Below are positions 1 to 64,000 of a stretch of DNA of 64,000 nt, one piece after another. The translations under genes and the position numbers were made by a program. Origin of the DNA: a virus. Positions within the stretch are counted from its first letter, which is position 1, and the number at the start of each line of letters is the position of its first letter. The notes under the pieces are model-generated. The model was not told the origin of the DNA. It saw nothing but the letters and a program-made list of their open reading frames with translations, and searched no databases. The stretch lies in IMG/VR virus record IMGVR_UViG_3300028837_001734, positions 26,161 through 90,160 of that record; one strand, 5' to 3'.

Positions 1-3000
1 TTTGACTAGCTAATAGAATATCCTGACCGCCTGTTATGATATCGCTAGATGCAACACCGATAGTGTCCGTAGAAACTCTCATAGTATCTGCAGCTATTTT
101 GGTATCATTTGCTGCTTGTCCTATTTGAGTTGCAGAAGCCTCTATATTTTCAAAGACTCGTGGGGCAGCAGGTTCTGCTACTTCCGGTTGTCTGATCTGA
201 GAGGATATACTTTCTAATGTGTTGACTAAATCAATCGGTAACTGTTCTGCTGCCCGTTGTGGATCTGTTAAAATATCAGGTTGTTGTATAACTTGCATAA
301 GAGATTTTGCCAATTCATCTGGAGTCAGATATTTAGCGCCAAGATAGTCAATTTCTGGCGCATCAGTAGCTTCGCTCATCTCTTGCAATTTTTTAGCAGC
401 AATCTGAGTAATCTCCTGTAAATCATTCATAGAAAGACCAGCATCTTTGACAGCCTGCGGAACATCATACAGAGAATTAGTCAATGCTTCAAAAGCTGCT
501 ACCTGTTTTTGCTCTTCTTCGGCTAAACCAAGAGTAGGACTATACATTCTTTGTTCGCTAACAATATAATCTCTTACAGTGTCAGCTAATACACCCATAG
601 ACGTTTCAATATTAGCACCCAATACTGCGGATTGTGCTAATCCTCTGTCAAATTGTGGTTTCCGTGGTTCCGTTAAATCTTTAATAGCACTTTTATCAAC
701 ACCACCTAAACCACGTTCAATATCTGCGGGAGTTAAAGCTGCAGTCCATACTTTAACAGCATCGCTACTTTCACGAAGTGCTTTAGCAAAAATCATTGCT
801 GGTTCTTCAAAAACCTGACCGACATCAAGAGCTACAGATGCTTCTATTTTTTGTCTACTTCTATTAAGCATCTCAGCCATTTGATCAAATTCTCTTTCTG
901 TTCTTTCAGCATTTTTGGCAATCCAAGTTATATCTACATCTTCTCCACCAAGTTCTTTTGTATATTCTTCTTGTATTCTTCTTAATGATTCAGGAGCTTT
1001 TTCAATAACCTTTTCAAAAAGTTCCATAGCATGCTGTAATCTCAAAACTTCTACACCTGTTTCTGCCGTAGCCTTTTCTAACCCTTCTTCCACAGGAATA
1101 AGACCTCGTCGTTGCTCAGATAATCTACGAGATTGTTCCCCAAATTTTCTAAATTGTACATCATATTGAGAAAGCAAATTTTCAGCAATACTAGTATCTC
1201 TTGCTAAATTTACCATAGCACGATCAAATTTACTAACAGAACCAAGTGTAAATGGAGTACCTAGTGGGCTTACCGCTTCAGTAACGAAGGAATCAATTTC
1301 ATTGCCAGTATTCTTATAAGCCTTTTGAAAACTTCTGCTGATAGTAGAACCTAGTTCTGCAGTCCTAACATCTACATCAGCAGCCAACGTGAAACCTTCA
1401 AGACGAAGTTTAATCTGTTGACTTTGTGCATCTAGCCATTGTTTGTAGACTTTTATAGCTGCATCAGTAAATGGAGTTTGTTGACCTAATACAGATTTCA
1501 AAGCTTCTGCAATTCTCTCTTCTTTTGGTACCAAATTCCCGCTAGAATCTATAATAGCTGTTTGTAGATTTGTTCCAAGAGTTGCCGCAGCGACTCTGAA
1601 AGCTTCTATTGCCTGTGGTGGTATTTTGTCTGGATACTCATCTATAAATTTCGCTATATATTCATCCATTATCTCTATAGGACTTACTTTAATATCTTCT
1701 AACTTAGCAAAGTCTGCAGATGCTGCTTCACTTTTTATAAGAGATTGGAAAAACAAATCAAGAGCATCCCCAACTTGTGCCAAATTAGTAGTAGCACCTG
1801 CTATATCTTCGAACTGACTAAGATCCAAAACTTCACCTATTCTCCCTGCTCTAGCTAATTCCTCTATAGCAGAAAGATCCCACTCAGTATCAAAACTTGG
1901 AAGACCTATATCACCACCAACAGTTTGACTTATTGCATCAAAAGTATCAACATTAGTTTGTATAGAAGCCGCTGCTCTAGAAACAGCTTCACTTAAAGTT
2001 TCTAATTCCCCAGATAAACGAACAGGTACATGAATTTTAGAAATATCATCAGTTACCTTTTCTGCAGCAGTAGCTAGACGATCAAGCTCACTAGGTATAC
2101 CTGCAGCGGGAATTTGCTTGGCTATTTCTCTTAAACCACCAGCCATTTTAATTATGACATCAGTAAATAAATTAGCGGCATATGTAGGATCTTCCACATC
2201 CTTAAATAAATCTGCAATTCCAATATCAACCAGACCAGCTTCTAATCCAGCAACGCCAAATTGTTCTATAGCTGCTGCCATGATTTGATTAAAACGTTCT
2301 GGATTAGCACCAATCATCGTTTCTATCATTTCACGAGCACGGCCCTCATCAATAATAGGACCAGTAAAAACACCAGCAAAGTCAAGATCAAAAATCTTAC
2401 TAATTTTAGTACCGACACGACCCCAAAAACTTTCATCAAGAACACCTGCGGCACCTTGAATATCTTTTATAAATGCATCACTAAAATCATTAATAGCATT
2501 ACTAAGACCACCAGCTTCATCAACGTCAATTGGAGTAAGTTCTATACTCTTAACTCTTTCAATCATTGCATCTTCAATTTGCTTGATATCAAAATCTACA
2601 GCTTTTTTACCTGCATAAGCCAATGCACCAAAAGCAGCAGTTACACCGGCAGCAGCAAGACCAACCGGTCCAAGGAAACCAGCTAAAGAAGCGAACAATC
2701 CTTGAAGACTTTTACCAGAAATTAACGCCGCAGCTCCGACGATTACAACAGCAGCCTTAGCGAATTCTGCAGCCATAATACCAGCAGAACCACCAGTCTC
2801 TTCAAACTTAGTACTAAGAGCATCAGCAGCAACAAATAACCCAGTCAAAGCAGCCATTTGTGCTATTTGATTACCAGCTACTGCTTTAGCCCCACCAGCC
2901 AATCTAGCACCAGCTCCAGCCGCAGCAGCCTGACCAACACCTAAACCAACTCCACCGCCAAGTCTATTTTGTACTCGTTGTCTTGCTGAAACACCAGCCG

Positions 3001-4549
3001 CACCACCTGCACCAGCACCAAGACCACCAGTTAAACCAGCCATTAATTGTGGCAAACCAACCGTTGATGCAGTAAGAAACGCCATAGCCTTACCAACACC
3101 AGTAGCAGCCAAAGCCAAAGCTTTCATACCAGCAGTGAATCCAATAACGGCAGTCAAAGCAGGAATAACAGGTTTAATGAAATCCAACATTGTAACAAAA
3201 GCATGACCAGCTTGTGTTGCACTTTGAATAAGAGGAATAAACAATGGTTCAGCCAATGTTTGCACTAACCTATTAAATTCCTGTCCAAGAATATTTAATT
3301 GAGCTTGTAGACCAGATAAACCTTCTTCTGCCACCCTTCCAAATTCACCAGCAGAATCACCAGCAGTGATTAATGCATTATCAAGCGTGTCTATATTGGT
3401 GGACAATGCAGCAAGACGACTAAATTGTCTTCTACCACCCAATTGAGTAAGAATAGCAACTCTATCTTGAACATTAGTTATATCTTTTAATGCATCAGCT
3501 ATTCTCCTAAAACCTTCTATTGCACCAACAAACTGACCTTCTTCAACAAGTTTAATACCTTTGCCTGTTAGAAAATCAATAATTTTAGGATCAGCCAGAC
3601 GAGAAGAAATAGTCTTGAAGAACGTACCAACCGTAGAAGCACTTTCTCTTGTAGCTTGTCTAACAGTTGTAAAAGCAGCAGCAAATTCCCTAAAAGTACC
3701 ACCAATAGCTTCAAAAGCAGCACCACCACGAGCAACACCAATAGCAATATCCTCGGCAGAAGCTGCATATTTATTGGATAAAGCCGTCATTACATCGAGT
3801 ATCTCTTCTGTTTTTAAACCCTCTTTATTAAACTGGTTAATAGCTGCAATGGTACCCTCAACTGCAGTGCTAACATTCTCAAACGAAGGAGTTAATGGAA
3901 CTTTAGCTAATGCCCCCAACGCTTCATTAAGTTGCTCTCCACGGAAACCAGCCTGAGCCATAGTTTTACTAATACCAGCCAATTCTGATGCTGATGTACC
4001 AGTAGCAGTAGAAAGATTTAAAATGGTATCCCTAAGACCAGAGACTTCATCTGTAGTCTGACCCATAATCTGTCGTAGTTTAAGGATAGCCCCATCGAAT
4101 TCGATAACAGCAGCAGTAGCCTTACTAAGACCACCAAGAGCAGCAAATGGAACAACGGTAGCAGTTAAGAATGCAGCATATCGTTTAGCAGCCAAACCAA
4201 CTGAATGACCAAAGTCATCTGCAGCTTTAGCTCCTCTTCTTTGAGCACCGGCAGCTTGATTAACAGCAGAAGAAGCTTTTTTAGAAGTAGCAGCTAATTT
4301 TGTATTAGCTTTGGATACCTTTTCAATAGCCGCAGCTTGGGTAGTAGCAGCAACAGCGACATTTTTCGCAGCAGATACGGCTGCTCCAGCACTACCGGCA
4401 GCAGCAACACCACCAACTGCACCAGCAACCCCACCAGCTCCACCAACACTAGCAGAACCGATCGCACTAGTGATAGCAGTTTGGACTTGTTTAAGACCAA
4501 CTATATCTTTAATACGAAGATTGACATCTAATACAAACGGTGCAGCCAC
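1..4549 (-). CDS. Tail tape measure protein, 3' end outside window
   Basis: The reading frame is open from a GTG at 4549 to the left edge, giving at least 1516 residues with no stop, so the gene is incomplete. It is Ala/Gly-rich and helical with long low-complexity stretches and several hydrophobic patches (near residues 115-140 and in the Gly-rich middle), as in phage tail tape measure proteins of the TP901 type. At about 1.5 angstrom per residue the visible part alone would specify a tail of more than 220 nm. The start is chosen from the AGGAG that overlaps the upstream gene's stop codon. Such proteins fill the tail tube, set its length and are ejected with the DNA. Gene size and position next to chaperone-like genes support the call. 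Confidence 0.88.
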   Translation of the reverse strand, partial: MAAPFVLDVNLRIKDIVGLKQVQTAITSAIGSASVGGAGGVAGAVGGVAAAGSAGAAVSAAKNVAVAATTQAAAIEKVSKANTKLAATSKKASSAVNQAAGAQRRGAKAADDFGHSVGLAAKRYAAFLTATVVPFAALGGLSKATAAVIEFDGAILKLRQIMGQTTDEVSGLRDTILNLSTATGTSASELAGISKTMAQAGFRGEQLNEALGALAKVPLTPSFENVSTAVEGTIAAINQFNKEGLKTEEILDVMTALSNKYAASAEDIAIGVARGGAAFEAIGGTFREFAAAFTTVRQATRESASTVGTFFKTISSRLADPKIIDFLTGKGIKLVEEGQFVGAIEGFRRIADALKDITNVQDRVAILTQLGGRRQFSRLAALSTNIDTLDNALITAGDSAGEFGRVAEEGLSGLQAQLNILGQEFNRLVQTLAEPLFIPLIQSATQAGHAFVTMLDFIKPVIPALTAVIGFTAGMKALALAATGVGKAMAFLTASTVGLPQLMAGLTGGLGAGAGGAAGVSARQRVQNRLGGGVGLGVGQAAAAGAGARLAGGAKAVAGNQIAQMAALTGLFVAADALSTKFEETGGSAGIMAAEFAKAAVVIVGAAALISGKSLQGLFASLAGFLGPVGLAAAGVTAAFGALAYAGKKAVDFDIKQIEDAMIERVKSIELTPIDVDEAGGLSNAINDFSDAFIKDIQGAAGVLDESFWGRVGTKISKIFDLDFAGVFTGPIIDEGRAREMIETMIGANPERFNQIMAAAIEQFGVAGLEAGLVDIGIADLFKDVEDPTYAANLFTDVIIKMAGGLREIAKQIPAAGIPSELDRLATAAEKVTDDISKIHVPVRLSGELETLSEAVSRAAASIQTNVDTFDAISQTVGGDIGLPSFDTEWDLSAIEELARAGRIGEVLDLSQFEDIAGATTNLAQVGDALDLFFQSLIKSEAASADFAKLEDIKVSPIEIMDEYIAKFIDEYPDKIPPQAIEAFRVAAATLGTNLQTAIIDSSGNLVPKEERIAEALKSVLGQQTPFTDAAIKVYKQWLDAQSQQIKLRLEGFTLAADVDVRTAELGSTISRSFQKAYKNTGNEIDSFVTEAVSPLGTPFTLGSVSKFDRAMVNLARDTSIAENLLSQYDVQFRKFGEQSRRLSEQRRGLIPVEEGLEKATAETGVEVLRLQHAMELFEKVIEKAPESLRRIQEEYTKELGGEDVDITWIAKNAERTEREFDQMAEMLNRSRQKIEASVALDVGQVFEEPAMIFAKALRESSDAVKVWTAALTPADIERGLGGVDKSAIKDLTEPRKPQFDRGLAQSAVLGANIETSMGVLADTVRDYIVSEQRMYSPTLGLAEEEQKQVAAFEALTNSLYDVPQAVKDAGLSMNDLQEITQIAAKKLQEMSEATDAPEIDYLGAKYLTPDELAKSLMQVIQQPDILTDPQRAAEQLPIDLVNTLESISSQIRQPEVAEPAAPRVFENIEASATQIGQAANDTKIAADTMRVSTDTIGVASSDIITGGQDILLASQ

Positions 4550-4562
4550 TTAGATCACGCTC

Positions 4563-5480
4563 CTATTTTTCCACCTTCTTCTTAACCCTTTTTCTGGTAG
4601 TTGTCTTTTTTGTTTTCTTTCGTTTAGCAATAGATATCTCACCAATCCCAGCGACAACAACTGATTCACCAGTCTCATCATCTATAAATGGTTTAGCCAT
4701 TTCTATTAATAGATTGCCTTTTTCATCAATAGCTCTACCATGAGCGTCCACCATTTGACCACGTTGATCTAGGTAAACACCATCTTCATTGACAGATCTA
4801 CCATTTTTATCTACAAACTCTCCTTTGTTATTAACAAACCTACCCTCATCATCAATCAAACCAGCTTCTTTAAGCCATCTCATCTCAAACATACTGATCT
4901 GTATATTTTCTTCAACATTGTAAACTATATTAGCTAATTCCTTAGCACCAGCCACAACAGCTTCTTCTGTCTGGCGATTAATATAGTCATCATGACCTCT
5001 AAGATATTGTGCACCAGTCTCAGCATTGACTAAACATTTGGTTAATAAAAATTCAAACCGAAAATTTTCTGCCTGAGCCTCAACAGTAGCAGAATCAAAT
5101 TGTTGTCTTTTCTCATGGAGATCAAGAATAGCACGTCTTTTTTCTGACATTTCAATAGCTAATTGACGTGCTTCAGATATCTTCATTCCACCCTTTTTGA
5201 GTTGCAATTCTGCTGCACGGATTTCTAGGGATAGTGCTTCAACTTTTAAATTATCTCTCATTGTCCATATACCAGTTTTAGATAAATAATTTTCCAGTTC
5301 TGCTCGCAATAACAATCTCTGATCTGGAGATTCAGCTCCTTTCCTTATTAAAACAGATACTTTTAAATTATATGCTAAATTAGCATCTTGATTTAATCTA
5401 TTAGTTGGTTTTATGATAGCTAATTTTATAGGCTTACCATCTTTGTCAATAGTGTCAAAAGTTTTCCTATTACCATCCAT
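4563..5480 (-). CDS. Tail-module protein with seven-residue Gly/Asp repeats
   Basis: A 305-residue protein directly upstream of the tape measure gene, where tail assembly chaperones usually lie; its function is inferred from that position only. Residues 75-150 are helical and charged. Residues 210-258 contain seven consecutive seven-residue repeats of the form DxxGxxV (for example DDEGRFV, DKNGRSV, DAHGRAI). The last 20 residues are almost all Lys, Arg and Thr. Its ATG overlaps the upstream stop as TAATG, so the two are translationally coupled. I see no convincing slippery site for the frameshift typical of tail chaperone pairs. Confidence 0.7.
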   Translation of the reverse strand: MDGNRKTFDTIDKDGKPIKLAIIKPTNRLNQDANLAYNLKVSVLIRKGAESPDQRLLLRAELENYLSKTGIWTMRDNLKVEALSLEIRAAELQLKKGGMKISEARQLAIEMSEKRRAILDLHEKRQQFDSATVEAQAENFRFEFLLTKCLVNAETGAQYLRGHDDYINRQTEEAVVAGAKELANIVYNVEENIQISMFEMRWLKEAGLIDDEGRFVNNKGEFVDKNGRSVNEDGVYLDQRGQMVDAHGRAIDEKGNLLIEMAKPFIDDETGESVVVAGIGEISIAKRKKTKKTTTRKRVKKKVEK

Positions 5481-5836
5481 TATTTTCCTCCCAATTCAAA
5501 TTTATATCCTTCAAAATTGATACTATGCAGATCAATTTCCATGACCAAAGCACGTGATTGAGTATTACCTTTATCTAAAATGTGCTTTCTAACCTGTTCC
5601 CATCTTTGTCTATTAGCCAATTGTGCTGGCGTTAATTCTCCATCGGGTAATCCATGTCCCCAAACATCTAAACCAAATACATTTTCAAATTCTGCTAGCG
5701 CAGATATAAAACATGTCCTAAACTTTTTGGTAGCTATTTTCTTTAGACGTTCTTTCGAATCATGTGCAATACGACTTTTGGATTCCTGTCTCGATGCATT
5801 ACGAAGTTGCACTAATTTACGTTCAGTATCACTCAT
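5480..5836 (-). CDS. Tail-module protein, possible tail assembly chaperone
   Basis: A 118-residue basic, helical N-terminus followed by a short motif FGLDVWGHGL near residues 53-62. It lies two genes upstream of the tape measure gene and its stop is fused to the next start (TAATG). The start follows GGGAATGTC. Position suggests a tail assembly chaperone, but no domain is recognised. Confidence 0.65.
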   Translation of the reverse strand: MSDTERKLVQLRNASRQESKSRIAHDSKERLKKIATKKFRTCFISALAEFENVFGLDVWGHGLPDGELTPAQLANRQRWEQVRKHILDKGNTQSRALVMEIDLHSINFEGYKFELGGK

Positions 5837-5844
5837 GACATTCC

Positions 5845-6930
5845 CTATCTTTGGTTAATACTTTTAACGTGAGTTTTTCTCATGTCCATAAATTGTGATT
5901 TCATTTCCCTTTGGGAATCTGGCATATTTTGTTCTGCGACATTGCCATGTTTTTGTAATAGTTGTTGTTTTGCACGTATCTTAGCTCTGCTAGTTGGATC
6001 ATTCATATCATACACTTTTTTAGCACCATCTTGATCAGACATAACAAAAACCTCATTACGACCGTTCTTTTTACCTTTTGGTAAATCTTGTATTTTTTGA
6101 GATTTATCTTTAATCTTTTCACCTTGACGAATAAACCAAGAATCCAATAAATCATCATCATTAATAATATCTTCCGATGGTCTCTCATAAGCAGAATAAA
6201 CGGAATCGTATAGAGAAGACCAATGAGCTAATTCTCTTTGATTATAAGACCAAGATACAATAGAACCATCGAATAATACTCCATTATGTTTAGCCGTATC
6301 CCAATAAACTCTCCATTGTTGTGATCGGGCAAGTTCTCTGATAACAGAAGTAGCTATTCTAGACCTATAGAAATATATCTCACACAATTGCATTATTAAA
6401 TTACTATTATCACCTTGCTCAAATTCTGCTTCAGTTGGCCAAAGCAATTCTCCATCTAATTTCTCTGTTATTCGTCCTACGGTGAAACGTTGTTGATGAA
6501 GAATAGCATTAGCTTCTGCGCTTATTTGTGTCAAATTATTTCTACGAGATAATCTTTCTATTAAAGCTTTTTCTGCATTGCGAAGCATTTTTCTAGCTTG
6601 TTCTAATTTCGTTGTATTAAATACAAAATCCAATAATCCACGACGTATTGTGTGAATATCTTGTTTAAGCCCTTCGATTTCAAATTCTAATTGTTCACTC
6701 CATTGACCAAGATTAATCAAACTACAAATAACATCATTCTCTGATAATAATCCTAAAAGAATACCATAATCATATTGAGTGTCATAAATAGATGCTGCAC
6801 GGACTTGCTCATCTGGTGTGGGAGGACGCAAAAAGAGTTGAATCAATTGGCCATCCTGTATGTTTATAGTTGCTAAAATTTTATTACAACTTATCTTAGC
6901 GATAAGTCGCTCCTTTTCAGCCATATTCAT
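5845..6930 (-). CDS. Tail-module protein of unknown function
   Basis: A 361-residue mostly helical protein. The frame is open further upstream to 6999, but the ATG at 6930 follows a clear GGGAAGG and is preferred; a second ATG two codons later is also possible. The C-terminal third is charged (DDLLDSWFIRQ, then Lys/Gln-rich). It is the first gene after a promoter-like motif at 6991-7000 and leads the unit that ends with the tape measure gene, so a role in tail assembly is likely. No family is recognised. Confidence 0.7.
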   Translation of the reverse strand: MNMAEKERLIAKISCNKILATINIQDGQLIQLFLRPPTPDEQVRAASIYDTQYDYGILLGLLSENDVICSLINLGQWSEQLEFEIEGLKQDIHTIRRGLLDFVFNTTKLEQARKMLRNAEKALIERLSRRNNLTQISAEANAILHQQRFTVGRITEKLDGELLWPTEAEFEQGDNSNLIMQLCEIYFYRSRIATSVIRELARSQQWRVYWDTAKHNGVLFDGSIVSWSYNQRELAHWSSLYDSVYSAYERPSEDIINDDDLLDSWFIRQGEKIKDKSQKIQDLPKGKKNGRNEVFVMSDQDGAKKVYDMNDPTSRAKIRAKQQLLQKHGNVAEQNMPDSQREMKSQFMDMRKTHVKSINQR

Positions 6931-6990
6931 AACATACCTTCCCAGTCCCAAAATCAAAGTGGTACTGACTATCCATATCCTATCCCTATC

Positions 6991-7000
6991 ATTATACACA
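6991..7000 (-). promoter_or_regulatory. Late-type promoter motif
   Basis: TGTGTATAAT on the minus strand, 60 nt upstream of the tail-module gene and just downstream of a terminator. It is one of about twelve copies of this motif in the window. Confidence 0.6.
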
Positions 7001-7006
7001 TTGTCA

Positions 7007-7038
7007 ATAAAAAGGCCGCAGGCATGAAGCCTACGGCC
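7007..7038 (-). terminator. Rho-independent terminator
   Basis: The minus strand reads GGCCGTAGGC, a 5-nt loop, then GCCTGCGGCC followed by five T. The hairpin (7014-7038) ends the gene at 7071-7625. Confidence 0.85.
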
Positions 7039-7070
7039 AAGTAGAGGGAAGTAATGATGTCAGAAATTCA

Positions 7071-7625
7071 TTAGAAGTATCTTTGTTCCTTCAGATTTGT
7101 TGGCAGACATTCCACAATCGCCAAAAGTTCTACAGGAGTTGAACCGTTGACCCCAACAGCATCTTCAGCCTGGACAGACAGGGTTGTTCTCAGTGACCCA
7201 CCCTTTGGAACCGAAACATATGTTGTATCCATAGCCACACCAGTTGTGCTGACATAACCAGATTGCGAAGGAGCTTTGAATAGTAGTGTGTCAGTATTTG
7301 AAACAACACCAGACAAATTCACACTAACAACATTATCCCAGGCTGCAGTAGTTGGAGCAGCAGGAGAAGCGTCAACTTCATCAGAACTCTGTAGAGCGAC
7401 TGTGAAATTAGAACCACCACCGTCGAAACCAGACCCAACCACAGAAGTACTATGAACCTCAAATCCTATAACATCTACATTAAATGGACAATCTTTGCTG
7501 AAAAATGTCTCTGTGTCGGTCACTGCAGAACCAGATACAGCAGTAGCTGATAATGTTTTGTACACCTTAAATGTTTTCGGTGTCGGATTAAGATTTGCTC
7601 CAAAATTGTCGGTCACTAGAGTCAT
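7071..7625 (-). CDS. Probable virion structural protein
   Basis: A 184-residue Ser/Thr/Val-rich, beta-strand-rich protein with no signal peptide. It has its own promoter motif (7706-7715), a strong GGAGG seven bases before the ATG, and its own terminator, so it is a single-gene unit, as expected for an abundant decoration or fibre-like structural protein. No family is recognised and the role is inferred from composition and context. Confidence 0.65.
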   Translation of the reverse strand: MTLVTDNFGANLNPTPKTFKVYKTLSATAVSGSAVTDTETFFSKDCPFNVDVIGFEVHSTSVVGSGFDGGGSNFTVALQSSDEVDASPAAPTTAAWDNVVSVNLSGVVSNTDTLLFKAPSQSGYVSTTGVAMDTTYVSVPKGGSLRTTLSVQAEDAVGVNGSTPVELLAIVECLPTNLKEQRYF

Positions 7626-7705
7626 GGCGTTACCTCCATTAAAAGTAAGGCTGCAAAGATTCTAATCCTACGCAAGATTAAAGGCTAAGCAGATTCACCT
7701 AGAAG

Positions 7706-7715
7706 TTTATACACC
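7706..7715 (-). promoter_or_regulatory. Late-type promoter motif
   Basis: GGTGTATAAA on the minus strand, 81 nt upstream of the structural gene at 7071-7625. Confidence 0.6.
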
Positions 7716-7764
7716 AAAAAATGCCAGACGCATAAGATATAATGAGATTTACTGCCTGATATGA

Positions 7765-8220
7765 TTAATTAGGGAAATTGATATGTGCAAATTCTCCAAA
7801 ATATTGTTTAGCAGCCGAATCATATGCTTTTGCCGCATCCTGTTCTTGCAAAAAATATCCTAAATGTTTCTTCTTACCATTGATGCGGATGGCAGCGTGC
7901 CATTTGCTGTTATATTTATTAAAGCAGACACCCTTAAACCTAGAAGTTCTTTTTTGTGTTAGATGTAAGTTGGCCATATTTTGTGATCTAGTGGCTATCC
8001 TTAAATTACAACGACGATTATCACACCCGTTATTGTTAATATGATCAATTTCAAGCCCATTTGGATTATTCATTAAAAAACGATGCATGGATTGTTTTTT
8101 CCCATCAATTTTTGCCCATGCATAGCCGTTAGAGTAACACCACGATCTAACAATCAAATTGCTGTAATCCATGTCGTCGACTATCGCAACTTTCCCTTGT
8201 GTTAATGGTATAGTTTGCAT
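7765..8220 (-). CDS. HNH-AP2 homing endonuclease
   Basis: A 151-residue free-standing endonuclease. Residues 45-85 carry the HNH_3-type core (MHRFLMNNP, then EIDHINNNGCDNRRCNLR). Residues 92-148 form an AP2/ERF-like DNA-binding domain (SRFKGVCFNKYNSKWHA, then GYFLQEQDAAKAYDSAAK). Proteins of this layout are mobile homing endonucleases common in phages. It sits between tRNA-Gln and a structural gene with only a weak ribosome site, fitting an inserted selfish gene. Confidence 0.9.
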   Translation of the reverse strand: MQTIPLTQGKVAIVDDMDYSNLIVRSWCYSNGYAWAKIDGKKQSMHRFLMNNPNGLEIDHINNNGCDNRRCNLRIATRSQNMANLHLTQKRTSRFKGVCFNKYNSKWHAAIRINGKKKHLGYFLQEQDAAKAYDSAAKQYFGEFAHINFPN

Positions 8221-8276
8221 AATAAAATTCGAGCCCTATTCCTGGAGAGCTACTCATCGCCATGCACTGTTCAAAT

Positions 8277-8350
8277 CAGGCCGGGCAGGACTCGAACCTG
8301 CAAGCATCCTGGATCAAAACCAGACGTTCTGCCAATTGAACTACCAGCCC
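8277..8350 (-). tRNA. tRNA-Gln (anticodon TTG)
   Basis: Cloverleaf on the minus strand: acceptor GGGCTGG paired with CCGGCCT (first pair G-T), D-arm, anticodon stem TCTGG/CCAGG with loop TTTTGAT (anticodon TTG), T-arm GCAGG-TTCGAGT-CCTGC, discriminator G as is usual for Gln. CCA is not encoded. Confidence 0.93.
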
Positions 8351-8381
8351 ACTGCAAAGTCATTTTTTATAGGATTCTAGT

Positions 8382-8639
8382 TTACTCTGCGTCTATTTTT
8401 AGACCAAGATTTCGAGCAATCTCGATAATCGCCTGACGGAAATCTTTGGTACGACCAGCCTTTATATCTTCCATGCTTTTTTCCAACAGATGTAAACTCT
8501 GTCTCATTTCTTCGTCTTGCATAAATTTCTCAAGACAATCTACACATCTGGTAGCTTCATATGGTTTTCTACCTGGACAATCAATTCCGGATCTTTTACG
8601 ACATTCAAAACAAAGAATTCCAGTTTCTTTCTCTATCAT
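8382..8639 (-). CDS. Small zinc-finger-like protein
   Basis: An 85-residue unknown protein. Four cysteines in two CxxC-like pairs (CFEC at 10-13 and CVDC at 32-35) suggest a zinc ribbon in the N-terminal half; the rest is helical. It overlaps the upstream gene as ATGA and ends 31 nt before tRNA-Gln. Confidence 0.65.
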   Translation of the reverse strand: MIEKETGILCFECRKRSGIDCPGRKPYEATRCVDCLEKFMQDEEMRQSLHLLEKSMEDIKAGRTKDFRQAIIEIARNLGLKIDAE

Positions 8640-8863
8640 AAGATTTCCAATTCCTCTAATTCTATTTTATCTAGGGCCAACTGTGTATTGATAACTATTG
8701 CCATAGCCTGTATTGCTCCTCTGTCTATATCAATATTAATATCGCCATCGACCAATCTACGAGCCTGGTCACTCATATTTGCACCAATACCCCAAGCGTC
8801 TTTCAGTTTCTTTAAGTAATCATCCCTATGTTTTATTAACAGTACCTTATTTTTTATATCCAT
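8636..8863 (-). CDS. Unknown small phage protein
   Basis: A 75-residue helical, acidic protein with no recognised domain. It is coupled to the next gene by a four-base overlap and follows tRNA-His on the same strand. Confidence 0.55.
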   Translation of the reverse strand: MDIKNKVLLIKHRDDYLKKLKDAWGIGANMSDQARRLVDGDINIDIDRGAIQAMAIVINTQLALDKIELEELEIL

Positions 8864-8881
8864 TGTGTTATCCTATTTTAA

Positions 8882-8952
8882 TACCAACGACAGGAATCGA
8901 ACCTGTACTTCCTGGTCCACAGCCAAGCGTTCTTCCGTTAAACTACGTCGGC
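8882..8952 (-). tRNA. tRNA-His (anticodon GTG)
   Basis: Minus-strand cloverleaf: acceptor GCCGACG with CGTTGGT, D-arm GTTT...GAAC, anticodon stem CTTGG/CCAGG with loop CTGTGGA (anticodon GTG), T-arm ACAGG-TTCGATT-CCTGT. CCA is not encoded. The 5' end overlaps the last 15 nt of the upstream coding sequence. Confidence 0.93.
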
Positions 8953-9174
8953 TTCTGTTATCAAAGCTTCTAATGTCTCAAGAGTAGCACGAGAAACAAC
9001 AACCATTGGGCCTTTCCCATGAGTATAATCAGCGGCAGTCAATAAACCACGAACTACGTCTCTCATAGCTTCTGCAGATTCGTGCATTTTACAAAATGTC
9101 AAGAAATCAAAACCATCACTGGTAAAACCACAGTGACATCCACAATCTTTTTCGTGTGTAATTTCAATGCTCAT
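8938..9174 (-). CDS. Unknown small protein ending inside tRNA-His
   Basis: A 78-residue protein with an N-terminal His/Cys cluster (CGCHCGF) that could bind metal. The start at 9174 follows GGAAGAGGCGG and overlaps the upstream gene. The stop codon TAA lies within the D-arm of tRNA-His, so coding sequence and tRNA share 15 nt. No family is recognised. Confidence 0.6.
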   Translation of the reverse strand: MSIEITHEKDCGCHCGFTSDGFDFLTFCKMHESAEAMRDVVRGLLTAADYTHGKGPMVVVSRATLETLEALITEADVV

Positions 9175-9415
9175 CACCGCCTCTTCCAACTACTAATACA
9201 TCATTTTTACCTAGCGAACAAATAGAGTGAGCACCGTTTTCATGTAGTGTCCACAAATGAATCACCCTATTATTAGTAGGACATGGTATAGTAAACCAAC
9301 TCCTACCATTAAGGATCGCATGTGTCTTTTCTAAACATTGCAATCTCTTTATCTGGAATTCCTGATCTTTGATGATTTTTTGTGCCCATTTAGGTAGTTT
9401 TTTTACATCGTGCAT
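9164..9415 (-). CDS. Unknown small protein, LPKW-helix type
   Basis: An 83-residue protein. It starts with LPKWAQKIIKDQEFQIKRL, an amphipathic helix seen at the N-terminus of many small phage proteins. Start at 9415 is set by the TGATG overlap with the preceding gene. Function unknown. Confidence 0.6.
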   Translation of the reverse strand: MHDVKKLPKWAQKIIKDQEFQIKRLQCLEKTHAILNGRSWFTIPCPTNNRVIHLWTLHENGAHSICSLGKNDVLVVGRGGDEH

Positions 9416-9891
9416 CAGTCGCTCACACAAAATTCTGGACAATCAAATCTCATTTCCAAACCATACATCTTCATGTGTAGCTTACCTCTGACACCACGTT
9501 CTAGTAATACTTCTATGAAGCTGTCATCACCATCTGGGTACACCATAGAATCATACATAAGATTAGCGGCTAGCCTGACTTCAGCATGATGATCGAAACA
9601 AATAATCTTTGGTCTTCGTCCGTACTTTTCATGGAACTTTAATATCATCCTCTGTATTGTATGTCTGATGTTGGCACGACCGAATCTACGGAGCAATGAT
9701 TCATCTTCTCTCATTACCTGAGCAGCTATATGTTGTTGACGATCAAAATTATCCATAGCCTTTTGCATATCTTGTCCTACTGCCTCCCAATCCTTATAAG
9801 CCAATGGACAAATATCATACACGCATTCACATTCTTTACCACAATCTTCACATTGCTGAAATTCTCGTTTTCCTAATTCATTTTCGCACAT
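9415..9891 (-). CDS. Unknown protein with N-terminal Cys cluster
   Basis: A 158-residue protein. Residues 14-28 hold four cysteines (CEDCGKECEC) and more follow, suggesting a zinc site. The middle is helical and the end beta-rich. AAGGAG precedes the ATG at the right distance. No family recognised. Confidence 0.6.
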   Translation of the reverse strand: MCENELGKREFQQCEDCGKECECVYDICPLAYKDWEAVGQDMQKAMDNFDRQQHIAAQVMREDESLLRRFGRANIRHTIQRMILKFHEKYGRRPKIICFDHHAEVRLAANLMYDSMVYPDGDDSFIEVLLERGVRGKLHMKMYGLEMRFDCPEFCVSD

Positions 9892-9932
9892 AAATCTACT
9901 CCTTAGGAAACTTCCGTGGTTTCGGACAATTT

Positions 9933-10031
9933 CTAATTTTCATCTTCTTTTCCCCAGTAAAAAGAGTCAAGATAGGCATCGATAATCCATACTAAAACTA
10001 ATGGTCCAAAACCAATAACCCATACCATCAT
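9933..10031 (-). CDS. Tiny membrane protein (32 aa)
   Basis: ATG at 10031 overlaps the stop of the upstream gene. The peptide has one hydrophobic segment (VWVIGFGPLVLVWIIDAYL) and an acidic C-terminus. It is one of several very small one-helix membrane peptides in the window. Ribosome site weak; function unknown. Confidence 0.45.
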   Translation of the reverse strand: MMVWVIGFGPLVLVWIIDAYLDSFYWGKEDEN

Positions 10032-10321
10032 TCTGTAACTCTACTAATACCATCCTTAGTTTTTATCTTAGCAACTCTAAATCCTAAAATCCTATCATCT
10101 TGTTCGTTCATGAGCATCTGGATAACATTTTCCCTATCACTAACAAGACCATTCAATAAGCCTATTAACCTTAATCTACCATCCATCGTAACTTGAACTG
10201 TAGGATGATCAATCATTTCTTGATCTGCGTGAATAGAAATATTAAGCAACATCTTATTAACAGTTTCTTCATCCTGATCTAATGCACTATTCAGAAAAGC
10301 TACCACTTGATTCATTGTCAT
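10028..10321 (-). CDS. Unknown small acidic phage protein
   Basis: A 97-residue acidic helical protein. The ATG at 10321 follows GGGAG by eight bases; an in-frame upstream extension to 10351 lacks a ribosome site. No domain recognised. Confidence 0.55.
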   Translation of the reverse strand: MTMNQVVAFLNSALDQDEETVNKMLLNISIHADQEMIDHPTVQVTMDGRLRLIGLLNGLVSDRENVIQMLMNEQDDRILGFRVAKIKTKDGISRVTE

Positions 10322-10347
10322 TTTAAGAACTCCCAATAATTTCAGTT

Positions 10348-10521
10348 TCAATAAAGCGTTTCCTCTTCTAATCCTATATCTAAAGCTATCCTTCTAGCTA
10401 ATAAATCAGCACCTTTACAACCTCCTTCTATAATTATAGCATCTTTCGGAAGTCTACGCAACCTATCTTCGATGGTTTTTATGTTTAACCACCTTCTGTC
10501 ACCACAAACAATTACTTTCAT
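10348..10521 (-). CDS. Truncated DUF2493 (SLOG-type) protein
   Basis: A 57-residue protein starting MKVIVCGDRRW, then a helix, then IIIEGGCKGADLLARRIA. This is the nucleotide-binding Rossmann start of DUF2493/YspA-like SLOG proteins, which normally run to about 120-130 residues and end with an ADW...GP.RN motif. Here a stop follows at about half length, so this is a short form, a decayed gene or an assembly error. The Nextera adapter begins only 14 nt upstream, so the natural upstream region is missing. Confidence 0.65.
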   Translation of the reverse strand: MKVIVCGDRRWLNIKTIEDRLRRLPKDAIIIEGGCKGADLLARRIALDIGLEEETLY

Positions 10522-10534
10522 ATTAATTCCACAC

Positions 10535-10610
10535 CTGTCTCTTATACACATCTCCGAGCCCACGAGACTAGGCATGATCTCGTATGCCGTCTTCTGCTTG
10601 AAAAAAAAAA
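10535..10610 (+). other. Illumina Nextera adapter contamination
   Basis: The plus strand reads the Nextera transposase end (CTGTCTCTTATACACATCT, then CCGAGCCCACGAGAC), an 8-base index TAGGCATG at 10569-10576, the P7 end ATCTCGTATGCCGTCTTCTG plus CTTG, and ten A. This is synthetic sequence. Its translations give the well-known artefact peptides FFFQAEDGIRD and EMCIRDR. The two flanks may not be adjacent in the real genome. Confidence 0.99.
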
Positions 10611-10894
10611 GGTACACAATCTCCACATCTAGGTCTCAACGAATCATCCTTATCTATCCCTTTGCAAAAACAACCAAGCACTTTGCCTTTCAATTTTGCT
10701 ATTCGTGCAGCAAATTCTGGATCAGTCCGCAATCTATCATAAAAATGTATATAATATAAATCTAGAACCTCGTCACGATTACCATTTCGTCCAATTATAA
10801 ATGGATTCCCAAAATAACCATCCTGTCCATTACCAGCTCTCCCTATATACACATCATATTTATCATGTTTAATATTTACAACAGTAGTTTTCAT
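10611..10894 (-). CDS. DUF4326 protein, C-terminus cut by adapter
   Basis: About 94 residues of genuine coding sequence before the adapter. The start (VVNIKHDKYDVYIGR), then GNPFIIG, RDEVLDLYYIHFYDRL and LKGKVLGCFCKG match the DUF4326 family, small phage and bacterial proteins of unknown function with a conserved C-C-H/C cluster. The final cysteine region is present only in part (RCGDC) and then runs into adapter. ATGA overlap with the upstream gene sets the start. Confidence 0.75.
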
Positions 10895-11112
10895 GTATCA
10901 ATCCTCTCATGAATATCAAATGTTATACCATCATAAGTGGCGCTGTAAATGCCATAGTGAGGACCAACCTTATCTACGCATACCTTCAAAACTTGTATAG
11001 CTTCCTTCAACGAATCACAAGTACCATAAAAAACAATCTTTTCTGGACCAGGTAATTTTCCATCATTACGGTTGACCATTACAAGATATACCTTTTGTGT
11101 CGTGCTATTCAT
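10891..11112 (-). CDS. Unknown small protein
   Basis: A 73-residue alpha/beta protein (KVYLVMVNRNDG, then FYGTCDSLKEAIQVL). The ATG at 11112 lies seven bases after GGAG; an ATG three bases earlier is possible. It overlaps both neighbours. Function unknown. Confidence 0.55.
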   Translation of the reverse strand: MNSTTQKVYLVMVNRNDGKLPGPEKIVFYGTCDSLKEAIQVLKVCVDKVGPHYGIYSATYDGITFDIHERIDT

Positions 11113-11329
11113 CATTATACTCCACATCAAGTTCCAGGATATCATCTGCTATGTGAGCCAAAAAATCAGGAGCATCTGTATTAGGGCCATCTCTCTGTAC
11201 GACAGACTCACCATCAAATGCTTCATGATGGAAAAACCACTTAACAACAGCTTCAAAAAGATCTTCTCTGGTCTCAGGATCATCTTTATAAGTTACTTCA
11301 CCGAAATCTGTTTTTTTACGACGAATCAC
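11105..11329 (-). CDS. Unknown small protein, GTG start
   Basis: A 74-residue acidic protein. The frame opens at 11359, but AGGAG seven bases before the GTG at 11329 argues for that start, which also removes overlap with the upstream gene. Function unknown. Confidence 0.5.
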   Translation of the reverse strand: MIRRKKTDFGEVTYKDDPETREDLFEAVVKWFFHHEAFDGESVVQRDGPNTDAPDFLAHIADDILELDVEYNDE

Positions 11330-11345
11330 TATATTACTCCTATAT

Positions 11346-11558
11346 TCAGAAATTTTCACATCTATCTTGCCATATTATATTACGAACTACATCTTTTAAT
11401 TGTGACATAACCAATATACGATGTTGTCTCATAGAATTATTTAGATCCTCCTCTAATCCCATCAATAGTCCGTGTTCATTTCTGAGATATTCTGCGATAT
11501 ATGATACAACTACCGATACTTCTTCTTCCGAAGGGTTTTCTGGTCCCATACAAGGCAT
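11346..11558 (-). CDS. Unknown small helical protein
   Basis: A 70-residue protein; the ATG at 11558 follows TTGGAG. It is the first gene after a terminator hairpin, so it depends on read-through or an unseen promoter. No family recognised. Confidence 0.55.
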   Translation of the reverse strand: MPCMGPENPSEEEVSVVVSYIAEYLRNEHGLLMGLEEDLNNSMRQHRILVMSQLKDVVRNIIWQDRCENF

Positions 11559-11573
11559 AGTCCGATACTCCAA

Positions 11574-11600
11574 TAAAAAAGCCCGCAGTTTCCTACGGGC
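11574..11600 (-). terminator. Rho-independent terminator
   Basis: The minus strand reads GCCCGTAG, loop, CTGCGGGC followed by six T. It ends the short unit with the 20-aa reading frame. Confidence 0.85.
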
Positions 11601-11630
11601 GAGATCTACTCCAATTTTCTGGAACTAGAC

Positions 11631-11693
11631 CTAACCCGCATCACCTCTCGGTGCGGCATTTGGATTAGGTTGATTAAGCTGATGCTTATACAT
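11631..11693 (-). CDS. Tiny 20-aa reading frame with strong ribosome site
   Basis: GGAGG lies seven bases before the ATG at 11693, in a short interval between a promoter motif (11713-11722) and a terminator (11574-11600). The peptide is MYKHQLNQPNPNAAPRGDAG, Pro/Asn-rich and soluble. The good Shine-Dalgarno site suggests it is translated, as a leader or small effector peptide. Alternatively the transcript acts as an RNA. Confidence 0.45.
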   Translation of the reverse strand: MYKHQLNQPNPNAAPRGDAG

Positions 11694-11712
11694 TCCAGAA
11701 ACCTCCAAAAAT

Positions 11713-11722
11713 GTTATACACA
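11713..11722 (-). promoter_or_regulatory. Late-type promoter motif
   Basis: TGTGTATAAC on the minus strand, 20 nt upstream of the 20-aa reading frame and immediately after the 39-aa membrane peptide gene. Confidence 0.5.
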
Positions 11723-11725
11723 AAG

Positions 11726-11845
11726 TTAAGAATTTCTATTGCGAATTACTGATGTTAAAACAAAAATAATTCCACAAGCAAAACCAATACCACATAATAC
11801 AACAGATGTAGTAGAAAAACCACAACAAGCAAGTAAACTATACAT
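11726..11845 (-). CDS. Tiny membrane protein (39 aa)
   Basis: GGGAGG five bases before the ATG at 11845. The peptide is Cys-rich and hydrophobic (residues 4-33) with a basic end (RNRNS), fitting one transmembrane helix. The ribosome site overlaps the stop of the previous membrane peptide, so they are coupled. Function unknown; a holin or host-membrane factor is a guess. Confidence 0.5.
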   Translation of the reverse strand: MYSLLACCGFSTTSVVLCGIGFACGIIFVLTSVIRNRNS

Positions 11846-11854
11846 TTTACCTCC

Positions 11855-11962
11855 CTAGAATATCAATAATCCAACTAGAACCAAAATGATAATTAGTAGA
11901 CCAACAACAACTGGCCAACCAGCAGCAATCATAAATACTATATTATCCCACAAGTCATACAT
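11855..11962 (-). CDS. Tiny membrane protein (35 aa)
   Basis: ATG at 11962 after AGGTGA. A single hydrophobic helix (AAGWPVVVGLLIIILVLVGL) makes up most of the peptide. It follows the synthetase-like gene and precedes another one-helix peptide. Function unknown. Confidence 0.5.
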   Translation of the reverse strand: MYDLWDNIVFMIAAGWPVVVGLLIIILVLVGLLIF

Positions 11963-11972
11963 ATAACATCAC

Positions 11973-12992
11973 CTAAAATACTACGATCTCTGTAGATCCA
12001 AGCAAGAACTGAATCAATCTACCCATCCCCAAACCAAAACCACTTCTAATTAAAGTATTATGACTACGGCATCCTCTTTTGTCATCTGAGGAAAGGTTTA
12101 AATAAGATACAAAGGGAGCCCAACTAGCTTGCTCGACTTTTGTATTAACTACACCACCATTAGTTTGATCAGCACGAATTTTCGTCATCTGCTGAAACAT
12201 TAAACTTTCTCTTAATTTAATACTAAGAGTTCTATAATCTTCTTCCCGTCTCGATCCGCCGAAAGTTTCACCAGCCCAAGGTAAAAGCAAATCAACACAA
12301 TCGACAGTAAATCTATTTTCATTATATTCCTCAATAGGCATATTTGCTTTTAATGGTTCACGACAAGTACGATACATATTGAAAAACTTGATGGATTCTG
12401 GATAATGCGTGACCTGAACAGGACCTTCAAATAGAACACATATCATTTCTTCAACATTAGAAGTAAAATCATCACCCCAATTGATAGAAACACCACGGTT
12501 ACTCAACATTTCAACTACTTCTGTATAAGTGATGATCTTAGCTGGACTATCCAAAAAACCCTCAAGTCTCCGTCGATGTTCCGTACTAATACAATCTGAT
12601 TGTAAAGCCGTACTAATCGCAGCATTTAGAATTTTCTGTTGGAATAAAAGTAAAGCCTTTAAGTCAAAATTTAAAGATTCAAATTCAAGCAATGCAAATT
12701 CAGCCAGATGACGTCCATCACCAGCCTTAGGTTCATTTCGATAACTACGTCCCAAAGTCCAGACACCAGGAAGACCATGTTGTAAAATTTCTGCTTCCAT
12801 CAATAACTGATCTGTTTGTGATAGATATGCTAATTGTGGAGTATTCTGCAAAATAAAAGCTGTTGGTACATTTTCACACGCCCCAGTACCACCAGTAATT
12901 TTATTATAATATGATTCCACCACATCGCTATCATACATAACAGCTCTAATCTTATCTAATACGTCAGCCTTAAGTTTAATCAATTCCTTCAT
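11973..12992 (-). CDS. Asparaginyl-tRNA-synthetase-like catalytic domain (AsnA/AS-AR type)
   Basis: A 339-residue class II aminoacyl-tRNA synthetase core without the N-terminal anticodon-binding OB fold. Motif 2 is GRSYRNE at 81-87 followed by GRHLAEFALLEFE. A GETFGGSRREE segment matches the GE-IGGS-RE signature of AsnRS/AspRS, and motif 3 is GFGLGMGRL at 318-326. Stand-alone AsnRS cores of this size are known in archaea as asparagine synthetases (AS-AR) that amidate free aspartate; whether this one makes asparagine or charges tRNA is open. The protein ends sooner after motif 3 than usual. AAGGAT precedes the ATG, which directly follows the upstream stop. Confidence 0.82.
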   Translation of the reverse strand: MKELIKLKADVLDKIRAVMYDSDVVESYYNKITGGTGACENVPTAFILQNTPQLAYLSQTDQLLMEAEILQHGLPGVWTLGRSYRNEPKAGDGRHLAEFALLEFESLNFDLKALLLFQQKILNAAISTALQSDCISTEHRRRLEGFLDSPAKIITYTEVVEMLSNRGVSINWGDDFTSNVEEMICVLFEGPVQVTHYPESIKFFNMYRTCREPLKANMPIEEYNENRFTVDCVDLLLPWAGETFGGSRREEDYRTLSIKLRESLMFQQMTKIRADQTNGGVVNTKVEQASWAPFVSYLNLSSDDKRGCRSHNTLIRSGFGLGMGRLIQFLLGSTEIVVF

Positions 12993-13301
12993 TTATTTAT
13001 CCTTTTTCATGTGTTTAAATTGCTCAATTTGCTTGAGTCTATCCTCAGCCTGTTTCCTCGACGAATAACATCCCAACTTCTTTCCGGTCTTGCTATAAAT
13101 ACAAAATGGTTTACTATCAGGACCATCTTTACGAATTACAGCATCAGTTTTTAAAGCTTCTAATAATTCTTCATTCCAATCTGTCACTGAACGTTCACCC
13201 CTTTTCAAAATTTCTTCTTTATCAAGATAATATTTATATGGCGTATTTCCTTTTCTCCTGCGTTTTCTGCGTGTTTGACTTTTATTAGTGCGAGTACTCA
13301 T
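12993..13301 (-). CDS. Small basic protein with FKH-type C-terminal motif
   Basis: A 102-residue protein. The N-terminus is very basic (SQTRRKRRRKG). The C-terminal part reads KPFCIYSKTGKKLGCYSS, then AEDRLKQIEQFKHMKK, a small domain found in many phage and bacterial unknowns ending in FKH. ATG at 13301 is chosen; a GTG at 13331 is in frame but has no ribosome site. It is directly followed by the synthetase-like gene. Confidence 0.6.
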   Translation of the reverse strand: MSTRTNKSQTRRKRRRKGNTPYKYYLDKEEILKRGERSVTDWNEELLEALKTDAVIRKDGPDSKPFCIYSKTGKKLGCYSSRKQAEDRLKQIEQFKHMKKDK

Positions 13302-13339
13302 GTGATACCAACTCAGTCCAACAGCAGCCACTATACGAA

Positions 13340-13564
13340 TTAATAGGACACCTCAGCAGTCTTGGCCCAATCATCCCATTCATCAATATCTACTTGTTTT
13401 CGAATCGGTTCAGGTTCTACTATAGTACCTAATGGCTGATCAACTATTACTTCATAAAATACTTGACTCATTGAAACATCTAAAACAAATCTACGTTCGA
13501 TACCCCATTCGGAGTCATTCCTGACGAATTTAGAATACGTACAACCCATTTCGGGTGTTAACAT
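13340..13564 (-). CDS. Unknown small protein
   Basis: A 74-residue protein whose start is set by the TAATG overlap with the upstream gene. It is acidic at the C-terminus (DIDEWDDWAK). No recognised domain. Confidence 0.5.
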   Translation of the reverse strand: MLTPEMGCTYSKFVRNDSEWGIERRFVLDVSMSQVFYEVIVDQPLGTIVEPEPIRKQVDIDEWDDWAKTAEVSY

Positions 13565-13794
13565 TATTCCAAAGCCCCTTCCCATCCGTGTAAAAGCTTA
13601 TCATTATTATCAAAAAATAATTCACCACATACATCCATATTTCCTGAACATGCAGATAAATCCCACCCATATATATTAGTTAATAAATCACAGCCAGGTA
13701 GAATAAATAAACATAACAATATAATTATCCATATTGGGACCATAAATTTAATAACCGTTTGCCAAGAATTATTTTGATAACGATAGTCTCTCAT
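13564..13794 (-). CDS. Small membrane or lipoprotein-like protein
   Basis: A 76-residue protein with one hydrophobic segment (VPIWIIILLCLFILPGC, about residues 18-35). The LPGC end resembles a lipobox but has Pro at -2, so a simple membrane anchor is as likely. The C-terminal half with three further cysteines would be outside. The ATG at 13794 follows GGGG; the upstream stop overlaps the ribosome site. Confidence 0.5.
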   Translation of the reverse strand: MRDYRYQNNSWQTVIKFMVPIWIIILLCLFILPGCDLLTNIYGWDLSACSGNMDVCGELFFDNNDKLLHGWEGALE

Positions 13795-13796
13795 AA

Positions 13797-14003
13797 TTAT
13801 CCCCATCCACTACCAGATGCTCTTTTCCGAGCACTAGGAGGTTTCTTTAAAGGAGGAAAACGTCTATAAATTTCACGTGCTTTCAATTTATCAAGTTCTC
13901 TATGCCATGCTTCTTCTCTTGCTGGAGTCCAGGCATTAGGACTACCAATAGAATCTAAAATAGTTTCATCAGGTTTTGACAATCCATCCTTGTTTCTACT
14001 CAT
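13797..14003 (-). CDS. Unknown small basic protein
   Basis: A 68-residue protein, basic C-terminus (KKPPSARKRASGSGWG). The true start is the ATG at 14003 after AGGAAGG; the frame further upstream merely reads through tRNA-Thr. No domain recognised. Confidence 0.5.
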   Translation of the reverse strand: MSRNKDGLSKPDETILDSIGSPNAWTPAREEAWHRELDKLKAREIYRRFPPLKKPPSARKRASGSGWG

Positions 14004-14024
14004 CTCATAATTTTCCTTCCTAAG

Positions 14025-14098
14025 AGCCGCGAGAGGGATTCGAACCCTCGACATTTGGTTTACAAAACCAACGCTCTGTCCAACTGAGCTATCACGGC
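14025..14098 (-). tRNA. tRNA-Thr (anticodon TGT)
   Basis: Minus-strand cloverleaf: acceptor GCCGTGA/TCGCGGC, D-arm GCTC...GAGC, anticodon stem TTGGT/ACCAA with loop TTTGTAA (anticodon TGT), T-arm GAGGG-TTCGAAT-CCCTC. CCA is not encoded. Its first seven bases are shared with the end of the upstream gene. Confidence 0.94.
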
Positions 14099-14316
14099 TG
14101 CTGAGATAAAAGGCGATCCACAACTACTTTCATAGTAGGATCTAAATCTGAATAATAGCAACCTTTTACCCATCTGCCATGAACAAAAGCGGCATAGCAT
14201 ACAGTAGCTACTTCTATATCTTTAGGTGTTTTACCGTCAACATCTACATCAAGCCAATAATTAGAAGTAACACTATTAGTAGTTTTGTTACAATTCATAC
14301 ATCTAGCCAGTGGCAT
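14092..14316 (-). CDS. Small CxxC protein ending inside tRNA-Thr
   Basis: A 74-residue protein beginning MPLARCMNCNKTT, a CxxC knuckle typical of small zinc-ribbon phage proteins. The TGA stop is the TGA of the tRNA-Thr acceptor stem, a 7-nt overlap. Function unknown. Confidence 0.6.
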   Translation of the reverse strand: MPLARCMNCNKTTNSVTSNYWLDVDVDGKTPKDIEVATVCYAAFVHGRWVKGCYYSDLDPTMKVVVDRLLSQQP

Positions 14317-14322
14317 ATTAAC

Positions 14323-14847
14323 CTACTTTCTATCACAAACACAATTCTCCTCAGATTTCGGAACAATAGTTATTTGGAGATCATTCTCATCCCAATTAAC
14401 ATTATTAGTCCTGCACACTAATACATCAGTCGCTTTATCAACAAGAGCTTTACATCCATTATTAATTTGCACTTCCTCTAATGCGACAATAACAGGATGC
14501 TTTTTGGTACATTCTGCAAGATATTTTTTCCAAATAGCAGTACGGCATGGTTTATCAAGATCACTAACCCATAATGCATCTCTAAGAGCTATCTTTCTAC
14601 CAAGAGATTTGGAAAAAGTATCAATAGGATGACAAATAGCAAGACCATAACCAACTATTTCATCATCAACAAAGACCCCAGCAATTGTACATTGTCTAAT
14701 CCATGATACATCTTGATCATCAATATAATCGAGGACTTCACAAGCTAAATGATTTACATCTATAGCATCTAGTAAAGTTTCTTTATTAAATCGACCATGC
14801 TCAAATCTAATTGCAATATTCTTAGATGAAAATTCCAATTTTAACAT
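14323..14847 (-). CDS. Unknown phage protein (174 aa)
   Basis: A 174-residue alpha/beta protein with a central SLGRKIALRDAL helix. AGAGAGG precedes the ATG. The last residues (CVCDRK) run up to the next gene. The GRK-AL motif occurs in several small phage unknowns; no function can be named. Confidence 0.6.
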   Translation of the reverse strand: MLKLEFSSKNIAIRFEHGRFNKETLLDAIDVNHLACEVLDYIDDQDVSWIRQCTIAGVFVDDEIVGYGLAICHPIDTFSKSLGRKIALRDALWVSDLDKPCRTAIWKKYLAECTKKHPVIVALEEVQINNGCKALVDKATDVLVCRTNNVNWDENDLQITIVPKSEENCVCDRK

Positions 14848-14887
14848 TAGTATACCTCTCTAATTCAACAGATCCTATCAAAACACT

Positions 14888-15021
14888 GACGAGTATCGGA
14901 TTCGAACCAACAGTCCTCTTTAATTTCCCCTAGGTCCAACACAATCGGGGTCGGTGGTATAGGACACCCCACCAAGCTCACTCCAGTGATACACTCCCTA
15001 ACAACTAGTGCTTTCCTCGTC
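14888..15021 (-). ncRNA. tRNA-like element with oversized middle
   Basis: On the minus strand GACGAG (15021-15016) can pair with CTCGTC (14893-14888). Just inside are a good D-arm (stem GCACT/AGTGT, loop AGTTGTTAGGG) and a good T-arm (GTTGG-TTCGAAT-CCGAT, 14911-14895). The anticodon arm is replaced by about 75 nt that form other hairpins (TCACTGGAGTGA, and GGTGG pairing with CCACC). It lies three bases after tRNA-Met. It could be a tRNA with an insertion or long arm, a fused relic of two tRNAs, or another structured RNA. Confidence 0.4.
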
Positions 15022-15024
15022 CAA

Positions 15025-15095
15025 TAGCCGGGGGTGGAGTCGAACCACCAGTTACGGTTTATGAGACCGTCGTGTTGCCGTTACACTACCCCGCA
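15025..15095 (-). tRNA. tRNA-Met (anticodon CAT)
   Basis: Minus-strand cloverleaf with D-arm GTGT...ACAC, anticodon stem ACGGT/ACCGT, loop CTCATAA (anticodon CAT) and T-arm GGTGG-TTCGACT-CCACC. The acceptor TGCGGGG against CCCGGCT has two mismatches (pairs 1-72 and 4-69), which is unusual. The CAT anticodon could also belong to tRNA-Ile after lysidine modification. Confidence 0.82.
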
Positions 15096-15266
15096 AACTA
15101 ACGCCGCTGAGTTGACAACGACGTCGTTGCTTTTTCCACACATGGTGAATAAGCTCAATCCCGATGCGTCCAACGGGAACCCTGTCAGGTAGGGCCACCC
15201 CCTGTCGTACCCATTTATAATGACTGGTCCAGATAGGGTAAAGCGTCGGTCATTCCGTAAAGTCAA
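15081..15266 (-). CDS. Possible small protein with TTG start, ending in tRNA-Met
   Basis: A 61-residue frame whose TTG start overlaps the upstream TGA as TTGA, ten bases after GGAG. Its TAA stop lies in the D-arm of tRNA-Met. Base and codon use is more GC-rich than its neighbours, and no domain is seen, so coding status is uncertain. Confidence 0.38.
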   Translation of the reverse strand: MTLRNDRRFTLSGPVIINGYDRGWPYLTGFPLDASGLSLFTMCGKSNDVVVNSAALVCGVV

Positions 15267-15553
15267 ACTTCTACATCTCCAGATATTTGACATTTCTTGT
15301 CCTCATATTCTGCCATGACTCTTCTTCTAAATTCTGCTTGTGCTTCTGCCAAAGCAGAGGAAACAACTGCCATTCTAGCATATGATCTAACACCACCAGC
15401 TTCTTGTGTTGTTAGAATAATCGCCAGACGAAAAAGCACATAGTTTAATTCTCCAGACAACTCGTCATTATCTCTTCTAGTATTCAATATATGACCCAAG
15501 TTGTCAACTAAATTATCGTACTTTTCTCGTTCCTTTTTTGGTATATACGGCAT
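15263..15553 (-). CDS. DUF6899-like protein
   Basis: A 96-residue protein. Start MPYIPKKEREKYDNLVDNL, then SGELNYVLFRLA, SYARMAVVSSAL and FRRRVMAEYEDKK match a small conserved family of phage and bacterial proteins (start MPYIPKE.R, later GELNY and Y-x-R) that I know as DUF6899. Function unknown. Confidence 0.72.
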   Translation of the reverse strand: MPYIPKKEREKYDNLVDNLGHILNTRRDNDELSGELNYVLFRLAIILTTQEAGGVRSYARMAVVSSALAEAQAEFRRRVMAEYEDKKCQISGDVEV

Positions 15554-15570
15554 TTCGCATCAAATCCAAT

Positions 15571-17625
15571 CTAGCTTTTAGACAGATAACGATTCCCTAC
15601 AACTTTTAATTGAACACGCCCAAGTCGACGTTCGGTACGTTCATGTATTGGCTTGATAACTACCCCTTCTCGATAATGCTCTGCAGAAGATATGGAGCTA
15701 TCCCCATCTGCGAACTCAATAATCTTGTCTTTGTCAAAAGGTCCACGATAAACAAGTGGAACCCACGGGATACCTGCCGCCAATTTGCGGGCTTCGTCGT
15801 GATCAAGCCATCTGTTTCCTTCTAAGATATCAAAAGCAGCAAACCAAACAACGCCATTTGGTGCTCCATATTTAAGATTCTGGACCTGCCCATAAACTTC
15901 ACCATAAACGACAAGATCCTGATTATGTCTGCACCAACTTTCTAGTGCTGTATTATTCGCAAGAGCTTTCCACCATAAATTCTGTGGATCCTGTTTTTTC
16001 CAATGCTTACGAGATCCAGCAAACATCTTATCATTTATACACATAAATCTTGAGTTACAATTATGTATTAATACACCATTAGCAAAATAATTATGCGTAC
16101 CAGTTTCTAAATCGTATCTTTGTCTATTTTCTGATATACGATCAATAGAAGTGATGGTTTGATCGACATATACAGATTTATATGAATTGTCTTTTGAGGG
16201 CATCCATCCGTCATGACCACGATAACGTTCTGGAAGTTTATATTGCATAACCTGTGGAATATACGGTGCGATTATCAGAAACAACTTTTCAGCATCATTG
16301 GAATTAAGCCTCAGTCTCCAGCCTGACGAATTGTATTTGATGGCATGTATATCGAATTTGACCAAAGCCAATACTAGATTATCCACACTAAATTCAGAAA
16401 ATCCATTCGTCGCAAATACAACCCTGTCTTCTTGGTCCTCGTGATGACACAAACTACCATCATCCATATACCAAAATGCTAAAGCTATTGGAGTCAATTT
16501 TGGCACAATCGATGTCGGAACCTCCTTGTGCCCGTCTACAAACCAATCGTTGAAAAGATCTTTGATAAATGCGCTAGAAACAGTTCTACTTCTGGTCATC
16601 AGTGTTCCATATCCACTTATATGGTCTGTCTGTCTGTTACCGCACATTGTTCCTAGCGCTTGTTCCGTATATAGTAGATATTCTTCGTGATCTTTTTTAT
16701 GACTGAATTTAATGAAACCAGAAGAATCATTGCAGTCATAACTACCATCACCAAGCATCTTACCAATTAAGACCTGTTCCTGTATTGGTGTTAGTTCTAA
16801 CTCTGATCTTACCAGCCTAATAGTATCACCAACTGCCAGATGTTTAGCTTCAAGAAAACCGTTGTCAGAGTCTCCAAAATCAGTTTGTGTGACCACAAAA
16901 ACTTTATGATTAGGAGTACATTTTAACGAGCCAAAATAACTGCCTCGTCCAGCTCTGTGTCTATCAAACGTAATTTTCAACCATTCGTTACCTAAACCAT
17001 TTTTATAAACACGTTTTACACTGGTAGATACAATACTGTTAGAAGTAAAATCATATCCTAAAACTTCTCCATCATAATCTGAATCAACCAATTCTTGTAT
17101 TCGTTGTCTCTGACCGTTCGGCAACGAAATTCGTGCCTGAGATTGTACACATCCATGAATTTTTTCAGTAACAATTACTTCTTCGCCGTCTTTGAACAAA
17201 CGAGCATATTTTCTGAAATTCAGAACATCATATGTTGGAAAGAATCCCTTTGGGGCAACAACATTATCGCCACCAGTGCTAAAATGTCCGTGTACTTGTG
17301 GTTCGTAATGAGTCACACCAAGTGCTTCCATACAGTCATCACCGATCTTGGCTCCACCCGGTGCTGGCACCAATAGCCCCATGGACCATTCTCCCCTGAG
17401 TTTCTTTACTTTAATTCTGTAATGTCCTTTTAGAAAAGCAAATGTCTTTGTTTCCGGGACAACACTGTCTGGTGGGATGTAAACGGCAAGATCTCCATCT
17501 CGCCAATCTGCTGTACGGACAGCACACTGAAAATCACCAACATCAACAAGACTAAGTGAATTAGCATTTGGATGAGATCTTAACTTGATCGCTACTACAT
17601 CGCAAGTGTGTTCTGCTACTTTCAT
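15571..17625 (-). CDS. RNA ligase (DraRnl/Rnl5-like) interrupted by an intein
   Basis: A 684-residue precursor. Residues 1-150 form an N-terminal OB-like domain (SLSLVDVGDFQCAVRTADW), as in Deinococcus DraRnl. The nucleotidyl-transfer motif I is TEKIHG, with the AMP-accepting Lys at 155. The intein occupies residues 159-522. The C-terminal extein carries motif III (VYGEVYG), motif IIIa (WFAAFDIL), motif IV (EGVVIKP, near 653) and motif V (QLKVV, near 671). The spliced enzyme would be 320 residues. RNA ligases join nicked RNA ends and help phages repair cleaved tRNA, which fits the neighbouring tRNAs. It starts directly at the stop of the previous gene (ATG at 17625). Confidence 0.9.
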   Translation of the reverse strand: MKVAEHTCDVVAIKLRSHPNANSLSLVDVGDFQCAVRTADWRDGDLAVYIPPDSVVPETKTFAFLKGHYRIKVKKLRGEWSMGLLVPAPGGAKIGDDCMEALGVTHYEPQVHGHFSTGGDNVVAPKGFFPTYDVLNFRKYARLFKDGEEVIVTEKIHGCVQSQARISLPNGQRQRIQELVDSDYDGEVLGYDFTSNSIVSTSVKRVYKNGLGNEWLKITFDRHRAGRGSYFGSLKCTPNHKVFVVTQTDFGDSDNGFLEAKHLAVGDTIRLVRSELELTPIQEQVLIGKMLGDGSYDCNDSSGFIKFSHKKDHEEYLLYTEQALGTMCGNRQTDHISGYGTLMTRSRTVSSAFIKDLFNDWFVDGHKEVPTSIVPKLTPIALAFWYMDDGSLCHHEDQEDRVVFATNGFSEFSVDNLVLALVKFDIHAIKYNSSGWRLRLNSNDAEKLFLIIAPYIPQVMQYKLPERYRGHDGWMPSKDNSYKSVYVDQTITSIDRISENRQRYDLETGTHNYFANGVLIHNCNSRFMCINDKMFAGSRKHWKKQDPQNLWWKALANNTALESWCRHNQDLVVYGEVYGQVQNLKYGAPNGVVWFAAFDILEGNRWLDHDEARKLAAGIPWVPLVYRGPFDKDKIIEFADGDSSISSAEHYREGVVIKPIHERTERRLGRVQLKVVGNRYLSKS
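16060..17151 (-). mobile_element. Intein with LAGLIDADG homing endonuclease
   Basis: A 364-residue intein inside the RNA ligase. It starts at Cys 159 (CVQSQARISLPNG, block A), has block B CTPNHKVFVV, two LAGLIDADG-type helices (VLIGKMLGDGS and LAFWYMDDGSL), and ends GTHNYFANGVLIHN before Cys of the C-extein. All class 1 splicing residues are present (Cys1, His in block B, His-Asn end, Cys+1), so it should splice. The insertion point lies directly after the KxxG active-site motif, a typical intein site. Confidence 0.93.
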
Positions 17626-17912
17626 TATTCTTGATCTCCATTATTACATTTAAGATCACCGGCATCACCTTTTTTCTTCCTTTTAATAATATCATCAATT
17701 TCCTTACTTATACTATGAGGAGATTCAGGAATGATATTTGGTGAAGATAATTGTTGGGATAATATAGTAACCGGAGGATGTTGTATCTCCTCGATAACAA
17801 CAATCAATCCGTGTATAAGATCACACAATGCAGCACAAGTAACTTTATGATGTTTCGTACCAATGTTTTGTTTAATAGATGTTAATTTATTTCTAAGTAT
17901 ACCTGTATCCAT
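17625..17912 (-). CDS. Unknown small protein
   Basis: A 95-residue protein: helical N-terminal half, Pro-rich middle, Lys-rich tail. Start set by TAATG overlap with the upstream gene after TTGGAG; its stop abuts the RNA ligase start. No domain recognised. Confidence 0.55.
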   Translation of the reverse strand: MDTGILRNKLTSIKQNIGTKHHKVTCAALCDLIHGLIVVIEEIQHPPVTILSQQLSSPNIIPESPHSISKEIDDIIKRKKKGDAGDLKCNNGDQE

Positions 17913-18301
17913 TATTGACTCCAATCATAGTCTTTGTTGGTCTCAGTAAAGCTTTCTATTAACGTAGTCCCATCCTGATATTTAGTAAAGACACACAAAC
18001 CTTTTGTATAGCCCAAAAAAAGATCTATTATTTCTTCGGACATGAAGGGTATATTTAACAATTTACATGCGCAATTAACCAAAATTATATCAGCAGGTAT
18101 TATCGCACCAACTCTTTTTAAAGATGGAACTAATGACACATATACTGATGATCCAAAACCAATTTCGCTGACAGATACTAATACAGCAAATAATCCTTCA
18201 TCATGGATTGTTCTTCTAACAAATTTATCACATGCGAGATCAAAACTAGGAGCGTCTATAATCTCTTTACGTGGACCTGCTTCTAAATAATACTTTGCCA
18301 T
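17912..18301 (-). CDS. Unknown protein (129 aa)
   Basis: An alpha/beta protein with no recognised family. It overlaps the end of the phosphoribosyltransferase gene by 35 nt in another frame and couples to the next gene through TAATG. Two in-frame ATGs (18307, 18301) are possible; the second gives MAKYYLEAGPRKE. Confidence 0.55.
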   Translation of the reverse strand: MAKYYLEAGPRKEIIDAPSFDLACDKFVRRTIHDEGLFAVLVSVSEIGFGSSVYVSLVPSLKRVGAIIPADIILVNCACKLLNIPFMSEEIIDLFLGYTKGLCVFTKYQDGTTLIESFTETNKDYDWSQ

Positions 18302-18842
18302 CTTCATTCTTCGCCATAATACCTATATATGGAAAATTACGATATAATCCATTATAGTCAAGACCATAGCCAACGACAAATTCATTTTCTATATCAAAAC
18401 CAACACATTGGATACTTATGTTGTCTGGCGATTTCCCAGATTTCCTTAGTAACACAGCAGTGGTTAAACTTTCTGGATACGACCACGAAATATATTCCTG
18501 TACAAACCTGATGGTCTGACCACTATCAAAAATATCATCGATCAATAAAACGTGCCTATCATGAAGTTTAGTGGTGGGTGTCATTAAAAGCTTAAGATCT
18601 TGCGGTGTTACTGACTTGCCTGGATAGCTAGATACCCTAACAAAATCCAATTCCATTCTTAGATTGAGATGACGTATCAAGTCGGCCAAAAATAATGTTG
18701 CACCAGAAAGTACCCCAATAACCACCAGTGGTTCAGTTGAATGATGAACAGAATTAACAGTCCATTTATAACGATCCGTTAACTCAACTCCCATTTCGAC
18801 AATACGATTTTGTATTTGTTTTTCTGTCAGAAGTATTCTCAT
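18267..18842 (-). CDS. hpt: Hypoxanthine-guanine phosphoribosyltransferase-like enzyme
   Basis: A 191-residue type I phosphoribosyltransferase. The PRPP-binding signature VLLIDDIFDSGQT is at 98-110, the PPi loop GVLSGATLF at 43-51, and the purine-binding end reads FVVGYGLDYNGLYRN, as in HPRT/HGPRT. It would make IMP or GMP from a purine base and PRPP, salvaging bases from degraded host DNA. Length is normal for the family. It is downstream of a 67-aa unknown gene in the same unit. Confidence 0.88.
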   Translation of the reverse strand: MRILLTEKQIQNRIVEMGVELTDRYKWTVNSVHHSTEPLVVIGVLSGATLFLADLIRHLNLRMELDFVRVSSYPGKSVTPQDLKLLMTPTTKLHDRHVLLIDDIFDSGQTIRFVQEYISWSYPESLTTAVLLRKSGKSPDNISIQCVGFDIENEFVVGYGLDYNGLYRNFPYIGIMAKNEDGKVLFRSRST

Positions 18843-18845
18843 AAT

Positions 18846-19049
18846 TCATATTTCGTATTGTTCGGGATACAGAAATATCCATATACCAGGTTTGGGATTT
18901 GTCCATATAACATCAAAACCATTAGGCCCGAAAAATTTTGCATGTAATGGTTTTTCTACCACTGTCTGTTGAGAGTCATAACGACTAGTTAAATAAGGAT
19001 CTATTATAGTAATCTCATCGCCAGGATATGGTAAACACAAAACTATCAT
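18846..19049 (-). CDS. Unknown small protein (67 aa)
   Basis: CGGAG precedes the ATG at 19049. It contains hydrophobic and aromatic residues but no clear membrane helix (DVIWTNPKPGIWIFLYPEQ). First gene of the unit ending with the RNA ligase and tRNA-Met, just downstream of the tmRNA terminator. Unknown. Confidence 0.55.
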   Translation of the reverse strand: MIVLCLPYPGDEITIIDPYLTSRYDSQQTVVEKPLHAKFFGPNGFDVIWTNPKPGIWIFLYPEQYEI

Positions 19050-19070
19050 ATATAATCTCCGTCAACTTGG

Positions 19071-19099
19071 AAAAATAACCGGCTTAACCCACCGGTTAT
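19071..19099 (-). terminator. Terminator downstream of tmRNA
   Basis: Minus strand ATAACCGG, nine-base loop, CCGGTTAT followed by five T. It ends transcription that includes the tmRNA. Confidence 0.8.
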
Positions 19100-19176
19100 G
19101 AGTGGCTCTATCACCTAAAAGAAAATGGAAAGGAGGTGAAGCGCAATGCGCGGCCACAGGGCTATGTACATTATAC

Positions 19177-19520
19177 TGGAGGTAGCGGCATCGAAGCCGC
19201 GTCCAGAAACAGCTCCCATAATATTTCTACGTGCGTAGTTGATTATTTGAATCTCGGAGCCACGAACGCAAATCAACATGCTTTCGTCTTTCCATATCTA
19301 ACTGTTGTTTCGCTTCAATCTGGTTAGATAACAAATTGAAACTAGCCTACAAATCATCGCCTAATAAAATAGTAGGCATCTTCTATTAGACGGGCTACTA
19401 CGCAGCCATTGCTAACTGAACTTTGTCAGCTAAATTAAATGCCAGTTGTTTTACGAGGCCAACTGACCACCTCGGCACGCAATACTATTTTCACTTGTCC
19501 TGTCGAAACCTTTTACCCCC
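19177..19520 (-). ncRNA. ssrA: tmRNA (ssrA)
   Basis: A 344-nt RNA on the minus strand. The ends pair as a tRNA-like acceptor, GGGGGTA (19520-19514) with TACCTCC (19184-19178) plus A, and the 5' GGTTTCGACAGG and 3' GCGGC-TTCGAT-GCCGC T-arm are typical of tmRNA. An internal tag frame reads GAC AAA GTT CAG TTA GCA ATG GCT GCG TAG TAG (19427-19395). It follows TTTAGCT, which aligns with the TTAGTC that precedes the E. coli resume codon. The tag would be ADKVQLAMAA, counting the charged Ala. CCA is not encoded. tmRNA rescues stalled ribosomes and tags the products for proteolysis. Confidence 0.92.
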
Positions 19521-19532
19521 ATAGTCAGACAA

Positions 19533-19739
19533 TCAATTATCGGAAACCTGACTATCAATACCCGTAGCATGTCTCTCATGTGGATTATAAATGCGATCCT
19601 TCTGCACATGAACTTGACGATCACTCCGCTGGAAATACGGACCTTGATTAGATGCACAACCACTACCAAGTACAACAACCGTGACAACAACAGCAGCACC
19701 CAGTAGCCCAATGATACCAAAACACTTCTTCAAATTCAT
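19533..19739 (-). CDS. Small lipoprotein
   Basis: A 68-residue protein starting MNLKKCFGIIGLLGAAVVV, then VVLGSGC, a signal peptide with a lipobox-like end; the mature part is short, polar and basic. GGAG lies eight bases before the ATG at 19739. A promoter-like TATAAT lies at 19785-19790 and the gene directly precedes the tmRNA on the same strand. Function unknown; phage lipoproteins can act in superinfection exclusion. Confidence 0.6.
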   Translation of the reverse strand: MNLKKCFGIIGLLGAAVVVTVVVLGSGCASNQGPYFQRSDRQVHVQKDRIYNPHERHATGIDSQVSDN

Positions 19740-19784
19740 CTCATTTTCTCCAAAACAAAACATAATAAATCAATCAACATAAAT

Positions 19785-19790
19785 ATTATA
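19785..19790 (-). promoter_or_regulatory. Sigma-70-like promoter for lipoprotein and tmRNA
   Basis: Minus strand TTGGCC, 18 bases, TATAAT, located just after a terminator and about 46 nt before the lipoprotein start. The -35 match is only partial. Confidence 0.45.
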
Positions 19791-19834
19791 CGTTGTTCAT
19801 CAAACAATGGCCAAACAAAAAAACAAAATTTATT

Positions 19835-19865
19835 AAAAAAAGCAGGGACCGTTATCGGCCCCTGC
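19835..19865 (-). terminator. Rho-independent terminator
   Basis: Minus strand GCAGGGGCCG, loop, CGGTCCCTGC followed by seven T. It lies about 75 nt downstream of a promoter motif at 19939-19948. Confidence 0.88.
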
Positions 19866-19938
19866 GCCCTAAAGTAGCGAACGACGCGCAAGGATGGCGT
19901 AAACTGTGACACCTGCTCAAACACTATCGTTCATCTAT

Positions 19939-19948
19939 ATTATACACC
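19939..19948 (-). promoter_or_regulatory. Late-type promoter motif
   Basis: GGTGTATAAT on the minus strand, overlapping the stop codon of the propeller gene at 19940. Only about 75 nt lie between it and a strong terminator, with no reading frame that avoids the terminator. Confidence 0.5.
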
Positions 19949-20890
19949 AGACGTTGCCGATAATGGAGTAGGAATTACCGAAATTGATCCGGGCCAACGC
20001 AATCCACTACAAAGAGTTATACAATCGGTACCTTCGAAGGTACAACTTTTGATTTTACCTAAAGTTACCGATTGACTATCATCAATAAAAAATAGCCTGT
20101 CCCCAATAACTTCTCCACCAAAATAAGCAAAATTTTCCATAACATTTTCAGGTATCTCATATACTGTATCAAAAAAAGACGCAGTTATACCAAATGGATA
20201 ATGTAAACCACTACTTATGATTGTCTCAACATTCGAACCATCGAGATCTGATTTTTTAATATAATGACCTTCTAAATCAGTCCAATAAATTTGTTCATTT
20301 GTCAAAACAAAATCATATGGATGTCTTAAATCACCAGATGATGTCCTATCACCAGATAATAATATTTCTGGACCTGAACCATCAAAATTACATCTTATCA
20401 ATTCCGCATTATATTGGCCACTAACACCTCTCCCTAAAACGTATAATTTAGACTCAGCTACATCTATATCTAATGCAACTGGTTCGTGTAAACCACTAGC
20501 AATTTTTGTAACATCTGTACGAGTGGATGGAGTCTCTCCACTTGGAATCTCTATTCCCATTGAATAAAGATTATGTTCTTCCATGTCGGTAAAAAATACT
20601 GTACCAGATTCCGAACTAACAGCTAATCCCCATGGGTGCATAGTACCACTACATTCATAAATCTTTTCTTTATTATCTCCATGGCGGTCTAGCCTATTGA
20701 CTTCAACCGTTCCTGATGCCGTAGTACGATCATCTATCCAATATACTAATTCACCACTTGGATCATAAGCAATAGCATGCGAACTTACTAAATCATTTTG
20801 AATTATAATGGACCCACTAGTACATAACATACCTATATGTTGTAATTCAGTATCAACTTCATTATACCATAATCTATCTATTTCTGACAT
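19940..20890 (-). CDS. YWTD beta-propeller virion protein
   Basis: A 316-residue protein built of repeats like ELVYWIDD, TVFFTDMEEHNLYSM, QIYWTDLEGHYIKKSDLDG and RLFFIDD. These are the LDL-receptor class B (YWTD) six-bladed beta-propeller signature, with a YWTD tetrad present and D-G turn residues after each blade. ATG at 20890 follows AAAGG; the frame extends upstream into the previous gene. No signal peptide, so it probably acts in the particle, for example in receptor binding. It is a paralogue of its upstream neighbour. Confidence 0.75.
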   Translation of the reverse strand: MSEIDRLWYNEVDTELQHIGMLCTSGSIIIQNDLVSSHAIAYDPSGELVYWIDDRTTASGTVEVNRLDRHGDNKEKIYECSGTMHPWGLAVSSESGTVFFTDMEEHNLYSMGIEIPSGETPSTRTDVTKIASGLHEPVALDIDVAESKLYVLGRGVSGQYNAELIRCNFDGSGPEILLSGDRTSSGDLRHPYDFVLTNEQIYWTDLEGHYIKKSDLDGSNVETIISSGLHYPFGITASFFDTVYEIPENVMENFAYFGGEVIGDRLFFIDDSQSVTLGKIKSCTFEGTDCITLCSGLRWPGSISVIPTPLSATSGV

Positions 20891-20903
20891 TGAATCTGCC
20901 TTT

Positions 20904-21878
20904 CTATTCAATTCCATATTCACTATCTGGTGTTCGAATAATGATAACAGCATGCACATCATCTAATCCACTCGCTAGTATAATATTTTCACTACCATCT
21001 AAATTACAACTTCTAACCAGATCATCTCCACCATCTTGTGTAAAAATTAATCTATTACCTATTAACTCACCAGCATATCCTATAAAGACATCAGGATTCA
21101 CATCCTGAACATCATCCCAACCATCAATAGTAGCTATGGCCAAACCGTACGGTGCTGAATTAGATATACTAGATAATATTTCGACATTACTACCGTCTAT
21201 ATCTGCTCTACCAACTTCATCTGCACCAGGAGCGGTCCAATATATTTTGCCATCATAAATGAGCATATCACATGGATCATCAGTTACACACCATCTGTTA
21301 CTAGTGACCCATTCTCTGTTGGTACCATCAAAATCACGTTTTGATACTCTAAAACCCCATTTACCTTCTTCTACACTATATTGTTGTGTCATAACATATA
21401 ACTTTAATGCCCTAACACCACTTGCGACAGTCATCGCAGAATGTATTACACCAGTAGAATTATCAATTTCTATCATATCACTCTTATGACGCTCTGCAGC
21501 GCTACTACCACTTGGGATGTCAACACCAATAGAATATATATATCCAGGTTTATCACCATTAACAAAAAACACCAATCCTGATTCCACACTAAGAGTCATA
21601 GCTTGTGGTTTTATATTTGGCCCTTCTCCATCAAACATTTCCTCTCTAGAACTACCCAATAAATTTATTCTTTCAATTGCATATTCGTCAGGATCACTCC
21701 AATAAATCTTTTCTTTAACATCATGATATGCAAAATTATATGGATGATCGATATTGCCAGAAGTCATTGGCGTACATCCACTATTAGTACATAACACATC
21801 TTTATAAACCATTTGGCCTGATGTACCTAATGTTTGTTTAGTACCCAACCACAATTTATCCCACAAAACAGACGGCAT
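20904..21878 (-). CDS. YWTD beta-propeller virion protein
   Basis: A 324-residue paralogue of the next gene downstream, with blades KIYWSDPDEYAIERINLLGS, KIYWTAPGADEVGRADIDGS and a terminal blade RSCNLDGSENIILASGLDD. AAGGAGAG lies before the ATG at 21878. The arrangement of blades suggests a complete propeller. Function in the virion is inferred from position between tail genes. Confidence 0.75.
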   Translation of the reverse strand: MPSVLWDKLWLGTKQTLGTSGQMVYKDVLCTNSGCTPMTSGNIDHPYNFAYHDVKEKIYWSDPDEYAIERINLLGSSREEMFDGEGPNIKPQAMTLSVESGLVFFVNGDKPGYIYSIGVDIPSGSSAAERHKSDMIEIDNSTGVIHSAMTVASGVRALKLYVMTQQYSVEEGKWGFRVSKRDFDGTNREWVTSNRWCVTDDPCDMLIYDGKIYWTAPGADEVGRADIDGSNVEILSSISNSAPYGLAIATIDGWDDVQDVNPDVFIGYAGELIGNRLIFTQDGGDDLVRSCNLDGSENIILASGLDDVHAVIIIRTPDSEYGIE

Positions 21879-21896
21879 TGCGCTCTCCTTTCGTAT

Positions 21897-21941
21897 AAAA
21901 AAAACATGAGGCAGAAGAGGAACTAAGCTCATCTACCTCAC
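21897..21941 (-). terminator. Rho-independent terminator
   Basis: Minus strand TGAGGTAGA paired with TCTGCCTCA (one G-T pair) followed by eight T. It separates the tail-tube gene from the propeller genes. Confidence 0.85.
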
Positions 21942-21971
21942 GTCTTATTGCATCATCATCCTTCATAATTG

Positions 21972-23078
21972 TTATAATCCAGCAGGATCTTGTGGATGAG
22001 TAACACTTAAACTATTAAAGTTTGAATAATTATACGAGACAGTGACATTGCCACCACCAGCATCACCACCACCATAGGTGACAGAAGCGAGCTTATTATT
22101 CGCACCAAGATTTAATAAAGTACCTTCTTCAACCCAGACTAAGATTTTCTGATCAGTCAAGTTGGTTCCACCAACAGGATCAGCAAGAGCATCAATTAAG
22201 TCTCCCTCAGAAGCAGTACTATCAATAACACATGTAACTTCAGTTGGGAATGAAACAAATCGATGATATGGGCCACGTCTACCTAATTCAAATAACTCTT
22301 CACGACCAAGATCTGTCGAGACTGTAACGGTTTGTAGGTGGGCAAGATATGCATCCCCAGAAACAATATTCCATCCACTAGCATCAATACCGTCAATCTC
22401 TGTAGGCCACAGACTTCCACTAGTACCAGTTACAGCACCAGTATCACTCATAGAACAACCAGAACCCATTAAAATATTCTCTCGACGAGCTACACCACCA
22501 GATGCAGTAACGGATAACGGAGCATCAGATCCATCGAAAACAGATGGCAAGAAATGATCTAACCCACTTGCTGCCCACAGTTTATCATTACCAACCAAAG
22601 TTACATCTTCAGTAGAGTTACCGTCAACATTTAATGTATATGTTAAAGCTGAAACATACATACCAGACATACCGACAGCCTGTACCGGAGTACCAGATGC
22701 ATTTTCATTAGTATCGGGATAAATATTTAATGCTGTATAACACCTTTCGTTAGATCTACCAACTAATGTGGCAGAAGCGGCACCTGGAGTTGCAAGATGA
22801 TACAGAAGAGGATAACCATCGAGAACTTTTTGTGCGGTCAATTCAATGTCAGGAATACCCTCTATATTCTCATAAAGTTCTAATTGACCTAATTCGAATA
22901 CCTGTTCTAGATTAAAAGTAGTAGTTAAACCAACACTTTGCACACCGTGTGCAGTAACAAAACCAGACGGATGTGTTCCAGAACCAACATGAACCGCACC
23001 AGAATCAAGCGGACACAAAACACCATGCTCTGCAAAGCCTAAAGCCTGAACAGCGTAGAAAATCCTGTTATTTGGCAT
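21972..23078 (-). CDS. Major tail tube-like protein
   Basis: A 368-residue beta-rich protein starting MPNNRIFYAVQALGFAEHG and then HGVQSVGLTTTFNLEQVFEL. This beginning, and the later ELGRRGPYHRFVSFPTEV segment, resemble tail-tube (major tail) proteins of environmental phages as I remember them. It has its own promoter motif, a strong GGGGAG ribosome site and a terminator, as expected for a highly expressed structural protein. Tail identity is inferred; it could also be another abundant virion protein. Confidence 0.65.
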   Translation of the reverse strand: MPNNRIFYAVQALGFAEHGVLCPLDSGAVHVGSGTHPSGFVTAHGVQSVGLTTTFNLEQVFELGQLELYENIEGIPDIELTAQKVLDGYPLLYHLATPGAASATLVGRSNERCYTALNIYPDTNENASGTPVQAVGMSGMYVSALTYTLNVDGNSTEDVTLVGNDKLWAASGLDHFLPSVFDGSDAPLSVTASGGVARRENILMGSGCSMSDTGAVTGTSGSLWPTEIDGIDASGWNIVSGDAYLAHLQTVTVSTDLGREELFELGRRGPYHRFVSFPTEVTCVIDSTASEGDLIDALADPVGGTNLTDQKILVWVEEGTLLNLGANNKLASVTYGGGDAGGGNVTVSYNYSNFNSLSVTHPQDPAGL

Positions 23079-23116
23079 AGGTCACTCCCCTTTCTCAAAA
23101 GACTATCCAACCTTAT

Positions 23117-23127
23117 TTTTATACACC
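23117..23127 (-). promoter_or_regulatory. Late-type promoter motif
   Basis: GGTGTATAAAA on the minus strand, 38 nt before the tail-tube-like gene. Confidence 0.6.
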
Positions 23128-23132
23128 AAAAC

Positions 23133-23846
23133 TTATTTTTTATGAGGGCAAATACCACCATTCAAATATTTCCCCATATTACAATTCCAACATAATAATT
23201 GATAAAAATTTGGAAATCCATTATTAATAATATCTTTATAAATGCTTATACCACTGCCTCTTAATTTCCTATGCCTATTTCCATCATTGTTAATATGGTC
23301 AATATTTAGTAATAGTTCATTAGATTCTCCACAACAACTACACTTATGCCCATAATGATTAAAAACCAATAATTTAATTCGTCTATTATCTTCTTTCCTC
23401 TTATGTTTCACCTTAGTCTGATAATGTTTTCTAGATTTGTCTAAACATTGATCACAAGTACGCAATCCCTCTTTGGGAATATTTTTACCACACTGTCCGC
23501 ACAATCCCATACCATGCCGCTCTTCTGATATAGAAACAAATTTATTATTGCGTTTATATCTACAATTATCACACTCTGTGTGCTGACCATCCGTTTGATC
23601 TCCACACACAACACATAAAAAATTATTTTTCGCTTTTAATCTTCTATCACTTTGTGTTCTCTTTGCTTGTTGGCTACATATATCACACAATAAACTAGAT
23701 CTATTACTTTTGCGATGACATTTAACACATAATCCCGCTTTCTTTCTGGCATTATAAAATTGTCTATAATATTCCCTACTACACTCAAGACATTTACGAT
23801 CTTTATTAACAGATTCTCTTGTCCGACATTTGATGCATAATCCCAT
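23133..23846 (-). CDS. HNH endonuclease with many zinc knuckles
   Basis: A 237-residue free-standing nuclease. Five or more CxxC pairs in the first 150 residues (CIKC, CLEC, CVKC, CDIC, CVVC, CGQC) suggest stacked zinc ribbons for DNA binding. The HNH core is CSCCGESNELLLNIDHINND, then HRKLRG and LCWNCN. The ATG at 23846 follows GGAAGGAG. It lies between virion genes with its own promoter motif, fitting a homing endonuclease inserted into the tail module. Confidence 0.87.
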   Translation of the reverse strand: MGLCIKCRTRESVNKDRKCLECSREYYRQFYNARKKAGLCVKCHRKSNRSSLLCDICSQQAKRTQSDRRLKAKNNFLCVVCGDQTDGQHTECDNCRYKRNNKFVSISEERHGMGLCGQCGKNIPKEGLRTCDQCLDKSRKHYQTKVKHKRKEDNRRIKLLVFNHYGHKCSCCGESNELLLNIDHINNDGNRHRKLRGSGISIYKDIINNGFPNFYQLLCWNCNMGKYLNGGICPHKK

Positions 23847-23868
23847 AATGTTTCTCCTTCCATGGGAC

Positions 23869-23878
23869 TTATACACAA
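23869..23878 (-). promoter_or_regulatory. Late-type promoter motif
   Basis: TTGTGTATAAG on the minus strand, about 25 nt upstream of the HNH gene start. Confidence 0.5.
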
Positions 23879-23882
23879 AAAT

Positions 23883-24818
23883 CTATATATTTTCCATATC
23901 AATCTCCACCTTCCAAACTACCCTAGCCCGAAACAACTTAGAATTTAATGAATTAAGTTTAGTTGAATTACTATTAACATTTCTCAAACGTTTCCATGGA
24001 TTACTCAATGTCATTTGAACCCAATTTGTTGTTCCATCAACAATATCTCCGTATTCATCAAATGGAAACGTAATATTATTTAAATCAGCCATCCAAAATG
24101 TTTTCCTACTTTGATAATCAATCCAGTCCATTAATAAATTCCTATCCTGAGGATTATCAGCAAAAATATGAAAAATAATTATTCTAGTTTTAATTTGTCC
24201 ACCACCCAATTGCATTCCCCGCTGGGAACCAGTAGTAACCTCTATGAAAACGCTTGGTAACCATATTTGATGTTCCCTTGAAGGAGTGCCAGACGTAGAA
24301 GCATCTGAAAGAAATTCCTCCACTGCGTCCATCATCAATATGCGAAATTCAGGTTCATCAGCAAACCCAACATGGATTGATCGTCTCGTATATTCTGCTC
24401 GTATATCGTCTAATGTATTTTTCGGCTGATCGAAAATTATCCTACCATTAAGATAATCTACATGAAATCCATAAACACCAGCGGAACCAGTCGGATGGAA
24501 AGTACCATCTAAATAAACACCAGAAACACGGAATGGATCTAGAGCACCGCTAACTCCAAGAGATGCACCACTTTCCCATACCCATTCACGTCCTGCGCCT
24601 TCCCAAACTTGACCAGATGCATATCTCTCATCATCTACAGGATGTAATCGAGCCTCATCTTCATCATACCAACTTTCGGAATTATATTCATAAACACCAT
24701 ATGCACCATTATTGACAAAATTCCAATCTAGGAACCATTTAAGATTGTACTGAAGCTGATCGGTTAATTCATAACCGCCGAAGCCACCAACATTTATGCC
24801 ATTAAATGTAAGAGCCAT
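23883..24818 (-). CDS. Probable head-tail connector or tail completion protein
   Basis: A 311-residue protein with an aromatic-rich start (YNLKWFLDWNFVNN) and a segment GRIIFDQPKNTLDDIRAEY. It overlaps the stop of the preceding gene by one base. Its place between putative neck genes and the tail tube suggests a connector or completion role, but no domain is recognised. Confidence 0.6.
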   Translation of the reverse strand: MALTFNGINVGGFGGYELTDQLQYNLKWFLDWNFVNNGAYGVYEYNSESWYDEDEARLHPVDDERYASGQVWEGAGREWVWESGASLGVSGALDPFRVSGVYLDGTFHPTGSAGVYGFHVDYLNGRIIFDQPKNTLDDIRAEYTRRSIHVGFADEPEFRILMMDAVEEFLSDASTSGTPSREHQIWLPSVFIEVTTGSQRGMQLGGGQIKTRIIIFHIFADNPQDRNLLMDWIDYQSRKTFWMADLNNITFPFDEYGDIVDGTTNWVQMTLSNPWKRLRNVNSNSTKLNSLNSKLFRARVVWKVEIDMENI

Positions 24819-25516
24819 TATACCACCTTCTTCATAACTATTTGAGCAACTTCTGATGCAGTACGATCTCTACCAAGGGTATATTCTATGAAATTCTCTC
24901 CTAAATTACCCGCAATAATCGATGGTAAAACATACCCACCATCACCACCAAGTTGTTCTAACGATACCATAATCGCTCTCCCACTACGCGAAACCTTTTG
25001 TATCCTAGCGTCTAGACTAGCATTTTCACCAGAAAAAACAATATCATATGCTGCCTGACCTATATCTATTGTAGGATCCATCAAAAGCCATCTCATAACA
25101 GGGATAGTAATATTTGATGGAGAGGAAACATATTGTGCTCCAGGTAAAGCCAAATATGCTGCCCAATCCCTTTTTACAGCTTGTATTCTTAAAAAACCAC
25201 GATTATATCTAATACCTATTTCAAAATGTACAGAACCTTTGATTAAATTTGCCATACCTTCTACTAATCCATGAGCTTGTGTATCTGTTAGTCCAAAGTG
25301 AGCAGGTAAATCTTCAGCACTTTGTCCTCGTAATGCTCTAGCAACTAAACTTAGATTAAATTTTGCTGACAATAAATTACCTACTTCATTACCTATAGTG
25401 CTAGCTCGCTGTTGGATACGATTAAGCCATAATTGCGAAGCTCCTTTAGAAACACCGACTTCTAATTGGCTTCTAAAAGCAGCAGTAGGAGTTAAATGAA
25501 AAGTTACTTTAGCCAT
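24818..25516 (-). CDS. Probable neck/tail completion protein
   Basis: A 232-residue helical N-terminal half and beta-rich C-terminal half. The ATG at 25516 follows GGGAG and overlaps the stop of the upstream gene by eight bases. Location between a virion protein and the previous connector candidate supports a structural role. Family not recognised. Confidence 0.6.
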   Translation of the reverse strand: MAKVTFHLTPTAAFRSQLEVGVSKGASQLWLNRIQQRASTIGNEVGNLLSAKFNLSLVARALRGQSAEDLPAHFGLTDTQAHGLVEGMANLIKGSVHFEIGIRYNRGFLRIQAVKRDWAAYLALPGAQYVSSPSNITIPVMRWLLMDPTIDIGQAAYDIVFSGENASLDARIQKVSRSGRAIMVSLEQLGGDGGYVLPSIIAGNLGENFIEYTLGRDRTASEVAQIVMKKVV

Positions 25517-27308
25517 CAACAAGCTCCCAAAAACTAATACAATATCTATCTTCCCTTAAACCGACAATAACAGGTTGTTTAATTAATCTCACTCTTAATT
25601 TAACCATACTCATAATATCATAATTAGATATTGCATATTGTGCACGAACTAAATCGTCAAAATTGTACAAATATGTCTTAAATCTAACAATATTTTTATG
25701 ATCCATCACTGATATACCATAATCAGCGCTATCCTTAGCATTCCATCTTATCAAACATCTAATACATTTTTGAACTGGTGTTTCTAAGAAACCTCTACCT
25801 TTACAATATGGACATTGACGTCCACGTGCAAACGGTCTAGGGCCACCAGGTCTATAGATATTTCTTGATCTACCACGTATCATATCAAATTGGCAATTTG
25901 TACAAGGACTCTTAGTTGGGGTAAACTCCAATAATACGCTTTTCCCAAGTTGATTGATTAACGCATCAATCCGCGACTGATATACATCTATAAGTTCATC
26001 AGTAATTTGTATAGCAGCTTCTGGGTCCAGCGTAGGACAAGCAAGAGCTGGAGGTGATAAAATACCATTAATAATTAAATTGAAATTATCATTACTAGTA
26101 TCGTATCCAATAGAATATAAATTGCCTGATGCTATATATGATTCATGTCCATTAATATATAATCCACCAGATTGGCTAAAGGCGACGACATCAACAAGAT
26201 AAAACATACGGCTAGTACCATAACCACTGTTATCATCATCAGCATAAGTTATGCAACCAACAGTATTCTCACATTCTATAAATCCTCTATGAGATATATC
26301 TATATTACCACTATCCAGTACATATCCAGATAAACCGACGATAGTAAATTCTGAATCAGAAATACTTCCCTGTGTTAATTTAAGTTGACCATTATCATTG
26401 TATACAATATTATAATTATCATCATCATAAGTTATAGCAGAAGCGCCATCAACCGCATTATTCTCGTATATCTGTGTATAATTGACGGTCTGTATATTGC
26501 CAAAACGTGTAAAATGAGTTACTTTACCTTTATAAGAATCAGTACTGTCAGACCATAAGAAAGCAAATTGACCAACCGTTTGAAGAGGTATCATATCTGT
26601 AAAATGAAAACCAATACCAATAAAAGAATTATTACCCTGTGGTATTATTGTGTCACCATTAATACTTAGTTGTCTAAGATAACTATGACTACCTCCTGCA
26701 TAATAATAAGCTATAAAACAACGATCTGGAGATGCCCCGGATTCAGATGCTATACAATTAAATTGAGCATCAGTTTTAATATTAGTAGTTTGGACAGCAG
26801 AAGAACTTGCAATAGTCGTACCAGTATAATTAATTACTATACCAGAAGTATAACTAACCTGCAAAAGCCTAGAGGATGCTAAAGATTCAATTACTGGATA
26901 TCCGCCATCATTAGTATACACTGGGGAGTAACTACCACTCCAAAGCATCTGAGTGTCACCAAGTGTTAAAGTATTATCAGACACAGAAATTAATCCAACA
27001 TATGGAACTGCATCATTTTCAGCACACCATGTAACTGCAAATTTATCTGTATCATATTCACATATATCTATAGTACCTTGGTTCTGTTGTATAACAGCAT
27101 TACCAGAAAAACTAGCAGCACTAATTAAAATGGGTGTTCCAAAATCTATATTAGTACCAAATCTAGTGCCAGCAACAGCATATAAAGGAGCATTTGCTTC
27201 ATCAGTCTGATATAAAACAGCAATTGTATTCTGATCTGGAGAACAAGATCTTTGCGTTATTATGTTACCACTAACAAAGACATGTCCTGAACCTAAGTTT
27301 ATTGCCAT
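25509..27308 (-). CDS. Virion protein: beta-propeller-like domain fused to zinc-ribbon domain
   Basis: A 599-residue protein. Residues 1-430 are beta-rich with repeated D-x-D-N turns (AVTWCAENDA, FAFLWSD), resembling a propeller; near 385-430 a few degenerate copies of the LYINGH repeat of its neighbour occur. From about 467 to the end is a conserved module with three CxxC knuckles (CTNC, CPYC, CIRC) and GGPRPFARGRQCPYCKGRG, which as I recall is a stand-alone virion protein in many phages. The module is shared with the next gene upstream. Confidence 0.7.
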   Translation of the reverse strand: MAINLGSGHVFVSGNIITQRSCSPDQNTIAVLYQTDEANAPLYAVAGTRFGTNIDFGTPILISAASFSGNAVIQQNQGTIDICEYDTDKFAVTWCAENDAVPYVGLISVSDNTLTLGDTQMLWSGSYSPVYTNDGGYPVIESLASSRLLQVSYTSGIVINYTGTTIASSSAVQTTNIKTDAQFNCIASESGASPDRCFIAYYYAGGSHSYLRQLSINGDTIIPQGNNSFIGIGFHFTDMIPLQTVGQFAFLWSDSTDSYKGKVTHFTRFGNIQTVNYTQIYENNAVDGASAITYDDDNYNIVYNDNGQLKLTQGSISDSEFTIVGLSGYVLDSGNIDISHRGFIECENTVGCITYADDDNSGYGTSRMFYLVDVVAFSQSGGLYINGHESYIASGNLYSIGYDTSNDNFNLIINGILSPPALACPTLDPEAAIQITDELIDVYQSRIDALINQLGKSVLLEFTPTKSPCTNCQFDMIRGRSRNIYRPGGPRPFARGRQCPYCKGRGFLETPVQKCIRCLIRWNAKDSADYGISVMDHKNIVRFKTYLYNFDDLVRAQYAISNYDIMSMVKLRVRLIKQPVIVGLREDRYCISFWELVDG

Positions 27309-27322
27309 AATTTATTCACCAC

Positions 27323-30300
27323 TTATATCAGTTCCCAGAAACTAACACAATACCTATCTTCTCTTAAACCCATAGGTACTGGGTTTCTAATCTTACGCAC
27401 CTCTAATTTAGTTAATCCCTCTATGTCACGATCAACTATTGCGCTATCAGCTCTCATGAGATCATCCATTTCTGTCAGATAAGTTTTTAACCGCACAATA
27501 GAATCAATTCTTTTAATTGATATTCCATAATTTTCAATCTCCCTTGGATGCCATTTTATTAAACATTTAATACATTTTTCAGATTGTGTTTCTATTATAC
27601 CGATACCTTTACAATAAGGACACTGTCTACCAAGTTTAAATGGCCGTGGTCCCCCTTGTTTATACACCCCAGTCGATCTTTTTCTACTGCCGTCCCAAGT
27701 ACAGTTAGGACATGGAGATCGCTGCGGCTGAAATCTTAAAATCACATTACGACTTAACTGATTAATTAAAGCATCCATATGAGATTGATAAACTGTAATG
27801 ATGCTATCTGAAATTTGGATAGACGCTGCTGGACTTAAAATAGGACAAGATATCCCAGTTTCCGGTATTTCAGCACCATTAATAACAAGAGTAATACTAT
27901 CTACCCGTACGTGCTGATTAATAGCTAATGGAGCACTACCAGACTCAAAAATATGACCATAGATAAATAAATCATCATCACCAGAAGCTGGAATATGTCC
28001 ATTAATAAATAAAGTAACGCTGTTACTATCTACTTCATATCCATTGATAAATAAATCAACATCACCAGATGTTACGATATGACCCTCAATGAATAAATCG
28101 TTATCGCCAGACGCAATAGTGTAGCCGCCAATATATAAATCTATCGATTGCGTATCAGTTCCAGCACCATATAAATATAAATCAATATCATCTGAAGTAG
28201 TAACGACACCGCCTATATAAAGATCAGCATCACCAGAAATCTGGAGATAACCACCAATATATAGATTTATTTGATTAGTAGCAACATCTAAGCCACCAAT
28301 AAATAAAGGTATTTCACCACTAATTGATTCATGACATAGAATAAATAGATCTGTATCACCGGAGATAGAAGTATGACCATATAGATAAAGAGGAACATCA
28401 CCAGAAATAGATTGATGACCAAAAATATAAAGATCCGTATCATCAGAAGTTTGAATATAACCACCGATATATAAATCTATACCTGATACTTGTGTGTCAA
28501 GACCATAAATGTATAAATCCACTTCATCGGTGCTAATATCCAAACCACCGATATAAAGATCAATCTCTCCTGATATCGAAGTTTTTCCACCAAGATATAA
28601 ATCTACGCCACTAGTCGAAGTATCCAATCCAGCAAGATATAAATCAACCTGCCAAGACTGTTGTGTCTTGCCTCCCACGTATAAATCAATATCACCAGAG
28701 GTCGGTAGATGACCCCATATAAATAAATCGGCATCATCATCTAATGTGTCATAACTACTAATATATAGATCTACATCTCCGGAAATAGATATATAACCAC
28801 CTATATATAGTGATGTTGTATCATCCGATAGTTCTTGGTGACCATGTATAAATATATCTGCCTGGCCAGAGATATTAGTATAACCACCAACATAAAGATT
28901 ACATTCTCCAGAAGTAGTACCTTCAAAAATATCGCTATATTGGCATAATGGTAACTCAAATACTGCGCCTAATAAATATAATTTTTCCAATTCTTGATTT
29001 GTAAAAGAACCACTGTTAGCCCATAGGGCTACTTCATCAAGATATTGTAATTCATCTGGATCCGCCCCTTCTGCCACCCAAAATGCAATCATAGCATATT
29101 CGCCGACAGAATCTGGTAGATCCGCTACTGTAGTGTCATATGACTCAGACCATCCACTACCATTTATACTTGCTCTTGTAAACCAAGTACCACTGGCCTC
29201 AATATATTCCGCTTCCAAAACCATAAAGGTTGGATGTTGTCCAGACGGATAATATATATTAGGTGCAGGACAGCTAACACCAGATATCTGTAACCTCGAA
29301 TGAATGTATGGAGAACTTGTTTCTATATCGTAAAATTTTGTACTCCACCCATTATCCGCTGTTATATCATTAGGAGCATCGCCATATCCTACGTAAACAA
29401 CAGGATCACCAGGACTATCAGCATAAGCATTATTGAACCAGAAACATATAGTAAATTTAGTACAATCTTCTAAGCTACCATATCCTGTTTTGCCAATCCT
29501 AGATCCTTGATTAGACGTAGAATGATAGCCACTGACAATCAGACCTGAAACCGTTTCAAAAGATGGAACTCCATCCAGAACATCACCATAATCCGTCCAT
29601 GGCGTATTTCTTTTAGTCTCCCATATATTATCTAACTTATGATAGAATCTTACGTTTTGAGGCTGTAACATCCCTGTCACACATGAATCTACTTGCATAT
29701 ATAAATCTATACTGGCACCGGAAGAACTACCTGCTTGCATAAATAAATCAATACCAGAAGATTCAACCAATGGTCCACAAATATAAAAATCAGTGTCATT
29801 AACCCACATGGTTCCTTCAGAACCAGTTATAACTAGATCACAACTACCACTTGCATCAAGTGGACCTACTTGCACAATAACTGTATACGCTTCCCAACCA
29901 CGACTATAAGCGACTGCAGCGCGTGAGGGATCGAGTAATTCTATGGCAGGATCATATATATTAGTAGAATCTATACTATCATATCTAAAGTAATCATTAA
30001 TTTCTACAGCACCAGTAGCGCCTGGGGTTACAGTAGCTATATCTAAAATTAAGTATTTAGTAGTACCAGAAGTATAAACAAATGGAAAATGTGTCTCATC
30101 TATACCAGAACTAGGTGCATTACCAAAACCACACCATGTCAAAGGACCAGTAACACCAGATTGCATATTGACGGTATTACTGCCAGAAGCAACAGTACAA
30201 TAATCAATATGAAGATCATTATCACCTTCATATGCAACGCAAAACCCGCTAGAATGTAAAGGGGTTGATGCCACCCAGTATGGGATATCACTAGCACTCA

Positions 30301-30988
30301 TTGCAGTAGCTGAACCATACGTATGATCATCATTTATGACAAATGACCTAGCATCGCCACCACCAATATTATAACCCTCAGAAAGAGTCATCTTCCCTTG
30401 ATTTTCATCAAGAGTCTCAAAGCATATATTATAATAAGCATACCCAGTAAGATTAAGAGTTCCACTCTCTGTGCAAGTTATAGTTGTATCACTTACATCA
30501 GCACCTATATGATATATTTTGTTCCTATTTCTCGCATATACAAGAGCAAAATGTGCCCTAGTACCACCAGAAAAAGCAGTAACTTGAACATTATATGCTG
30601 TTGTGCCCAATGAATTAAAAGGTAATTTATATGCCGTATTAACAGTACATTTATCATCTGAAACTGTAATTACTCTAGCAAAAGCATCACCAGCACCAAA
30701 ATGAGTACCAGCCTTATCAACACCAACTACTATAAAACTACTTGGAGTTAAGCGAGCAGCATCTAAACCACCTAATTCACCATCACACCAATGTTCTATC
30801 GTACCACCAGTTAATTGTTCACCATACCCAGTACACGTAACTATACGTGTATCACCGTATTTATACATGAAAGAATCAGCTTCCCAGACTATGGCATATT
30901 TATCTGGCGTAAGCTGTACTATCTCAAGTTCGTCTACGTCGACTCTAGCAGCAAATTTATATCTTTTAGTAGTGATTTGACCAGCCAT
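27323..30988 (-). CDS. Giant virion adhesin: propeller, LamG-like, 14-residue repeats, zinc module
   Basis: A 1221-residue protein. Residues 1-390 are beta-propeller-like. About 450-690 are a LamG/concanavalin-like domain (FTICFWFNNAY, then YLDEVALWANSGSFTNQELE). About 688-1036 are some 25 tandem 14-residue repeats of the type SGDxDLYIGGHxxx. From 1091 to the end is a zinc module with CPNC, CPYC and CIKC. No signal peptide; start set by GGAG before the ATG at 30988. The layout suggests a tail fibre or adhesion protein anchored to the virion through the conserved C-terminal module. The 131-residue end is paralogous to that of the downstream gene. Confidence 0.72.
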   Translation of the reverse strand: MAGQITTKRYKFAARVDVDELEIVQLTPDKYAIVWEADSFMYKYGDTRIVTCTGYGEQLTGGTIEHWCDGELGGLDAARLTPSSFIVVGVDKAGTHFGAGDAFARVITVSDDKCTVNTAYKLPFNSLGTTAYNVQVTAFSGGTRAHFALVYARNRNKIYHIGADVSDTTITCTESGTLNLTGYAYYNICFETLDENQGKMTLSEGYNIGGGDARSFVINDDHTYGSATAMSASDIPYWVASTPLHSSGFCVAYEGDNDLHIDYCTVASGSNTVNMQSGVTGPLTWCGFGNAPSSGIDETHFPFVYTSGTTKYLILDIATVTPGATGAVEINDYFRYDSIDSTNIYDPAIELLDPSRAAVAYSRGWEAYTVIVQVGPLDASGSCDLVITGSEGTMWVNDTDFYICGPLVESSGIDLFMQAGSSSGASIDLYMQVDSCVTGMLQPQNVRFYHKLDNIWETKRNTPWTDYGDVLDGVPSFETVSGLIVSGYHSTSNQGSRIGKTGYGSLEDCTKFTICFWFNNAYADSPGDPVVYVGYGDAPNDITADNGWSTKFYDIETSSPYIHSRLQISGVSCPAPNIYYPSGQHPTFMVLEAEYIEASGTWFTRASINGSGWSESYDTTVADLPDSVGEYAMIAFWVAEGADPDELQYLDEVALWANSGSFTNQELEKLYLLGAVFELPLCQYSDIFEGTTSGECNLYVGGYTNISGQADIFIHGHQELSDDTTSLYIGGYISISGDVDLYISSYDTLDDDADLFIWGHLPTSGDIDLYVGGKTQQSWQVDLYLAGLDTSTSGVDLYLGGKTSISGEIDLYIGGLDISTDEVDLYIYGLDTQVSGIDLYIGGYIQTSDDTDLYIFGHQSISGDVPLYLYGHTSISGDTDLFILCHESISGEIPLFIGGLDVATNQINLYIGGYLQISGDADLYIGGVVTTSDDIDLYLYGAGTDTQSIDLYIGGYTIASGDNDLFIEGHIVTSGDVDLFINGYEVDSNSVTLFINGHIPASGDDDLFIYGHIFESGSAPLAINQHVRVDSITLVINGAEIPETGISCPILSPAASIQISDSIITVYQSHMDALINQLSRNVILRFQPQRSPCPNCTWDGSRKRSTGVYKQGGPRPFKLGRQCPYCKGIGIIETQSEKCIKCLIKWHPREIENYGISIKRIDSIVRLKTYLTEMDDLMRADSAIVDRDIEGLTKLEVRKIRNPVPMGLREDRYCVSFWELI
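27880..28925 (-). repeat. Coding tandem repeat, 42-bp / 14-residue period
   Basis: About 25 tandem units encoding variants of DLYIGGHTSISGDT with Asp/Asn before, Leu-Tyr/Phe-Ile core, Gly-Gly/Gly-His turn and Ser-Gly. DNA copies are diverged, so conservation is at the protein level. The period and alternating hydrophobics suggest a beta-solenoid. Confidence 0.85.
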
Positions 30989-30991
30989 TAT

Positions 30992-31336
30992 TTACTCCTC
31001 ATAATCACCCCTAATATATAAATACATAAAATATCCATCAATAGCATAACCATAACCACCCTCTGAAGTGATCTCAATAGTTATATCTCCTGTCATGTTA
31101 GCATAGAAAGGTCGTTGACCATCAACGTGGAACCATTGAACACCACTAATCGGAAAATAAACAGTATGTATAACATCTCCTTTGGGTCTCCATGTAATAT
31201 AGTATCCATAATCATCCATAAAACGTACTGCCACTGAATCCGCTTCACACAATAATTCATAAGGTACCGTATATCCTTGTAATAATTTAATCTCAAAAAA
31301 CCTATCACTATTATTATCTCTTATTGAAATAATCAT
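30992..31336 (-). CDS. Small beta-rich virion-module protein
   Basis: A 114-residue protein, paralogue of the gene at 31457-31732. Both share a GYYxxW...VYFPxxxVxWxxxDG pattern. GGGG precedes the ATG. Position between virion genes suggests a structural or adaptor role. Unknown. Confidence 0.6.
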   Translation of the reverse strand: MIISIRDNNSDRFFEIKLLQGYTVPYELLCEADSVAVRFMDDYGYYITWRPKGDVIHTVYFPISGVQWFHVDGQRPFYANMTGDITIEITSEGGYGYAIDGYFMYLYIRGDYEE

Positions 31337-31356
31337 TTTAGACCCCTTCTATGCAA

Positions 31357-31400
31357 CAAAAAAGGCGACATGCATTAAAGTAAGATACTGCATAATCGCC
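31357..31400 (-). terminator. Rho-independent terminator
   Basis: Minus strand GGCGATTATGCA, loop, TGCATGTCGCC followed by six T. It closes the unit that ends with the gene at 31457-31732. Confidence 0.85.
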
Positions 31401-31456
31401 TTAATATCCAGATAGACAAATCTCAATACAATATTTTTTTACAGCCACCTCCGATA

Positions 31457-31732
31457 TTAACCGCCTATACCACTGACAGTAACATTACCACTAACCTCAA
31501 AACTGGTACCAGGTATACCGTCAAAAGAATACCACATAACACTCTCACGAGGAAAATAGACAGATCTAGTTCCGTCCTCTTCTGTAGTCCATATTACATA
31601 ATATCCATCAAAACCATGTGGCTGAATCAATAAATGCATACATTCGCCTAGCAATTCATCTGGCACCTCAGCATCAGGCGCCATATGCACTTTCATATAA
31701 TAATCCTGTTCATTGTTAATTACAATTAACAC
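31457..31732 (-). CDS. Small beta-rich virion-module protein, GTG start
   Basis: A 91-residue protein with GYYVIWTTEEDGTRSVYFPR, the same pattern as in the gene at 30992-31336, so a tandem duplication. The GTG at 31732 follows GGAGGG. The last residues are Gly/Val/Ser-rich. Function unknown. Confidence 0.6.
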   Translation of the reverse strand: MLIVINNEQDYYMKVHMAPDAEVPDELLGECMHLLIQPHGFDGYYVIWTTEEDGTRSVYFPRESVMWYSFDGIPGTSFEVSGNVTVSGIGG

Positions 31733-31743
31733 AATACCCTCCG

Positions 31744-32172
31744 CTATGAGCGATCCCTCATGCCATTAACACCAATAGCAAACTGATCATAAAACCAACT
31801 AATAGTATCCAAACTAGAACCAGTAGGTGTTCTATATGGTCCTAGCACAGCACTACCAACACCGCCATCGACAGCACCAGTAGCTAACAATCGCCATTTT
31901 AACAATTCATAAGTTTTACATGGTCCTAACTCCAAAATATCCCTATATCCACGAAAACTTACACTCGTATCGATAGCACTGTCCCCATCCCTAACCTTTA
32001 TCCCTTGACCAAGAGCAGCTCTAAAATCACCCTGTGTTAGTATACAAGCAGCTTTTAATGGGACAAGAGCTTGAAATATAGGGTCTGACGAACCAGATAC
32101 GGGATCAGGTGATATAGTAAGAGCACTTATATCATATGTATATGTATATGCAAACGGTATTTCAGCATCCAC
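31744..32172 (-). CDS. Unknown virion-module protein
   Basis: A 142-residue protein with helices in the middle (FRAALGQGIKVRDGD) and a C-terminal aromatic segment. It starts two bases after the stop of the large LamG protein. No domain recognised; structural by location. Confidence 0.58.
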   Translation of the reverse strand: MDAEIPFAYTYTYDISALTISPDPVSGSSDPIFQALVPLKAACILTQGDFRAALGQGIKVRDGDSAIDTSVSFRGYRDILELGPCKTYELLKWRLLATGAVDGGVGSAVLGPYRTPTGSSLDTISWFYDQFAIGVNGMRDRS

Positions 32173-32174
32173 AA

Positions 32175-34325
32175 TTATACCTGCAGTGACAAGTACTCGC
32201 TGAATGAATTAGCAGTAGACCATCCCCACCTTAAAGTATCACCTATTGCATAACATACATCGCTTGCCAAGGGTACTTCAACATTAACCCCATTAATAAT
32301 ATTCCAAACAGTAATAGTAGCACTAGTAGCAGCTATATCAAGTAGACCTATAATCTGTGGATCATAATCTTGTGTACGTAATAAGCGATCCATTGGATAA
32401 CCAGACATATCTTGATATTGAGAATGAGCAGGACCTTCAATATATAAATCAGCGCCAGACGTCCAAGGCAAGGGGCCAATAATCAATAAATCAATACCAG
32501 ATGAAGCAGTTAAATAATTATAATTCTGATATTGGTTCATTGGCTGAGTCTTACCATCAGCCAAATCTTCTAATATCGCAAGCTCTAAATCAGTGAATCT
32601 GGTATATGTACCACCCCACATGATCAGTTCATCAATCCATTCATCATTGGTGGTATCTGCCATATTCATAGATGGATCACTTTGACCACTAACGATAGGT
32701 TGACTACCCTGATTCTGAACGCCCTGATTAACCCATCCACTACCATCGACAGATGTCCTCAGATCCCAATTATCACTACCAGTATGTTCAAAGTCAAGTG
32801 CCAGAAAGTGATCATCTCCATCATTCATGGTAGCTATAACCCCTGATACACCTGCGTCTTGCCATATCGCAGTTCCGCTACCTAAAGTGATACTAGATGG
32901 AGTAAGATTGATTTCATAATCTCTTTCAACAGTAAAAATTGATTCACCTGTTGTTATATTTTTAGCCCACATGGCTACTGTTACATGTTCACTCCCAGAA
33001 GCATCTGGATAAACAGATTCATCTGATGCTGTCAAATTAAATCCAAAAGTTGGTGTACCACTAGCATAATATTGATCCCATATTGGTGCTGCCACTCGAC
33101 GATTAACTTGATGGGCAAAAACCATCGTTGGGCTAATCATCTTTGCACGCCCACCACCATAATAATCTGGATGGGCATAACGAACCAATTCGTTGCTAAG
33201 ACTAATAGACATATCATCAATAGTAGCAACACAATATTTGCTATAACTTAATGCTGCACCATTATCATAATGGTTATAATCTATAAATATACTAGAATCA
33301 TTTATTTTTGAACCATAAATACTATTAGTTGTCCAGTTAGGTGGAGGTGGAGAAACATTGGATCCTAAAGCAAACTGTACTAAAGCTCCTGAATTGAGAA
33401 CACTGCCACTAACTTCCCAAACTTGAGCATAGCCACCTTTATCAGCAGCACGATATAAAGCCATAAATTTATCGCCACTGACATGCACTAACTTACTGTG
33501 ATAAACAGAAGAGTTTGGATCTAGACTAGGAAGAGTCATATTGGTATCATATCCGCTAGATATAACAATCGAATTGCTACCATAATCTAGAGTCAAAAGA
33601 TACATTTTTTGATCACTAAATAGAGCAACAGCATGAGTATCATCTATGCCTTCAACAGCGTGACAATAATAATTACCTACTCCGCTGGTATTTGTAACAC
33701 CACTAGAAATAGTATCGTTCTCAATAGTCAAAATACATGCTTGTCCATACGCTCCCATAACGATATGCCCACTCGGTATATTACCAGACATATCGCTCAT
33801 AACACCAAACATAGCTTGTGTATAAATAGGACCATTACCAGCATTACAAGCATGATTATCAACAACTGTCAAAGTCTGACCTGAAACATTAACTATCTTT
33901 ATAGTCTCTTTGCCAGCAGAACTCCATGCAGCAGTAAAAACATGCCCAGTTTCAGCAACATCATCCCATGTCAATGGGAATATTAAGTTATGATTCTGAG
34001 TACCAATAATTGGTCCAAGATCACTCCAGTTAACAGTAGAACCGCTAATATCACCAACGCGACCATAATAAGTACTAGCAACTATTTTCGTAGGTGTTAC
34101 CGCGCACCAATCTTCGGTATAACAACCTGTCTGATTAAAGCCACTTTGTGGAGTACCAAATTCATAAGCTGCAACTGCCGCAGCAGAAGTACCTGCTAAA
34201 TTTAATTTACCAACAACAAATGCAGATGATCCATTCCATGTCTGAGATTGTGTATCTTCCGTATAATCATCAAGTGCATGATAGAATACTACATTATCGT
34301 TGCGAATACAACCAGAAGCAGCCAT
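32175..34325 (-). CDS. Virion adhesin: LamG-like domain with C-terminal fibre module
   Basis: A 716-residue protein. It opens with a LamG-like strand (NVVFYHALDDYTED), continues with about 420 residues of propeller-like repeats, then the rest of a LamG-like domain (HVTVAMWAKN, then DEWIDELIMWGG). Two copies of the DLLIIGP/DLYIEGP repeat follow, and finally a module ITVWNIINGVNVEVPLASDV, then CYAIGDTLRWGWS. The same end module occurs in three neighbours. GGAG precedes the ATG. Likely a tail-associated adhesion protein. Confidence 0.68.
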   Translation of the reverse strand: MAASGCIRNDNVVFYHALDDYTEDTQSQTWNGSSAFVVGKLNLAGTSAAAVAAYEFGTPQSGFNQTGCYTEDWCAVTPTKIVASTYYGRVGDISGSTVNWSDLGPIIGTQNHNLIFPLTWDDVAETGHVFTAAWSSAGKETIKIVNVSGQTLTVVDNHACNAGNGPIYTQAMFGVMSDMSGNIPSGHIVMGAYGQACILTIENDTISSGVTNTSGVGNYYCHAVEGIDDTHAVALFSDQKMYLLTLDYGSNSIVISSGYDTNMTLPSLDPNSSVYHSKLVHVSGDKFMALYRAADKGGYAQVWEVSGSVLNSGALVQFALGSNVSPPPPNWTTNSIYGSKINDSSIFIDYNHYDNGAALSYSKYCVATIDDMSISLSNELVRYAHPDYYGGGRAKMISPTMVFAHQVNRRVAAPIWDQYYASGTPTFGFNLTASDESVYPDASGSEHVTVAMWAKNITTGESIFTVERDYEINLTPSSITLGSGTAIWQDAGVSGVIATMNDGDDHFLALDFEHTGSDNWDLRTSVDGSGWVNQGVQNQGSQPIVSGQSDPSMNMADTTNDEWIDELIMWGGTYTRFTDLELAILEDLADGKTQPMNQYQNYNYLTASSGIDLLIIGPLPWTSGADLYIEGPAHSQYQDMSGYPMDRLLRTQDYDPQIIGLLDIAATSATITVWNIINGVNVEVPLASDVCYAIGDTLRWGWSTANSFSEYLSLQV

Positions 34326-34342
34326 ATCTTACTCCTAACCTA

Positions 34343-34684
34343 TTACACCAAGTATGAAGATTGATTATTAAGAGATGGCATCCCGCCATCGATACTTCCC
34401 TTGGCAACTAATACAAAATCACCATCATCATTGTTAGTTCCATCAGACATTCGCCAATGAAATTGTTCTCTGCTAGCTGACAATATAGGAATACCACTTG
34501 TCGACCAAGTATATCTACCAGTAGAATCTATCTCTGTACATCCACTAGCAGTCAGAGAAACGGCAACACCATCCTGCCATAATTGAATATTGACAGTCTG
34601 TCCACTAGGTAAAACTCCAACAATAGCTGGTGGAGATTCTGGACTAAAATCTAATTCTACTATGGATTGACTCAATAAACTCAT
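34343..34684 (-). CDS. Small virion module protein (WxxG/CTEI type)
   Basis: A 113-residue protein with VNIQLWQDGVAVSLTASGCT and then GRYTWSTSGIP, a beta domain that matches the C-terminal module of neighbouring large proteins (IxVWxxG...C...G...W-WS). GGAGG precedes the ATG. Probably a free copy of a fibre or baseplate adaptor domain. Confidence 0.62.
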   Translation of the reverse strand: MSLLSQSIVELDFSPESPPAIVGVLPSGQTVNIQLWQDGVAVSLTASGCTEIDSTGRYTWSTSGIPILSASREQFHWRMSDGTNNDDGDFVLVAKGSIDGGMPSLNNQSSYLV

Positions 34685-34697
34685 AACTTTGCCTCCA

Positions 34698-37136
34698 CTA
34701 ATCTACATAACGAGGGAAATACATACCATGAGCATTAAAAGTAACATCCACATAATGTACTTCTGCGTTATCTCCAAGAAAACGAATTCTTAATCTATGT
34801 GCCACATATTCAGCAAATCTTGATCCATACAAACTTCGCATCGACCAATACCAGAATTTTCCAAGCCCAAAATTAATACATCTGTTACCGGTAACACGTA
34901 GAATTTCCCCACTAGAGATATCCCAAACAGTAGCTGTTACTATTGTCGGATTATTAGTAAATTTAGCACGAATAAATGGAAGACCATACCAGCCCCAGAC
35001 ACGTATATAACGATCAATGGGTATCCCAGTGGGCATAGTATCATTAGTTTGTAAAGCCAGATATCTAGCTTCATGCTCAGTGGGAGAACCTGATAATTGG
35101 ACTACTACACCAGACTCACTACCATCTAAGTGAGATTGTTGAATATGATCAGTACTAGCATTAATATCGCTCCAGTATAAACGACTAGCGATAGGATCAA
35201 TAACAATCCCAAATGGATCAACTAAACCGTTATCTGAAGATACAACAACTTGACAATCAGTCCCATCTTGATTAAACTTAGCTATTTCATCATTAGTTTG
35301 ATCTACTGCAAATAATGATTTTTCCCATATTCCATAATATTTTTGCGGCAACGTGTTAATAGCCAAATGGTCAAGTTTCTGCACTGGTTGTTGATATTCT
35401 AATAAACCAAAAGACCATTTCTTCACATTAGTATCAGGAGATGGTTTATTTTTACCATTAGTTTGTAATGCTAAGATAGCCGATGGACTAATGGCAATAG
35501 CTGGAGTATTATGATCATAAAGACCAGAACACGCATATCGAACACATTCATCAGTCAGCGAGATATCAATACCATCAATAGAAGCAACTCTGTATTTGGA
35601 ATAATGTAACGTTGTAGGAACAGTTCTTGAATGATAGTACCCAATATAAACTTGTTCATCAAATAACTTACTAATATGCAAATGTGTTGTATTCCAGTTT
35701 GGTGTACCCTGTCCAAGGCTCACCTCAACAGCAGAACCTATCTGAAAAATTTCAGCACCATTAACTTCTATAACTTGTACAACACAATTATCACCAGTAG
35801 CAATATAGGCAGCCAACACTTTATTATTACCAGCATATACTAAACGAGAATGATATGTCCAAGAATTAGCATCAAGACTAAGTTCCATACCATCAAAGGA
35901 GTCTATAGTATCCTTGACAACAATAGTATCATCATCATAATCCATTTCTAGAAGTCTAATTTTTTTATCGGTAGTCAATAATAAAGCTCTTCTGTCATCA
36001 ATGCGTATAACATCAACAGAGTAAAATCCACTCGCAATAGTATGCGCAGTACCACTAGTCATTGTTTCGCCATCAATAGACATAATACAAGCTTTACCAT
36101 AATCGGCCATTAGTATATGCCCAGTTGGAGAACCAGTTCCAAAAATATCTAAATTAGTACATCTAAGATGTCTCCATGATTTTAAAAAGAGACCAGAAAC
36201 AACTGTATATCCAGAACTAGATGCATCAATAGATACCAAGTTAACACTTCCTTCGTTAACTTGCCCGCCATCTGCATATCCAAAAACATAACCTGATTGT
36301 ATTGATTCATCCCACGTTAATGGTACAAGATCAGCTTTATTTTGATTACACATAGGAACACCCATGTCTCCCCATGCAATAGTAGTATTTTCATCTACTT
36401 CATCTACTGGATCACTTAAATTACCTATCCTACCATAATAATCCTGATATACTACAGTTGAATTACCAAGCATACAAAATGTAATACTCCCACCGTGCGT
36501 AGTTTGTGTAAATCCTGATACCTCAGTGGTAAACTCAAAACCAGAAACAGCAGGATCATCACCTGCACTTATAACTGTTATAGTTTCTTGTCCAGTCCCA
36601 TCTAAATTAGCGCAAATTAATGTTCCATCACCAGATCCATTAAAATACATCTTTTTATCAGATGGTTTATGTGTTCCGCTATAATCAATATCGATAGCTA
36701 AAAACGGTAAATCATAATTAACAGCCGTAACTATCCCAGATTTATTGTCACCATCAACATCACATCGCCAAATCTCATATTTCCCTGATACCTTAGTCGT
36801 ATAATACAACTCAGCACCATTTTCTACATAAAATTCATTCTGGTCGATCGCTATAGCTAAAGCTAATGGATTAGTTAAACCACTAACAATAGTAGTTTCA
36901 TTATCCCCATTTAAATCAGCCTTTTTAATAGTTCCGCTAGCATGCTCAATCCAAAAGACTTTTTCCAATCTATCACGATAAAAATTAGGTATTGTATCAA
37001 TAACAACACCTCCATAAAGATTAGTGCCAGACACAGAAGCAATGGTCTCATGAACTCCGTCAGGAAGGCCCTTTCTAGTAACTGGATAACCAAATTTTTG
37101 TGACCAATAAATATAATCTTTATTAGCTACTGCCAT
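34698..37136 (-). CDS. Large YWTD propeller virion protein
   Basis: An 812-residue protein. YWTD-like blades occur at the start (VFWIEHASGTIKKADLNGDN; also KMYFNGSGDGTLICANLDGT) and near 620-720 (RLYWSDINASTDHIQQSHLD), separated by a second propeller-like region related to the middle of the LamG protein. The last 130 residues hold the shared module (IRVWGWYGLPFIRAKF, ATVWDISSGE, then KFWYWSMRS). AAGGAGG precedes the ATG. Role in host recognition inferred from folds and position. Confidence 0.7.
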   Translation of the reverse strand: MAVANKDYIYWSQKFGYPVTRKGLPDGVHETIASVSGTNLYGGVVIDTIPNFYRDRLEKVFWIEHASGTIKKADLNGDNETTIVSGLTNPLALAIAIDQNEFYVENGAELYYTTKVSGKYEIWRCDVDGDNKSGIVTAVNYDLPFLAIDIDYSGTHKPSDKKMYFNGSGDGTLICANLDGTGQETITVISAGDDPAVSGFEFTTEVSGFTQTTHGGSITFCMLGNSTVVYQDYYGRIGNLSDPVDEVDENTTIAWGDMGVPMCNQNKADLVPLTWDESIQSGYVFGYADGGQVNEGSVNLVSIDASSSGYTVVSGLFLKSWRHLRCTNLDIFGTGSPTGHILMADYGKACIMSIDGETMTSGTAHTIASGFYSVDVIRIDDRRALLLTTDKKIRLLEMDYDDDTIVVKDTIDSFDGMELSLDANSWTYHSRLVYAGNNKVLAAYIATGDNCVVQVIEVNGAEIFQIGSAVEVSLGQGTPNWNTTHLHISKLFDEQVYIGYYHSRTVPTTLHYSKYRVASIDGIDISLTDECVRYACSGLYDHNTPAIAISPSAILALQTNGKNKPSPDTNVKKWSFGLLEYQQPVQKLDHLAINTLPQKYYGIWEKSLFAVDQTNDEIAKFNQDGTDCQVVVSSDNGLVDPFGIVIDPIASRLYWSDINASTDHIQQSHLDGSESGVVVQLSGSPTEHEARYLALQTNDTMPTGIPIDRYIRVWGWYGLPFIRAKFTNNPTIVTATVWDISSGEILRVTGNRCINFGLGKFWYWSMRSLYGSRFAEYVAHRLRIRFLGDNAEVHYVDVTFNAHGMYFPRYVD

Positions 37137-37145
37137 TCTTCCTCC

Positions 37146-37481
37146 TTACCCAACCAAAACAAAATTACGTATTTCTGTAAAAATTTGTATATACGCTATT
37201 TCATCTGTATCTGATTTCATTCGACAAAGAAAACGATATTTACCATTTTGGAAATCTGGTAAATATTTCATTTTCCATCCCCAATATTCATCCGGCATTT
37301 GAAAGCAATATTCATAATCTAAATCAATTAATACTTCGGTATCCATATTCCAGATGGTTATCTCAACTTCATCTGGATTATCATCAAACTTAGCATATAT
37401 AATCGGATCTGTTAAAGGAATGCCTAATCTAACATGATACATCTTTTGAAAATCGACACCAGTCGGCATAGATTCTGCCAT
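37146..37481 (-). CDS. Small virion module protein, paralogue of neighbour's C-terminus
   Basis: A 111-residue protein starting MAESMPTGVDFQKMYHVRLG, then ITIWNMDTEVLIDLDYEYC and YWGWKMKYLP. It aligns with the last 120 residues of the 812-aa protein just downstream (MPTGIPIDRYIRV, VWDISSGEILRV, FWYWSM). AGGAGG precedes the ATG. It looks like an unfused copy of the same module. Confidence 0.65.
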   Translation of the reverse strand: MAESMPTGVDFQKMYHVRLGIPLTDPIIYAKFDDNPDEVEITIWNMDTEVLIDLDYEYCFQMPDEYWGWKMKYLPDFQNGKYRFLCRMKSDTDEIAYIQIFTEIRNFVLVG

Positions 37482-37490
37482 AATTCCTCC

Positions 37491-37874
37491 TTAACACAAA
37501 GATATTAATTTTGCTACAAAAGAAGAATCCATGAAAAATTTTCTAAATTCTTCCTCAGTATAACGAATAGCCACGGCAACATCACGAATTCTTAAAGGAA
37601 AATGAATATGTCTCAATCGTTTTGTAACAGTGGATGTATTCACACCAAGTAATCTTGCCACCTGAGAATTAGAAAGTCCCAAATTGTAAAGCTTAATAAA
37701 AATAGAATCAGGAAATATTTTATTAGCCTCTGATCTATCTCTTATCTTAACCCCAAGATTTTTCAACCGATGATACATAGTTGTTTCACTGCATCCGTCC
37801 ATAATAGCAATTGCAGCACAACTCTGAAATTTATCTTGGTATAAATCGATAATATCTTGATCCTGTAGCGACAT
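37491..37874 (-). CDS. Helix-turn-helix DNA-binding protein
   Basis: A 127-residue protein with two HTH-like segments: CAAIAIMDGCSETTMYHRLK near 20-40 and LSNSQVARLLGVNTSTVTKR near 66-85. GGAGAAG precedes the ATG at 37874 and a promoter motif lies 40 nt upstream. It could be a regulator or the binding part of a mobile endonuclease, since single HTH genes near phage structural genes are often remnants of homing elements. Confidence 0.7.
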   Translation of the reverse strand: MSLQDQDIIDLYQDKFQSCAAIAIMDGCSETTMYHRLKNLGVKIRDRSEANKIFPDSIFIKLYNLGLSNSQVARLLGVNTSTVTKRLRHIHFPLRIRDVAVAIRYTEEEFRKFFMDSSFVAKLISLC

Positions 37875-37913
37875 ATATTCTTCTCCAAGAAAAGATCTTT
37901 CACTAGCTATTTG

Positions 37914-37923
37914 ATTATACACC
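37914..37923 (-). promoter_or_regulatory. Late-type promoter motif
   Basis: GGTGTATAAT on the minus strand, immediately downstream of the capsid terminator and 40 nt before the HTH gene. Confidence 0.6.
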
Positions 37924-37927
37924 AGAT

Positions 37928-37961
37928 AAAAAAAAGAGCGGAGACTAACGTCCCCGCCCTA
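37928..37961 (-). terminator. Terminator after major capsid gene
   Basis: Minus strand GGGCGGGGAC, loop GTTA, GTCTCCGCTC followed by eight T. Confidence 0.88.
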
Positions 37962-37987
37962 ATAGTTGTTAAAATATGAATTCTTTT

Positions 37988-39013
37988 TTAGAAGCTACCT
38001 AAAAGAATTCTGCGACCATCTAAAGCAGCAAAACCATGTTCTTGCCAGCCATAGAAACCAGCCCTCATGCGCCTGTGAAGATTATCATCCTCGAAGATCT
38101 CAAGCTGTTGTTTAATAGGCATAACAAACGAATCACCATGAGACAAGTCAAGACCAACGACAATTTCCTCGTCACTTGTGCCCATACTCAGAGACAGACC
38201 TGCAAAATAAGTCTGCAACTCTTGACCGACACCAAGCTCATCTAATGGATGTAAATTAACACCATAAATACGAGCCATTGGGCCACCACCGTCACCAGCG
38301 GTAAAAATTTCCCGACGAGTTAAATCATCTACCTCATCAGAATCCCACTCACGAATATCCTCAAGAGCCTCAGGACTAATATATAGATCAGTCAATTTGC
38401 CACGATTAGCAGACGCACTGTTTCCACCTGCTAGACGAGTCATAGTCGTCTTCATCAGAGATACAAGGCGCTTAGTAAATTGACCAGCAACAGCAGCACT
38501 GTCATAAACGAGTGGAGCACCACCACTATAATCAGTACGACCAGCACCAGCAGCAATAATAACTCTCCAGCCATCTGTATTCATCTTTGTGACAAAGCCA
38601 GCCTCAAGAACTTCCATAGCACGTGCAACAATATTCCACCGTGCAGATCTAGAATACTTAAGTGGCCAGTCTATTGCGTTACCAACATCATAAGTGCTGA
38701 CAGTCACCGCATCACCAGTGACATTACGCAACGGAAGAGCACCTTCACTTGGGATCATATAAGCCGCATAATCCCCTTCTTGTGCAACCTGATAAAGATC
38801 CAATGGATATTCAGCAGTTGCATCTGGAGCAAGTGGTTCCGGGGTGAAGATGCCACCCAAGATATCCCCACTTAACAAAGCTGAACGTAGAGGTATCTGC
38901 AGAGCTTGAGCCAAAGCATGCATAGCCTGCATAGCTTCTACTTTATTTGGAGAACCAGTCCTACGTAATAGTTCCATTTGTTCAGCAGTCGGTTGTGTAA
39001 TCTTACGCTTCAT
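37988..39013 (-). CDS. Major capsid protein (HK97-fold candidate)
   Basis: A 341-residue protein with helical N-arm (AMQAMHALAQALQIP), a P-domain-like central part (YSRSARWNIVARAMEVLEAGF), and a C-terminal ELGVGQELQTYFAGLSLSM, then DNLHRRMRAGFYGWQEHG. This layout fits HK97-fold major capsid proteins of long-tailed phages. Its place directly after decoration and protease genes, strong GGGGGTG ribosome site and private terminator agree. Confidence 0.83.
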   Translation of the reverse strand: MKRKITQPTAEQMELLRRTGSPNKVEAMQAMHALAQALQIPLRSALLSGDILGGIFTPEPLAPDATAEYPLDLYQVAQEGDYAAYMIPSEGALPLRNVTGDAVTVSTYDVGNAIDWPLKYSRSARWNIVARAMEVLEAGFVTKMNTDGWRVIIAAGAGRTDYSGGAPLVYDSAAVAGQFTKRLVSLMKTTMTRLAGGNSASANRGKLTDLYISPEALEDIREWDSDEVDDLTRREIFTAGDGGGPMARIYGVNLHPLDELGVGQELQTYFAGLSLSMGTSDEEIVVGLDLSHGDSFVMPIKQQLEIFEDDNLHRRMRAGFYGWQEHGFAALDGRRILLGSF

Positions 39014-39028
39014 TCTTCTTCACCCCCT

Positions 39029-39532
39029 TTACAGATCAATAGAGACCCGTGCATAACCATTAGCATCAACTTCAGACTCAAAACGACCAACCACAGGTGT
39101 AGTTGTCCCACCAAACGAGCCAGATGTCGTACTAATTAACCCACTCGATCCTAAATACGCGATACCCCCAACAACAGGAGTACCTGTAACAAAGTCCGTA
39201 ACAACAAACCCTTTCTTAATCAGCGTCACCTTATCTCCAGGACGCTTTTCGCCACTTTCATAATTCGGGAAATCCCGAGTTGTACTCATAGCGGCATTAA
39301 CAGGTTGTATAAGCACACCTTTTGGAACAGCGCCAGATGCCGAAGCAACATATGCCACGATATTAGGGTCTGAGGTGATATCCACACCCATAGCAGCACC
39401 AGAACCATAAGTTCCAGTAGCCTCTAAACTAGCTACCCCACCAACAGCAGCAGTTGCTAAAGCTGTAGTTGTTGTCCAAAAGTTAGTGATATCTGTAGTT
39501 TCATTATACTCTCGATCCGGTTTTAAAGCCAT
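39029..39532 (-). CDS. Probable head decoration protein
   Basis: A 167-residue Gly/Ala/Thr-rich beta protein (GAAMGVDITSDPNIVAYVAS, then GDKVTLIKKGFVVTDF) typical in size and composition of DUF2190-like capsid stabilising proteins. It lies between the protease/scaffold and the capsid gene with a GAAGGGGTG ribosome site. Inference from synteny and composition. Confidence 0.65.
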   Translation of the reverse strand: MALKPDREYNETTDITNFWTTTTALATAAVGGVASLEATGTYGSGAAMGVDITSDPNIVAYVASASGAVPKGVLIQPVNAAMSTTRDFPNYESGEKRPGDKVTLIKKGFVVTDFVTGTPVVGGIAYLGSSGLISTTSGSFGGTTTPVVGRFESEVDANGYARVSIDL

Positions 39533-39534
39533 CC

Positions 39535-41001
39535 CTATTCACCCCCTTCATCTTTCTCTTGTACACCACATAGCGATTTCGCCATAGACAAATATGCGTC
39601 AGCGTCCGACTTCTCAACCTCTTGAGCATTAAAATCGGCACCCTTTTCCTCTTCCACATCATTCAGAGCAGCTTCAGCCTGCTCACCATCATCTTCCTTA
39701 GGTTTCTCATCATTCTCTGGCTCAGCATCCTCAGCTTTGGTTTCACCAGCATATTTCAGAACTACCGCGAAGGTTTCATCAGTCATCTCGCAAAGTTCAG
39801 CCAGAGTAGCTTCCTCATCAGTAATAGATTTAACCTCAGCAAGTTGTGCCAGTCTTTCACGAGCAACCTCTTTCTTGCTAATCTCAGCCAAATCCGCTTC
39901 ACTTTTCTCAGCTCTCTTTGTAACTTCATCGAGTTTCTTTTGAAGCTCAACCTTCTCAGCTTCTGTAGCTTCCACCTTTTGAGACGTTTCCTCCATAGTA
40001 ACAACCATCTCATCAATTTTGCTAGTTAATTCAGCGATCTGTCCATCCAAATTTTTACCTTCGAATTCCTTAACCGTAGCTTGTAACGACACAACTTCAG
40101 CTTCTTTCTCTTTTAAAGCAGATTGTGCAGTCTCAAGCTGATCACGCAATTCTTGCATTTGTTTCTCGTCCACGTCTTCTACACCCCCTTCCGGCAGTTC
40201 ACTTAATTCCACAGTTTCAAACCCACCACTAGCAGCCCAACAATCAGCCGCAACCTTAATAACAGATTCAGGATTGGCAGGTGTTTCCACAAAACCTTGT
40301 GCACCAAAAATAATATCTTTTAATACTCTACCAATCTTATATCCCTGATATTTTCCCTCACCACCATATATCTTTAGATGTTTAGTCAAAAAAGCAGTAG
40401 CTTCTGTTCTCTCTATTACCTTAGTCATACCAGTTTCTGGATCAATAATCGCATATCCAAAATCAGGAAACCAAGCTTCCATTGAGACAAACATTTCACC
40501 TGCATTAGCCTTTTCAATAATCTCATCTATTCTTTCAGCTAATTGCGGTAAAGCTTTATAGAGAACACCAGCAACTTCTATATCAAATTCCTCAGGAGGC
40601 TGTTCACTATCATCCAAGACAATTAAATCACCAGTTTTATCTAAAACACGACTCTGAACAATATGTCCAAGTATCCTATCAGAAACATGATTATCGTTCA
40701 TTGGTTTATGAGTAGGAGTATCTTTAGCTTTCCAAACTTCGGCAGGTGTAAAAACATCATCATTTAGATTCCAACCTGTACTAACTAAAATAGCTACTAC
40801 TAAAGCTAAATCTGGCTGTATTTGGCCAAGCAATTCCTCAACAGTCTGTACAGTATCAGTTTCTTTAATTAAATCAGATACCGACATTCCATCGAAATAT
40901 TTTTTAATATCACGAACCTGTACTTTTGCGGTAACAAGGGCAGATGAACTACCGGTCTGAAAATTAATACCAGCATCTTCTTCAGCAGAATATCTACGCA
41001 T
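39535..41001 (-). CDS. Prohead protease fused to scaffold domain
   Basis: A 488-residue protein. The N-terminal 260 residues look like a head maturation protease (KPMNDNHVSDRILGHIV near 99-115 with a candidate catalytic His, EMFVSMEAWF near 169-178 with a candidate Ser). Residues about 275-395 are a continuous coiled coil (QLETAQSALKEKEAEVVSLQ) and the tail is acidic, as in scaffolding proteins. Such protease-scaffold fusions self-cleave during capsid maturation. The ATG at 41001 follows GGGAGG; a promoter motif lies about 20 nt upstream, so the leader is very short. Confidence 0.75.
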   Translation of the reverse strand: MRRYSAEEDAGINFQTGSSSALVTAKVQVRDIKKYFDGMSVSDLIKETDTVQTVEELLGQIQPDLALVVAILVSTGWNLNDDVFTPAEVWKAKDTPTHKPMNDNHVSDRILGHIVQSRVLDKTGDLIVLDDSEQPPEEFDIEVAGVLYKALPQLAERIDEIIEKANAGEMFVSMEAWFPDFGYAIIDPETGMTKVIERTEATAFLTKHLKIYGGEGKYQGYKIGRVLKDIIFGAQGFVETPANPESVIKVAADCWAASGGFETVELSELPEGGVEDVDEKQMQELRDQLETAQSALKEKEAEVVSLQATVKEFEGKNLDGQIAELTSKIDEMVVTMEETSQKVEATEAEKVELQKKLDEVTKRAEKSEADLAEISKKEVARERLAQLAEVKSITDEEATLAELCEMTDETFAVVLKYAGETKAEDAEPENDEKPKEDDGEQAEAALNDVEEEKGADFNAQEVEKSDADAYLSMAKSLCGVQEKDEGGE

Positions 41002-41019
41002 GATACCTCCCATCATTTA

Positions 41020-41029
41020 TTTATACACA
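41020..41029 (-). promoter_or_regulatory. Late-type promoter motif for head genes
   Basis: TGTGTATAAA on the minus strand directly upstream of the protease/scaffold gene, probably driving the head unit to 37988. Confidence 0.6.
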
Positions 41030-41091
41030 AACATCAATAAAAAGTACACTCAAATAAAGACTTTTCATAAGCAAGGCAGCAAAAATAAAAG

Positions 41092-41409
41092 TTATTCACC
41101 CTTACGTCGCTTTAAAAAATCAATTACATCTGCTTTAGCTTGATTATCATCGTGAATTTGCTTAGATGCCATCCCGTTTTCATTAAGTTCTGCAACCGTC
41201 TCCTGTGGCGCAGGGAGATAGAATTGTCGCCTTTCCTGCATACCATTAACATCCGTAGATTCGATAGTGTAAGCAAATCTTACAACTTCCTCTCCATCAG
41301 AATATTTATATTTTTCAATACTAACATCAGTCACAGATACTAACATACCATTAACTGTCAAAACCACTTGCCTACTATCTGTGTCTAGCGATACATTTAC
41401 CATTGCCAT
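41092..41409 (-). CDS. Unknown small protein in head module
   Basis: A 105-residue beta-rich protein (VNVSLDTDSRQVVLTVNGML, later a basic end FLKRRKGE). GGAGG is seven bases before the ATG at 41409. No domain recognised. Confidence 0.58.
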   Translation of the reverse strand: MAMVNVSLDTDSRQVVLTVNGMLVSVTDVSIEKYKYSDGEEVVRFAYTIESTDVNGMQERRQFYLPAPQETVAELNENGMASKQIHDDNQAKADVIDFLKRRKGE

Positions 41410-41422
41410 AACAAAACCTCCA

Positions 41423-42091
41423 TTAAGATCCAAATAAATCTTTATTCACAAATAAGTGGCAAGGCCAATCATTTTGTTCCTCAACCACTACAAAAAACTC
41501 AGACATTCTTGCAACCATATCAATAGTTTTAGATTGTGGATATATTCTGTCTCCATGAAATGATACACAAAGTTGACCTAATTTAGTTCTTAAAGACGGC
41601 TTAGATAAAACTTCTTCAAGAATACCTAGTTCACCACCTTCACAATTTAGAAATAAAAGATCAATACGATCATGGTCATTTTCTGTCAATATTGTCTCCA
41701 AACTTACTGATCTGACTTTACTAATTCTACGTAAATGACGGCCTTCTAATTGATGACGAGGATAAACACTATTAGAAGAATGTTCAATAAATTCAAAAAA
41801 TTCCACTTCACCATCTTTACCAGTAACAGCAGCACGACTAGCAGTAATAGGCAATCCAGATTTTTTAGCAACTTCAATCATGCTGACACTATTCTCAAGT
41901 CCTGCTTCATAAACTATCATATACAGTTTATTATTAAATCGACAACACAATTTAACGCCATGCGCACAACGTATTGATCCAACTTCTACAATCACAGGTT
42001 TATTAGGTAATATATTTTTAGCAAAATACATATAAGTATCACATCTATCAAATTCTAATGATAAACCATCTTTCTGTGTATTAACTAACAT
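41423..42091 (-). CDS. FkbM-family methyltransferase
   Basis: A 222-residue SAM-dependent methyltransferase-like protein. The SAM-site segment is PVIVEVGSIRCAHG (32-45), followed by the FkbM-type signature LLFLNCEGGELGILEEVL. FkbM proteins O-methylate sugars or other hydroxyl groups. Located between portal and head genes, where it is not needed for assembly, so it is a cargo gene. Together with the nearby GDP-mannose dehydratase and glycosyltransferase it may modify surface glycans. Confidence 0.75.
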   Translation of the reverse strand: MLVNTQKDGLSLEFDRCDTYMYFAKNILPNKPVIVEVGSIRCAHGVKLCCRFNNKLYMIVYEAGLENSVSMIEVAKKSGLPITASRAAVTGKDGEVEFFEFIEHSSNSVYPRHQLEGRHLRRISKVRSVSLETILTENDHDRIDLLFLNCEGGELGILEEVLSKPSLRTKLGQLCVSFHGDRIYPQSKTIDMVARMSEFFVVVEEQNDWPCHLFVNKDLFGS

Positions 42092-42136
42092 ATAAGTTCA
42101 ATCCAAAATAATACCACTATATCCAAATCACATTTA

Positions 42137-44236
42137 TTAACCGATAGGCAAAACAGTACCCCATGCGATAGAAGTTAACATCCTACGTTCTTTAAAATTT
42201 GGCTCTCTTTGAGTTGACGTAGCAAAATCAGTAACCAAAACACGAAAACACACTTCCATCCTATGAGCACGTTGTCCCACTGCGTTTAACCTCGTAGTTA
42301 TTAACTCCTTTGTAACAACATCTCCTGGATTTATTACAGATAATATACCACGCTTAATTCCCTCTAATTCAGTCTTTTGTTTCCTAGTTAAAGATCTCAT
42401 ATTTTTCACACCTTTCGATTGGAGAAAAGGTGTATCTATTATTTCATCAATAGTATCAAGATATCCTTGTGCAACGACTTGCAAGACAGACAAAGTAGGA
42501 TCAGTACGTTCATCACGAGGTTTAGTGTCAACAGTATTAGGAGGTCGACCAGATGGATTATCACCTTCATCTCGTGGTTGATCACCTGACGGATTATCTC
42601 CACCACCCTTGTCTACTGACATACCTTGTTTAGCTTCTTCTAGTTCTATAGCTAATTCAGTTTGTTTCTCCATAGTAGATATAGGACGATAATATGGATT
42701 AGCCCGTTCAAGCACACCAGGGTTCTCTTCTCTAACTTGTTGTTCTTCTTTCATACGTTCAAGCTCTATCATATAATTAACACCAAATACCTCTGTGGCT
42801 TTTTCTGCAGAAATAATACCACGATCAAGTAATTGGATAATCAACTGTTTTTCAGCAGCTTCATCACGTAGAGACATGATACCAAAATTAATAGATGGAA
42901 TTTTCTTAAATCCCATCGCATCAGCGACCATTCTCAGTTCATTTTCCATCCATCGAATTGCTCTACCACGAACATATTCCAATCGCTCAACCAGAGTCTT
43001 TAATTGAACGAAAGCAGTAGCAGGATTTCTTGTACTAAGATCACTGCCACCTATCAATGAATCAGGAATACCAATACCTCTAACAATATCAGCATTGACC
43101 GAATAATATTTTTCATTACCAAGAATCTTATCTGTAGGGGGATATTCGACTTTAAGATCAATCATATCATCCCATACAAGATCCATCACACCACCGCCTA
43201 CATTGTGTTGCAAAATATCAATTAATTTATCAACAGCGGCAGATGTGGGCAAAATTTGTTGATCAGAGTTACCAAGTTTCCACAATCTAATGACATTAAT
43301 AACACCATCTAATGCAGCTATATCCGCCAGTCTCATTTTTTCTTTCAACATAACGTCTTCTAAAACACCATACAAAAATGGAGTACCCCAATCCTCCCAA
43401 TCATCCTTTTTATAATAATCGACATACATTTTATCCATTTCTAGTGATACTAATTTCTTCCCATCTTTAGCAGCTAGAACAACTTCTCTAGGTAATTTAG
43501 CTACAAAGTCTTTTTCTGCTGTAGTCCTAGGACTGTTAATAGAATTGCATAATTCTGGTGGAATTCTCATACCTAATGTATCAGCACCAAAAAACCTTCC
43601 CACTTCACCACCAAGCTTTTCTATCACCACAGGAGAAAGAAATGTATATTTCCATGGTATTTCCCGTTTCCTTACTTTTGATTTCTTGGTAGAAATTTTT
43701 TCAGATTTTTCCTCACCAGGTGGATCAACTACATTTTGCAATCCAGGAACTTCTCCCTTAGCCATCTCTTTAACTACAGGCTTACTAATAAAAGCCATTT
43801 TCCTACGAACAATAACGTTGGCATCTCTCATAAGCAACTTCATAAAATCATGAGCACGCCCATCTAAATTTACTCGTCTGGCCCATTCCTTATAAAAACG
43901 TTGTTGACTTTTAATAGGATGCTGTAGTTCAAGACCTTCTGCAGCAAAATCCGTCATTATGTCAAGAATATTTCTTACCACGCCAACTTTTCGATAAATA
44001 GCCTGACACGCTAAAATAATATCCTTATGGTCAGTAGGGAGTTTGTCATTTGATCTTTGGGTATAATAATCGTGCCTATTATGACCAGCACGTAAATTAA
44101 TTGTTTCAGCAACTGTATGATGACTAACACCATGTGTAGCATGACATATGGTAGGTAAGGTATGATTAGCAATATTGTCTCCACCTTTTGTATACAATGT
44201 ATCTTTATTTATTCTTCTCCTAGTTGTCTTGGCCAT
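42137..44236 (-). CDS. Portal protein
   Basis: A 699-residue protein in the canonical place between large terminase and head protease. It has an N-terminal Lys/Arg start, KVGVVRNILDIMTDFAAEGL, and a long helical core (RGRAIRWMENELRMVADAMG), then a Pro/Asp/Gly-rich linker and a C-terminal helical part. Portal rings form the DNA entry vertex. GGGGGTAGG precedes the ATG. Confidence 0.82.
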   Translation of the reverse strand: MAKTTRRRINKDTLYTKGGDNIANHTLPTICHATHGVSHHTVAETINLRAGHNRHDYYTQRSNDKLPTDHKDIILACQAIYRKVGVVRNILDIMTDFAAEGLELQHPIKSQQRFYKEWARRVNLDGRAHDFMKLLMRDANVIVRRKMAFISKPVVKEMAKGEVPGLQNVVDPPGEEKSEKISTKKSKVRKREIPWKYTFLSPVVIEKLGGEVGRFFGADTLGMRIPPELCNSINSPRTTAEKDFVAKLPREVVLAAKDGKKLVSLEMDKMYVDYYKKDDWEDWGTPFLYGVLEDVMLKEKMRLADIAALDGVINVIRLWKLGNSDQQILPTSAAVDKLIDILQHNVGGGVMDLVWDDMIDLKVEYPPTDKILGNEKYYSVNADIVRGIGIPDSLIGGSDLSTRNPATAFVQLKTLVERLEYVRGRAIRWMENELRMVADAMGFKKIPSINFGIMSLRDEAAEKQLIIQLLDRGIISAEKATEVFGVNYMIELERMKEEQQVREENPGVLERANPYYRPISTMEKQTELAIELEEAKQGMSVDKGGGDNPSGDQPRDEGDNPSGRPPNTVDTKPRDERTDPTLSVLQVVAQGYLDTIDEIIDTPFLQSKGVKNMRSLTRKQKTELEGIKRGILSVINPGDVVTKELITTRLNAVGQRAHRMEVCFRVLVTDFATSTQREPNFKERRMLTSIAWGTVLPIG

Positions 44237-44280
44237 ACCTACCCCCTTAGTTGAATCACAATGGCATTACAATCCAACCA

Positions 44281-44290
44281 TTTATACACC
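44281..44290 (-). promoter_or_regulatory. Late-type promoter motif for portal gene
   Basis: GGTGTATAAA on the minus strand, about 45 nt before the portal start and just after the terminase stop. Confidence 0.6.
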
Positions 44291-44297
44291 ATATAAA

Positions 44298-46394
44298 TTA
44301 TATTGCTTGACCGTTTTTTGTGGCTCGAAAAATACCACCATGACGTGCACTCTGAGCATTTCTCATCCTACCAACACCAGGACCTCTATACATATCTTCA
44401 TTCTTATTCGGCTTCGATCTTTTTTCAACATTACCAGCAACATCATCATAATCAATATTATCATCAATTGTAACAGATGTATCATATATGTATTTATGGG
44501 CTAAAAGCAAACCAGTATATCTATCTTTTCTAAGTTTCCCGGTTTTTTTTCTACCTTCGACAGAACCAGGTTGAACAATATTTGGCGTATCAAACCTCTC
44601 TTTACCAGTAGCAGTTTCTGTCATCTGGATAGTACACAATTCATTTTTTAATTCTTCAATATTCCATACATTTTCCTCATAAGTATCCAAAACAATACCA
44701 GCAGCCTTTTCTGCTTCAATAGATGCAAATAATTTGACACTATCAAATGCAGGAAATAATAAAGTATGTGTTTCCAAATTCTTGTGCAAACACACATTAG
44801 CGTCATGATTAAATTGAGTACTTTGCTGTACTAGATGGAGAATATGGCGACCGTCTGTCTCACTATCAGTTGGTTTCGGATCATCACGATCTATAACCTC
44901 ATAGATAGGGAAATCACCATCATCAGTATTTATCAATTTTTTATTACGTAGCATCTCAGAAACAGCATAACCACCACCCTGGCTATCCATTTCTATTCTT
45001 ATAGGATCAAACAACTTGACTATATCACGTATCCGTGTGCAACAATATGCATAATAATCATCATCTTGTACTAATCCCTTTTTTCTACGATTGTTAAATT
45101 CAGATTTATTAACAGCCCAAGTATATACTACACGATAATGGTTTGCTCTCATCTCAACGATAACTACAGATAAATTATCTCTTTCTGCTGCAGGATCTAT
45201 CCCCATAACATAAGTACATTTACTATTGCCCTTCATTATCGGTGTAAAGACAATAGGACCATCTGGAGTTTCGATAGGCTTGTTAGGCCCAACAGTACAT
45301 CCTTCTATTAAACTACGAGGGAAAAATCCATCAGAATCTTTTACAAAAACAGCACCATATTCCATAAGATATATTGTTTTAGGTAAAGTCGCTTTTGCAT
45401 GAGCCAATTGTCTTCGATCCAATAAACCATCGGGCAAATGAGTATGTGGAATACGAATAATACAATAATCTTCATAATTGAAACCATCTGGTACTAAATT
45501 TTCACCACCAAAAATTTTTGCAACTTCTGTAGGATCTCCCTTACTTGATATAATTTGTCTCCACATATCAAATTTTTTGGCAAAATGATTAAACGCATAA
45601 TATGCAGTACCTGAATATATGATTTGATTACCACGTATACTTTTATCATCCGTAGTAATTTGATGCTTAATATCATCAGGTATATTCATTCTTTTTAACC
45701 GCTTCTCAAAATCTATTCTCTTAGCTTCTTCCACTGGTGTCTTCGCTGTAGATGCAAAACCACGGACAACAACATCAAAGACATCTTCAGGGATACTAGC
45801 AAACTCATCGGCTATAACTACATTAGCACGAAAACCCCTAATCTTAGTACCATCACCCATAGGCAAAGCATATATAATGCTTTCCCCTATTCTAAAATAA
45901 CAAAGATCCACACTTTGGCGTGGCCCTCCCTTTTTGCCACCACCGACAATGTCTCTTAATACTGGAGAATTATTCCAGATAGTATCTATATAATTAAATA
46001 CCAATTTCGCTTGTCTCAAACCAGCACCAACAATAACTATCTTAGTACCGGGATCTAGCAAAGCTCTCAAAATAGCATAGACAGCAAGCATGAACGATTT
46101 ACTACCACCACGACATGCAATTAACATAGGAAATGGAGTATTCCAAATAGTCTGTAACATCGCTACTTGGATTGGAAACAAATTTAAATTAAGTAAAACT
46201 TTTGCTGTCCAGCCGATATATCTAAGATCAAGCATGTTAGCAATGACAGAACGATCAACAGTATTTTCCAGCCCTAAAAGATTAGTGAAGATATGATTGC
46301 GCACCTGAGGTACACGATCACGATATGGGAAAAGATAACCATATCGACCCTGATCACCATATAACAGCTCAGCTAATTGAGATTTAATACTCAA
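44298..46394 (-). CDS. Terminase large subunit
   Basis: A packaging ATPase-nuclease of about 700 residues. The Walker A-type motif is CRGGSKS near residue 94, Walker B is NVVIADEFASI, and the RNase H-like nuclease follows with VMGIDPAAERDNLSVV and RIEMDSQGGGYAVSE. Start: a TTG at 46394 is nine bases after AGGAGG; the ATG at 46403 directly abuts the AGGAGG and is less likely. The gene overlaps the upstream nuclease gene by 11 nt. It cuts concatemers and drives DNA into the prohead. Confidence 0.92.
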   Translation of the reverse strand: MSIKSQLAELLYGDQGRYGYLFPYRDRVPQVRNHIFTNLLGLENTVDRSVIANMLDLRYIGWTAKVLLNLNLFPIQVAMLQTIWNTPFPMLIACRGGSKSFMLAVYAILRALLDPGTKIVIVGAGLRQAKLVFNYIDTIWNNSPVLRDIVGGGKKGGPRQSVDLCYFRIGESIIYALPMGDGTKIRGFRANVVIADEFASIPEDVFDVVVRGFASTAKTPVEEAKRIDFEKRLKRMNIPDDIKHQITTDDKSIRGNQIIYSGTAYYAFNHFAKKFDMWRQIISSKGDPTEVAKIFGGENLVPDGFNYEDYCIIRIPHTHLPDGLLDRRQLAHAKATLPKTIYLMEYGAVFVKDSDGFFPRSLIEGCTVGPNKPIETPDGPIVFTPIMKGNSKCTYVMGIDPAAERDNLSVVIVEMRANHYRVVYTWAVNKSEFNNRRKKGLVQDDDYYAYCCTRIRDIVKLFDPIRIEMDSQGGGYAVSEMLRNKKLINTDDGDFPIYEVIDRDDPKPTDSETDGRHILHLVQQSTQFNHDANVCLHKNLETHTLLFPAFDSVKLFASIEAEKAAGIVLDTYEENVWNIEELKNELCTIQMTETATGKERFDTPNIVQPGSVEGRKKTGKLRKDRYTGLLLAHKYIYDTSVTIDDNIDYDDVAGNVEKRSKPNKNEDMYRGPGVGRMRNAQSARHGGIFRATKNGQAI

Positions 46395-46929
46395 AGAGAA
46401 CATCCTCCTGAGTTTTTTTAGGCTGCATTGGAACCCACTTACTCTTTTCCGCACGCACAACTTCTCCGAAAATCATACGTGCCATTCTATGCCCACATGC
46501 ACCAACTGGGATAATATTCACATTGTACTTGACAGTAAGTCCAATTAACCATTGAATTAACGATTTACCAGGAACACCTTTAGCAAACTGAGGGGGAGAT
46601 AATTTCATAATATCCGGTGTTATTATAGACTCTATTAAAATATACGCATATTTATATTGTGACATGCGTTCCATCTCTGCTTCAAAATTGGGTCTCTTAT
46701 CTTTGCTATAGTTACCCCATAATTCAGAAAAATCAGCTTTCCTTTCAATAGCAAAAATATCAGTATACCCAACTAAACTATAATCACCAGTCTGTAATGT
46801 CTCTACAATAGTACCATCACACCTGGGAGGTTTCTGATCTGAAGATTGTTGATCAAAAACCCAACCATAATGCTTTTGCTCACGAGTATCACGAATGACC
46901 TTATATGTAGGTAAAACCAATCTTGGCAT
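46384..46929 (-). CDS. ERCC4-type nuclease
   Basis: A 181-residue protein with the ERCC4 core: RDTREQ (13-18), TGDYSL (47-52) and ERKADFSEL (62-70), the pattern of XPF/Mus81-type nucleases. It probably cuts branched or flapped DNA before packaging. AGGGAG precedes the ATG at 46929. It sits directly upstream of the large terminase and overlaps its start. Confidence 0.85.
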   Translation of the reverse strand: MPRLVLPTYKVIRDTREQKHYGWVFDQQSSDQKPPRCDGTIVETLQTGDYSLVGYTDIFAIERKADFSELWGNYSKDKRPNFEAEMERMSQYKYAYILIESIITPDIMKLSPPQFAKGVPGKSLIQWLIGLTVKYNVNIIPVGACGHRMARMIFGEVVRAEKSKWVPMQPKKTQEDVLFEY

Positions 46930-46939
46930 ATATAACTCC

Positions 46940-47956
46940 CTAAACGTGACATGCGCCAACTACCTTAGTATAATCACTCTGTACCATCCTATCTATCATT
47001 TCTCCAAATCCAACGGTATTTTCCCATCCCAAAATTTTTCTAGCTTTAGATGCATCAGCATGTAACAAATTTACATCTGCTGGTCTAACAAACTTAGGAT
47101 CAACAATAACATAATCTTCATAATTTAAACCAGCCCTACAAAAAGCAACATCAAGAAGTTCTTTTATGCTGTAAGTCTTGCCAGAGCCTAATACATAGTC
47201 ACTAGGTTCATCCTGTTGTAACATCATCCACATACCCAATACCATGTCTTGTGCATATGACCAATCCCTACTAGCATCCAAATTACCAAGAGCCAATGGC
47301 ATAACATCAACATCTTTTCTTGGATTTCCATCATGTGTGTCCATCCAGCGCAATAAAGAAGCAACATATCGAGTTATCTTACGAGTAACAAAAGCTTCAC
47401 CACGTCTCTCAGATTCGTGATTGAATAAAATACCAGCGCATGCAAATAATCCGTATGCACGACGATAAAGACCAACAAGTTTATGCGCATATAATTTAGC
47501 CACAGCATAAGGAGAATTCGGATTCAACGGAGTATCTTCGTTTTGTGGAGATATAGTTGTATCACCAAAAAGTTCCGATGTACTAGCCTGATAAAATCTT
47601 GTATGCGGAGAGCTTTGTCTAATAGCTTCAAGAATATTCAGTGGGCCAATAGCATCTATTTGACATGTAGTCACAGGTTGATCAAAAGACAAACCGACAT
47701 GACTCATAGCAGCTAAATTATATACTTCGTCTGGCTGTATCCCAGAAATTAAACGATGCATACATGTCGCATCTGTAACATCTCCAGTAACAATCTCCAT
47801 ATGTGGATGATGTTGTATATGTTGTATTCTTTCCATATTGTTGACAGAAGATCTACGAATCAAACCAAAAACATCATATCCCTTATCCAATAAAAGTTCC
47901 GATAAATAGCTACCATCTTGACCTGTTGTGCCAGTAATAAATGCTTTTTTAGACAT
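46940..47956 (-). CDS. gmd: GDP-mannose 4,6-dehydratase
   Basis: A 338-residue extended short-chain dehydrogenase with NAD(P) motif GTTGQDGSYL (9-18), active-site YAVAK, and the family-specific HESERRGEAFVTRKI and RDWSYAQDMV. It converts GDP-mannose to GDP-4-keto-6-deoxymannose, precursor of fucose, rhamnose-like and perosamine sugars. Full length for the family. As phage cargo it may help remodel host surface sugars or build modified glycans. Confidence 0.93.
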   Translation of the reverse strand: MSKKAFITGTTGQDGSYLSELLLDKGYDVFGLIRRSSVNNMERIQHIQHHPHMEIVTGDVTDATCMHRLISGIQPDEVYNLAAMSHVGLSFDQPVTTCQIDAIGPLNILEAIRQSSPHTRFYQASTSELFGDTTISPQNEDTPLNPNSPYAVAKLYAHKLVGLYRRAYGLFACAGILFNHESERRGEAFVTRKITRYVASLLRWMDTHDGNPRKDVDVMPLALGNLDASRDWSYAQDMVLGMWMMLQQDEPSDYVLGSGKTYSIKELLDVAFCRAGLNYEDYVIVDPKFVRPADVNLLHADASKARKILGWENTVGFGEMIDRMVQSDYTKVVGACHV

Positions 47957-48218
47957 TATTTTTACCCTTTCTTTTATTGTCTTCTTGGATCTGATTTATC
48001 AATTTAGAAATTTCTGGTGATAAAGGCTCTGTTTTCGCATTATCATCATGTTCGGTAACTGACTCAATATCCAGTAAACAACATTTCTTATATTTTTTGC
48101 CACTACCGCATAAACATGGAAAATTTCTACTATATCTCATCCTTTTGCGATGAATAGGTGTCGTAACACCAGCAACTCTACGTGCCAAATTACGCTGCTC
48201 AGATGACATTTTGCTCAT
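47949..48218 (-). CDS. SEC-C zinc-binding motif protein
   Basis: An 89-residue protein whose centre reads FPCLCGSGKKYKKCC, the SEC-C motif that binds zinc and is found at the end of SecA and in small regulators. The start at 48218 follows AGAGGTGTGG. It overlaps GMD by eight bases and the glycosyltransferase by 20. Confidence 0.8.
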   Translation of the reverse strand: MSKMSSEQRNLARRVAGVTTPIHRKRMRYSRNFPCLCGSGKKYKKCCLLDIESVTEHDDNAKTEPLSPEISKLINQIQEDNKRKGKNNV

Positions 48219-49299
48219 ATTCCACACCTCTTTCTGCAGCACTAAAACGAGAATCAATCTCCCAACAATGTTGCACTGCTTTTCTTTTACCCTGAGTTTC
48301 TGTTTCATCAGCTAAGCCAAGTAACCCAGCCGCATGAAACAAACTAACTAGACGATTGAAATAAGTATGATTTGTCGCAACATATTCTGCAGATGCTCTA
48401 ATTTTTTCATTTCTTACATCATGATTCTTAATAGCAGTTAAAACCTTAGAAACATATTCTGCAGTATTTGTTGCAATATCAACATGATCACCAAGATATT
48501 TCTTGGCTAATGGATTATCTACTACTTGTATACCACCACACAAAGGAATCATAAATGTATCAATGTTGACACAAGCACCTAGTTGTACTTGTTGAATATG
48601 ATGAACATTTGGACAAACTAGAGCAGTAGCATAAACAGTAGCCAATCTATTAATATAATCAGGCAAGTACCCATTATTACGGATACCAGCACGTGCCCAA
48701 CCTTCATCACCAAATATCTGATATTGATACCCTAATAAATCAATTTGTCTAAACAATGGTATTATGAATTTTTGCATAGCATCTGGATGTTCGCCAAAAT
48801 TAGATACCATAGCAACATCTGTTAAAATGTTACATTGCATAGGTAACGCTTTCATCATATTAGCAGCAACAGGATTATGTAAGATATTGATACCAGCTTG
48901 TGTCCAGTGAGATAATATCCTAGGCCATATATGACTTTCTAGATAAGTATGCACAACCACAGAGCCAATATCATTAATTATATCTGGTTCATCACTATGC
49001 GCAAATTCATAATTACCACCAATATCTTTATCTTCAGAATTAATTGGTAGCAAATCAACCATCACTGTTACGTCATTAGTATTAATGACATCAATAGGTA
49101 ATTGTCTTATACCATGTTTAGAATGAGTAAAAATTAGCTGAACTCCATATTCTTCTATCAGCTTTTTACATGCTAATTTACTAGAAGGACAAGTAACATA
49201 TACCTTCCAACCAAGATGTCTTAACGCATCTACATATCCATGTCGAATGATTTCATGCGTTACACCAGGTCTAGCAATATATAAAGCAATTTTATTCAT
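48199..49299 (-). CDS. Glycosyltransferase (GT-B, CgeB/YkvP-like)
   Basis: A 366-residue protein with a GT-B layout: N-terminal IALYIARPGVTHEIIRHGYV, and a C-terminal part (GGIQVVDNPLAKKYLGDHVD, then HTYFNRLVSLFHAAG) resembling the glycosyl-transferase-like domain of CgeB/YkvP proteins. The donor is unknown. The ATG at 49299 follows GGAG. With GMD next door it may transfer a deoxy sugar. Confidence 0.72.
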   Translation of the reverse strand: MNKIALYIARPGVTHEIIRHGYVDALRHLGWKVYVTCPSSKLACKKLIEEYGVQLIFTHSKHGIRQLPIDVINTNDVTVMVDLLPINSEDKDIGGNYEFAHSDEPDIINDIGSVVVHTYLESHIWPRILSHWTQAGINILHNPVAANMMKALPMQCNILTDVAMVSNFGEHPDAMQKFIIPLFRQIDLLGYQYQIFGDEGWARAGIRNNGYLPDYINRLATVYATALVCPNVHHIQQVQLGACVNIDTFMIPLCGGIQVVDNPLAKKYLGDHVDIATNTAEYVSKVLTAIKNHDVRNEKIRASAEYVATNHTYFNRLVSLFHAAGLLGLADETETQGKRKAVQHCWEIDSRFSAAERGVEYEQNVI

Positions 49300-50200
49300 C
49301 AATAATATCTCCAAAATCTGTGCTTTCATCTATTATGATTGGATCCTTTGTCCCATCTGGAAAATCAACAGGTTTTCTAAATTCTTGTGTTATATCTTCT
49401 GCAGCGATACGGGTCAACTCAGCTAACTTACCCTGTTTATCCCTTTCTGCTTGTGAATGTTGTAACGTAGCAACTAATTCCATAAAAGTTTCCTTACCGC
49501 CTTTAAGTTCATCTAAACGATCTTTTCTCGTAGCAGCTAAACTAGAATATATTCTCTGACGCTCTTTCACTAATGCATCATATCTATCGTTTACAACTTT
49601 TAAATATTTGTATTTATCATCTAATTGCCTTTGTTGTAAAATCCTATATTTAATCAATTCTTTACTTTCATTTTCCTGTTTAGGATGAACAGTAAACCAT
49701 GTATTCAAATCAGATATTTCCCTTTGGAGAGATCGTGTTAGAATAAGTTGCCTATTAATCAATATCCTATGTTTCAAAAAATCATCTATCTGCATAAATT
49801 CACTAGTGACAATATCGGAAAATTGACAACATAATTGTCCAAACTCTTCCAAATAAATTTTAACTTCATCTGATTCAAATTGTTTATTAATTGTTGCATA
49901 TAAATGCGTTTTAACTAATTGATCTCTGTACCATTGTGCTTTTGCTGCGCCACTTATACCATGAGGTGGCACATCCATCATAGGAGCATCAACAGGTTTG
50001 TCTTTGATATCAATCGATTGTTTATTATTCATAATACTTCTACGACGTTTTCGAATTGCATCTAAAGTCCATGTATAATGACATTCACGCTCTAACCTCT
50101 CTTGTATTTGTTTATCTGGGATTTTACGTTCAGCACATTCTTTTATAATGCGTAAAGCCAGTCTATTAGCAGATAATCTTTTGAATTGAGGTTTAGGCAT
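49292..50200 (-). CDS. Probable terminase small subunit
   Basis: A 302-residue highly helical protein with an N-terminal HTH-like segment (RKIPDKQIQERLERECHYTW) and long charged helices (residues 110-260). It lies upstream of the large terminase, separated by cargo genes, in the same unit. Identity rests on position and helical/HTH character. AGGGAAG precedes the second ATG at 50200. Confidence 0.5.
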   Translation of the reverse strand: MPKPQFKRLSANRLALRIIKECAERKIPDKQIQERLERECHYTWTLDAIRKRRRSIMNNKQSIDIKDKPVDAPMMDVPPHGISGAAKAQWYRDQLVKTHLYATINKQFESDEVKIYLEEFGQLCCQFSDIVTSEFMQIDDFLKHRILINRQLILTRSLQREISDLNTWFTVHPKQENESKELIKYRILQQRQLDDKYKYLKVVNDRYDALVKERQRIYSSLAATRKDRLDELKGGKETFMELVATLQHSQAERDKQGKLAELTRIAAEDITQEFRKPVDFPDGTKDPIIIDESTDFGDIIDE

Positions 50201-50744
50201 CGTCATCTTCCCTATCTACTAGAATCTTAGCTATCTCAGCCAATACCTCATCTTCTAATGGTTTTCTTATTTTATTATTGCCCAACATATCTTCAAAAAC
50301 CTCTATAAACTCAGATGGCAATCGATCATATATATAATCGATAGTTTCTTCACATAATAATGACTCTGTAGGATCAGAACCAACTTGTGAAGATCCTAAA
50401 AGAACACCATCTTCTATTGCATCACCACAATCTAATGGTAAAGCATTAACTAAATTCATTTTTGTTCTTGCATGACCAGATGTGGCGACATCATACCCTG
50501 GACGGAAATATCTATCTCTCATAAGATTTTTCATTCTGTTAGCGACATGTCTATTGAGATAATTCTCAAGAGGACCTATATCTGGATCGTATCTCTCCAA
50601 TGCTTCCAAACACATAAACCAAGTTTCCTGATATAGATCTTTTGGTTCAAAATAAGCAAATGGATTACCAGCCTGTCTTGCTGTTGCTATTTTTTCAATT
50701 ATAGGCTGCGCTTGATCAATCAATATCTGACTTATCTTCATCAT
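50193..50744 (-). CDS. Sigma factor-like protein (T4 gp55-like)
   Basis: A 183-residue protein. Residues 33-82 are sigma-70 region 2: EPKDLYQETWFMCLEALERY, DPDIGPLENYLNRHVANRMK, NLMRDRYF. The C-terminal part has only a faint region-4-like segment (LPSEFIEVFEDMLGNNKIRK). Region-2-centred sigma factors such as T4 gp55 direct late transcription from -10-only promoters. The start after GAGGAACAGG overlaps the upstream 60-aa gene by 29 nt. It heads the packaging unit next to a copy of the TGTGTATAAT motif, so it could be the factor reading that motif. Confidence 0.75.
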   Translation of the reverse strand: MMKISQILIDQAQPIIEKIATARQAGNPFAYFEPKDLYQETWFMCLEALERYDPDIGPLENYLNRHVANRMKNLMRDRYFRPGYDVATSGHARTKMNLVNALPLDCGDAIEDGVLLGSSQVGSDPTESLLCEETIDYIYDRLPSEFIEVFEDMLGNNKIRKPLEDEVLAEIAKILVDREDDDA

Positions 50745-50898
50745 CCTGTTCCTCTGCGAACAAATCATCGAGCTGTTTTTTGCCAATTGTCTTGTCAGGA
50801 TCTTTAACGGCAAGATCATCTATCGCATTAGAGTTAGCCTGCTCCGTTCCACGAGTATGTAATTTACAATGTAATTTTGTAATTTTTCTTTTACCCAT
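50716..50898 (-). CDS. Unknown small charged protein (60 aa)
   Basis: Start ATG at 50898 after GGGGTGATGAA. Lys-rich N-terminus and strongly acidic C-terminus (FAEEQDDEDKSDID). First gene of the minus packaging unit behind the promoter at 50914-50923. Unknown. Confidence 0.55.
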   Translation of the reverse strand: MGKRKITKLHCKLHTRGTEQANSNAIDDLAVKDPDKTIGKKQLDDLFAEEQDDEDKSDID

Positions 50899-50913
50899 TT
50901 CATCACCCCAGTA

Positions 50914-50923
50914 ATTATACACA
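50914..50923 (-). promoter_or_regulatory. Late-type promoter of packaging unit
   Basis: TGTGTATAAT on the minus strand, 16 nt upstream of the first gene of the packaging unit. Leader is short. Confidence 0.6.
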
Positions 50924-50947
50924 AGTCCGATAAAGTACCCCTCTATA

Positions 50948-50963
50948 TATAATAGAGTACTAT
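50948..50963 (+). promoter_or_regulatory. Plus-strand promoter-like repeat, copy 1
   Basis: TATAATAGAGTACTAT, with a TATAAT -10 box. The same 12-base start recurs at 51020. A transcript from here would have a leader of about 75 nt before the first plus-strand gene. Confidence 0.45.
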
Positions 50964-51019
50964 TTCGTAAAAATGTTCCATATTTTTTATTTTTTTTAAC
51001 CATATAATGATGCATAACG

Positions 51020-51035
51020 TATAATAGAGTATTAT
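51020..51035 (+). promoter_or_regulatory. Plus-strand promoter-like repeat, copy 2
   Basis: TATAATAGAGTATTAT ends at the ATG of the first plus-strand gene (51034). If this TATAAT is a -10 box, the mRNA would be leaderless. The region between the two copies (50964-51019) is AT-rich with no gene. Confidence 0.45.
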
Positions 51036-51354
51036 GTCCAAAGAAAAAGAAATATTTGAGTGTGTAGTTCGTAAGAACAATTTGCCATATATTCAACCAT
51101 GGTCCGTAATTAGACTTGGAGTAACTACAAAAGCAAATGAAGTAATAGGCAATTATAAAACAGAAGAACAAGCAATAAGAGCCTGTCATCTATTCAGAGA
51201 ATGTGGTTTACCAGATGGATTAACAGATGTCAAGATACCAGAAGATGCTTGGGAAGCTATAGATCAACGATTAAAAAAACCAGATGGAGATAAATTACCG
51301 AAACCAAAACTACCATACTCAACAAATAGAAAAATTGAATTAAATGATGATTGA
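51034..51354 (+). CDS. Unknown protein, possibly leaderless
   Basis: A 106-residue protein (KTEEQAIRACHLFRECGLPD in the middle), first gene of the plus-strand unit. No Shine-Dalgarno; a TATAAT box ends eight bases upstream. Ends by overlapping the methyltransferase start. No family recognised. Confidence 0.6.
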   Translation: MSKEKEIFECVVRKNNLPYIQPWSVIRLGVTTKANEVIGNYKTEEQAIRACHLFRECGLPDGLTDVKIPEDAWEAIDQRLKKPDGDKLPKPKLPYSTNRKIELNDD

Positions 51355-52069
51355 ATTAATCCATGGAAAATTTGAAGATATATCGCCAGACACAATAAGT
51401 CAGGTAGATTTAATTATTGCTGATCCTCCAGATAATATCGGTCTAAAATATGAAGGTTTTATTGATAAAATACCAGATCATCAATATGTGCGCAATTTGA
51501 CTGCCTGGCTACATAAAATGTCACTATTGACAAAAGGTCCAATTTTTTTGTGCTTTAATGAAAAATGGACATACGAAGTAGAAGATACAATCCGTATGCT
51601 AGGTATACCACTGGTCCAAAGAATCCATTGGTTCTACACTTTTGGGCAAGATCAGACTGGAAAAAGAAAATATGGATTGTGCCATAGACCAATCTATTGG
51701 CTCAATTTCGATTCTTGCAATCCAGAAAAAATAAAAATTCCAAGTGCTAGACAAATAAAATATAACGACAAACGAGCTGCAAGTGGTGGCAAAATGCCTC
51801 CGAATGTTTGGGAATTTCCAAGAGTATGCGGTACATTTAAAGAACGGAGAAAGTGGTGTCCAACACAACTACCAGAAGCATTAGTGGAACGTATCGTAAA
51901 AGGTCATTGCCGCCAAAATGGACGAGTGCTAGACCCATTTATGGGAACAGGAACTACACCAAGAGTATGCCAACGGCTGGGCGTAGATTGTGTCGGCATA
52001 GAAATAAGTGAATCTTATATTGACGCAATAGCAAAAGATCTAGGAGTTAGTTACACTAATGGCTATTGA
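51344..52069 (+). CDS. DNA methyltransferase (N4-cytosine/N6-adenine type)
   Basis: A 241-residue beta-class methyltransferase. The catalytic motif IV is ADPPDNIG (26-33; DPPD in place of the usual DPPY/SPPY), and the SAM-binding motif I near the C-terminus is RVLDPFMGTGTTPRV followed by CVGIEISESYI. It would modify phage DNA against host restriction or regulate genes. Overlaps neighbours at both ends. Confidence 0.87.
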   Translation: MMIELIHGKFEDISPDTISQVDLIIADPPDNIGLKYEGFIDKIPDHQYVRNLTAWLHKMSLLTKGPIFLCFNEKWTYEVEDTIRMLGIPLVQRIHWFYTFGQDQTGKRKYGLCHRPIYWLNFDSCNPEKIKIPSARQIKYNDKRAASGGKMPPNVWEFPRVCGTFKERRKWCPTQLPEALVERIVKGHCRQNGRVLDPFMGTGTTPRVCQRLGVDCVGIEISESYIDAIAKDLGVSYTNGY

Positions 52070-52325
52070 ACCAAATACATTCCAAGCATTACGACAATTA
52101 GATGGTGAATCTTTCAAGGATCTTGTAGAAACTGTAGGTTTAGCTGGATTATTAAATGTCCCAATGGTAATTAATCCACAAATAAAAATAGTAACAGCAT
52201 CAATGATGATGGGTTTCGCATTCACTATGTTAGAACATTGCGGATGCAAAATTTCCTGTGAAATTCGTAATGATATATGGGATGAATCTCAAAAATATCG
52301 AACAGGAGGTCATCTTGAATATTAA
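52059..52325 (+). CDS. Unknown small protein
   Basis: An 88-residue protein with a hydrophobic centre (TASMMMGFAFTMLEHCGC) and charged ends. Overlaps the methyltransferase by 11 nt. Unknown. Confidence 0.55.
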   Translation: MAIEPNTFQALRQLDGESFKDLVETVGLAGLLNVPMVINPQIKIVTASMMMGFAFTMLEHCGCKISCEIRNDIWDESQKYRTGGHLEY

Positions 52326-52674
52326 TAGAATTAATCATCTATTGGACATATGGAGCAAACTATTAATAGTAGGAGAAGAACTCGCTCAAGATAAAGTAAC
52401 AAAATCAAACGGAAGTTTAGATGGACGTATCAAAAGAACAACGGGTCAACCAGTTATTTTTGATTTTGAGACATATAAAAAACAAACCAGAATACAAGCT
52501 GAATTGAGCACAGAGTTACCATTATTAACCGATTTAATTAATAGCCAACCAGCTATTATGGATGGATTTTCTTGGACAAAAAGAGATTTCATAGAACTAT
52601 ATTTCTACCATTATAATATGGTAGTGCAAAAACTAAAAGACAAAGTAGAGAGAAAACAATATGGTAGAACGTGA
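52315..52674 (+). CDS. Unknown helical protein, TTG start
   Basis: A 119-residue protein. AGGAGG lies five bases before the TTG at 52315, which is preferred over upstream ATGs inside the previous gene. Helical, with an aromatic C-terminal part (KRDFIELYFYHYNMVVQK). Unknown. Confidence 0.55.
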   Translation: MNINRINHLLDIWSKLLIVGEELAQDKVTKSNGSLDGRIKRTTGQPVIFDFETYKKQTRIQAELSTELPLLTDLINSQPAIMDGFSWTKRDFIELYFYHYNMVVQKLKDKVERKQYGRT

Positions 52675-53680
52675 ACGCGCATATGTATTAACTCCAGATA
52701 GCATCCCAGGTCTATTAAGAAAGTTAGGAGCAACTACACAAGGTGTATCATTGGACATAACAGATCATTATTTATCACCCGATCTGCGTCTCAGAATTAT
52801 TAACCATGAAGCTAAAGTACGTTATTTAACACGTAAAACCGGTGATAAAGCAGAAGGTCAGAGAGAAGAAAAAACTGATCAGATAAGTCGACAAATAGCC
52901 AGTGTGTTAACACCAGATACTCAATTAACCGTCAAAAAAGTACGTGATATTCTATCTATAGATAAAAAAGGCAGATACTTTTCTGTCTCGCTAGACGTAG
53001 TATCAGAACCAATGAAATTAGCAATACTGGAAATCGAAAGTGTAGATGATTCACCACCTCCAACAGCAAAAGAAATATTTGGCATTGATATGAAAGAATG
53101 TCCTTTAGGATGCTGGGATCTATTCAAACAAAAAATCGGTATTTGTGGCGCACCTAGCGCTGGCAAAACAGAAACAGCCAGAATGCTTAGTCGTATATTA
53201 AACATTGATTTTGAAGCCAATTCATTCCATGTTCTAGAATACGCAACTTCATTCATACAAAAATATGACAGACATCCAGATTCCATGGATCAATTTTTAC
53301 TATGGCATTCTCAAAGAGAAAGAGAAAAAGATGCTGCTAACAAAGCTAACATGGTCATATCTGATTCACCTACTTTCTTAGCATATGTATATATGCTTTT
53401 CAACAATAGGGAAAAATTGACACCACAATTAAGAATCCATTTGGCCAAACTATATAAAAGAGTCCTAGAAGATCTCGACAGCTACAGTATGTTTGTATAT
53501 CTTCCACCAAGCCCAATCGTTAGCAATCGTATTAGATATCAAACATCAGAAGAGGTAGAAGATATAGCTGAACGAATTTTTGCATTCCTACAACAACATA
53601 ACACAATCTTTATCGTTGGTAATCGAGAAAAACCAGAAGATATACTTCATAGAGTTTTCTATATGAATCACATTAGTTAA
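52661..53680 (+). CDS. CYTH-domain (triphosphate tunnel) fused to NadR/AAA_28-like P-loop kinase
   Basis: A 339-residue fusion. Residues 1-150 show CYTH/triphosphate tunnel features: ERERAY at the start, DHYLSPDLRLRI, RYLTRKTGDKAEGQREEK and KLAILEIES. Residues 155-339 are a P-loop NTPase with Walker A GICGAPSAGKTETA (160-173) and MVISDSPTFLAYVYML, as in the AAA_28/NadR kinase group. CYTH enzymes cleave or make triphosphates; the kinase half would phosphorylate a nucleoside-like or phosphorylated ligand. The exact substrate is unknown. Confidence 0.72.
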   Translation: MVERERAYVLTPDSIPGLLRKLGATTQGVSLDITDHYLSPDLRLRIINHEAKVRYLTRKTGDKAEGQREEKTDQISRQIASVLTPDTQLTVKKVRDILSIDKKGRYFSVSLDVVSEPMKLAILEIESVDDSPPPTAKEIFGIDMKECPLGCWDLFKQKIGICGAPSAGKTETARMLSRILNIDFEANSFHVLEYATSFIQKYDRHPDSMDQFLLWHSQREREKDAANKANMVISDSPTFLAYVYMLFNNREKLTPQLRIHLAKLYKRVLEDLDSYSMFVYLPPSPIVSNRIRYQTSEEVEDIAERIFAFLQQHNTIFIVGNREKPEDILHRVFYMNHIS

Positions 53681-53693
53681 ATAGGATTATACA

Positions 53694-54404
53694 ATGCCGA
53701 CTTATTTCAAGGAAGATATAGACAGATGGTTTGAGTATAACTATCTATCTCCTGAAAGATTAATATATGTCGGTTCACATACAGCAGAAAGTCTACATAC
53801 ATCAGAAGAATCAGGCACTGACTGTCAAATGGCAGAATATTTTGCCAAGGCTATGGTACATCTCAACCGTATTTCAAACAAACCTATTATAATACATATG
53901 AATAATTTAGGTGGCGATTGGTATCATGGCATGGCAATGTACGATATTATACGTATGTCTAAAGCTCATGTATATGGTATTGCTTGGGGATATGCAATGA
54001 GTATGGGATCTATTATTCTACAAGCATGTGATTCAAGAATTATAGCTCCAAATTGTACATTAATGATTCACGATGGATATGATAATCTATCTGGTACACC
54101 AAAAACCGTAGAAGCTTGGGCTAAACACAGTCAACAACTTAGAAAAAGAATGTATGAGATTTATTTTCAAAGAATGAAAGCAGCCAAGCCACGTATAACT
54201 ATGAAAAAGGTTGAAGAGATGTGTGTTAACGATAAAATTTTCAATGCGGCGGAAGCAGAAAGTCACGGGTTAGCAGATTGGGTTATGACTACTCTCAATG
54301 ATCCATATGAATATCATGCAACAGACCAACAAAATGATAAATGGCAATCTGGTATGAAACTTGGGAAACATGAATTAGAACCAGAAGATGGAGAAAATGT
54401 ATGA
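53694..54404 (+). CDS. ClpP-like serine protease
   Basis: A 236-residue protein with the ClpP fold: IIIHMNNLGGDWYHGMAMYD, the nucleophile segment GYAMSMGSIILQAC (Ser103) and LMIHDGY with His126. Start after AGGA. Phage ClpP-like proteases act in capsid maturation or in protein turnover. This one lies far from the head genes among nucleotide enzymes, so a host-protein or tmRNA-tag degradation role is possible. Confidence 0.85.
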   Translation: MPTYFKEDIDRWFEYNYLSPERLIYVGSHTAESLHTSEESGTDCQMAEYFAKAMVHLNRISNKPIIIHMNNLGGDWYHGMAMYDIIRMSKAHVYGIAWGYAMSMGSIILQACDSRIIAPNCTLMIHDGYDNLSGTPKTVEAWAKHSQQLRKRMYEIYFQRMKAAKPRITMKKVEEMCVNDKIFNAAEAESHGLADWVMTTLNDPYEYHATDQQNDKWQSGMKLGKHELEPEDGENV

Positions 54405-54973
54405 ATTTAAAAGAATATCAAATAGCAGCCAGATCAACTGCTGTCTATTTAGACAAACCAGGCAGTAATATGATATATCCAGCATTAGGGCTAATTGGTG
54501 AATGCGGAGAAGTAGCAGAAAAAACCAAAAAATTGATCAGAGACGATGATTGGAATATGACAGATGATCGTAAAGCTGCCATTGCTAAAGAATTAGGTGA
54601 TTGTATGTGGTATTGTGCAAATATTTGTTGTGATACCAACCATGACATCCAAATGATACACGGAATGTGTGGCTATTCTACTATACAAAAGATCAAAGGA
54701 TTACATCTATTACAGATAGTATTGCATATAAATAGGTACGCTAATTTCGTAGCATATTCTTTAGAAAAATGGCATTATCAAGATCAATGCAATCTTACTA
54801 TGGCCAGAAATCACATAGGCTTACCAAACGATCTATCTCATGTATTAACATGTATAGAAGAACTAGCCAGACGTCTCGGATTCACATTAGAAGATATCTA
54901 TACAGCAAATATCAATAATTTATTAGGGCGTAAAAAAAGAGGTACAATACACGGGGATGGTGATAATAGATAA
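54401..54973 (+). CDS. MazG-like NTP pyrophosphohydrolase
   Basis: A 190-residue all-alpha protein. ALGLIGECGEVAEKTKK and KELGDCMWYCANI give the ExxE...ExxD metal site of MazG/dUTPase-type enzymes. It would hydrolyse NTPs or (p)ppGpp-related substrates, as phage MazG proteins are thought to do. It overlaps the ClpP-like gene by four bases. Confidence 0.85.
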   Translation: MNLKEYQIAARSTAVYLDKPGSNMIYPALGLIGECGEVAEKTKKLIRDDDWNMTDDRKAAIAKELGDCMWYCANICCDTNHDIQMIHGMCGYSTIQKIKGLHLLQIVLHINRYANFVAYSLEKWHYQDQCNLTMARNHIGLPNDLSHVLTCIEELARRLGFTLEDIYTANINNLLGRKKRGTIHGDGDNR

Positions 54974-54977
54974 TTTT

Positions 54978-54987
54978 GGTGTATAAT
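54978..54987 (+). promoter_or_regulatory. Late-type promoter motif, plus strand
   Basis: GGTGTATAAT, 31 nt upstream of the Nudix gene. Confidence 0.6.
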
Positions 54988-55018
54988 TATATGGTCTCCT
55001 ACCGATTGGAGGAGTATC

Positions 55019-55459
55019 ATGAAAAAAAAAGTTGTCTGGGTCGTTATACCGCGAAATGACAGATTCTTGCTGGCTCAAAGAGCTTTAGATGATTGTGCCG
55101 GTGGCACTTGGACTTTTCCTGGTGGGAAAGTAGATAATGAAGACAAAACACCAATAGAGGCAGCAAGGAGAGAATTAAAAGAAGAAGTAGGACTTGTAGG
55201 AACTAGATTCCGAAAATTATACGGTATAGACCTGGGTAATTATAATACCCAGGTTTTTTTATGCGATTCATGGATCGGTCAACCATTACCATCATGTAAA
55301 GATATAATAGGTATTGGTTGGTTTACATTACCAGAAATACATATATTCAACAAGAGTCTATTTCCATTTGTTGATGAAACATTAATGTATTTCACATATT
55401 TATTACAACATTACAGAAATCATCATGACGAATGGCACGATCGATGGGAGGATGTGTGA
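55019..55459 (+). CDS. Nudix hydrolase
   Basis: A 146-residue MutT-like protein. The Nudix box is at 35-59 (GGKVDNEDKTPIEAA then RRELKEEVGL); its first half is one residue longer than the textbook GX5E spacing, the REL-EEVG half is standard. It cleaves a nucleoside diphosphate-linked substrate. GGAGGAG precedes the ATG. A strong terminator hairpin lies within the coding sequence at 55230-55260. Confidence 0.87.
   Translation: MKKKVVWVVIPRNDRFLLAQRALDDCAGGTWTFPGGKVDNEDKTPIEAARRELKEEVGLVGTRFRKLYGIDLGNYNTQVFLCDSWIGQPLPSCKDIIGIGWFTLPEIHIFNKSLFPFVDETLMYFTYLLQHYRNHHDEWHDRWEDV
55230..55260 (+). terminator. Intragenic terminator-like hairpin
   Basis: ACCTGGGTA, seven-base loop, TACCCAGGT, then a run of seven T counted from the last stem base, inside the Nudix gene (codons around GIDLGNYNTQVFL). 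The stem is perfect and it looks like a full Rho-independent terminator on the coding strand. Confidence 0.75.
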
Positions 55460-55463
55460 TGAT

Positions 55464-55718
55464 ATGGCCAAAGCAACGAAACCAGACTATGTCCAGCTAT
55501 TCGAAGACTTGTTATGGGCTAACTTACCCAGGAGCTGGATGATTAAGACCACTTTTTTCAATCGCGTATTATATGTCTCTATCTTTATACAAAACGCTGA
55601 TAGTATCGAAATCCAAAAGATACGACGTAGCTTCAAGACATCTATTATTAAAGCAAGATTAGACGATATCCACGGAATGGCATCAGATTGTATCAATGAA
55701 ATGATCCATAACGGATAG
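55464..55718 (+). CDS. Unknown small protein
   Basis: An 84-residue alpha/beta protein (TFFNRVLYVSIFIQNADSIE in the middle). ATG at 55464 is chosen; an ATG at 55452 directly abuts GGGAGG. Unknown. Confidence 0.5.
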   Translation: MAKATKPDYVQLFEDLLWANLPRSWMIKTTFFNRVLYVSIFIQNADSIEIQKIRRSFKTSIIKARLDDIHGMASDCINEMIHNG

Positions 55719-55727
55719 GATAATGAT

Positions 55728-56141
55728 ATGAAAACAATCAAATGCGCATGGTGTGATAAAATATTCGAAAAATCCACTAAAAAGTTCAACCAAACTGAAA
55801 AACTCGGACAAAGACACGCATGTTCCAGAACCTGCGCATCAAAACTAACAAATGAAGAACGACGTTGTATACCATCAACAAAAAATGCAGAAAAAACCAG
55901 AAGAGATAAAGAAAAATTTCCAGAAAAAGATAAAGCTAGATCAATAGTTAGAAAAGCAATAAAAAATGGTACGTTGATTCCATTAACCGAATGCGAAATA
56001 TGTGGAGATTTCGAGGATATTGAAGCACATCATCCAGATCATAACAGACCATTATTGTTATTATATGTATGCAAAAAGTGCCACACATATGCAGATTCTC
56101 AACCAGATAAATTAGAAAACTTGTCAATTGATTATTCATAG
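55728..56141 (+). CDS. HNH-like zinc-finger endonuclease
   Basis: A 137-residue protein. An N-terminal zinc finger (CAWCDKIFEKS... CSRTC) is followed by a C-terminal CEICG...IEAHHPDHNRPL...CKKCH core, the pattern of small HNH endonucleases in phages. Free-standing homing endonuclease or packaging-type nuclease; homing is more likely given the neighbouring nuclease. Confidence 0.75.
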   Translation: MKTIKCAWCDKIFEKSTKKFNQTEKLGQRHACSRTCASKLTNEERRCIPSTKNAEKTRRDKEKFPEKDKARSIVRKAIKNGTLIPLTECEICGDFEDIEAHHPDHNRPLLLLYVCKKCHTYADSQPDKLENLSIDYS

Positions 56142-56147
56142 AGTTGT

Positions 56148-56157
56148 TGTGTATAAT
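56148..56157 (+). promoter_or_regulatory. Late-type promoter motif, plus strand
   Basis: TGTGTATAAT, 23 nt before the next gene. Confidence 0.6.
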
Positions 56158-56180
56158 AATAATAGGAGTGATATTAAAAA

Positions 56181-56825
56181 ATGTTAAATCTGATTAGACA
56201 AAAATTCGGAAGATTAAAAGTAACATCGTTTGTGAGAACAAATGAATCCAGACAACGAGAATGGTTATGTCAATGTGATTGTGGGGGAAATAAAACCGTC
56301 ACAACAGGAGATTTAAACAGCGGCAATGTCAAAAGTTGTGGATGCTTGCGACAATCAGGCAATCAAACCAAACATGGCCATGCCCGAAACGGTAAACCAA
56401 CAAGAACTTATAAGATATGGGATTCAGTAAAGCAAAGATGTCTCAATCGCAAAAATAAAGATTACGAAAATTATGGCGGTAGAGGTATTCGAATTTGTAG
56501 GCGATGGTTAAAATTTGAAAATTTTTTAAGAGATATGAAAGAGTATCCAACTGGTCACTCGATAGACCGAATTGATAATAACAAATCATATTGCAAAGGA
56601 AATTGTAGATGGGCAACACCCAAAGAACAAGCAAGAAATAAAAAAAATAATCACACAATATCATTCGATGGAAAAACACAATGCTTAACTGCCTGGGCAG
56701 AAGAGTACAATATTTTACCAAATACCCTATATATGAGGTTAAGCCAATATCGTTGGTCAGTAGAAAAAGCAATAAAAACACCAACAAGAAAGAAGGTTAA
56801 ATCTAGTGACAAAATTAAAGTATAA
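56181..56825 (+). CDS. Homing endonuclease-like protein (YGGRGI family)
   Basis: A 214-residue basic protein: WLCQCDCGGNKTVTTGDLNSG and KSCGCLRQSG give zinc-binding cysteines, then DYENYGGRGIRICRRW, SIDRIDNNKSYCKGNCRWAT and a C-terminal DNA-binding part. This is a widespread phage family regarded as homing endonucleases, with IDRIDNN as an HNH-like active site. It has its own promoter motif. Confidence 0.78.
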   Translation: MLNLIRQKFGRLKVTSFVRTNESRQREWLCQCDCGGNKTVTTGDLNSGNVKSCGCLRQSGNQTKHGHARNGKPTRTYKIWDSVKQRCLNRKNKDYENYGGRGIRICRRWLKFENFLRDMKEYPTGHSIDRIDNNKSYCKGNCRWATPKEQARNKKNNHTISFDGKTQCLTAWAEEYNILPNTLYMRLSQYRWSVEKAIKTPTRKKVKSSDKIKV

Positions 56826-57417
56826 AATACAAAAAGCATTATTTAGATTTATTGGGGACATTAAATGGCATGGTTGGCTACACCCTTTATGGATTACTAT
56901 TAACGCTAAATCTTTTATGCTCAAAGGAGAACACTACAGACAAGCGAAAAACATTATTCAACCTGGAGATATTTTAATAAGAAGATTCGAGGGATATTTA
57001 GACAAGATATTTATTCCTGGTTGGTGGAATCATGCAGGTATCTACATTGGTGATTATCAAGAACAAAAACATCGTGTCATTCACGCTATCAGTGATGGTG
57101 TCATCATAGATGATTTAATAGACTTTATGCGGACCGATCATATGATTGTCTTGCGCGGACCGAAAATAGCCCGAGGAGCAGCAATAGATTCTGCAAAAAT
57201 GGCATTAGGTAGTGATTATGACTTTGCTTTTAATTTCACAGAAAGCGTTAGATTCAGTTGTACAGAATTAGTTGACTATTGTTATTGTGGAGTATTGAAA
57301 GGCAAAAAAAGGTTTGGACGTATGACTATAGTCGCAGATGATATTGTCAATTGCAAAAATCTCACAGTAATCTGGGATTCAACAAATGGGAAACATGGAC
57401 CTTTGAAACAGACATAG
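56806..57417 (+). CDS. YiiX/YebB-like NlpC/P60-type cysteine hydrolase
   Basis: A 203-residue circularly permuted papain-like enzyme: PGDILIRRFEG, then GWWNHAGIYIGD with His76, and VRFSCTELVDYC with Cys152, the hallmark of the YiiX/YebB (poxvirus G6R-like) group, which cleave amide or ester bonds in cell envelope or lipids. GTG start at 56806, nine bases after AAGAAGG. A lysis or entry role is possible; no signal peptide is seen. Confidence 0.8.
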   Translation: MTKLKYKIQKALFRFIGDIKWHGWLHPLWITINAKSFMLKGEHYRQAKNIIQPGDILIRRFEGYLDKIFIPGWWNHAGIYIGDYQEQKHRVIHAISDGVIIDDLIDFMRTDHMIVLRGPKIARGAAIDSAKMALGSDYDFAFNFTESVRFSCTELVDYCYCGVLKGKKRFGRMTIVADDIVNCKNLTVIWDSTNGKHGPLKQT

Positions 57418-57444
57418 CCAGACACCAAAAGGGGGGTAATGGCA

Positions 57445-57726
57445 ATGACGGATGATGACTTTCATAGAAAATTACGCGAACTGATAAAAGAAATCATCAA
57501 TTTACCCGACGAACAAGCTAAAGGAGTATTATCATCTGCTGCTAAAGAAGCTCAAACTATGAAAGATCTTGCCAGTACACTAGATAAAGTCAACAAAGCA
57601 TTGTTGGATCTGAAAATTTGTATAAAATATCTATTATTCGATCTAGAAGCGACAAGAAGAGAACGAGATGTGTTACGAAAATTGCTCGATGATGATTCTC
57701 CGAATAAGGCTGAAGGTGGAATGTAA
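57445..57726 (+). CDS. Small coiled-coil protein (planctomycete-type)
   Basis: A 93-residue helical protein: MTDDDFHRKLRELIKEIINL, LPDEQAKGVL, then LKICIKYLLFDLEATRRERD and LRKLL. The KYLLFDLEATRREN-LRKLL segment is, as I recall, widespread in small proteins of Planctomycetes, which hints at the host. The ATG at 57445 is eight bases after GGGGGG. Confidence 0.65.
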   Translation: MTDDDFHRKLRELIKEIINLPDEQAKGVLSSAAKEAQTMKDLASTLDKVNKALLDLKICIKYLLFDLEATRRERDVLRKLLDDDSPNKAEGGM

Positions 57727-57947
57727 TGCTAAGAAACCCGATACATAGAGCCATGATTATGGTATCTATCATCTTTATGGCATTATGCTTTCTATCCTGT
57801 GATACAACTCATGTACAATATCTATATCGACAATATATCACACCATGGACTACCGCTGTAGAAACATATATTAACTACCATTGTGGGGATCAAAATCAGC
57901 CATTTCCCCATCAACTCCATACGGCAAACGACATGTATCCAAATTGA
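57726..57947 (+). CDS. Small lipoprotein or membrane protein
   Basis: A 73-residue protein with hydrophobic N-terminus (MIMVSIIFMALCFLSC), possibly a lipobox (FLSC is imperfect), then a polar tail. It overlaps the previous stop (TAATG) and runs 77 nt into the convergent DUF4406 gene. Confidence 0.45.
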   Translation: MLRNPIHRAMIMVSIIFMALCFLSCDTTHVQYLYRQYITPWTTAVETYINYHCGDQNQPFPHQLHTANDMYPN

Positions 57948-58398
57948 TCTGCGATAACCATATACCTTCTTTGTCTGGCTTATATAAAATTGCAGAAGCA
58001 GGTTTATCACATGTAAAAGCTACCAATGCTTCAGTATTTGCACCAAGAGATTCCCTCCACCCCGGCAATAATGCAATAGCTCTGCATTTATGGATTACAG
58101 CATTTAGATCAATCTGCATACACTTAGCGAATGACCATTCTGGATGAATTTCATGCTCGGCTGGATTCCAAACCGTAAAGCCCTCATTTCTTAACTGCTG
58201 AGCAGCTTTCATGAATGCAGGGATATTATTATCTGGTAAGCCTCTCATAGGTCCGGCTAGATAAAAATCATATTGTATAATCTCTTTGTTATAGCATTTG
58301 TGTTTGTATTTAATCATCACAATAATTAATTCGAACAACACAATCGCAATACCAAACATCACCAAAACAAAAAGTGTACAAATATCAATCAAACTCAT
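57871..58398 (-). CDS. DUF4406 (nucleoside deoxyribosyltransferase-like) protein with membrane anchor
   Basis: A 175-residue protein. An N-terminal membrane helix (VLVMFGIAIVLFELIIVMI, 11-29) precedes a SLOG-like domain: DFYLAGPMRGLPDNNIPAF, GFTVWNPAEHEI, LLPGWRESLGANTEALVAF, matching DUF4406, related to nucleoside 2-deoxyribosyltransferases. TAGGAG precedes the ATG. The 3' end overlaps the convergent plus-strand gene. Confidence 0.78.
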   Translation of the reverse strand: MSLIDICTLFVLVMFGIAIVLFELIIVMIKYKHKCYNKEIIQYDFYLAGPMRGLPDNNIPAFMKAAQQLRNEGFTVWNPAEHEIHPEWSFAKCMQIDLNAVIHKCRAIALLPGWRESLGANTEALVAFTCDKPASAILYKPDKEGIWLSQINLDTCRLPYGVDGEMADFDPHNGS

Positions 58399-58407
58399 AA
58401 TAGACTC

Positions 58408-58485
58408 CTACCACATAACCAAAGTAAGAATGACTATCCACCATAATATACAAATCCAATGCCATGTTTCTTTACGGAGTGGCAC
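58408..58485 (-). CDS. Possible tiny membrane peptide (25 aa)
   Basis: A GTG-started frame overlapping the end of the ATP-grasp gene; the peptide has one Trp-rich hydrophobic helix (WHWICILWWIVILTLVMW). Its stop lies in the ribosome site of the next gene. Similar tiny membrane peptides occur at 9933, 11726 and 11855. Weak ribosome site. Confidence 0.35.
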   Translation of the reverse strand: MPLRKETWHWICILWWIVILTLVMW

Positions 58486-59266
58486 GATAATCAGCCCATT
58501 CTTCCAAAGCTAATTGACTAATACTTCTGACAATCGGTTCCAAATTACAAGAATATAAACCTGCACAGCTAAAACTATTAATCTCTAACACACGAAAACC
58601 ATCTGGAGTTTCAGCAATGTCAACAGTATATACAAGATCAGGGCTCCATTTATGCGTGGCTACTTTAATAGCCAGACACAAAGCTAAAGTAGAGTAATCT
58701 ACATCTTCAATTGGCAAATACTGACAACCAGCTACTACCTTGTTTCCACAAATCACAAATCTCCACTCGTTAAAAATAAGTTGTGGATGAGCTGCCAAAA
58801 CCAACGTCTCTGGACCAACTGAATCCAGTAACGATTGGATTTTGTGTCTATCAGTGACATAGCCAGTAAAAGGTTTAGTACCACTATCAGGTCTTACGAA
58901 AAGTTCACTACCAGGATAAACAACAAAATCGTCCCATCTTCGAACTAATTCAGCTAATGGCAATAATACGCAATCTTGATTTAACATCAATTCGCCAAAA
59001 TGTGCATAGTAGGTACTACATTTGTAACTGTTAACATTCCGCCAAACTCCAGGTACAAAAGGGGCTCGCCTATGAATATCTCCGGTAAAACTTATATCCC
59101 CATAACACACAATACAATCTTGGCCTGTATATGGTGAAAAATCAAAACACTTACCAAAATCATATTCTGCTTTAACCACATCCATGTCTTGTCTCAATAC
59201 CTCTGCCATTAACGGACCGGTATCGATACCATCTATATTACTTTGAATCATCCAGGTAGGTTTCAT
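58472..59266 (-). CDS. ATP-grasp domain protein (DUF4343/R2K-like)
   Basis: A 264-residue protein with the ATP-grasp pattern: LFVRPDSGTKPFTG, NEWRFVICGNKVVAGCQYLP and TVDIAETPDGFRVLEINSFS with the metal-binding Glu-Asn. Members ligate an amino group to a carboxylate through an acyl phosphate. The substrate is unknown; phage R2K-type enzymes are suspected of peptide or nucleotide modification. It overlaps the upstream stop by four bases. Confidence 0.8.
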   Translation of the reverse strand: MKPTWMIQSNIDGIDTGPLMAEVLRQDMDVVKAEYDFGKCFDFSPYTGQDCIVCYGDISFTGDIHRRAPFVPGVWRNVNSYKCSTYYAHFGELMLNQDCVLLPLAELVRRWDDFVVYPGSELFVRPDSGTKPFTGYVTDRHKIQSLLDSVGPETLVLAAHPQLIFNEWRFVICGNKVVAGCQYLPIEDVDYSTLALCLAIKVATHKWSPDLVYTVDIAETPDGFRVLEINSFSCAGLYSCNLEPIVRSISQLALEEWADYRATP

Positions 59267-59505
59267 ACAAATACCGTATTCAATAAAAGACGAACTGCAT
59301 ATACACGAGCTTCACGTTCTGCAGTTTCTTGAGATTCACCTTGTCTACGTAAGAATTGATATAATAGAGATACAATCCTGCGATCATCAGATGGTGTAGA
59401 ATCAGTAGAGGTTTCGTCGTCAGTCAAAGGTCCGTATCGACATATCTGTTCGATACGCCGACACAACCCCATTAACACCTCTTCAGCTTCGCTTCGAGTC
59501 AGCAT
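59263..59505 (-). CDS. Unknown small helical protein
   Basis: An 80-residue acidic helical protein ending in VYAVRLLLNTVFV. Overlaps both neighbours. No family recognised. Confidence 0.5.
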   Translation of the reverse strand: MLTRSEAEEVLMGLCRRIEQICRYGPLTDDETSTDSTPSDDRRIVSLLYQFLRRQGESQETAEREARVYAVRLLLNTVFV

Positions 59506-59824
59506 CCCTTTTAGCTTTCAGTTTAGCCAAAATATCTGGTGGGATCCACGATCCACCTGTTGCAGCCATTCGTTCTATTTCCATCTCTGGATCATCTTTC
59601 GGTTCCCAATCACGTTTTGTAATTAAATGATCAAGATATGCTCGATGATGTTCAGAAAGAATAGCAGCTAATATAGTACTTTCAGATACTAGGCAGGTAT
59701 CCCACACCATACAACCACCACCAACTTCATCAGTATAATACGTATAGCCACCAGCTTCATTTGGTTTGCGAAATAAGTGTGCTCCGTTTGGTAAACAACC
59801 TAAATCAATCATTCCATCATTCAT
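59483..59824 (-). CDS. Unknown small protein
   Basis: A 113-residue protein with a Gly-rich beta part (GGYTYYTDEVGGGCMVWDTC), then a helical part with AYLDHLITKRDW. ATG at 59824 lies six bases after GGAGG. The beta part may be a small enzyme-like domain, unknown. Confidence 0.55.
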   Translation of the reverse strand: MNDGMIDLGCLPNGAHLFRKPNEAGGYTYYTDEVGGGCMVWDTCLVSESTILAAILSEHHRAYLDHLITKRDWEPKDDPEMEIERMAATGGSWIPPDILAKLKAKRDADSKRS

Positions 59825-60164
59825 CATCTACCTCCATTTTTATTACTGGTTTAATCTTAGATGAATCTTTGATGACCAACCATGCAACCTCACTCTTTAA
59901 AAGATCAAATTTTTGATTGGGATCTAATGCTGCTGTAAAACGGTACATTGTTTCCATCGCTGGTGGAAGCATGCCGGAACAACTTGATTCTGATGGTAAA
60001 ATACAAGCAGGCGGCAAAAACTCTAACAACTCTCTGTTATCCCGTGTCCAACTACCTACGTAAATGCATAATGTCGATGATTCAACATACCCATCATCAT
60101 CAAGTGAAACAATCGAACAACTATTATTGACAAATAAATCTTGTTTATCTCTTGTTACTGGCAC
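59817..60164 (-). CDS. Unknown protein, GTG start
   Basis: A 115-residue protein; GGAG eight bases before the GTG at 60164, inside the end of the ATPase gene. Cys/Ser/Pro-rich middle. Unknown. Confidence 0.55.
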   Translation of the reverse strand: MPVTRDKQDLFVNNSCSIVSLDDDGYVESSTLCIYVGSWTRDNRELLEFLPPACILPSESSCSGMLPPAMETMYRFTAALDPNQKFDLLKSEVAWLVIKDSSKIKPVIKMEVDDE

Positions 60165-61381
60165 AATTGCTTCTCCACAACAGAACCATCTTCAATTATA
60201 ACCTGACATTCATCCCCTTGTGATACACGCTCAATCCACACCTGAGCTTCAAAATCTTCAGCCATTTCCGCTACCATAGCTAGATTCTTTTTGTCAAGTA
60301 ATGAACCCTCGCGTATCAATAAAATCCTAAGCTCTGGATTCATAGCTAATCCCATAGCAACCGATGTGCGAATCTGTTGTGATGTAGAACATTGATCGAA
60401 TGGTATTCCATCAATAGTAACACCATCGTCGTCGAATGCTAAACCATCAACCGGAAAATCTGCTTCTTCCAATGCTTTGGCCTTATATTCTTCAATCTCC
60501 TGCAGTTTCCTTGTTAAACCCTGAGATTCTCTCCGCAATGGACTGAGCTGACTCTCTATCATAGTACGTTCTTTCATAATACGTACTTTACTATTAATTG
60601 CATCTGCTTGATCAATACGTTGTTTCAAAGCATCTGTATTTATTGGTCCAAATGTTTGAGCCAAATCTTTTCTATTAGCAATCTGATCTCTTACCTCAGC
60701 AATCTGTGCATCCAGTTCCTCTCTCTTAATAAGAAGTCGTTGAAGCTGGTCTTCGCTAGTTTGAATGGCTTCAAGATCTACCTTATGATTAGTATTCTGT
60801 CTTATAGCATCAGCATATTGATTAGACAATTCGCTCACAGATATTTCTTTGTCTGGCACATCGTCAAAACATTCCATCCCATCTAATCTAGTCTTGAGAG
60901 CTTTACCTTCTTTGTTAACATCAGTCCGTTTTGTAAATACTGCAGAATACTCCTGATCCTGTTCCGCAAAATCAAGACCAACGACCTTCTTAAGTGTAGC
61001 CAAACGTGTCTTAGGATCCATCCTGGCAAAATGGAGAGGATCAAATGTCAGATTACCCACAAGCTTGTCTAACAATGTCTGCGGACTTGGTTGTGGTTTA
61101 CCATCTTTACCCTTAACGACAAGTCTAGATCCACTAGCTGTAAACGTACGAATAACCTCGATGTCTCCAAGATCGACAACAACACGAGCCTTCTTCTGAC
61201 CCTTTCTTATAGGCATCTCCGGTATGCTAGTTTGACCACTGAGAGCATATTCAATACTGTCTAGCACACAACTTTTACCTTGGGCATTATCACCACCTAT
61301 AATAACAATAGAACCATCAGGCTCTACGTTGACAACTTTCAGGTGTTTAATATTTTCAATTTCAAGATTAATTATCTTCAT
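60155..61381 (-). CDS. SbcC/RecF-like AAA ATPase
   Basis: A 408-residue SMC-type ATPase: Walker A IIGGDNAQGKSCVLD (27-41), long coiled coil (about 160-310, for example KREELDAQIAEVRDQIANRK), an ABC-like signature CSTSQQIRTSVAMG and a degenerate Walker B (LRILLIREGSLLD). Such proteins pair with SbcD-like nucleases in repair or recombination. GGAG precedes the ATG; two hairpins lie in its leader. Confidence 0.85.
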   Translation of the reverse strand: MKIINLEIENIKHLKVVNVEPDGSIVIIGGDNAQGKSCVLDSIEYALSGQTSIPEMPIRKGQKKARVVVDLGDIEVIRTFTASGSRLVVKGKDGKPQPSPQTLLDKLVGNLTFDPLHFARMDPKTRLATLKKVVGLDFAEQDQEYSAVFTKRTDVNKEGKALKTRLDGMECFDDVPDKEISVSELSNQYADAIRQNTNHKVDLEAIQTSEDQLQRLLIKREELDAQIAEVRDQIANRKDLAQTFGPINTDALKQRIDQADAINSKVRIMKERTMIESQLSPLRRESQGLTRKLQEIEEYKAKALEEADFPVDGLAFDDDGVTIDGIPFDQCSTSQQIRTSVAMGLAMNPELRILLIREGSLLDKKNLAMVAEMAEDFEAQVWIERVSQGDECQVIIEDGSVVEKQLCQ

Positions 61382-61401
61382 CGTTTTTCTCCAATCAAGT
61401 G

Positions 61402-61436
61402 CCGAACAATTCGGTATTCCCCGAATCCTTGGGGAA
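61402..61436 (-). promoter_or_regulatory. Two hairpins in leader of ATPase gene
   Basis: Minus strand TTCCCC-loop-GGGGAA followed by CCGAA-TTG-TTCGG, without a T-tract, between the collagen-like gene and the ATPase start. Possible mRNA processing or stabilising structure. Confidence 0.4.
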
Positions 61437-61448
61437 CTACACTTGATC

Positions 61449-63584
61449 CTACTTGCGGATCTGACTAAATCTCATAAACCCGAGACCCATCAACATAGCA
61501 ACAACCGTAAGACCACCGAAAGCACCACATGGTCCCTTAGGACTCTCTGGCTCAGCTTCAGTAATTTCAACTGGCAATGGTTCAGCACCAATACCACAAT
61601 CATAGACCAAAACAGATGAACCAACACATTTGATTATGCATGTACCATCTAGGTTGTCAAGAACGTCACAAGAAACACCATCTTGACCAGATATACCAGG
61701 ATCACCCTTTGGACCTTGACCACCAGGTAAACCATCGTGTCCAGGAGGACCTTGAGGACCTTGCTCTCCATCTTTTCCATTTTCGACAAGAACACGAGAA
61801 TCGCCACAATATATCATTATACCAATTTCAACAACTTCTGTATAACATGAAGTTCCATCAATGCCATCTGCACCATCAGAACCATCACAAATAACAGTAG
61901 TCGTCTCTTCGCCACAATGAATAACGGCACAACCTTCTTTTTCTTCAACATAACATGACTCACCATCTCGTCCACTACCACCAGTGGGACCACGATCTCC
62001 AGCAGTACCATCCTGCCCACTGACACCATCCTGTCCATGACAATCACCAGTGTCAATTAATCCATCACCGTTAACATCCTCAGTAAAAGCACAAGCGTCA
62101 ACAGCTTCTTCGTATGGCATTTGAATAACAGACGTAAGATAATCGAGACAACTCATTACTGTCTCACACAAAAAACCATCATATTCTTTCTGTGCAATTA
62201 AAATAGCTTTGGTCTGAGTACCATCTGGTGTTTCGCATGGATACTGATAAATAAATTCATCAGGACACTCACCATCGAATAGTCGAAAAACGACAGGATC
62301 ACAAAAATCCTTAACATGATTACCGTTAAGGTCCCAACAATCTATCCCATCCCGCACTTGTGCCTCAGTCTCACCGCAATGAATAATTGCTCCCCATGGT
62401 GTTTTTTCGACCCAACAAGAAGTACCATCTACACCATCTTCACCATCTTCACCATTACAAATAATAACAGGAGGAGTTTCCCCACCACAGTAAATAATAG
62501 CACATTCACCATCTTGTTCGACATAACAAGATTCACCCGGATCACCTTGAGGACCAATGTCCCCAGCAGGACCAATATCACCAGGAGGACCTTGTTCACC
62601 ATCACAAATCGTCACAAACGTACCATCTTCACATAAAATTAATGCACAGTCATAAAGTTGTTGGACAGTACATGATGTTCCCGGAATCCCCTGTGGACCC
62701 TGCTCTCCATCTTGCCCATCACAAATAGTAGCAGTAGTTTCTTCGCCACAATAAACAATAGCACAATCCCCTTCTTGCTCTACAGTACAAGATTCACCAG
62801 GATCGCCTTGTGGACCAGGAGGACCACTACAAATCATAGCAGATGTACCATCCTCGCAAACAATTGTAGCACATAAATCAATCTGTTCTACAGTACAAGA
62901 TGTACCTGGAACACCCTGAGGACCCTGCGGGCCAGGATCACCCTGTGCTCCATCTTCACCATCCTCCCCATCCTCTCCATTACATACAACCGCTCTAGAT
63001 CCATCATCACAATAGATATATGCACATTCTCCGTCTTGCTCAACAGTACAAGAAGAACCATCCTTTCCAGCAGGTCCTTGACAATCTAAAGCGTCACATT
63101 GCTGGTCACGATTAACATCTTCCGTAGGATCACATTCATCATTTCCATTGAGATCCCAACAACTTAAACCATCTGCTCCATCTTCACAACAACATGTCAC
63201 TGTCAAGTCAACAGTTTGACTTTTCTGATGACTAGAACATTCATCTCTCGCGTAAGTCTTTACGATAATAGGGTAAACACCAGGTACAGCAGGAGCTACA
63301 ATATCAAAAGTTTCAGTGTATGTTAAAACTTGATTATTATTACTAACATAGTTATCATGATCATAACACACACCATTTATTGAGGTGCTATACCACTTTT
63401 TGGGCAAGTACGACTTACCATGCAACTCAACCTGAACTGCAACCTGTACGGTCTCATCAGGACAAGTAACACCAGGAGTCAACGTAACCGATTTAATGAT
63501 ATGATGACACGCTTTAGCAGTGCTCGGTGCCGCACCAATACAACAAATCGCTAACAAGCTAACAAACAGATTTCTCAAACTCAT
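61449..63584 (-). CDS. Exported collagen-like surface protein
   Basis: A 711-residue protein. A signal peptide (residues 1-24, LFVSLLAICCIGAAPSTA) leads a beta-domain with paired cysteines, a calcium-binding dockerin-like segment (CWDLNGNDECDPTEDVNRDQ), then alternating collagen Gly-x-y runs (GDPGPQGPQGVPG) and a Cys-rich repeat of the form SCxVEQxxxCAxIxCxxGTxxxIC. The end is a hydrophobic helix with a basic tail (GLTVVAMLMGLGFMRFSQIR), resembling a C-terminal sorting anchor. With its signal peptide it is meant for the host envelope rather than the virion. GGAG precedes the ATG. Confidence 0.78.
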   Translation of the reverse strand: MSLRNLFVSLLAICCIGAAPSTAKACHHIIKSVTLTPGVTCPDETVQVAVQVELHGKSYLPKKWYSTSINGVCYDHDNYVSNNNQVLTYTETFDIVAPAVPGVYPIIVKTYARDECSSHQKSQTVDLTVTCCCEDGADGLSCWDLNGNDECDPTEDVNRDQQCDALDCQGPAGKDGSSCTVEQDGECAYIYCDDGSRAVVCNGEDGEDGEDGAQGDPGPQGPQGVPGTSCTVEQIDLCATIVCEDGTSAMICSGPPGPQGDPGESCTVEQEGDCAIVYCGEETTATICDGQDGEQGPQGIPGTSCTVQQLYDCALILCEDGTFVTICDGEQGPPGDIGPAGDIGPQGDPGESCYVEQDGECAIIYCGGETPPVIICNGEDGEDGVDGTSCWVEKTPWGAIIHCGETEAQVRDGIDCWDLNGNHVKDFCDPVVFRLFDGECPDEFIYQYPCETPDGTQTKAILIAQKEYDGFLCETVMSCLDYLTSVIQMPYEEAVDACAFTEDVNGDGLIDTGDCHGQDGVSGQDGTAGDRGPTGGSGRDGESCYVEEKEGCAVIHCGEETTTVICDGSDGADGIDGTSCYTEVVEIGIMIYCGDSRVLVENGKDGEQGPQGPPGHDGLPGGQGPKGDPGISGQDGVSCDVLDNLDGTCIIKCVGSSVLVYDCGIGAEPLPVEITEAEPESPKGPCGAFGGLTVVAMLMGLGFMRFSQIRK

Positions 63585-63594
63585 TAATATACTC

Positions 63595-63816
63595 CTACTT
63601 CAACCAACCACCACCAAAATTGTCACCGAGAGGTGCAATCGGAATAATAAAATCAAAGCCGTTGTTTAATTCGATTTCAACACCACCATACAAAGTTTCG
63701 CCGTTAAACACAGGACCCAAAGCCAGTTTCCATGCTTCGACCTGACAACCAGATCCGACAGTAAATAGAGAACAACCAGCCAATAGACTGATAGCAACGC
63801 GCTTCAATTTTCCCAT
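63595..63816 (-). CDS. Small lipoprotein
   Basis: A 73-residue protein starting MGKLKRVAISLLAGCSLFTV then GSGC, a lipoprotein signal. The mature part has GPVFNGETLYGGVEIELNNG, beta-rich. GGAG lies seven bases before the ATG. Same unit as the collagen-like surface protein; both would sit in the envelope. Confidence 0.62.
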   Translation of the reverse strand: MGKLKRVAISLLAGCSLFTVGSGCQVEAWKLALGPVFNGETLYGGVEIELNNGFDFIIPIAPLGDNFGGGWLK

Positions 63817-63820
63817 AGTT

Positions 63821-64000
63821 TTACTCCAAATTATCTTCCACCGTCAATACATCATTGACAACTACAACATCAGCCTCACTCAACACATTCGGACGATTCA
63901 CAGGGGGACGTCCACGACCATAACGAACAGTTACCAGCCCATGTTCCATATGAACAATCTTAGCAGTCTTCCCCACCATCTTCGGACAATCATTACAAAC
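63821..64000 (-). CDS. Partial unknown protein, 5' end outside window
   Basis: At least 59 residues ending at TAA 63821-63823, open to the right edge on the minus strand. It contains NDCPKMVGKTAKIVHMEHG and VTVRYGRGRPP, possibly the end of a small Cys-containing protein. Its stop is five bases from the lipoprotein start. Confidence 0.5.
   Translation of the reverse strand, partial: VCNDCPKMVGKTAKIVHMEHGLVTVRYGRGRPPVNRPNVLSEADVVVVNDVLTVEDNLE

What the first reader, a model, noticed from the sequence alone, without database searches (positions are those of the whole stretch)
10535..10610. Complete Nextera adapter embedded in the contig
The plus strand carries the transposase end, an 8-base index (TAGGCATG), the P7 end and a run of ten A. 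This is not biological. A read running off its insert was assembled and joined to other sequence through the A-run, so the linkage between 1-10534 and 10611-64000 is unproven. The two genes beside it are cut (DUF2493 on the left, DUF4326 on the right), and database copies of the artefact peptides exist.
Basis: partly seen in the sequence, partly recalled or inferred. Interest (0 to 1): 0.75.

Follow-up and report, generated by a model that had tools for sequence, protein, structure and literature searches.

The report
Sequencing adapter inside a phage contig
Seventy-six bases in this virus sequence are leftover laboratory adapter from the DNA sequencer, not biology, but a related phage has the same genes in the same order on both sides, so the surrounding sequence is most likely joined correctly.

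Summary
Window 10535-10600 is the Nextera read-through sequence (Tn5 mosaic end, read-2 primer complement, index TAGGCATG, P7 complement), then exactly ten A (10601-10610). It is the only adapter in the 90,160-base phage record. The same element sits in at least 120 IMG/VR stretches, nearly always at contig ends. In that sample the A-run piles up at exactly ten, and in two-colour data A10 is followed by poly-G. So the ten A read as template, most likely copied from the T10 linker of the flow-cell oligo. The molecule would then end at 10610, and the join to 10611 was made in software.

The main inference, that the linkage is unproven and perhaps a misjoin, is not supported. A related 160-kb phage contig is collinear on both sides (59 of 64 matching ORFs in order, all on the matching strand) and carries the two flanking domains, DUF4326 and YAcAr (DUF2493), 48 bases apart in one fused ORF. 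The adapter interrupts true neighbours, probably at a cost of at most a few tens of bases.

YAcAr is not cut by the adapter at its start; DUF4326 has probably lost its C-terminus. Adapter contamination of assemblies is already documented. Interest is low.

The parts
10535..10553 (+). Tn5 mosaic end (Nextera), CTGTCTCTTATACACATCT
   Evidence: exact match; only copy in window
10554..10568 (+). complement of the Nextera read-2 primer tail, CCGAGCCCACGAGAC
   Evidence: exact match
10569..10576 (+). 8-base i7 index TAGGCATG (Nextera N706, from memory)
   Evidence: 33 of 125 adapter copies in the IMG/VR sample carry this index
10577..10600 (+). complement of the P7 end, ATCTCGTATGCCGTCTTCTGCTTG
   Evidence: exact match
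10601..10610 (+). ten A, read as complement of the T10 linker of the grafted P7 oligo; inferred physical end of the sequenced strand
   Evidence: A-run pile-up at exactly 10 in other contigs; A10 then poly-G in L071 and L095
10348..10521 (-). YAcAr (SLOG, formerly DUF2493) domain, 57 aa, start codon intact, short C-terminus
   Evidence: PF10686 E 3.6e-9; 67% identical over 52 aa to L003
10611..10894 (-). DUF4326 domain, about 94 aa, C-terminus probably lost at the adapter
   Evidence: PF14216 E 3.2e-14, profile 3-72 of 82; 57% identical over 77 aa to L003
10348..10626 (-). artefact ORF (92 aa) whose first part is adapter: MEIVYLFFFKQKTAYEIMPSLVGSEMCIRDR...
10568..10894 (-). artefact ORF (108 aa): DUF4326 running into an adapter frame, ...CVPFFFQAEDGIRDHA*
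4563..6999 (-). left-side anchor genes with collinear relatives in L003/G001
12993..14847 (-). right-side anchor genes with collinear relatives in L003/G001

Best explanation
A tagmented library fragment of this phage ended at window base 10534. Its read ran through the whole adapter, index and P7 end, and on through the ten bases copied from the T10 linker of the flow-cell oligo. The untrimmed read entered the assembly. The assembler then joined that contig tip to the next piece of the same phage genome at 10611, most likely because read pairs spanned a thin or broken spot. The join keeps the true order and orientation of the two flanks. It interrupts or replaces probably no more than a few tens of bases between the DUF4326 and YAcAr domains, which in relatives form one protein. 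Shown: adapter identity, uniqueness in the record, collinearity with a relative on both sides. Inferred: that the A10 is linker copy, and that read pairs drove the join.
For: Exact adapter parts. In a sample of 125 adapter copies in IMG/VR, 112 end the contig with a pure A-run of 0 to 15 bases; 50 of these are exactly 10 and only 11 are longer; in L071 and L095 A10 is followed by 24 and 19 G. Relative L003/G001: DUF4326 and YAcAr lie 48 bases apart in one 212-aa ORF. Of 64 record ORFs with hits, 59 are in order and all are on the matching strand, with 18 anchors left and 46 right of the adapter. The phage flanks read without the 76 bases stay in frame through both domains, as in the relative. 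GC content and skew do not change at the join.
Against: No reads were available, so no spanning pair was seen. The relative is only 31-86% identical at protein level, so synteny cannot exclude a join between two close strains. The DUF4326 tail here (GIDKDDSLRPRCGDCVP) lacks the CH[AG][DE] motif of relatives, so some codons may be missing, and how many cannot be told.
Confidence: 0.9

Rival explanations
1. Misjoin: the adapter tip was linked to an unrelated stretch, so the two sides are not neighbours.
For: Adapter tips are known to break contigs (PMC11536531); the sequence beyond A10 cannot come from the same molecule if A10 is its end; no identical 25-mer flank was found elsewhere to confirm the join.
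Against: Collinearity on both sides, with the two flanking domains fused in the relative and adjacent here, in the same order, strand and frame.
Confidence: 0.03
2. Strain chimera: the left side comes from one phage and the right side from a close relative in the same sample, joined at the shared locus.
For: Synteny alone cannot exclude it, and metagenomes often hold several strains (inference).
Against: No change in composition at the join; nothing positive points to it.
Confidence: 0.06
3. Circular contig whose ends were joined after assembly, as appears to have happened in published T4-like isolates.
For: G4507, G10400 and KAW1E185 carry the adapter next to 55-base direct duplications, SaPL next to a 259-base one; G4507, KAW1E185 and SaPL match relatives on both sides.
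Against: The window has no duplication across the adapter: its two 600-base flanks share no long match.
Confidence: 0.01
4. A real Tn5-type transposon end in the phage genome.
For: The first 19 bases are the Tn5 mosaic end.
Against: The index, P7 end and A10 follow exactly; no second end or target duplication is present.
Confidence: 0.001

Closest known systems
Adapter contamination in microbial genome databases (Moeller et al. 2024, PMC11536531)
   Same: Untrimmed Illumina adapter carried into assemblies, usually at contig extremities
   Different: That study counted the TruSeq universal adapter and dealt with contig ends; here a full Nextera adapter with A10 is internal and bridges two flanks
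Adapter copies in published phage isolates (MK327946 G4507, MK373781 KAW1E185, MH973725 SaPL)
   Same: Nextera adapter and A-run inside a complete-genome record, splitting or lengthening genes; flanks are neighbours in relatives
   Different: Those carry a 55- or 259-base duplication, as from joined contig ends; the window has none
DUF4326-SLOG fusion proteins of phages (Myxococcus phage Mx1 WNM70115.1; fusions noted in PMC9503650)
   Same: Same two domains in the same order
   Different: Here separated by the adapter, and the SLOG part is only 57 aa

Membership tests
Illumina Nextera read-through adapter | Mosaic end, read-2 tail, 8-base index, P7 complement in this order without gaps | tested here: met
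Illumina Nextera read-through adapter | A10 from the oligo linker at the end | tested here: met
   the T10 linker of Illumina's own oligo is from memory, and a 10-T version of the same primers is printed in PMC11123353
Assembly misjoin | Flanks not neighbours in relatives | tested here: not met
Assembly misjoin | No spanning read pairs | not testable with these tools
   no reads held
Joined ends of a circular contig | Duplication on both sides of the adapter | tested here: not met
DUF4326 (PF14216) | Score above Pfam gathering cut-off | tested here: met
   53.8 bits against 25
YAcAr SLOG (PF10686) | Score above Pfam gathering cut-off | tested here: met
   36.7 bits against 28.2, profile 1-54 of 66

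The most novel reading that the evidence does not exclude
With the artefact set aside, the phage has a single DUF4326-YAcAr fusion gene, as in its relative, but with a SLOG domain that stops after 57 residues and an unusual cysteine-rich linker (RPRCGDCVPC) between the domains.
Probability: 0.35. Interest if true: 0.2.

Novelty: not a real feature. Interest (0 to 1): 0.1.

Why it matters
Anyone using this record should mask 10535-10610 and ignore the two artefact ORFs, but need not split the contig there. More generally, an internal adapter is not by itself proof of a misjoin: in the cases checked against relatives here (this record and three published phage genomes) the flanks were true neighbours.

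Tried and rejected
Exact 25-base flanks on either side gave no other IMG/VR contig. A search with the aminoacyl-tRNA-synthetase-like gene at 11973-12992 gave no relatives. Searches with only the DUF4326 tail failed (wrong frame, then query too short), and a phage search with that tail found no homologue of its cysteine-rich part, so the number of lost bases stays open. No paper was found with the full T10-P7 oligo searched for or with the artefact peptide CIRDR. A duplication across the element (Tn5 target site or joined contig ends) was looked for and is absent.

Full report
What is there. Window 10535-10610 holds, without a mismatch, the Tn5 mosaic end, the read-2 tail, an 8-base index, the P7 complement and ten A. 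The mosaic end occurs nowhere else in the window, and no other adapter sequence occurs in the whole 90,160-base IMG/VR record of which the window is bases 26161-90160. A blastn of 5 kb around the site against named phages gave 75 records, and every listed match lies at query 1518-1611, which is the adapter. It is a laboratory sequence.

Of 125 copies, 122 lie at contig ends and 3 are internal. Among the 112 that end in nothing but A, run lengths 0 to 9 occur 4 to 6 times each, length 10 occurs 50 times, and only 11 are longer. In L071 and L095 the A10 is followed by 24 and 19 G, the signature of two-colour chemistry with no template left. The ten A therefore behave as template. The oligos grafted on Illumina flow cells carry a ten-T linker (from memory); a paper on home-made surfaces prints the same primers with ten T added (PMC11123353). 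If so, the sequenced strand ends physically at 10610, and the step from 10610 to 10611 can only have been made by software.

Are the two sides neighbours? Searching IMG/VR with the YAcAr fragment gave L003, part of a 160-kb phage contig. There, DUF4326 matches 7722-7952 and YAcAr 8001-8156, 48 bases apart, in one open frame of 212 aa that scores for both Pfam families. Genes from both sides of the adapter map in the same order and on the matching strand. Extending this to most of the record against 96 kb of the relative, 64 of 107 ORFs have hits, 59 of them in one increasing series, 18 left and 46 right of the adapter, with every hit on the matching strand. The few out of series look like paralogues or moved genes. 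A random misjoin would not place the two halves of a known domain fusion next to each other in the right order, strand and frame. Composition is also smooth.

What was lost. Left of the adapter, YAcAr begins with an intact ATG at 10521. Right of it, DUF4326 runs to ...LGCFCKGIDKDDSLRPRCGDCVP and then into adapter. Relatives have C-F/W-C, a spacer of 4 to 10 residues, then CH[AG][DE]. That CH motif is missing here, so a few codons may be lost. Read without the 76 bases, the flanks give one frame through both domains, which fits the relative but would also happen by chance about one time in three. Between CFCK and the YAcAr ATG the window keeps 63 real bases against 48 in the relative, so the loss is probably small or nil. 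The true bases cannot be given from this evidence.

Other internal cases. In three T4-like isolates the same adapter lies next to exact 55-base duplications, and in Pseudomonas phage SaPL next to a 259-base one. Those of them compared with relatives (G4507, KAW1E185, SaPL) match on both sides. These look like circular contigs whose overlapping ends were joined after assembly (inference). The window has no such duplication, so it looks like a bridged gap and not a joined circle.

Verdict. Adapter carry-over is documented (PMC11536531). What remains untested is direct read support.

Noticed in passing
window 15571-17625 (-): RNA ligase interrupted by an intein with a LAGLIDADG endonuclease. Pfam Intein_splicing covers 166-522; the insert seems to run from the Cys just after EKIHG, in the ligase catalytic motif, to ...GVLIHN before CNSRF.
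   Followed up: partly
L148 about 6700-7970 (-), large terminase of the relative G001: The relative's large terminase carries an insert starting CASKDTLTLYGDG and ending ANGFYSHN, with the look of an intein; the window's terminase (44298-46460) has none. The relative's terminase also changes frame further on.
   Followed up: partly
window 19174-19520 (-): tmRNA gene, Rfam RF00023 at 141 bits over the full model, tag peptide DKVQLAMAA; ARAGORN also finds tRNAs for Gln, His, Thr, Ile and Met.
   Followed up: partly
window 10348-10521 (-): The YAcAr (SLOG) domain is only 57 aa; relatives continue for about 60 more residues. The early stop is about 190 bases from the adapter and seems unrelated to it.
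   Followed up: partly
window 11973-12992 (-): Class II aminoacyl-tRNA synthetase-like protein (PF00152) of 339 aa, with no relative found in viral contigs.
   Followed up: no
L132, L133, L134, L135 around 1501-1640: Published complete phage genomes with internal Nextera adapters next to 55- or 259-base duplications; in G4507 the tail lysozyme gene is annotated as two pieces at the adapter.
   Followed up: yes
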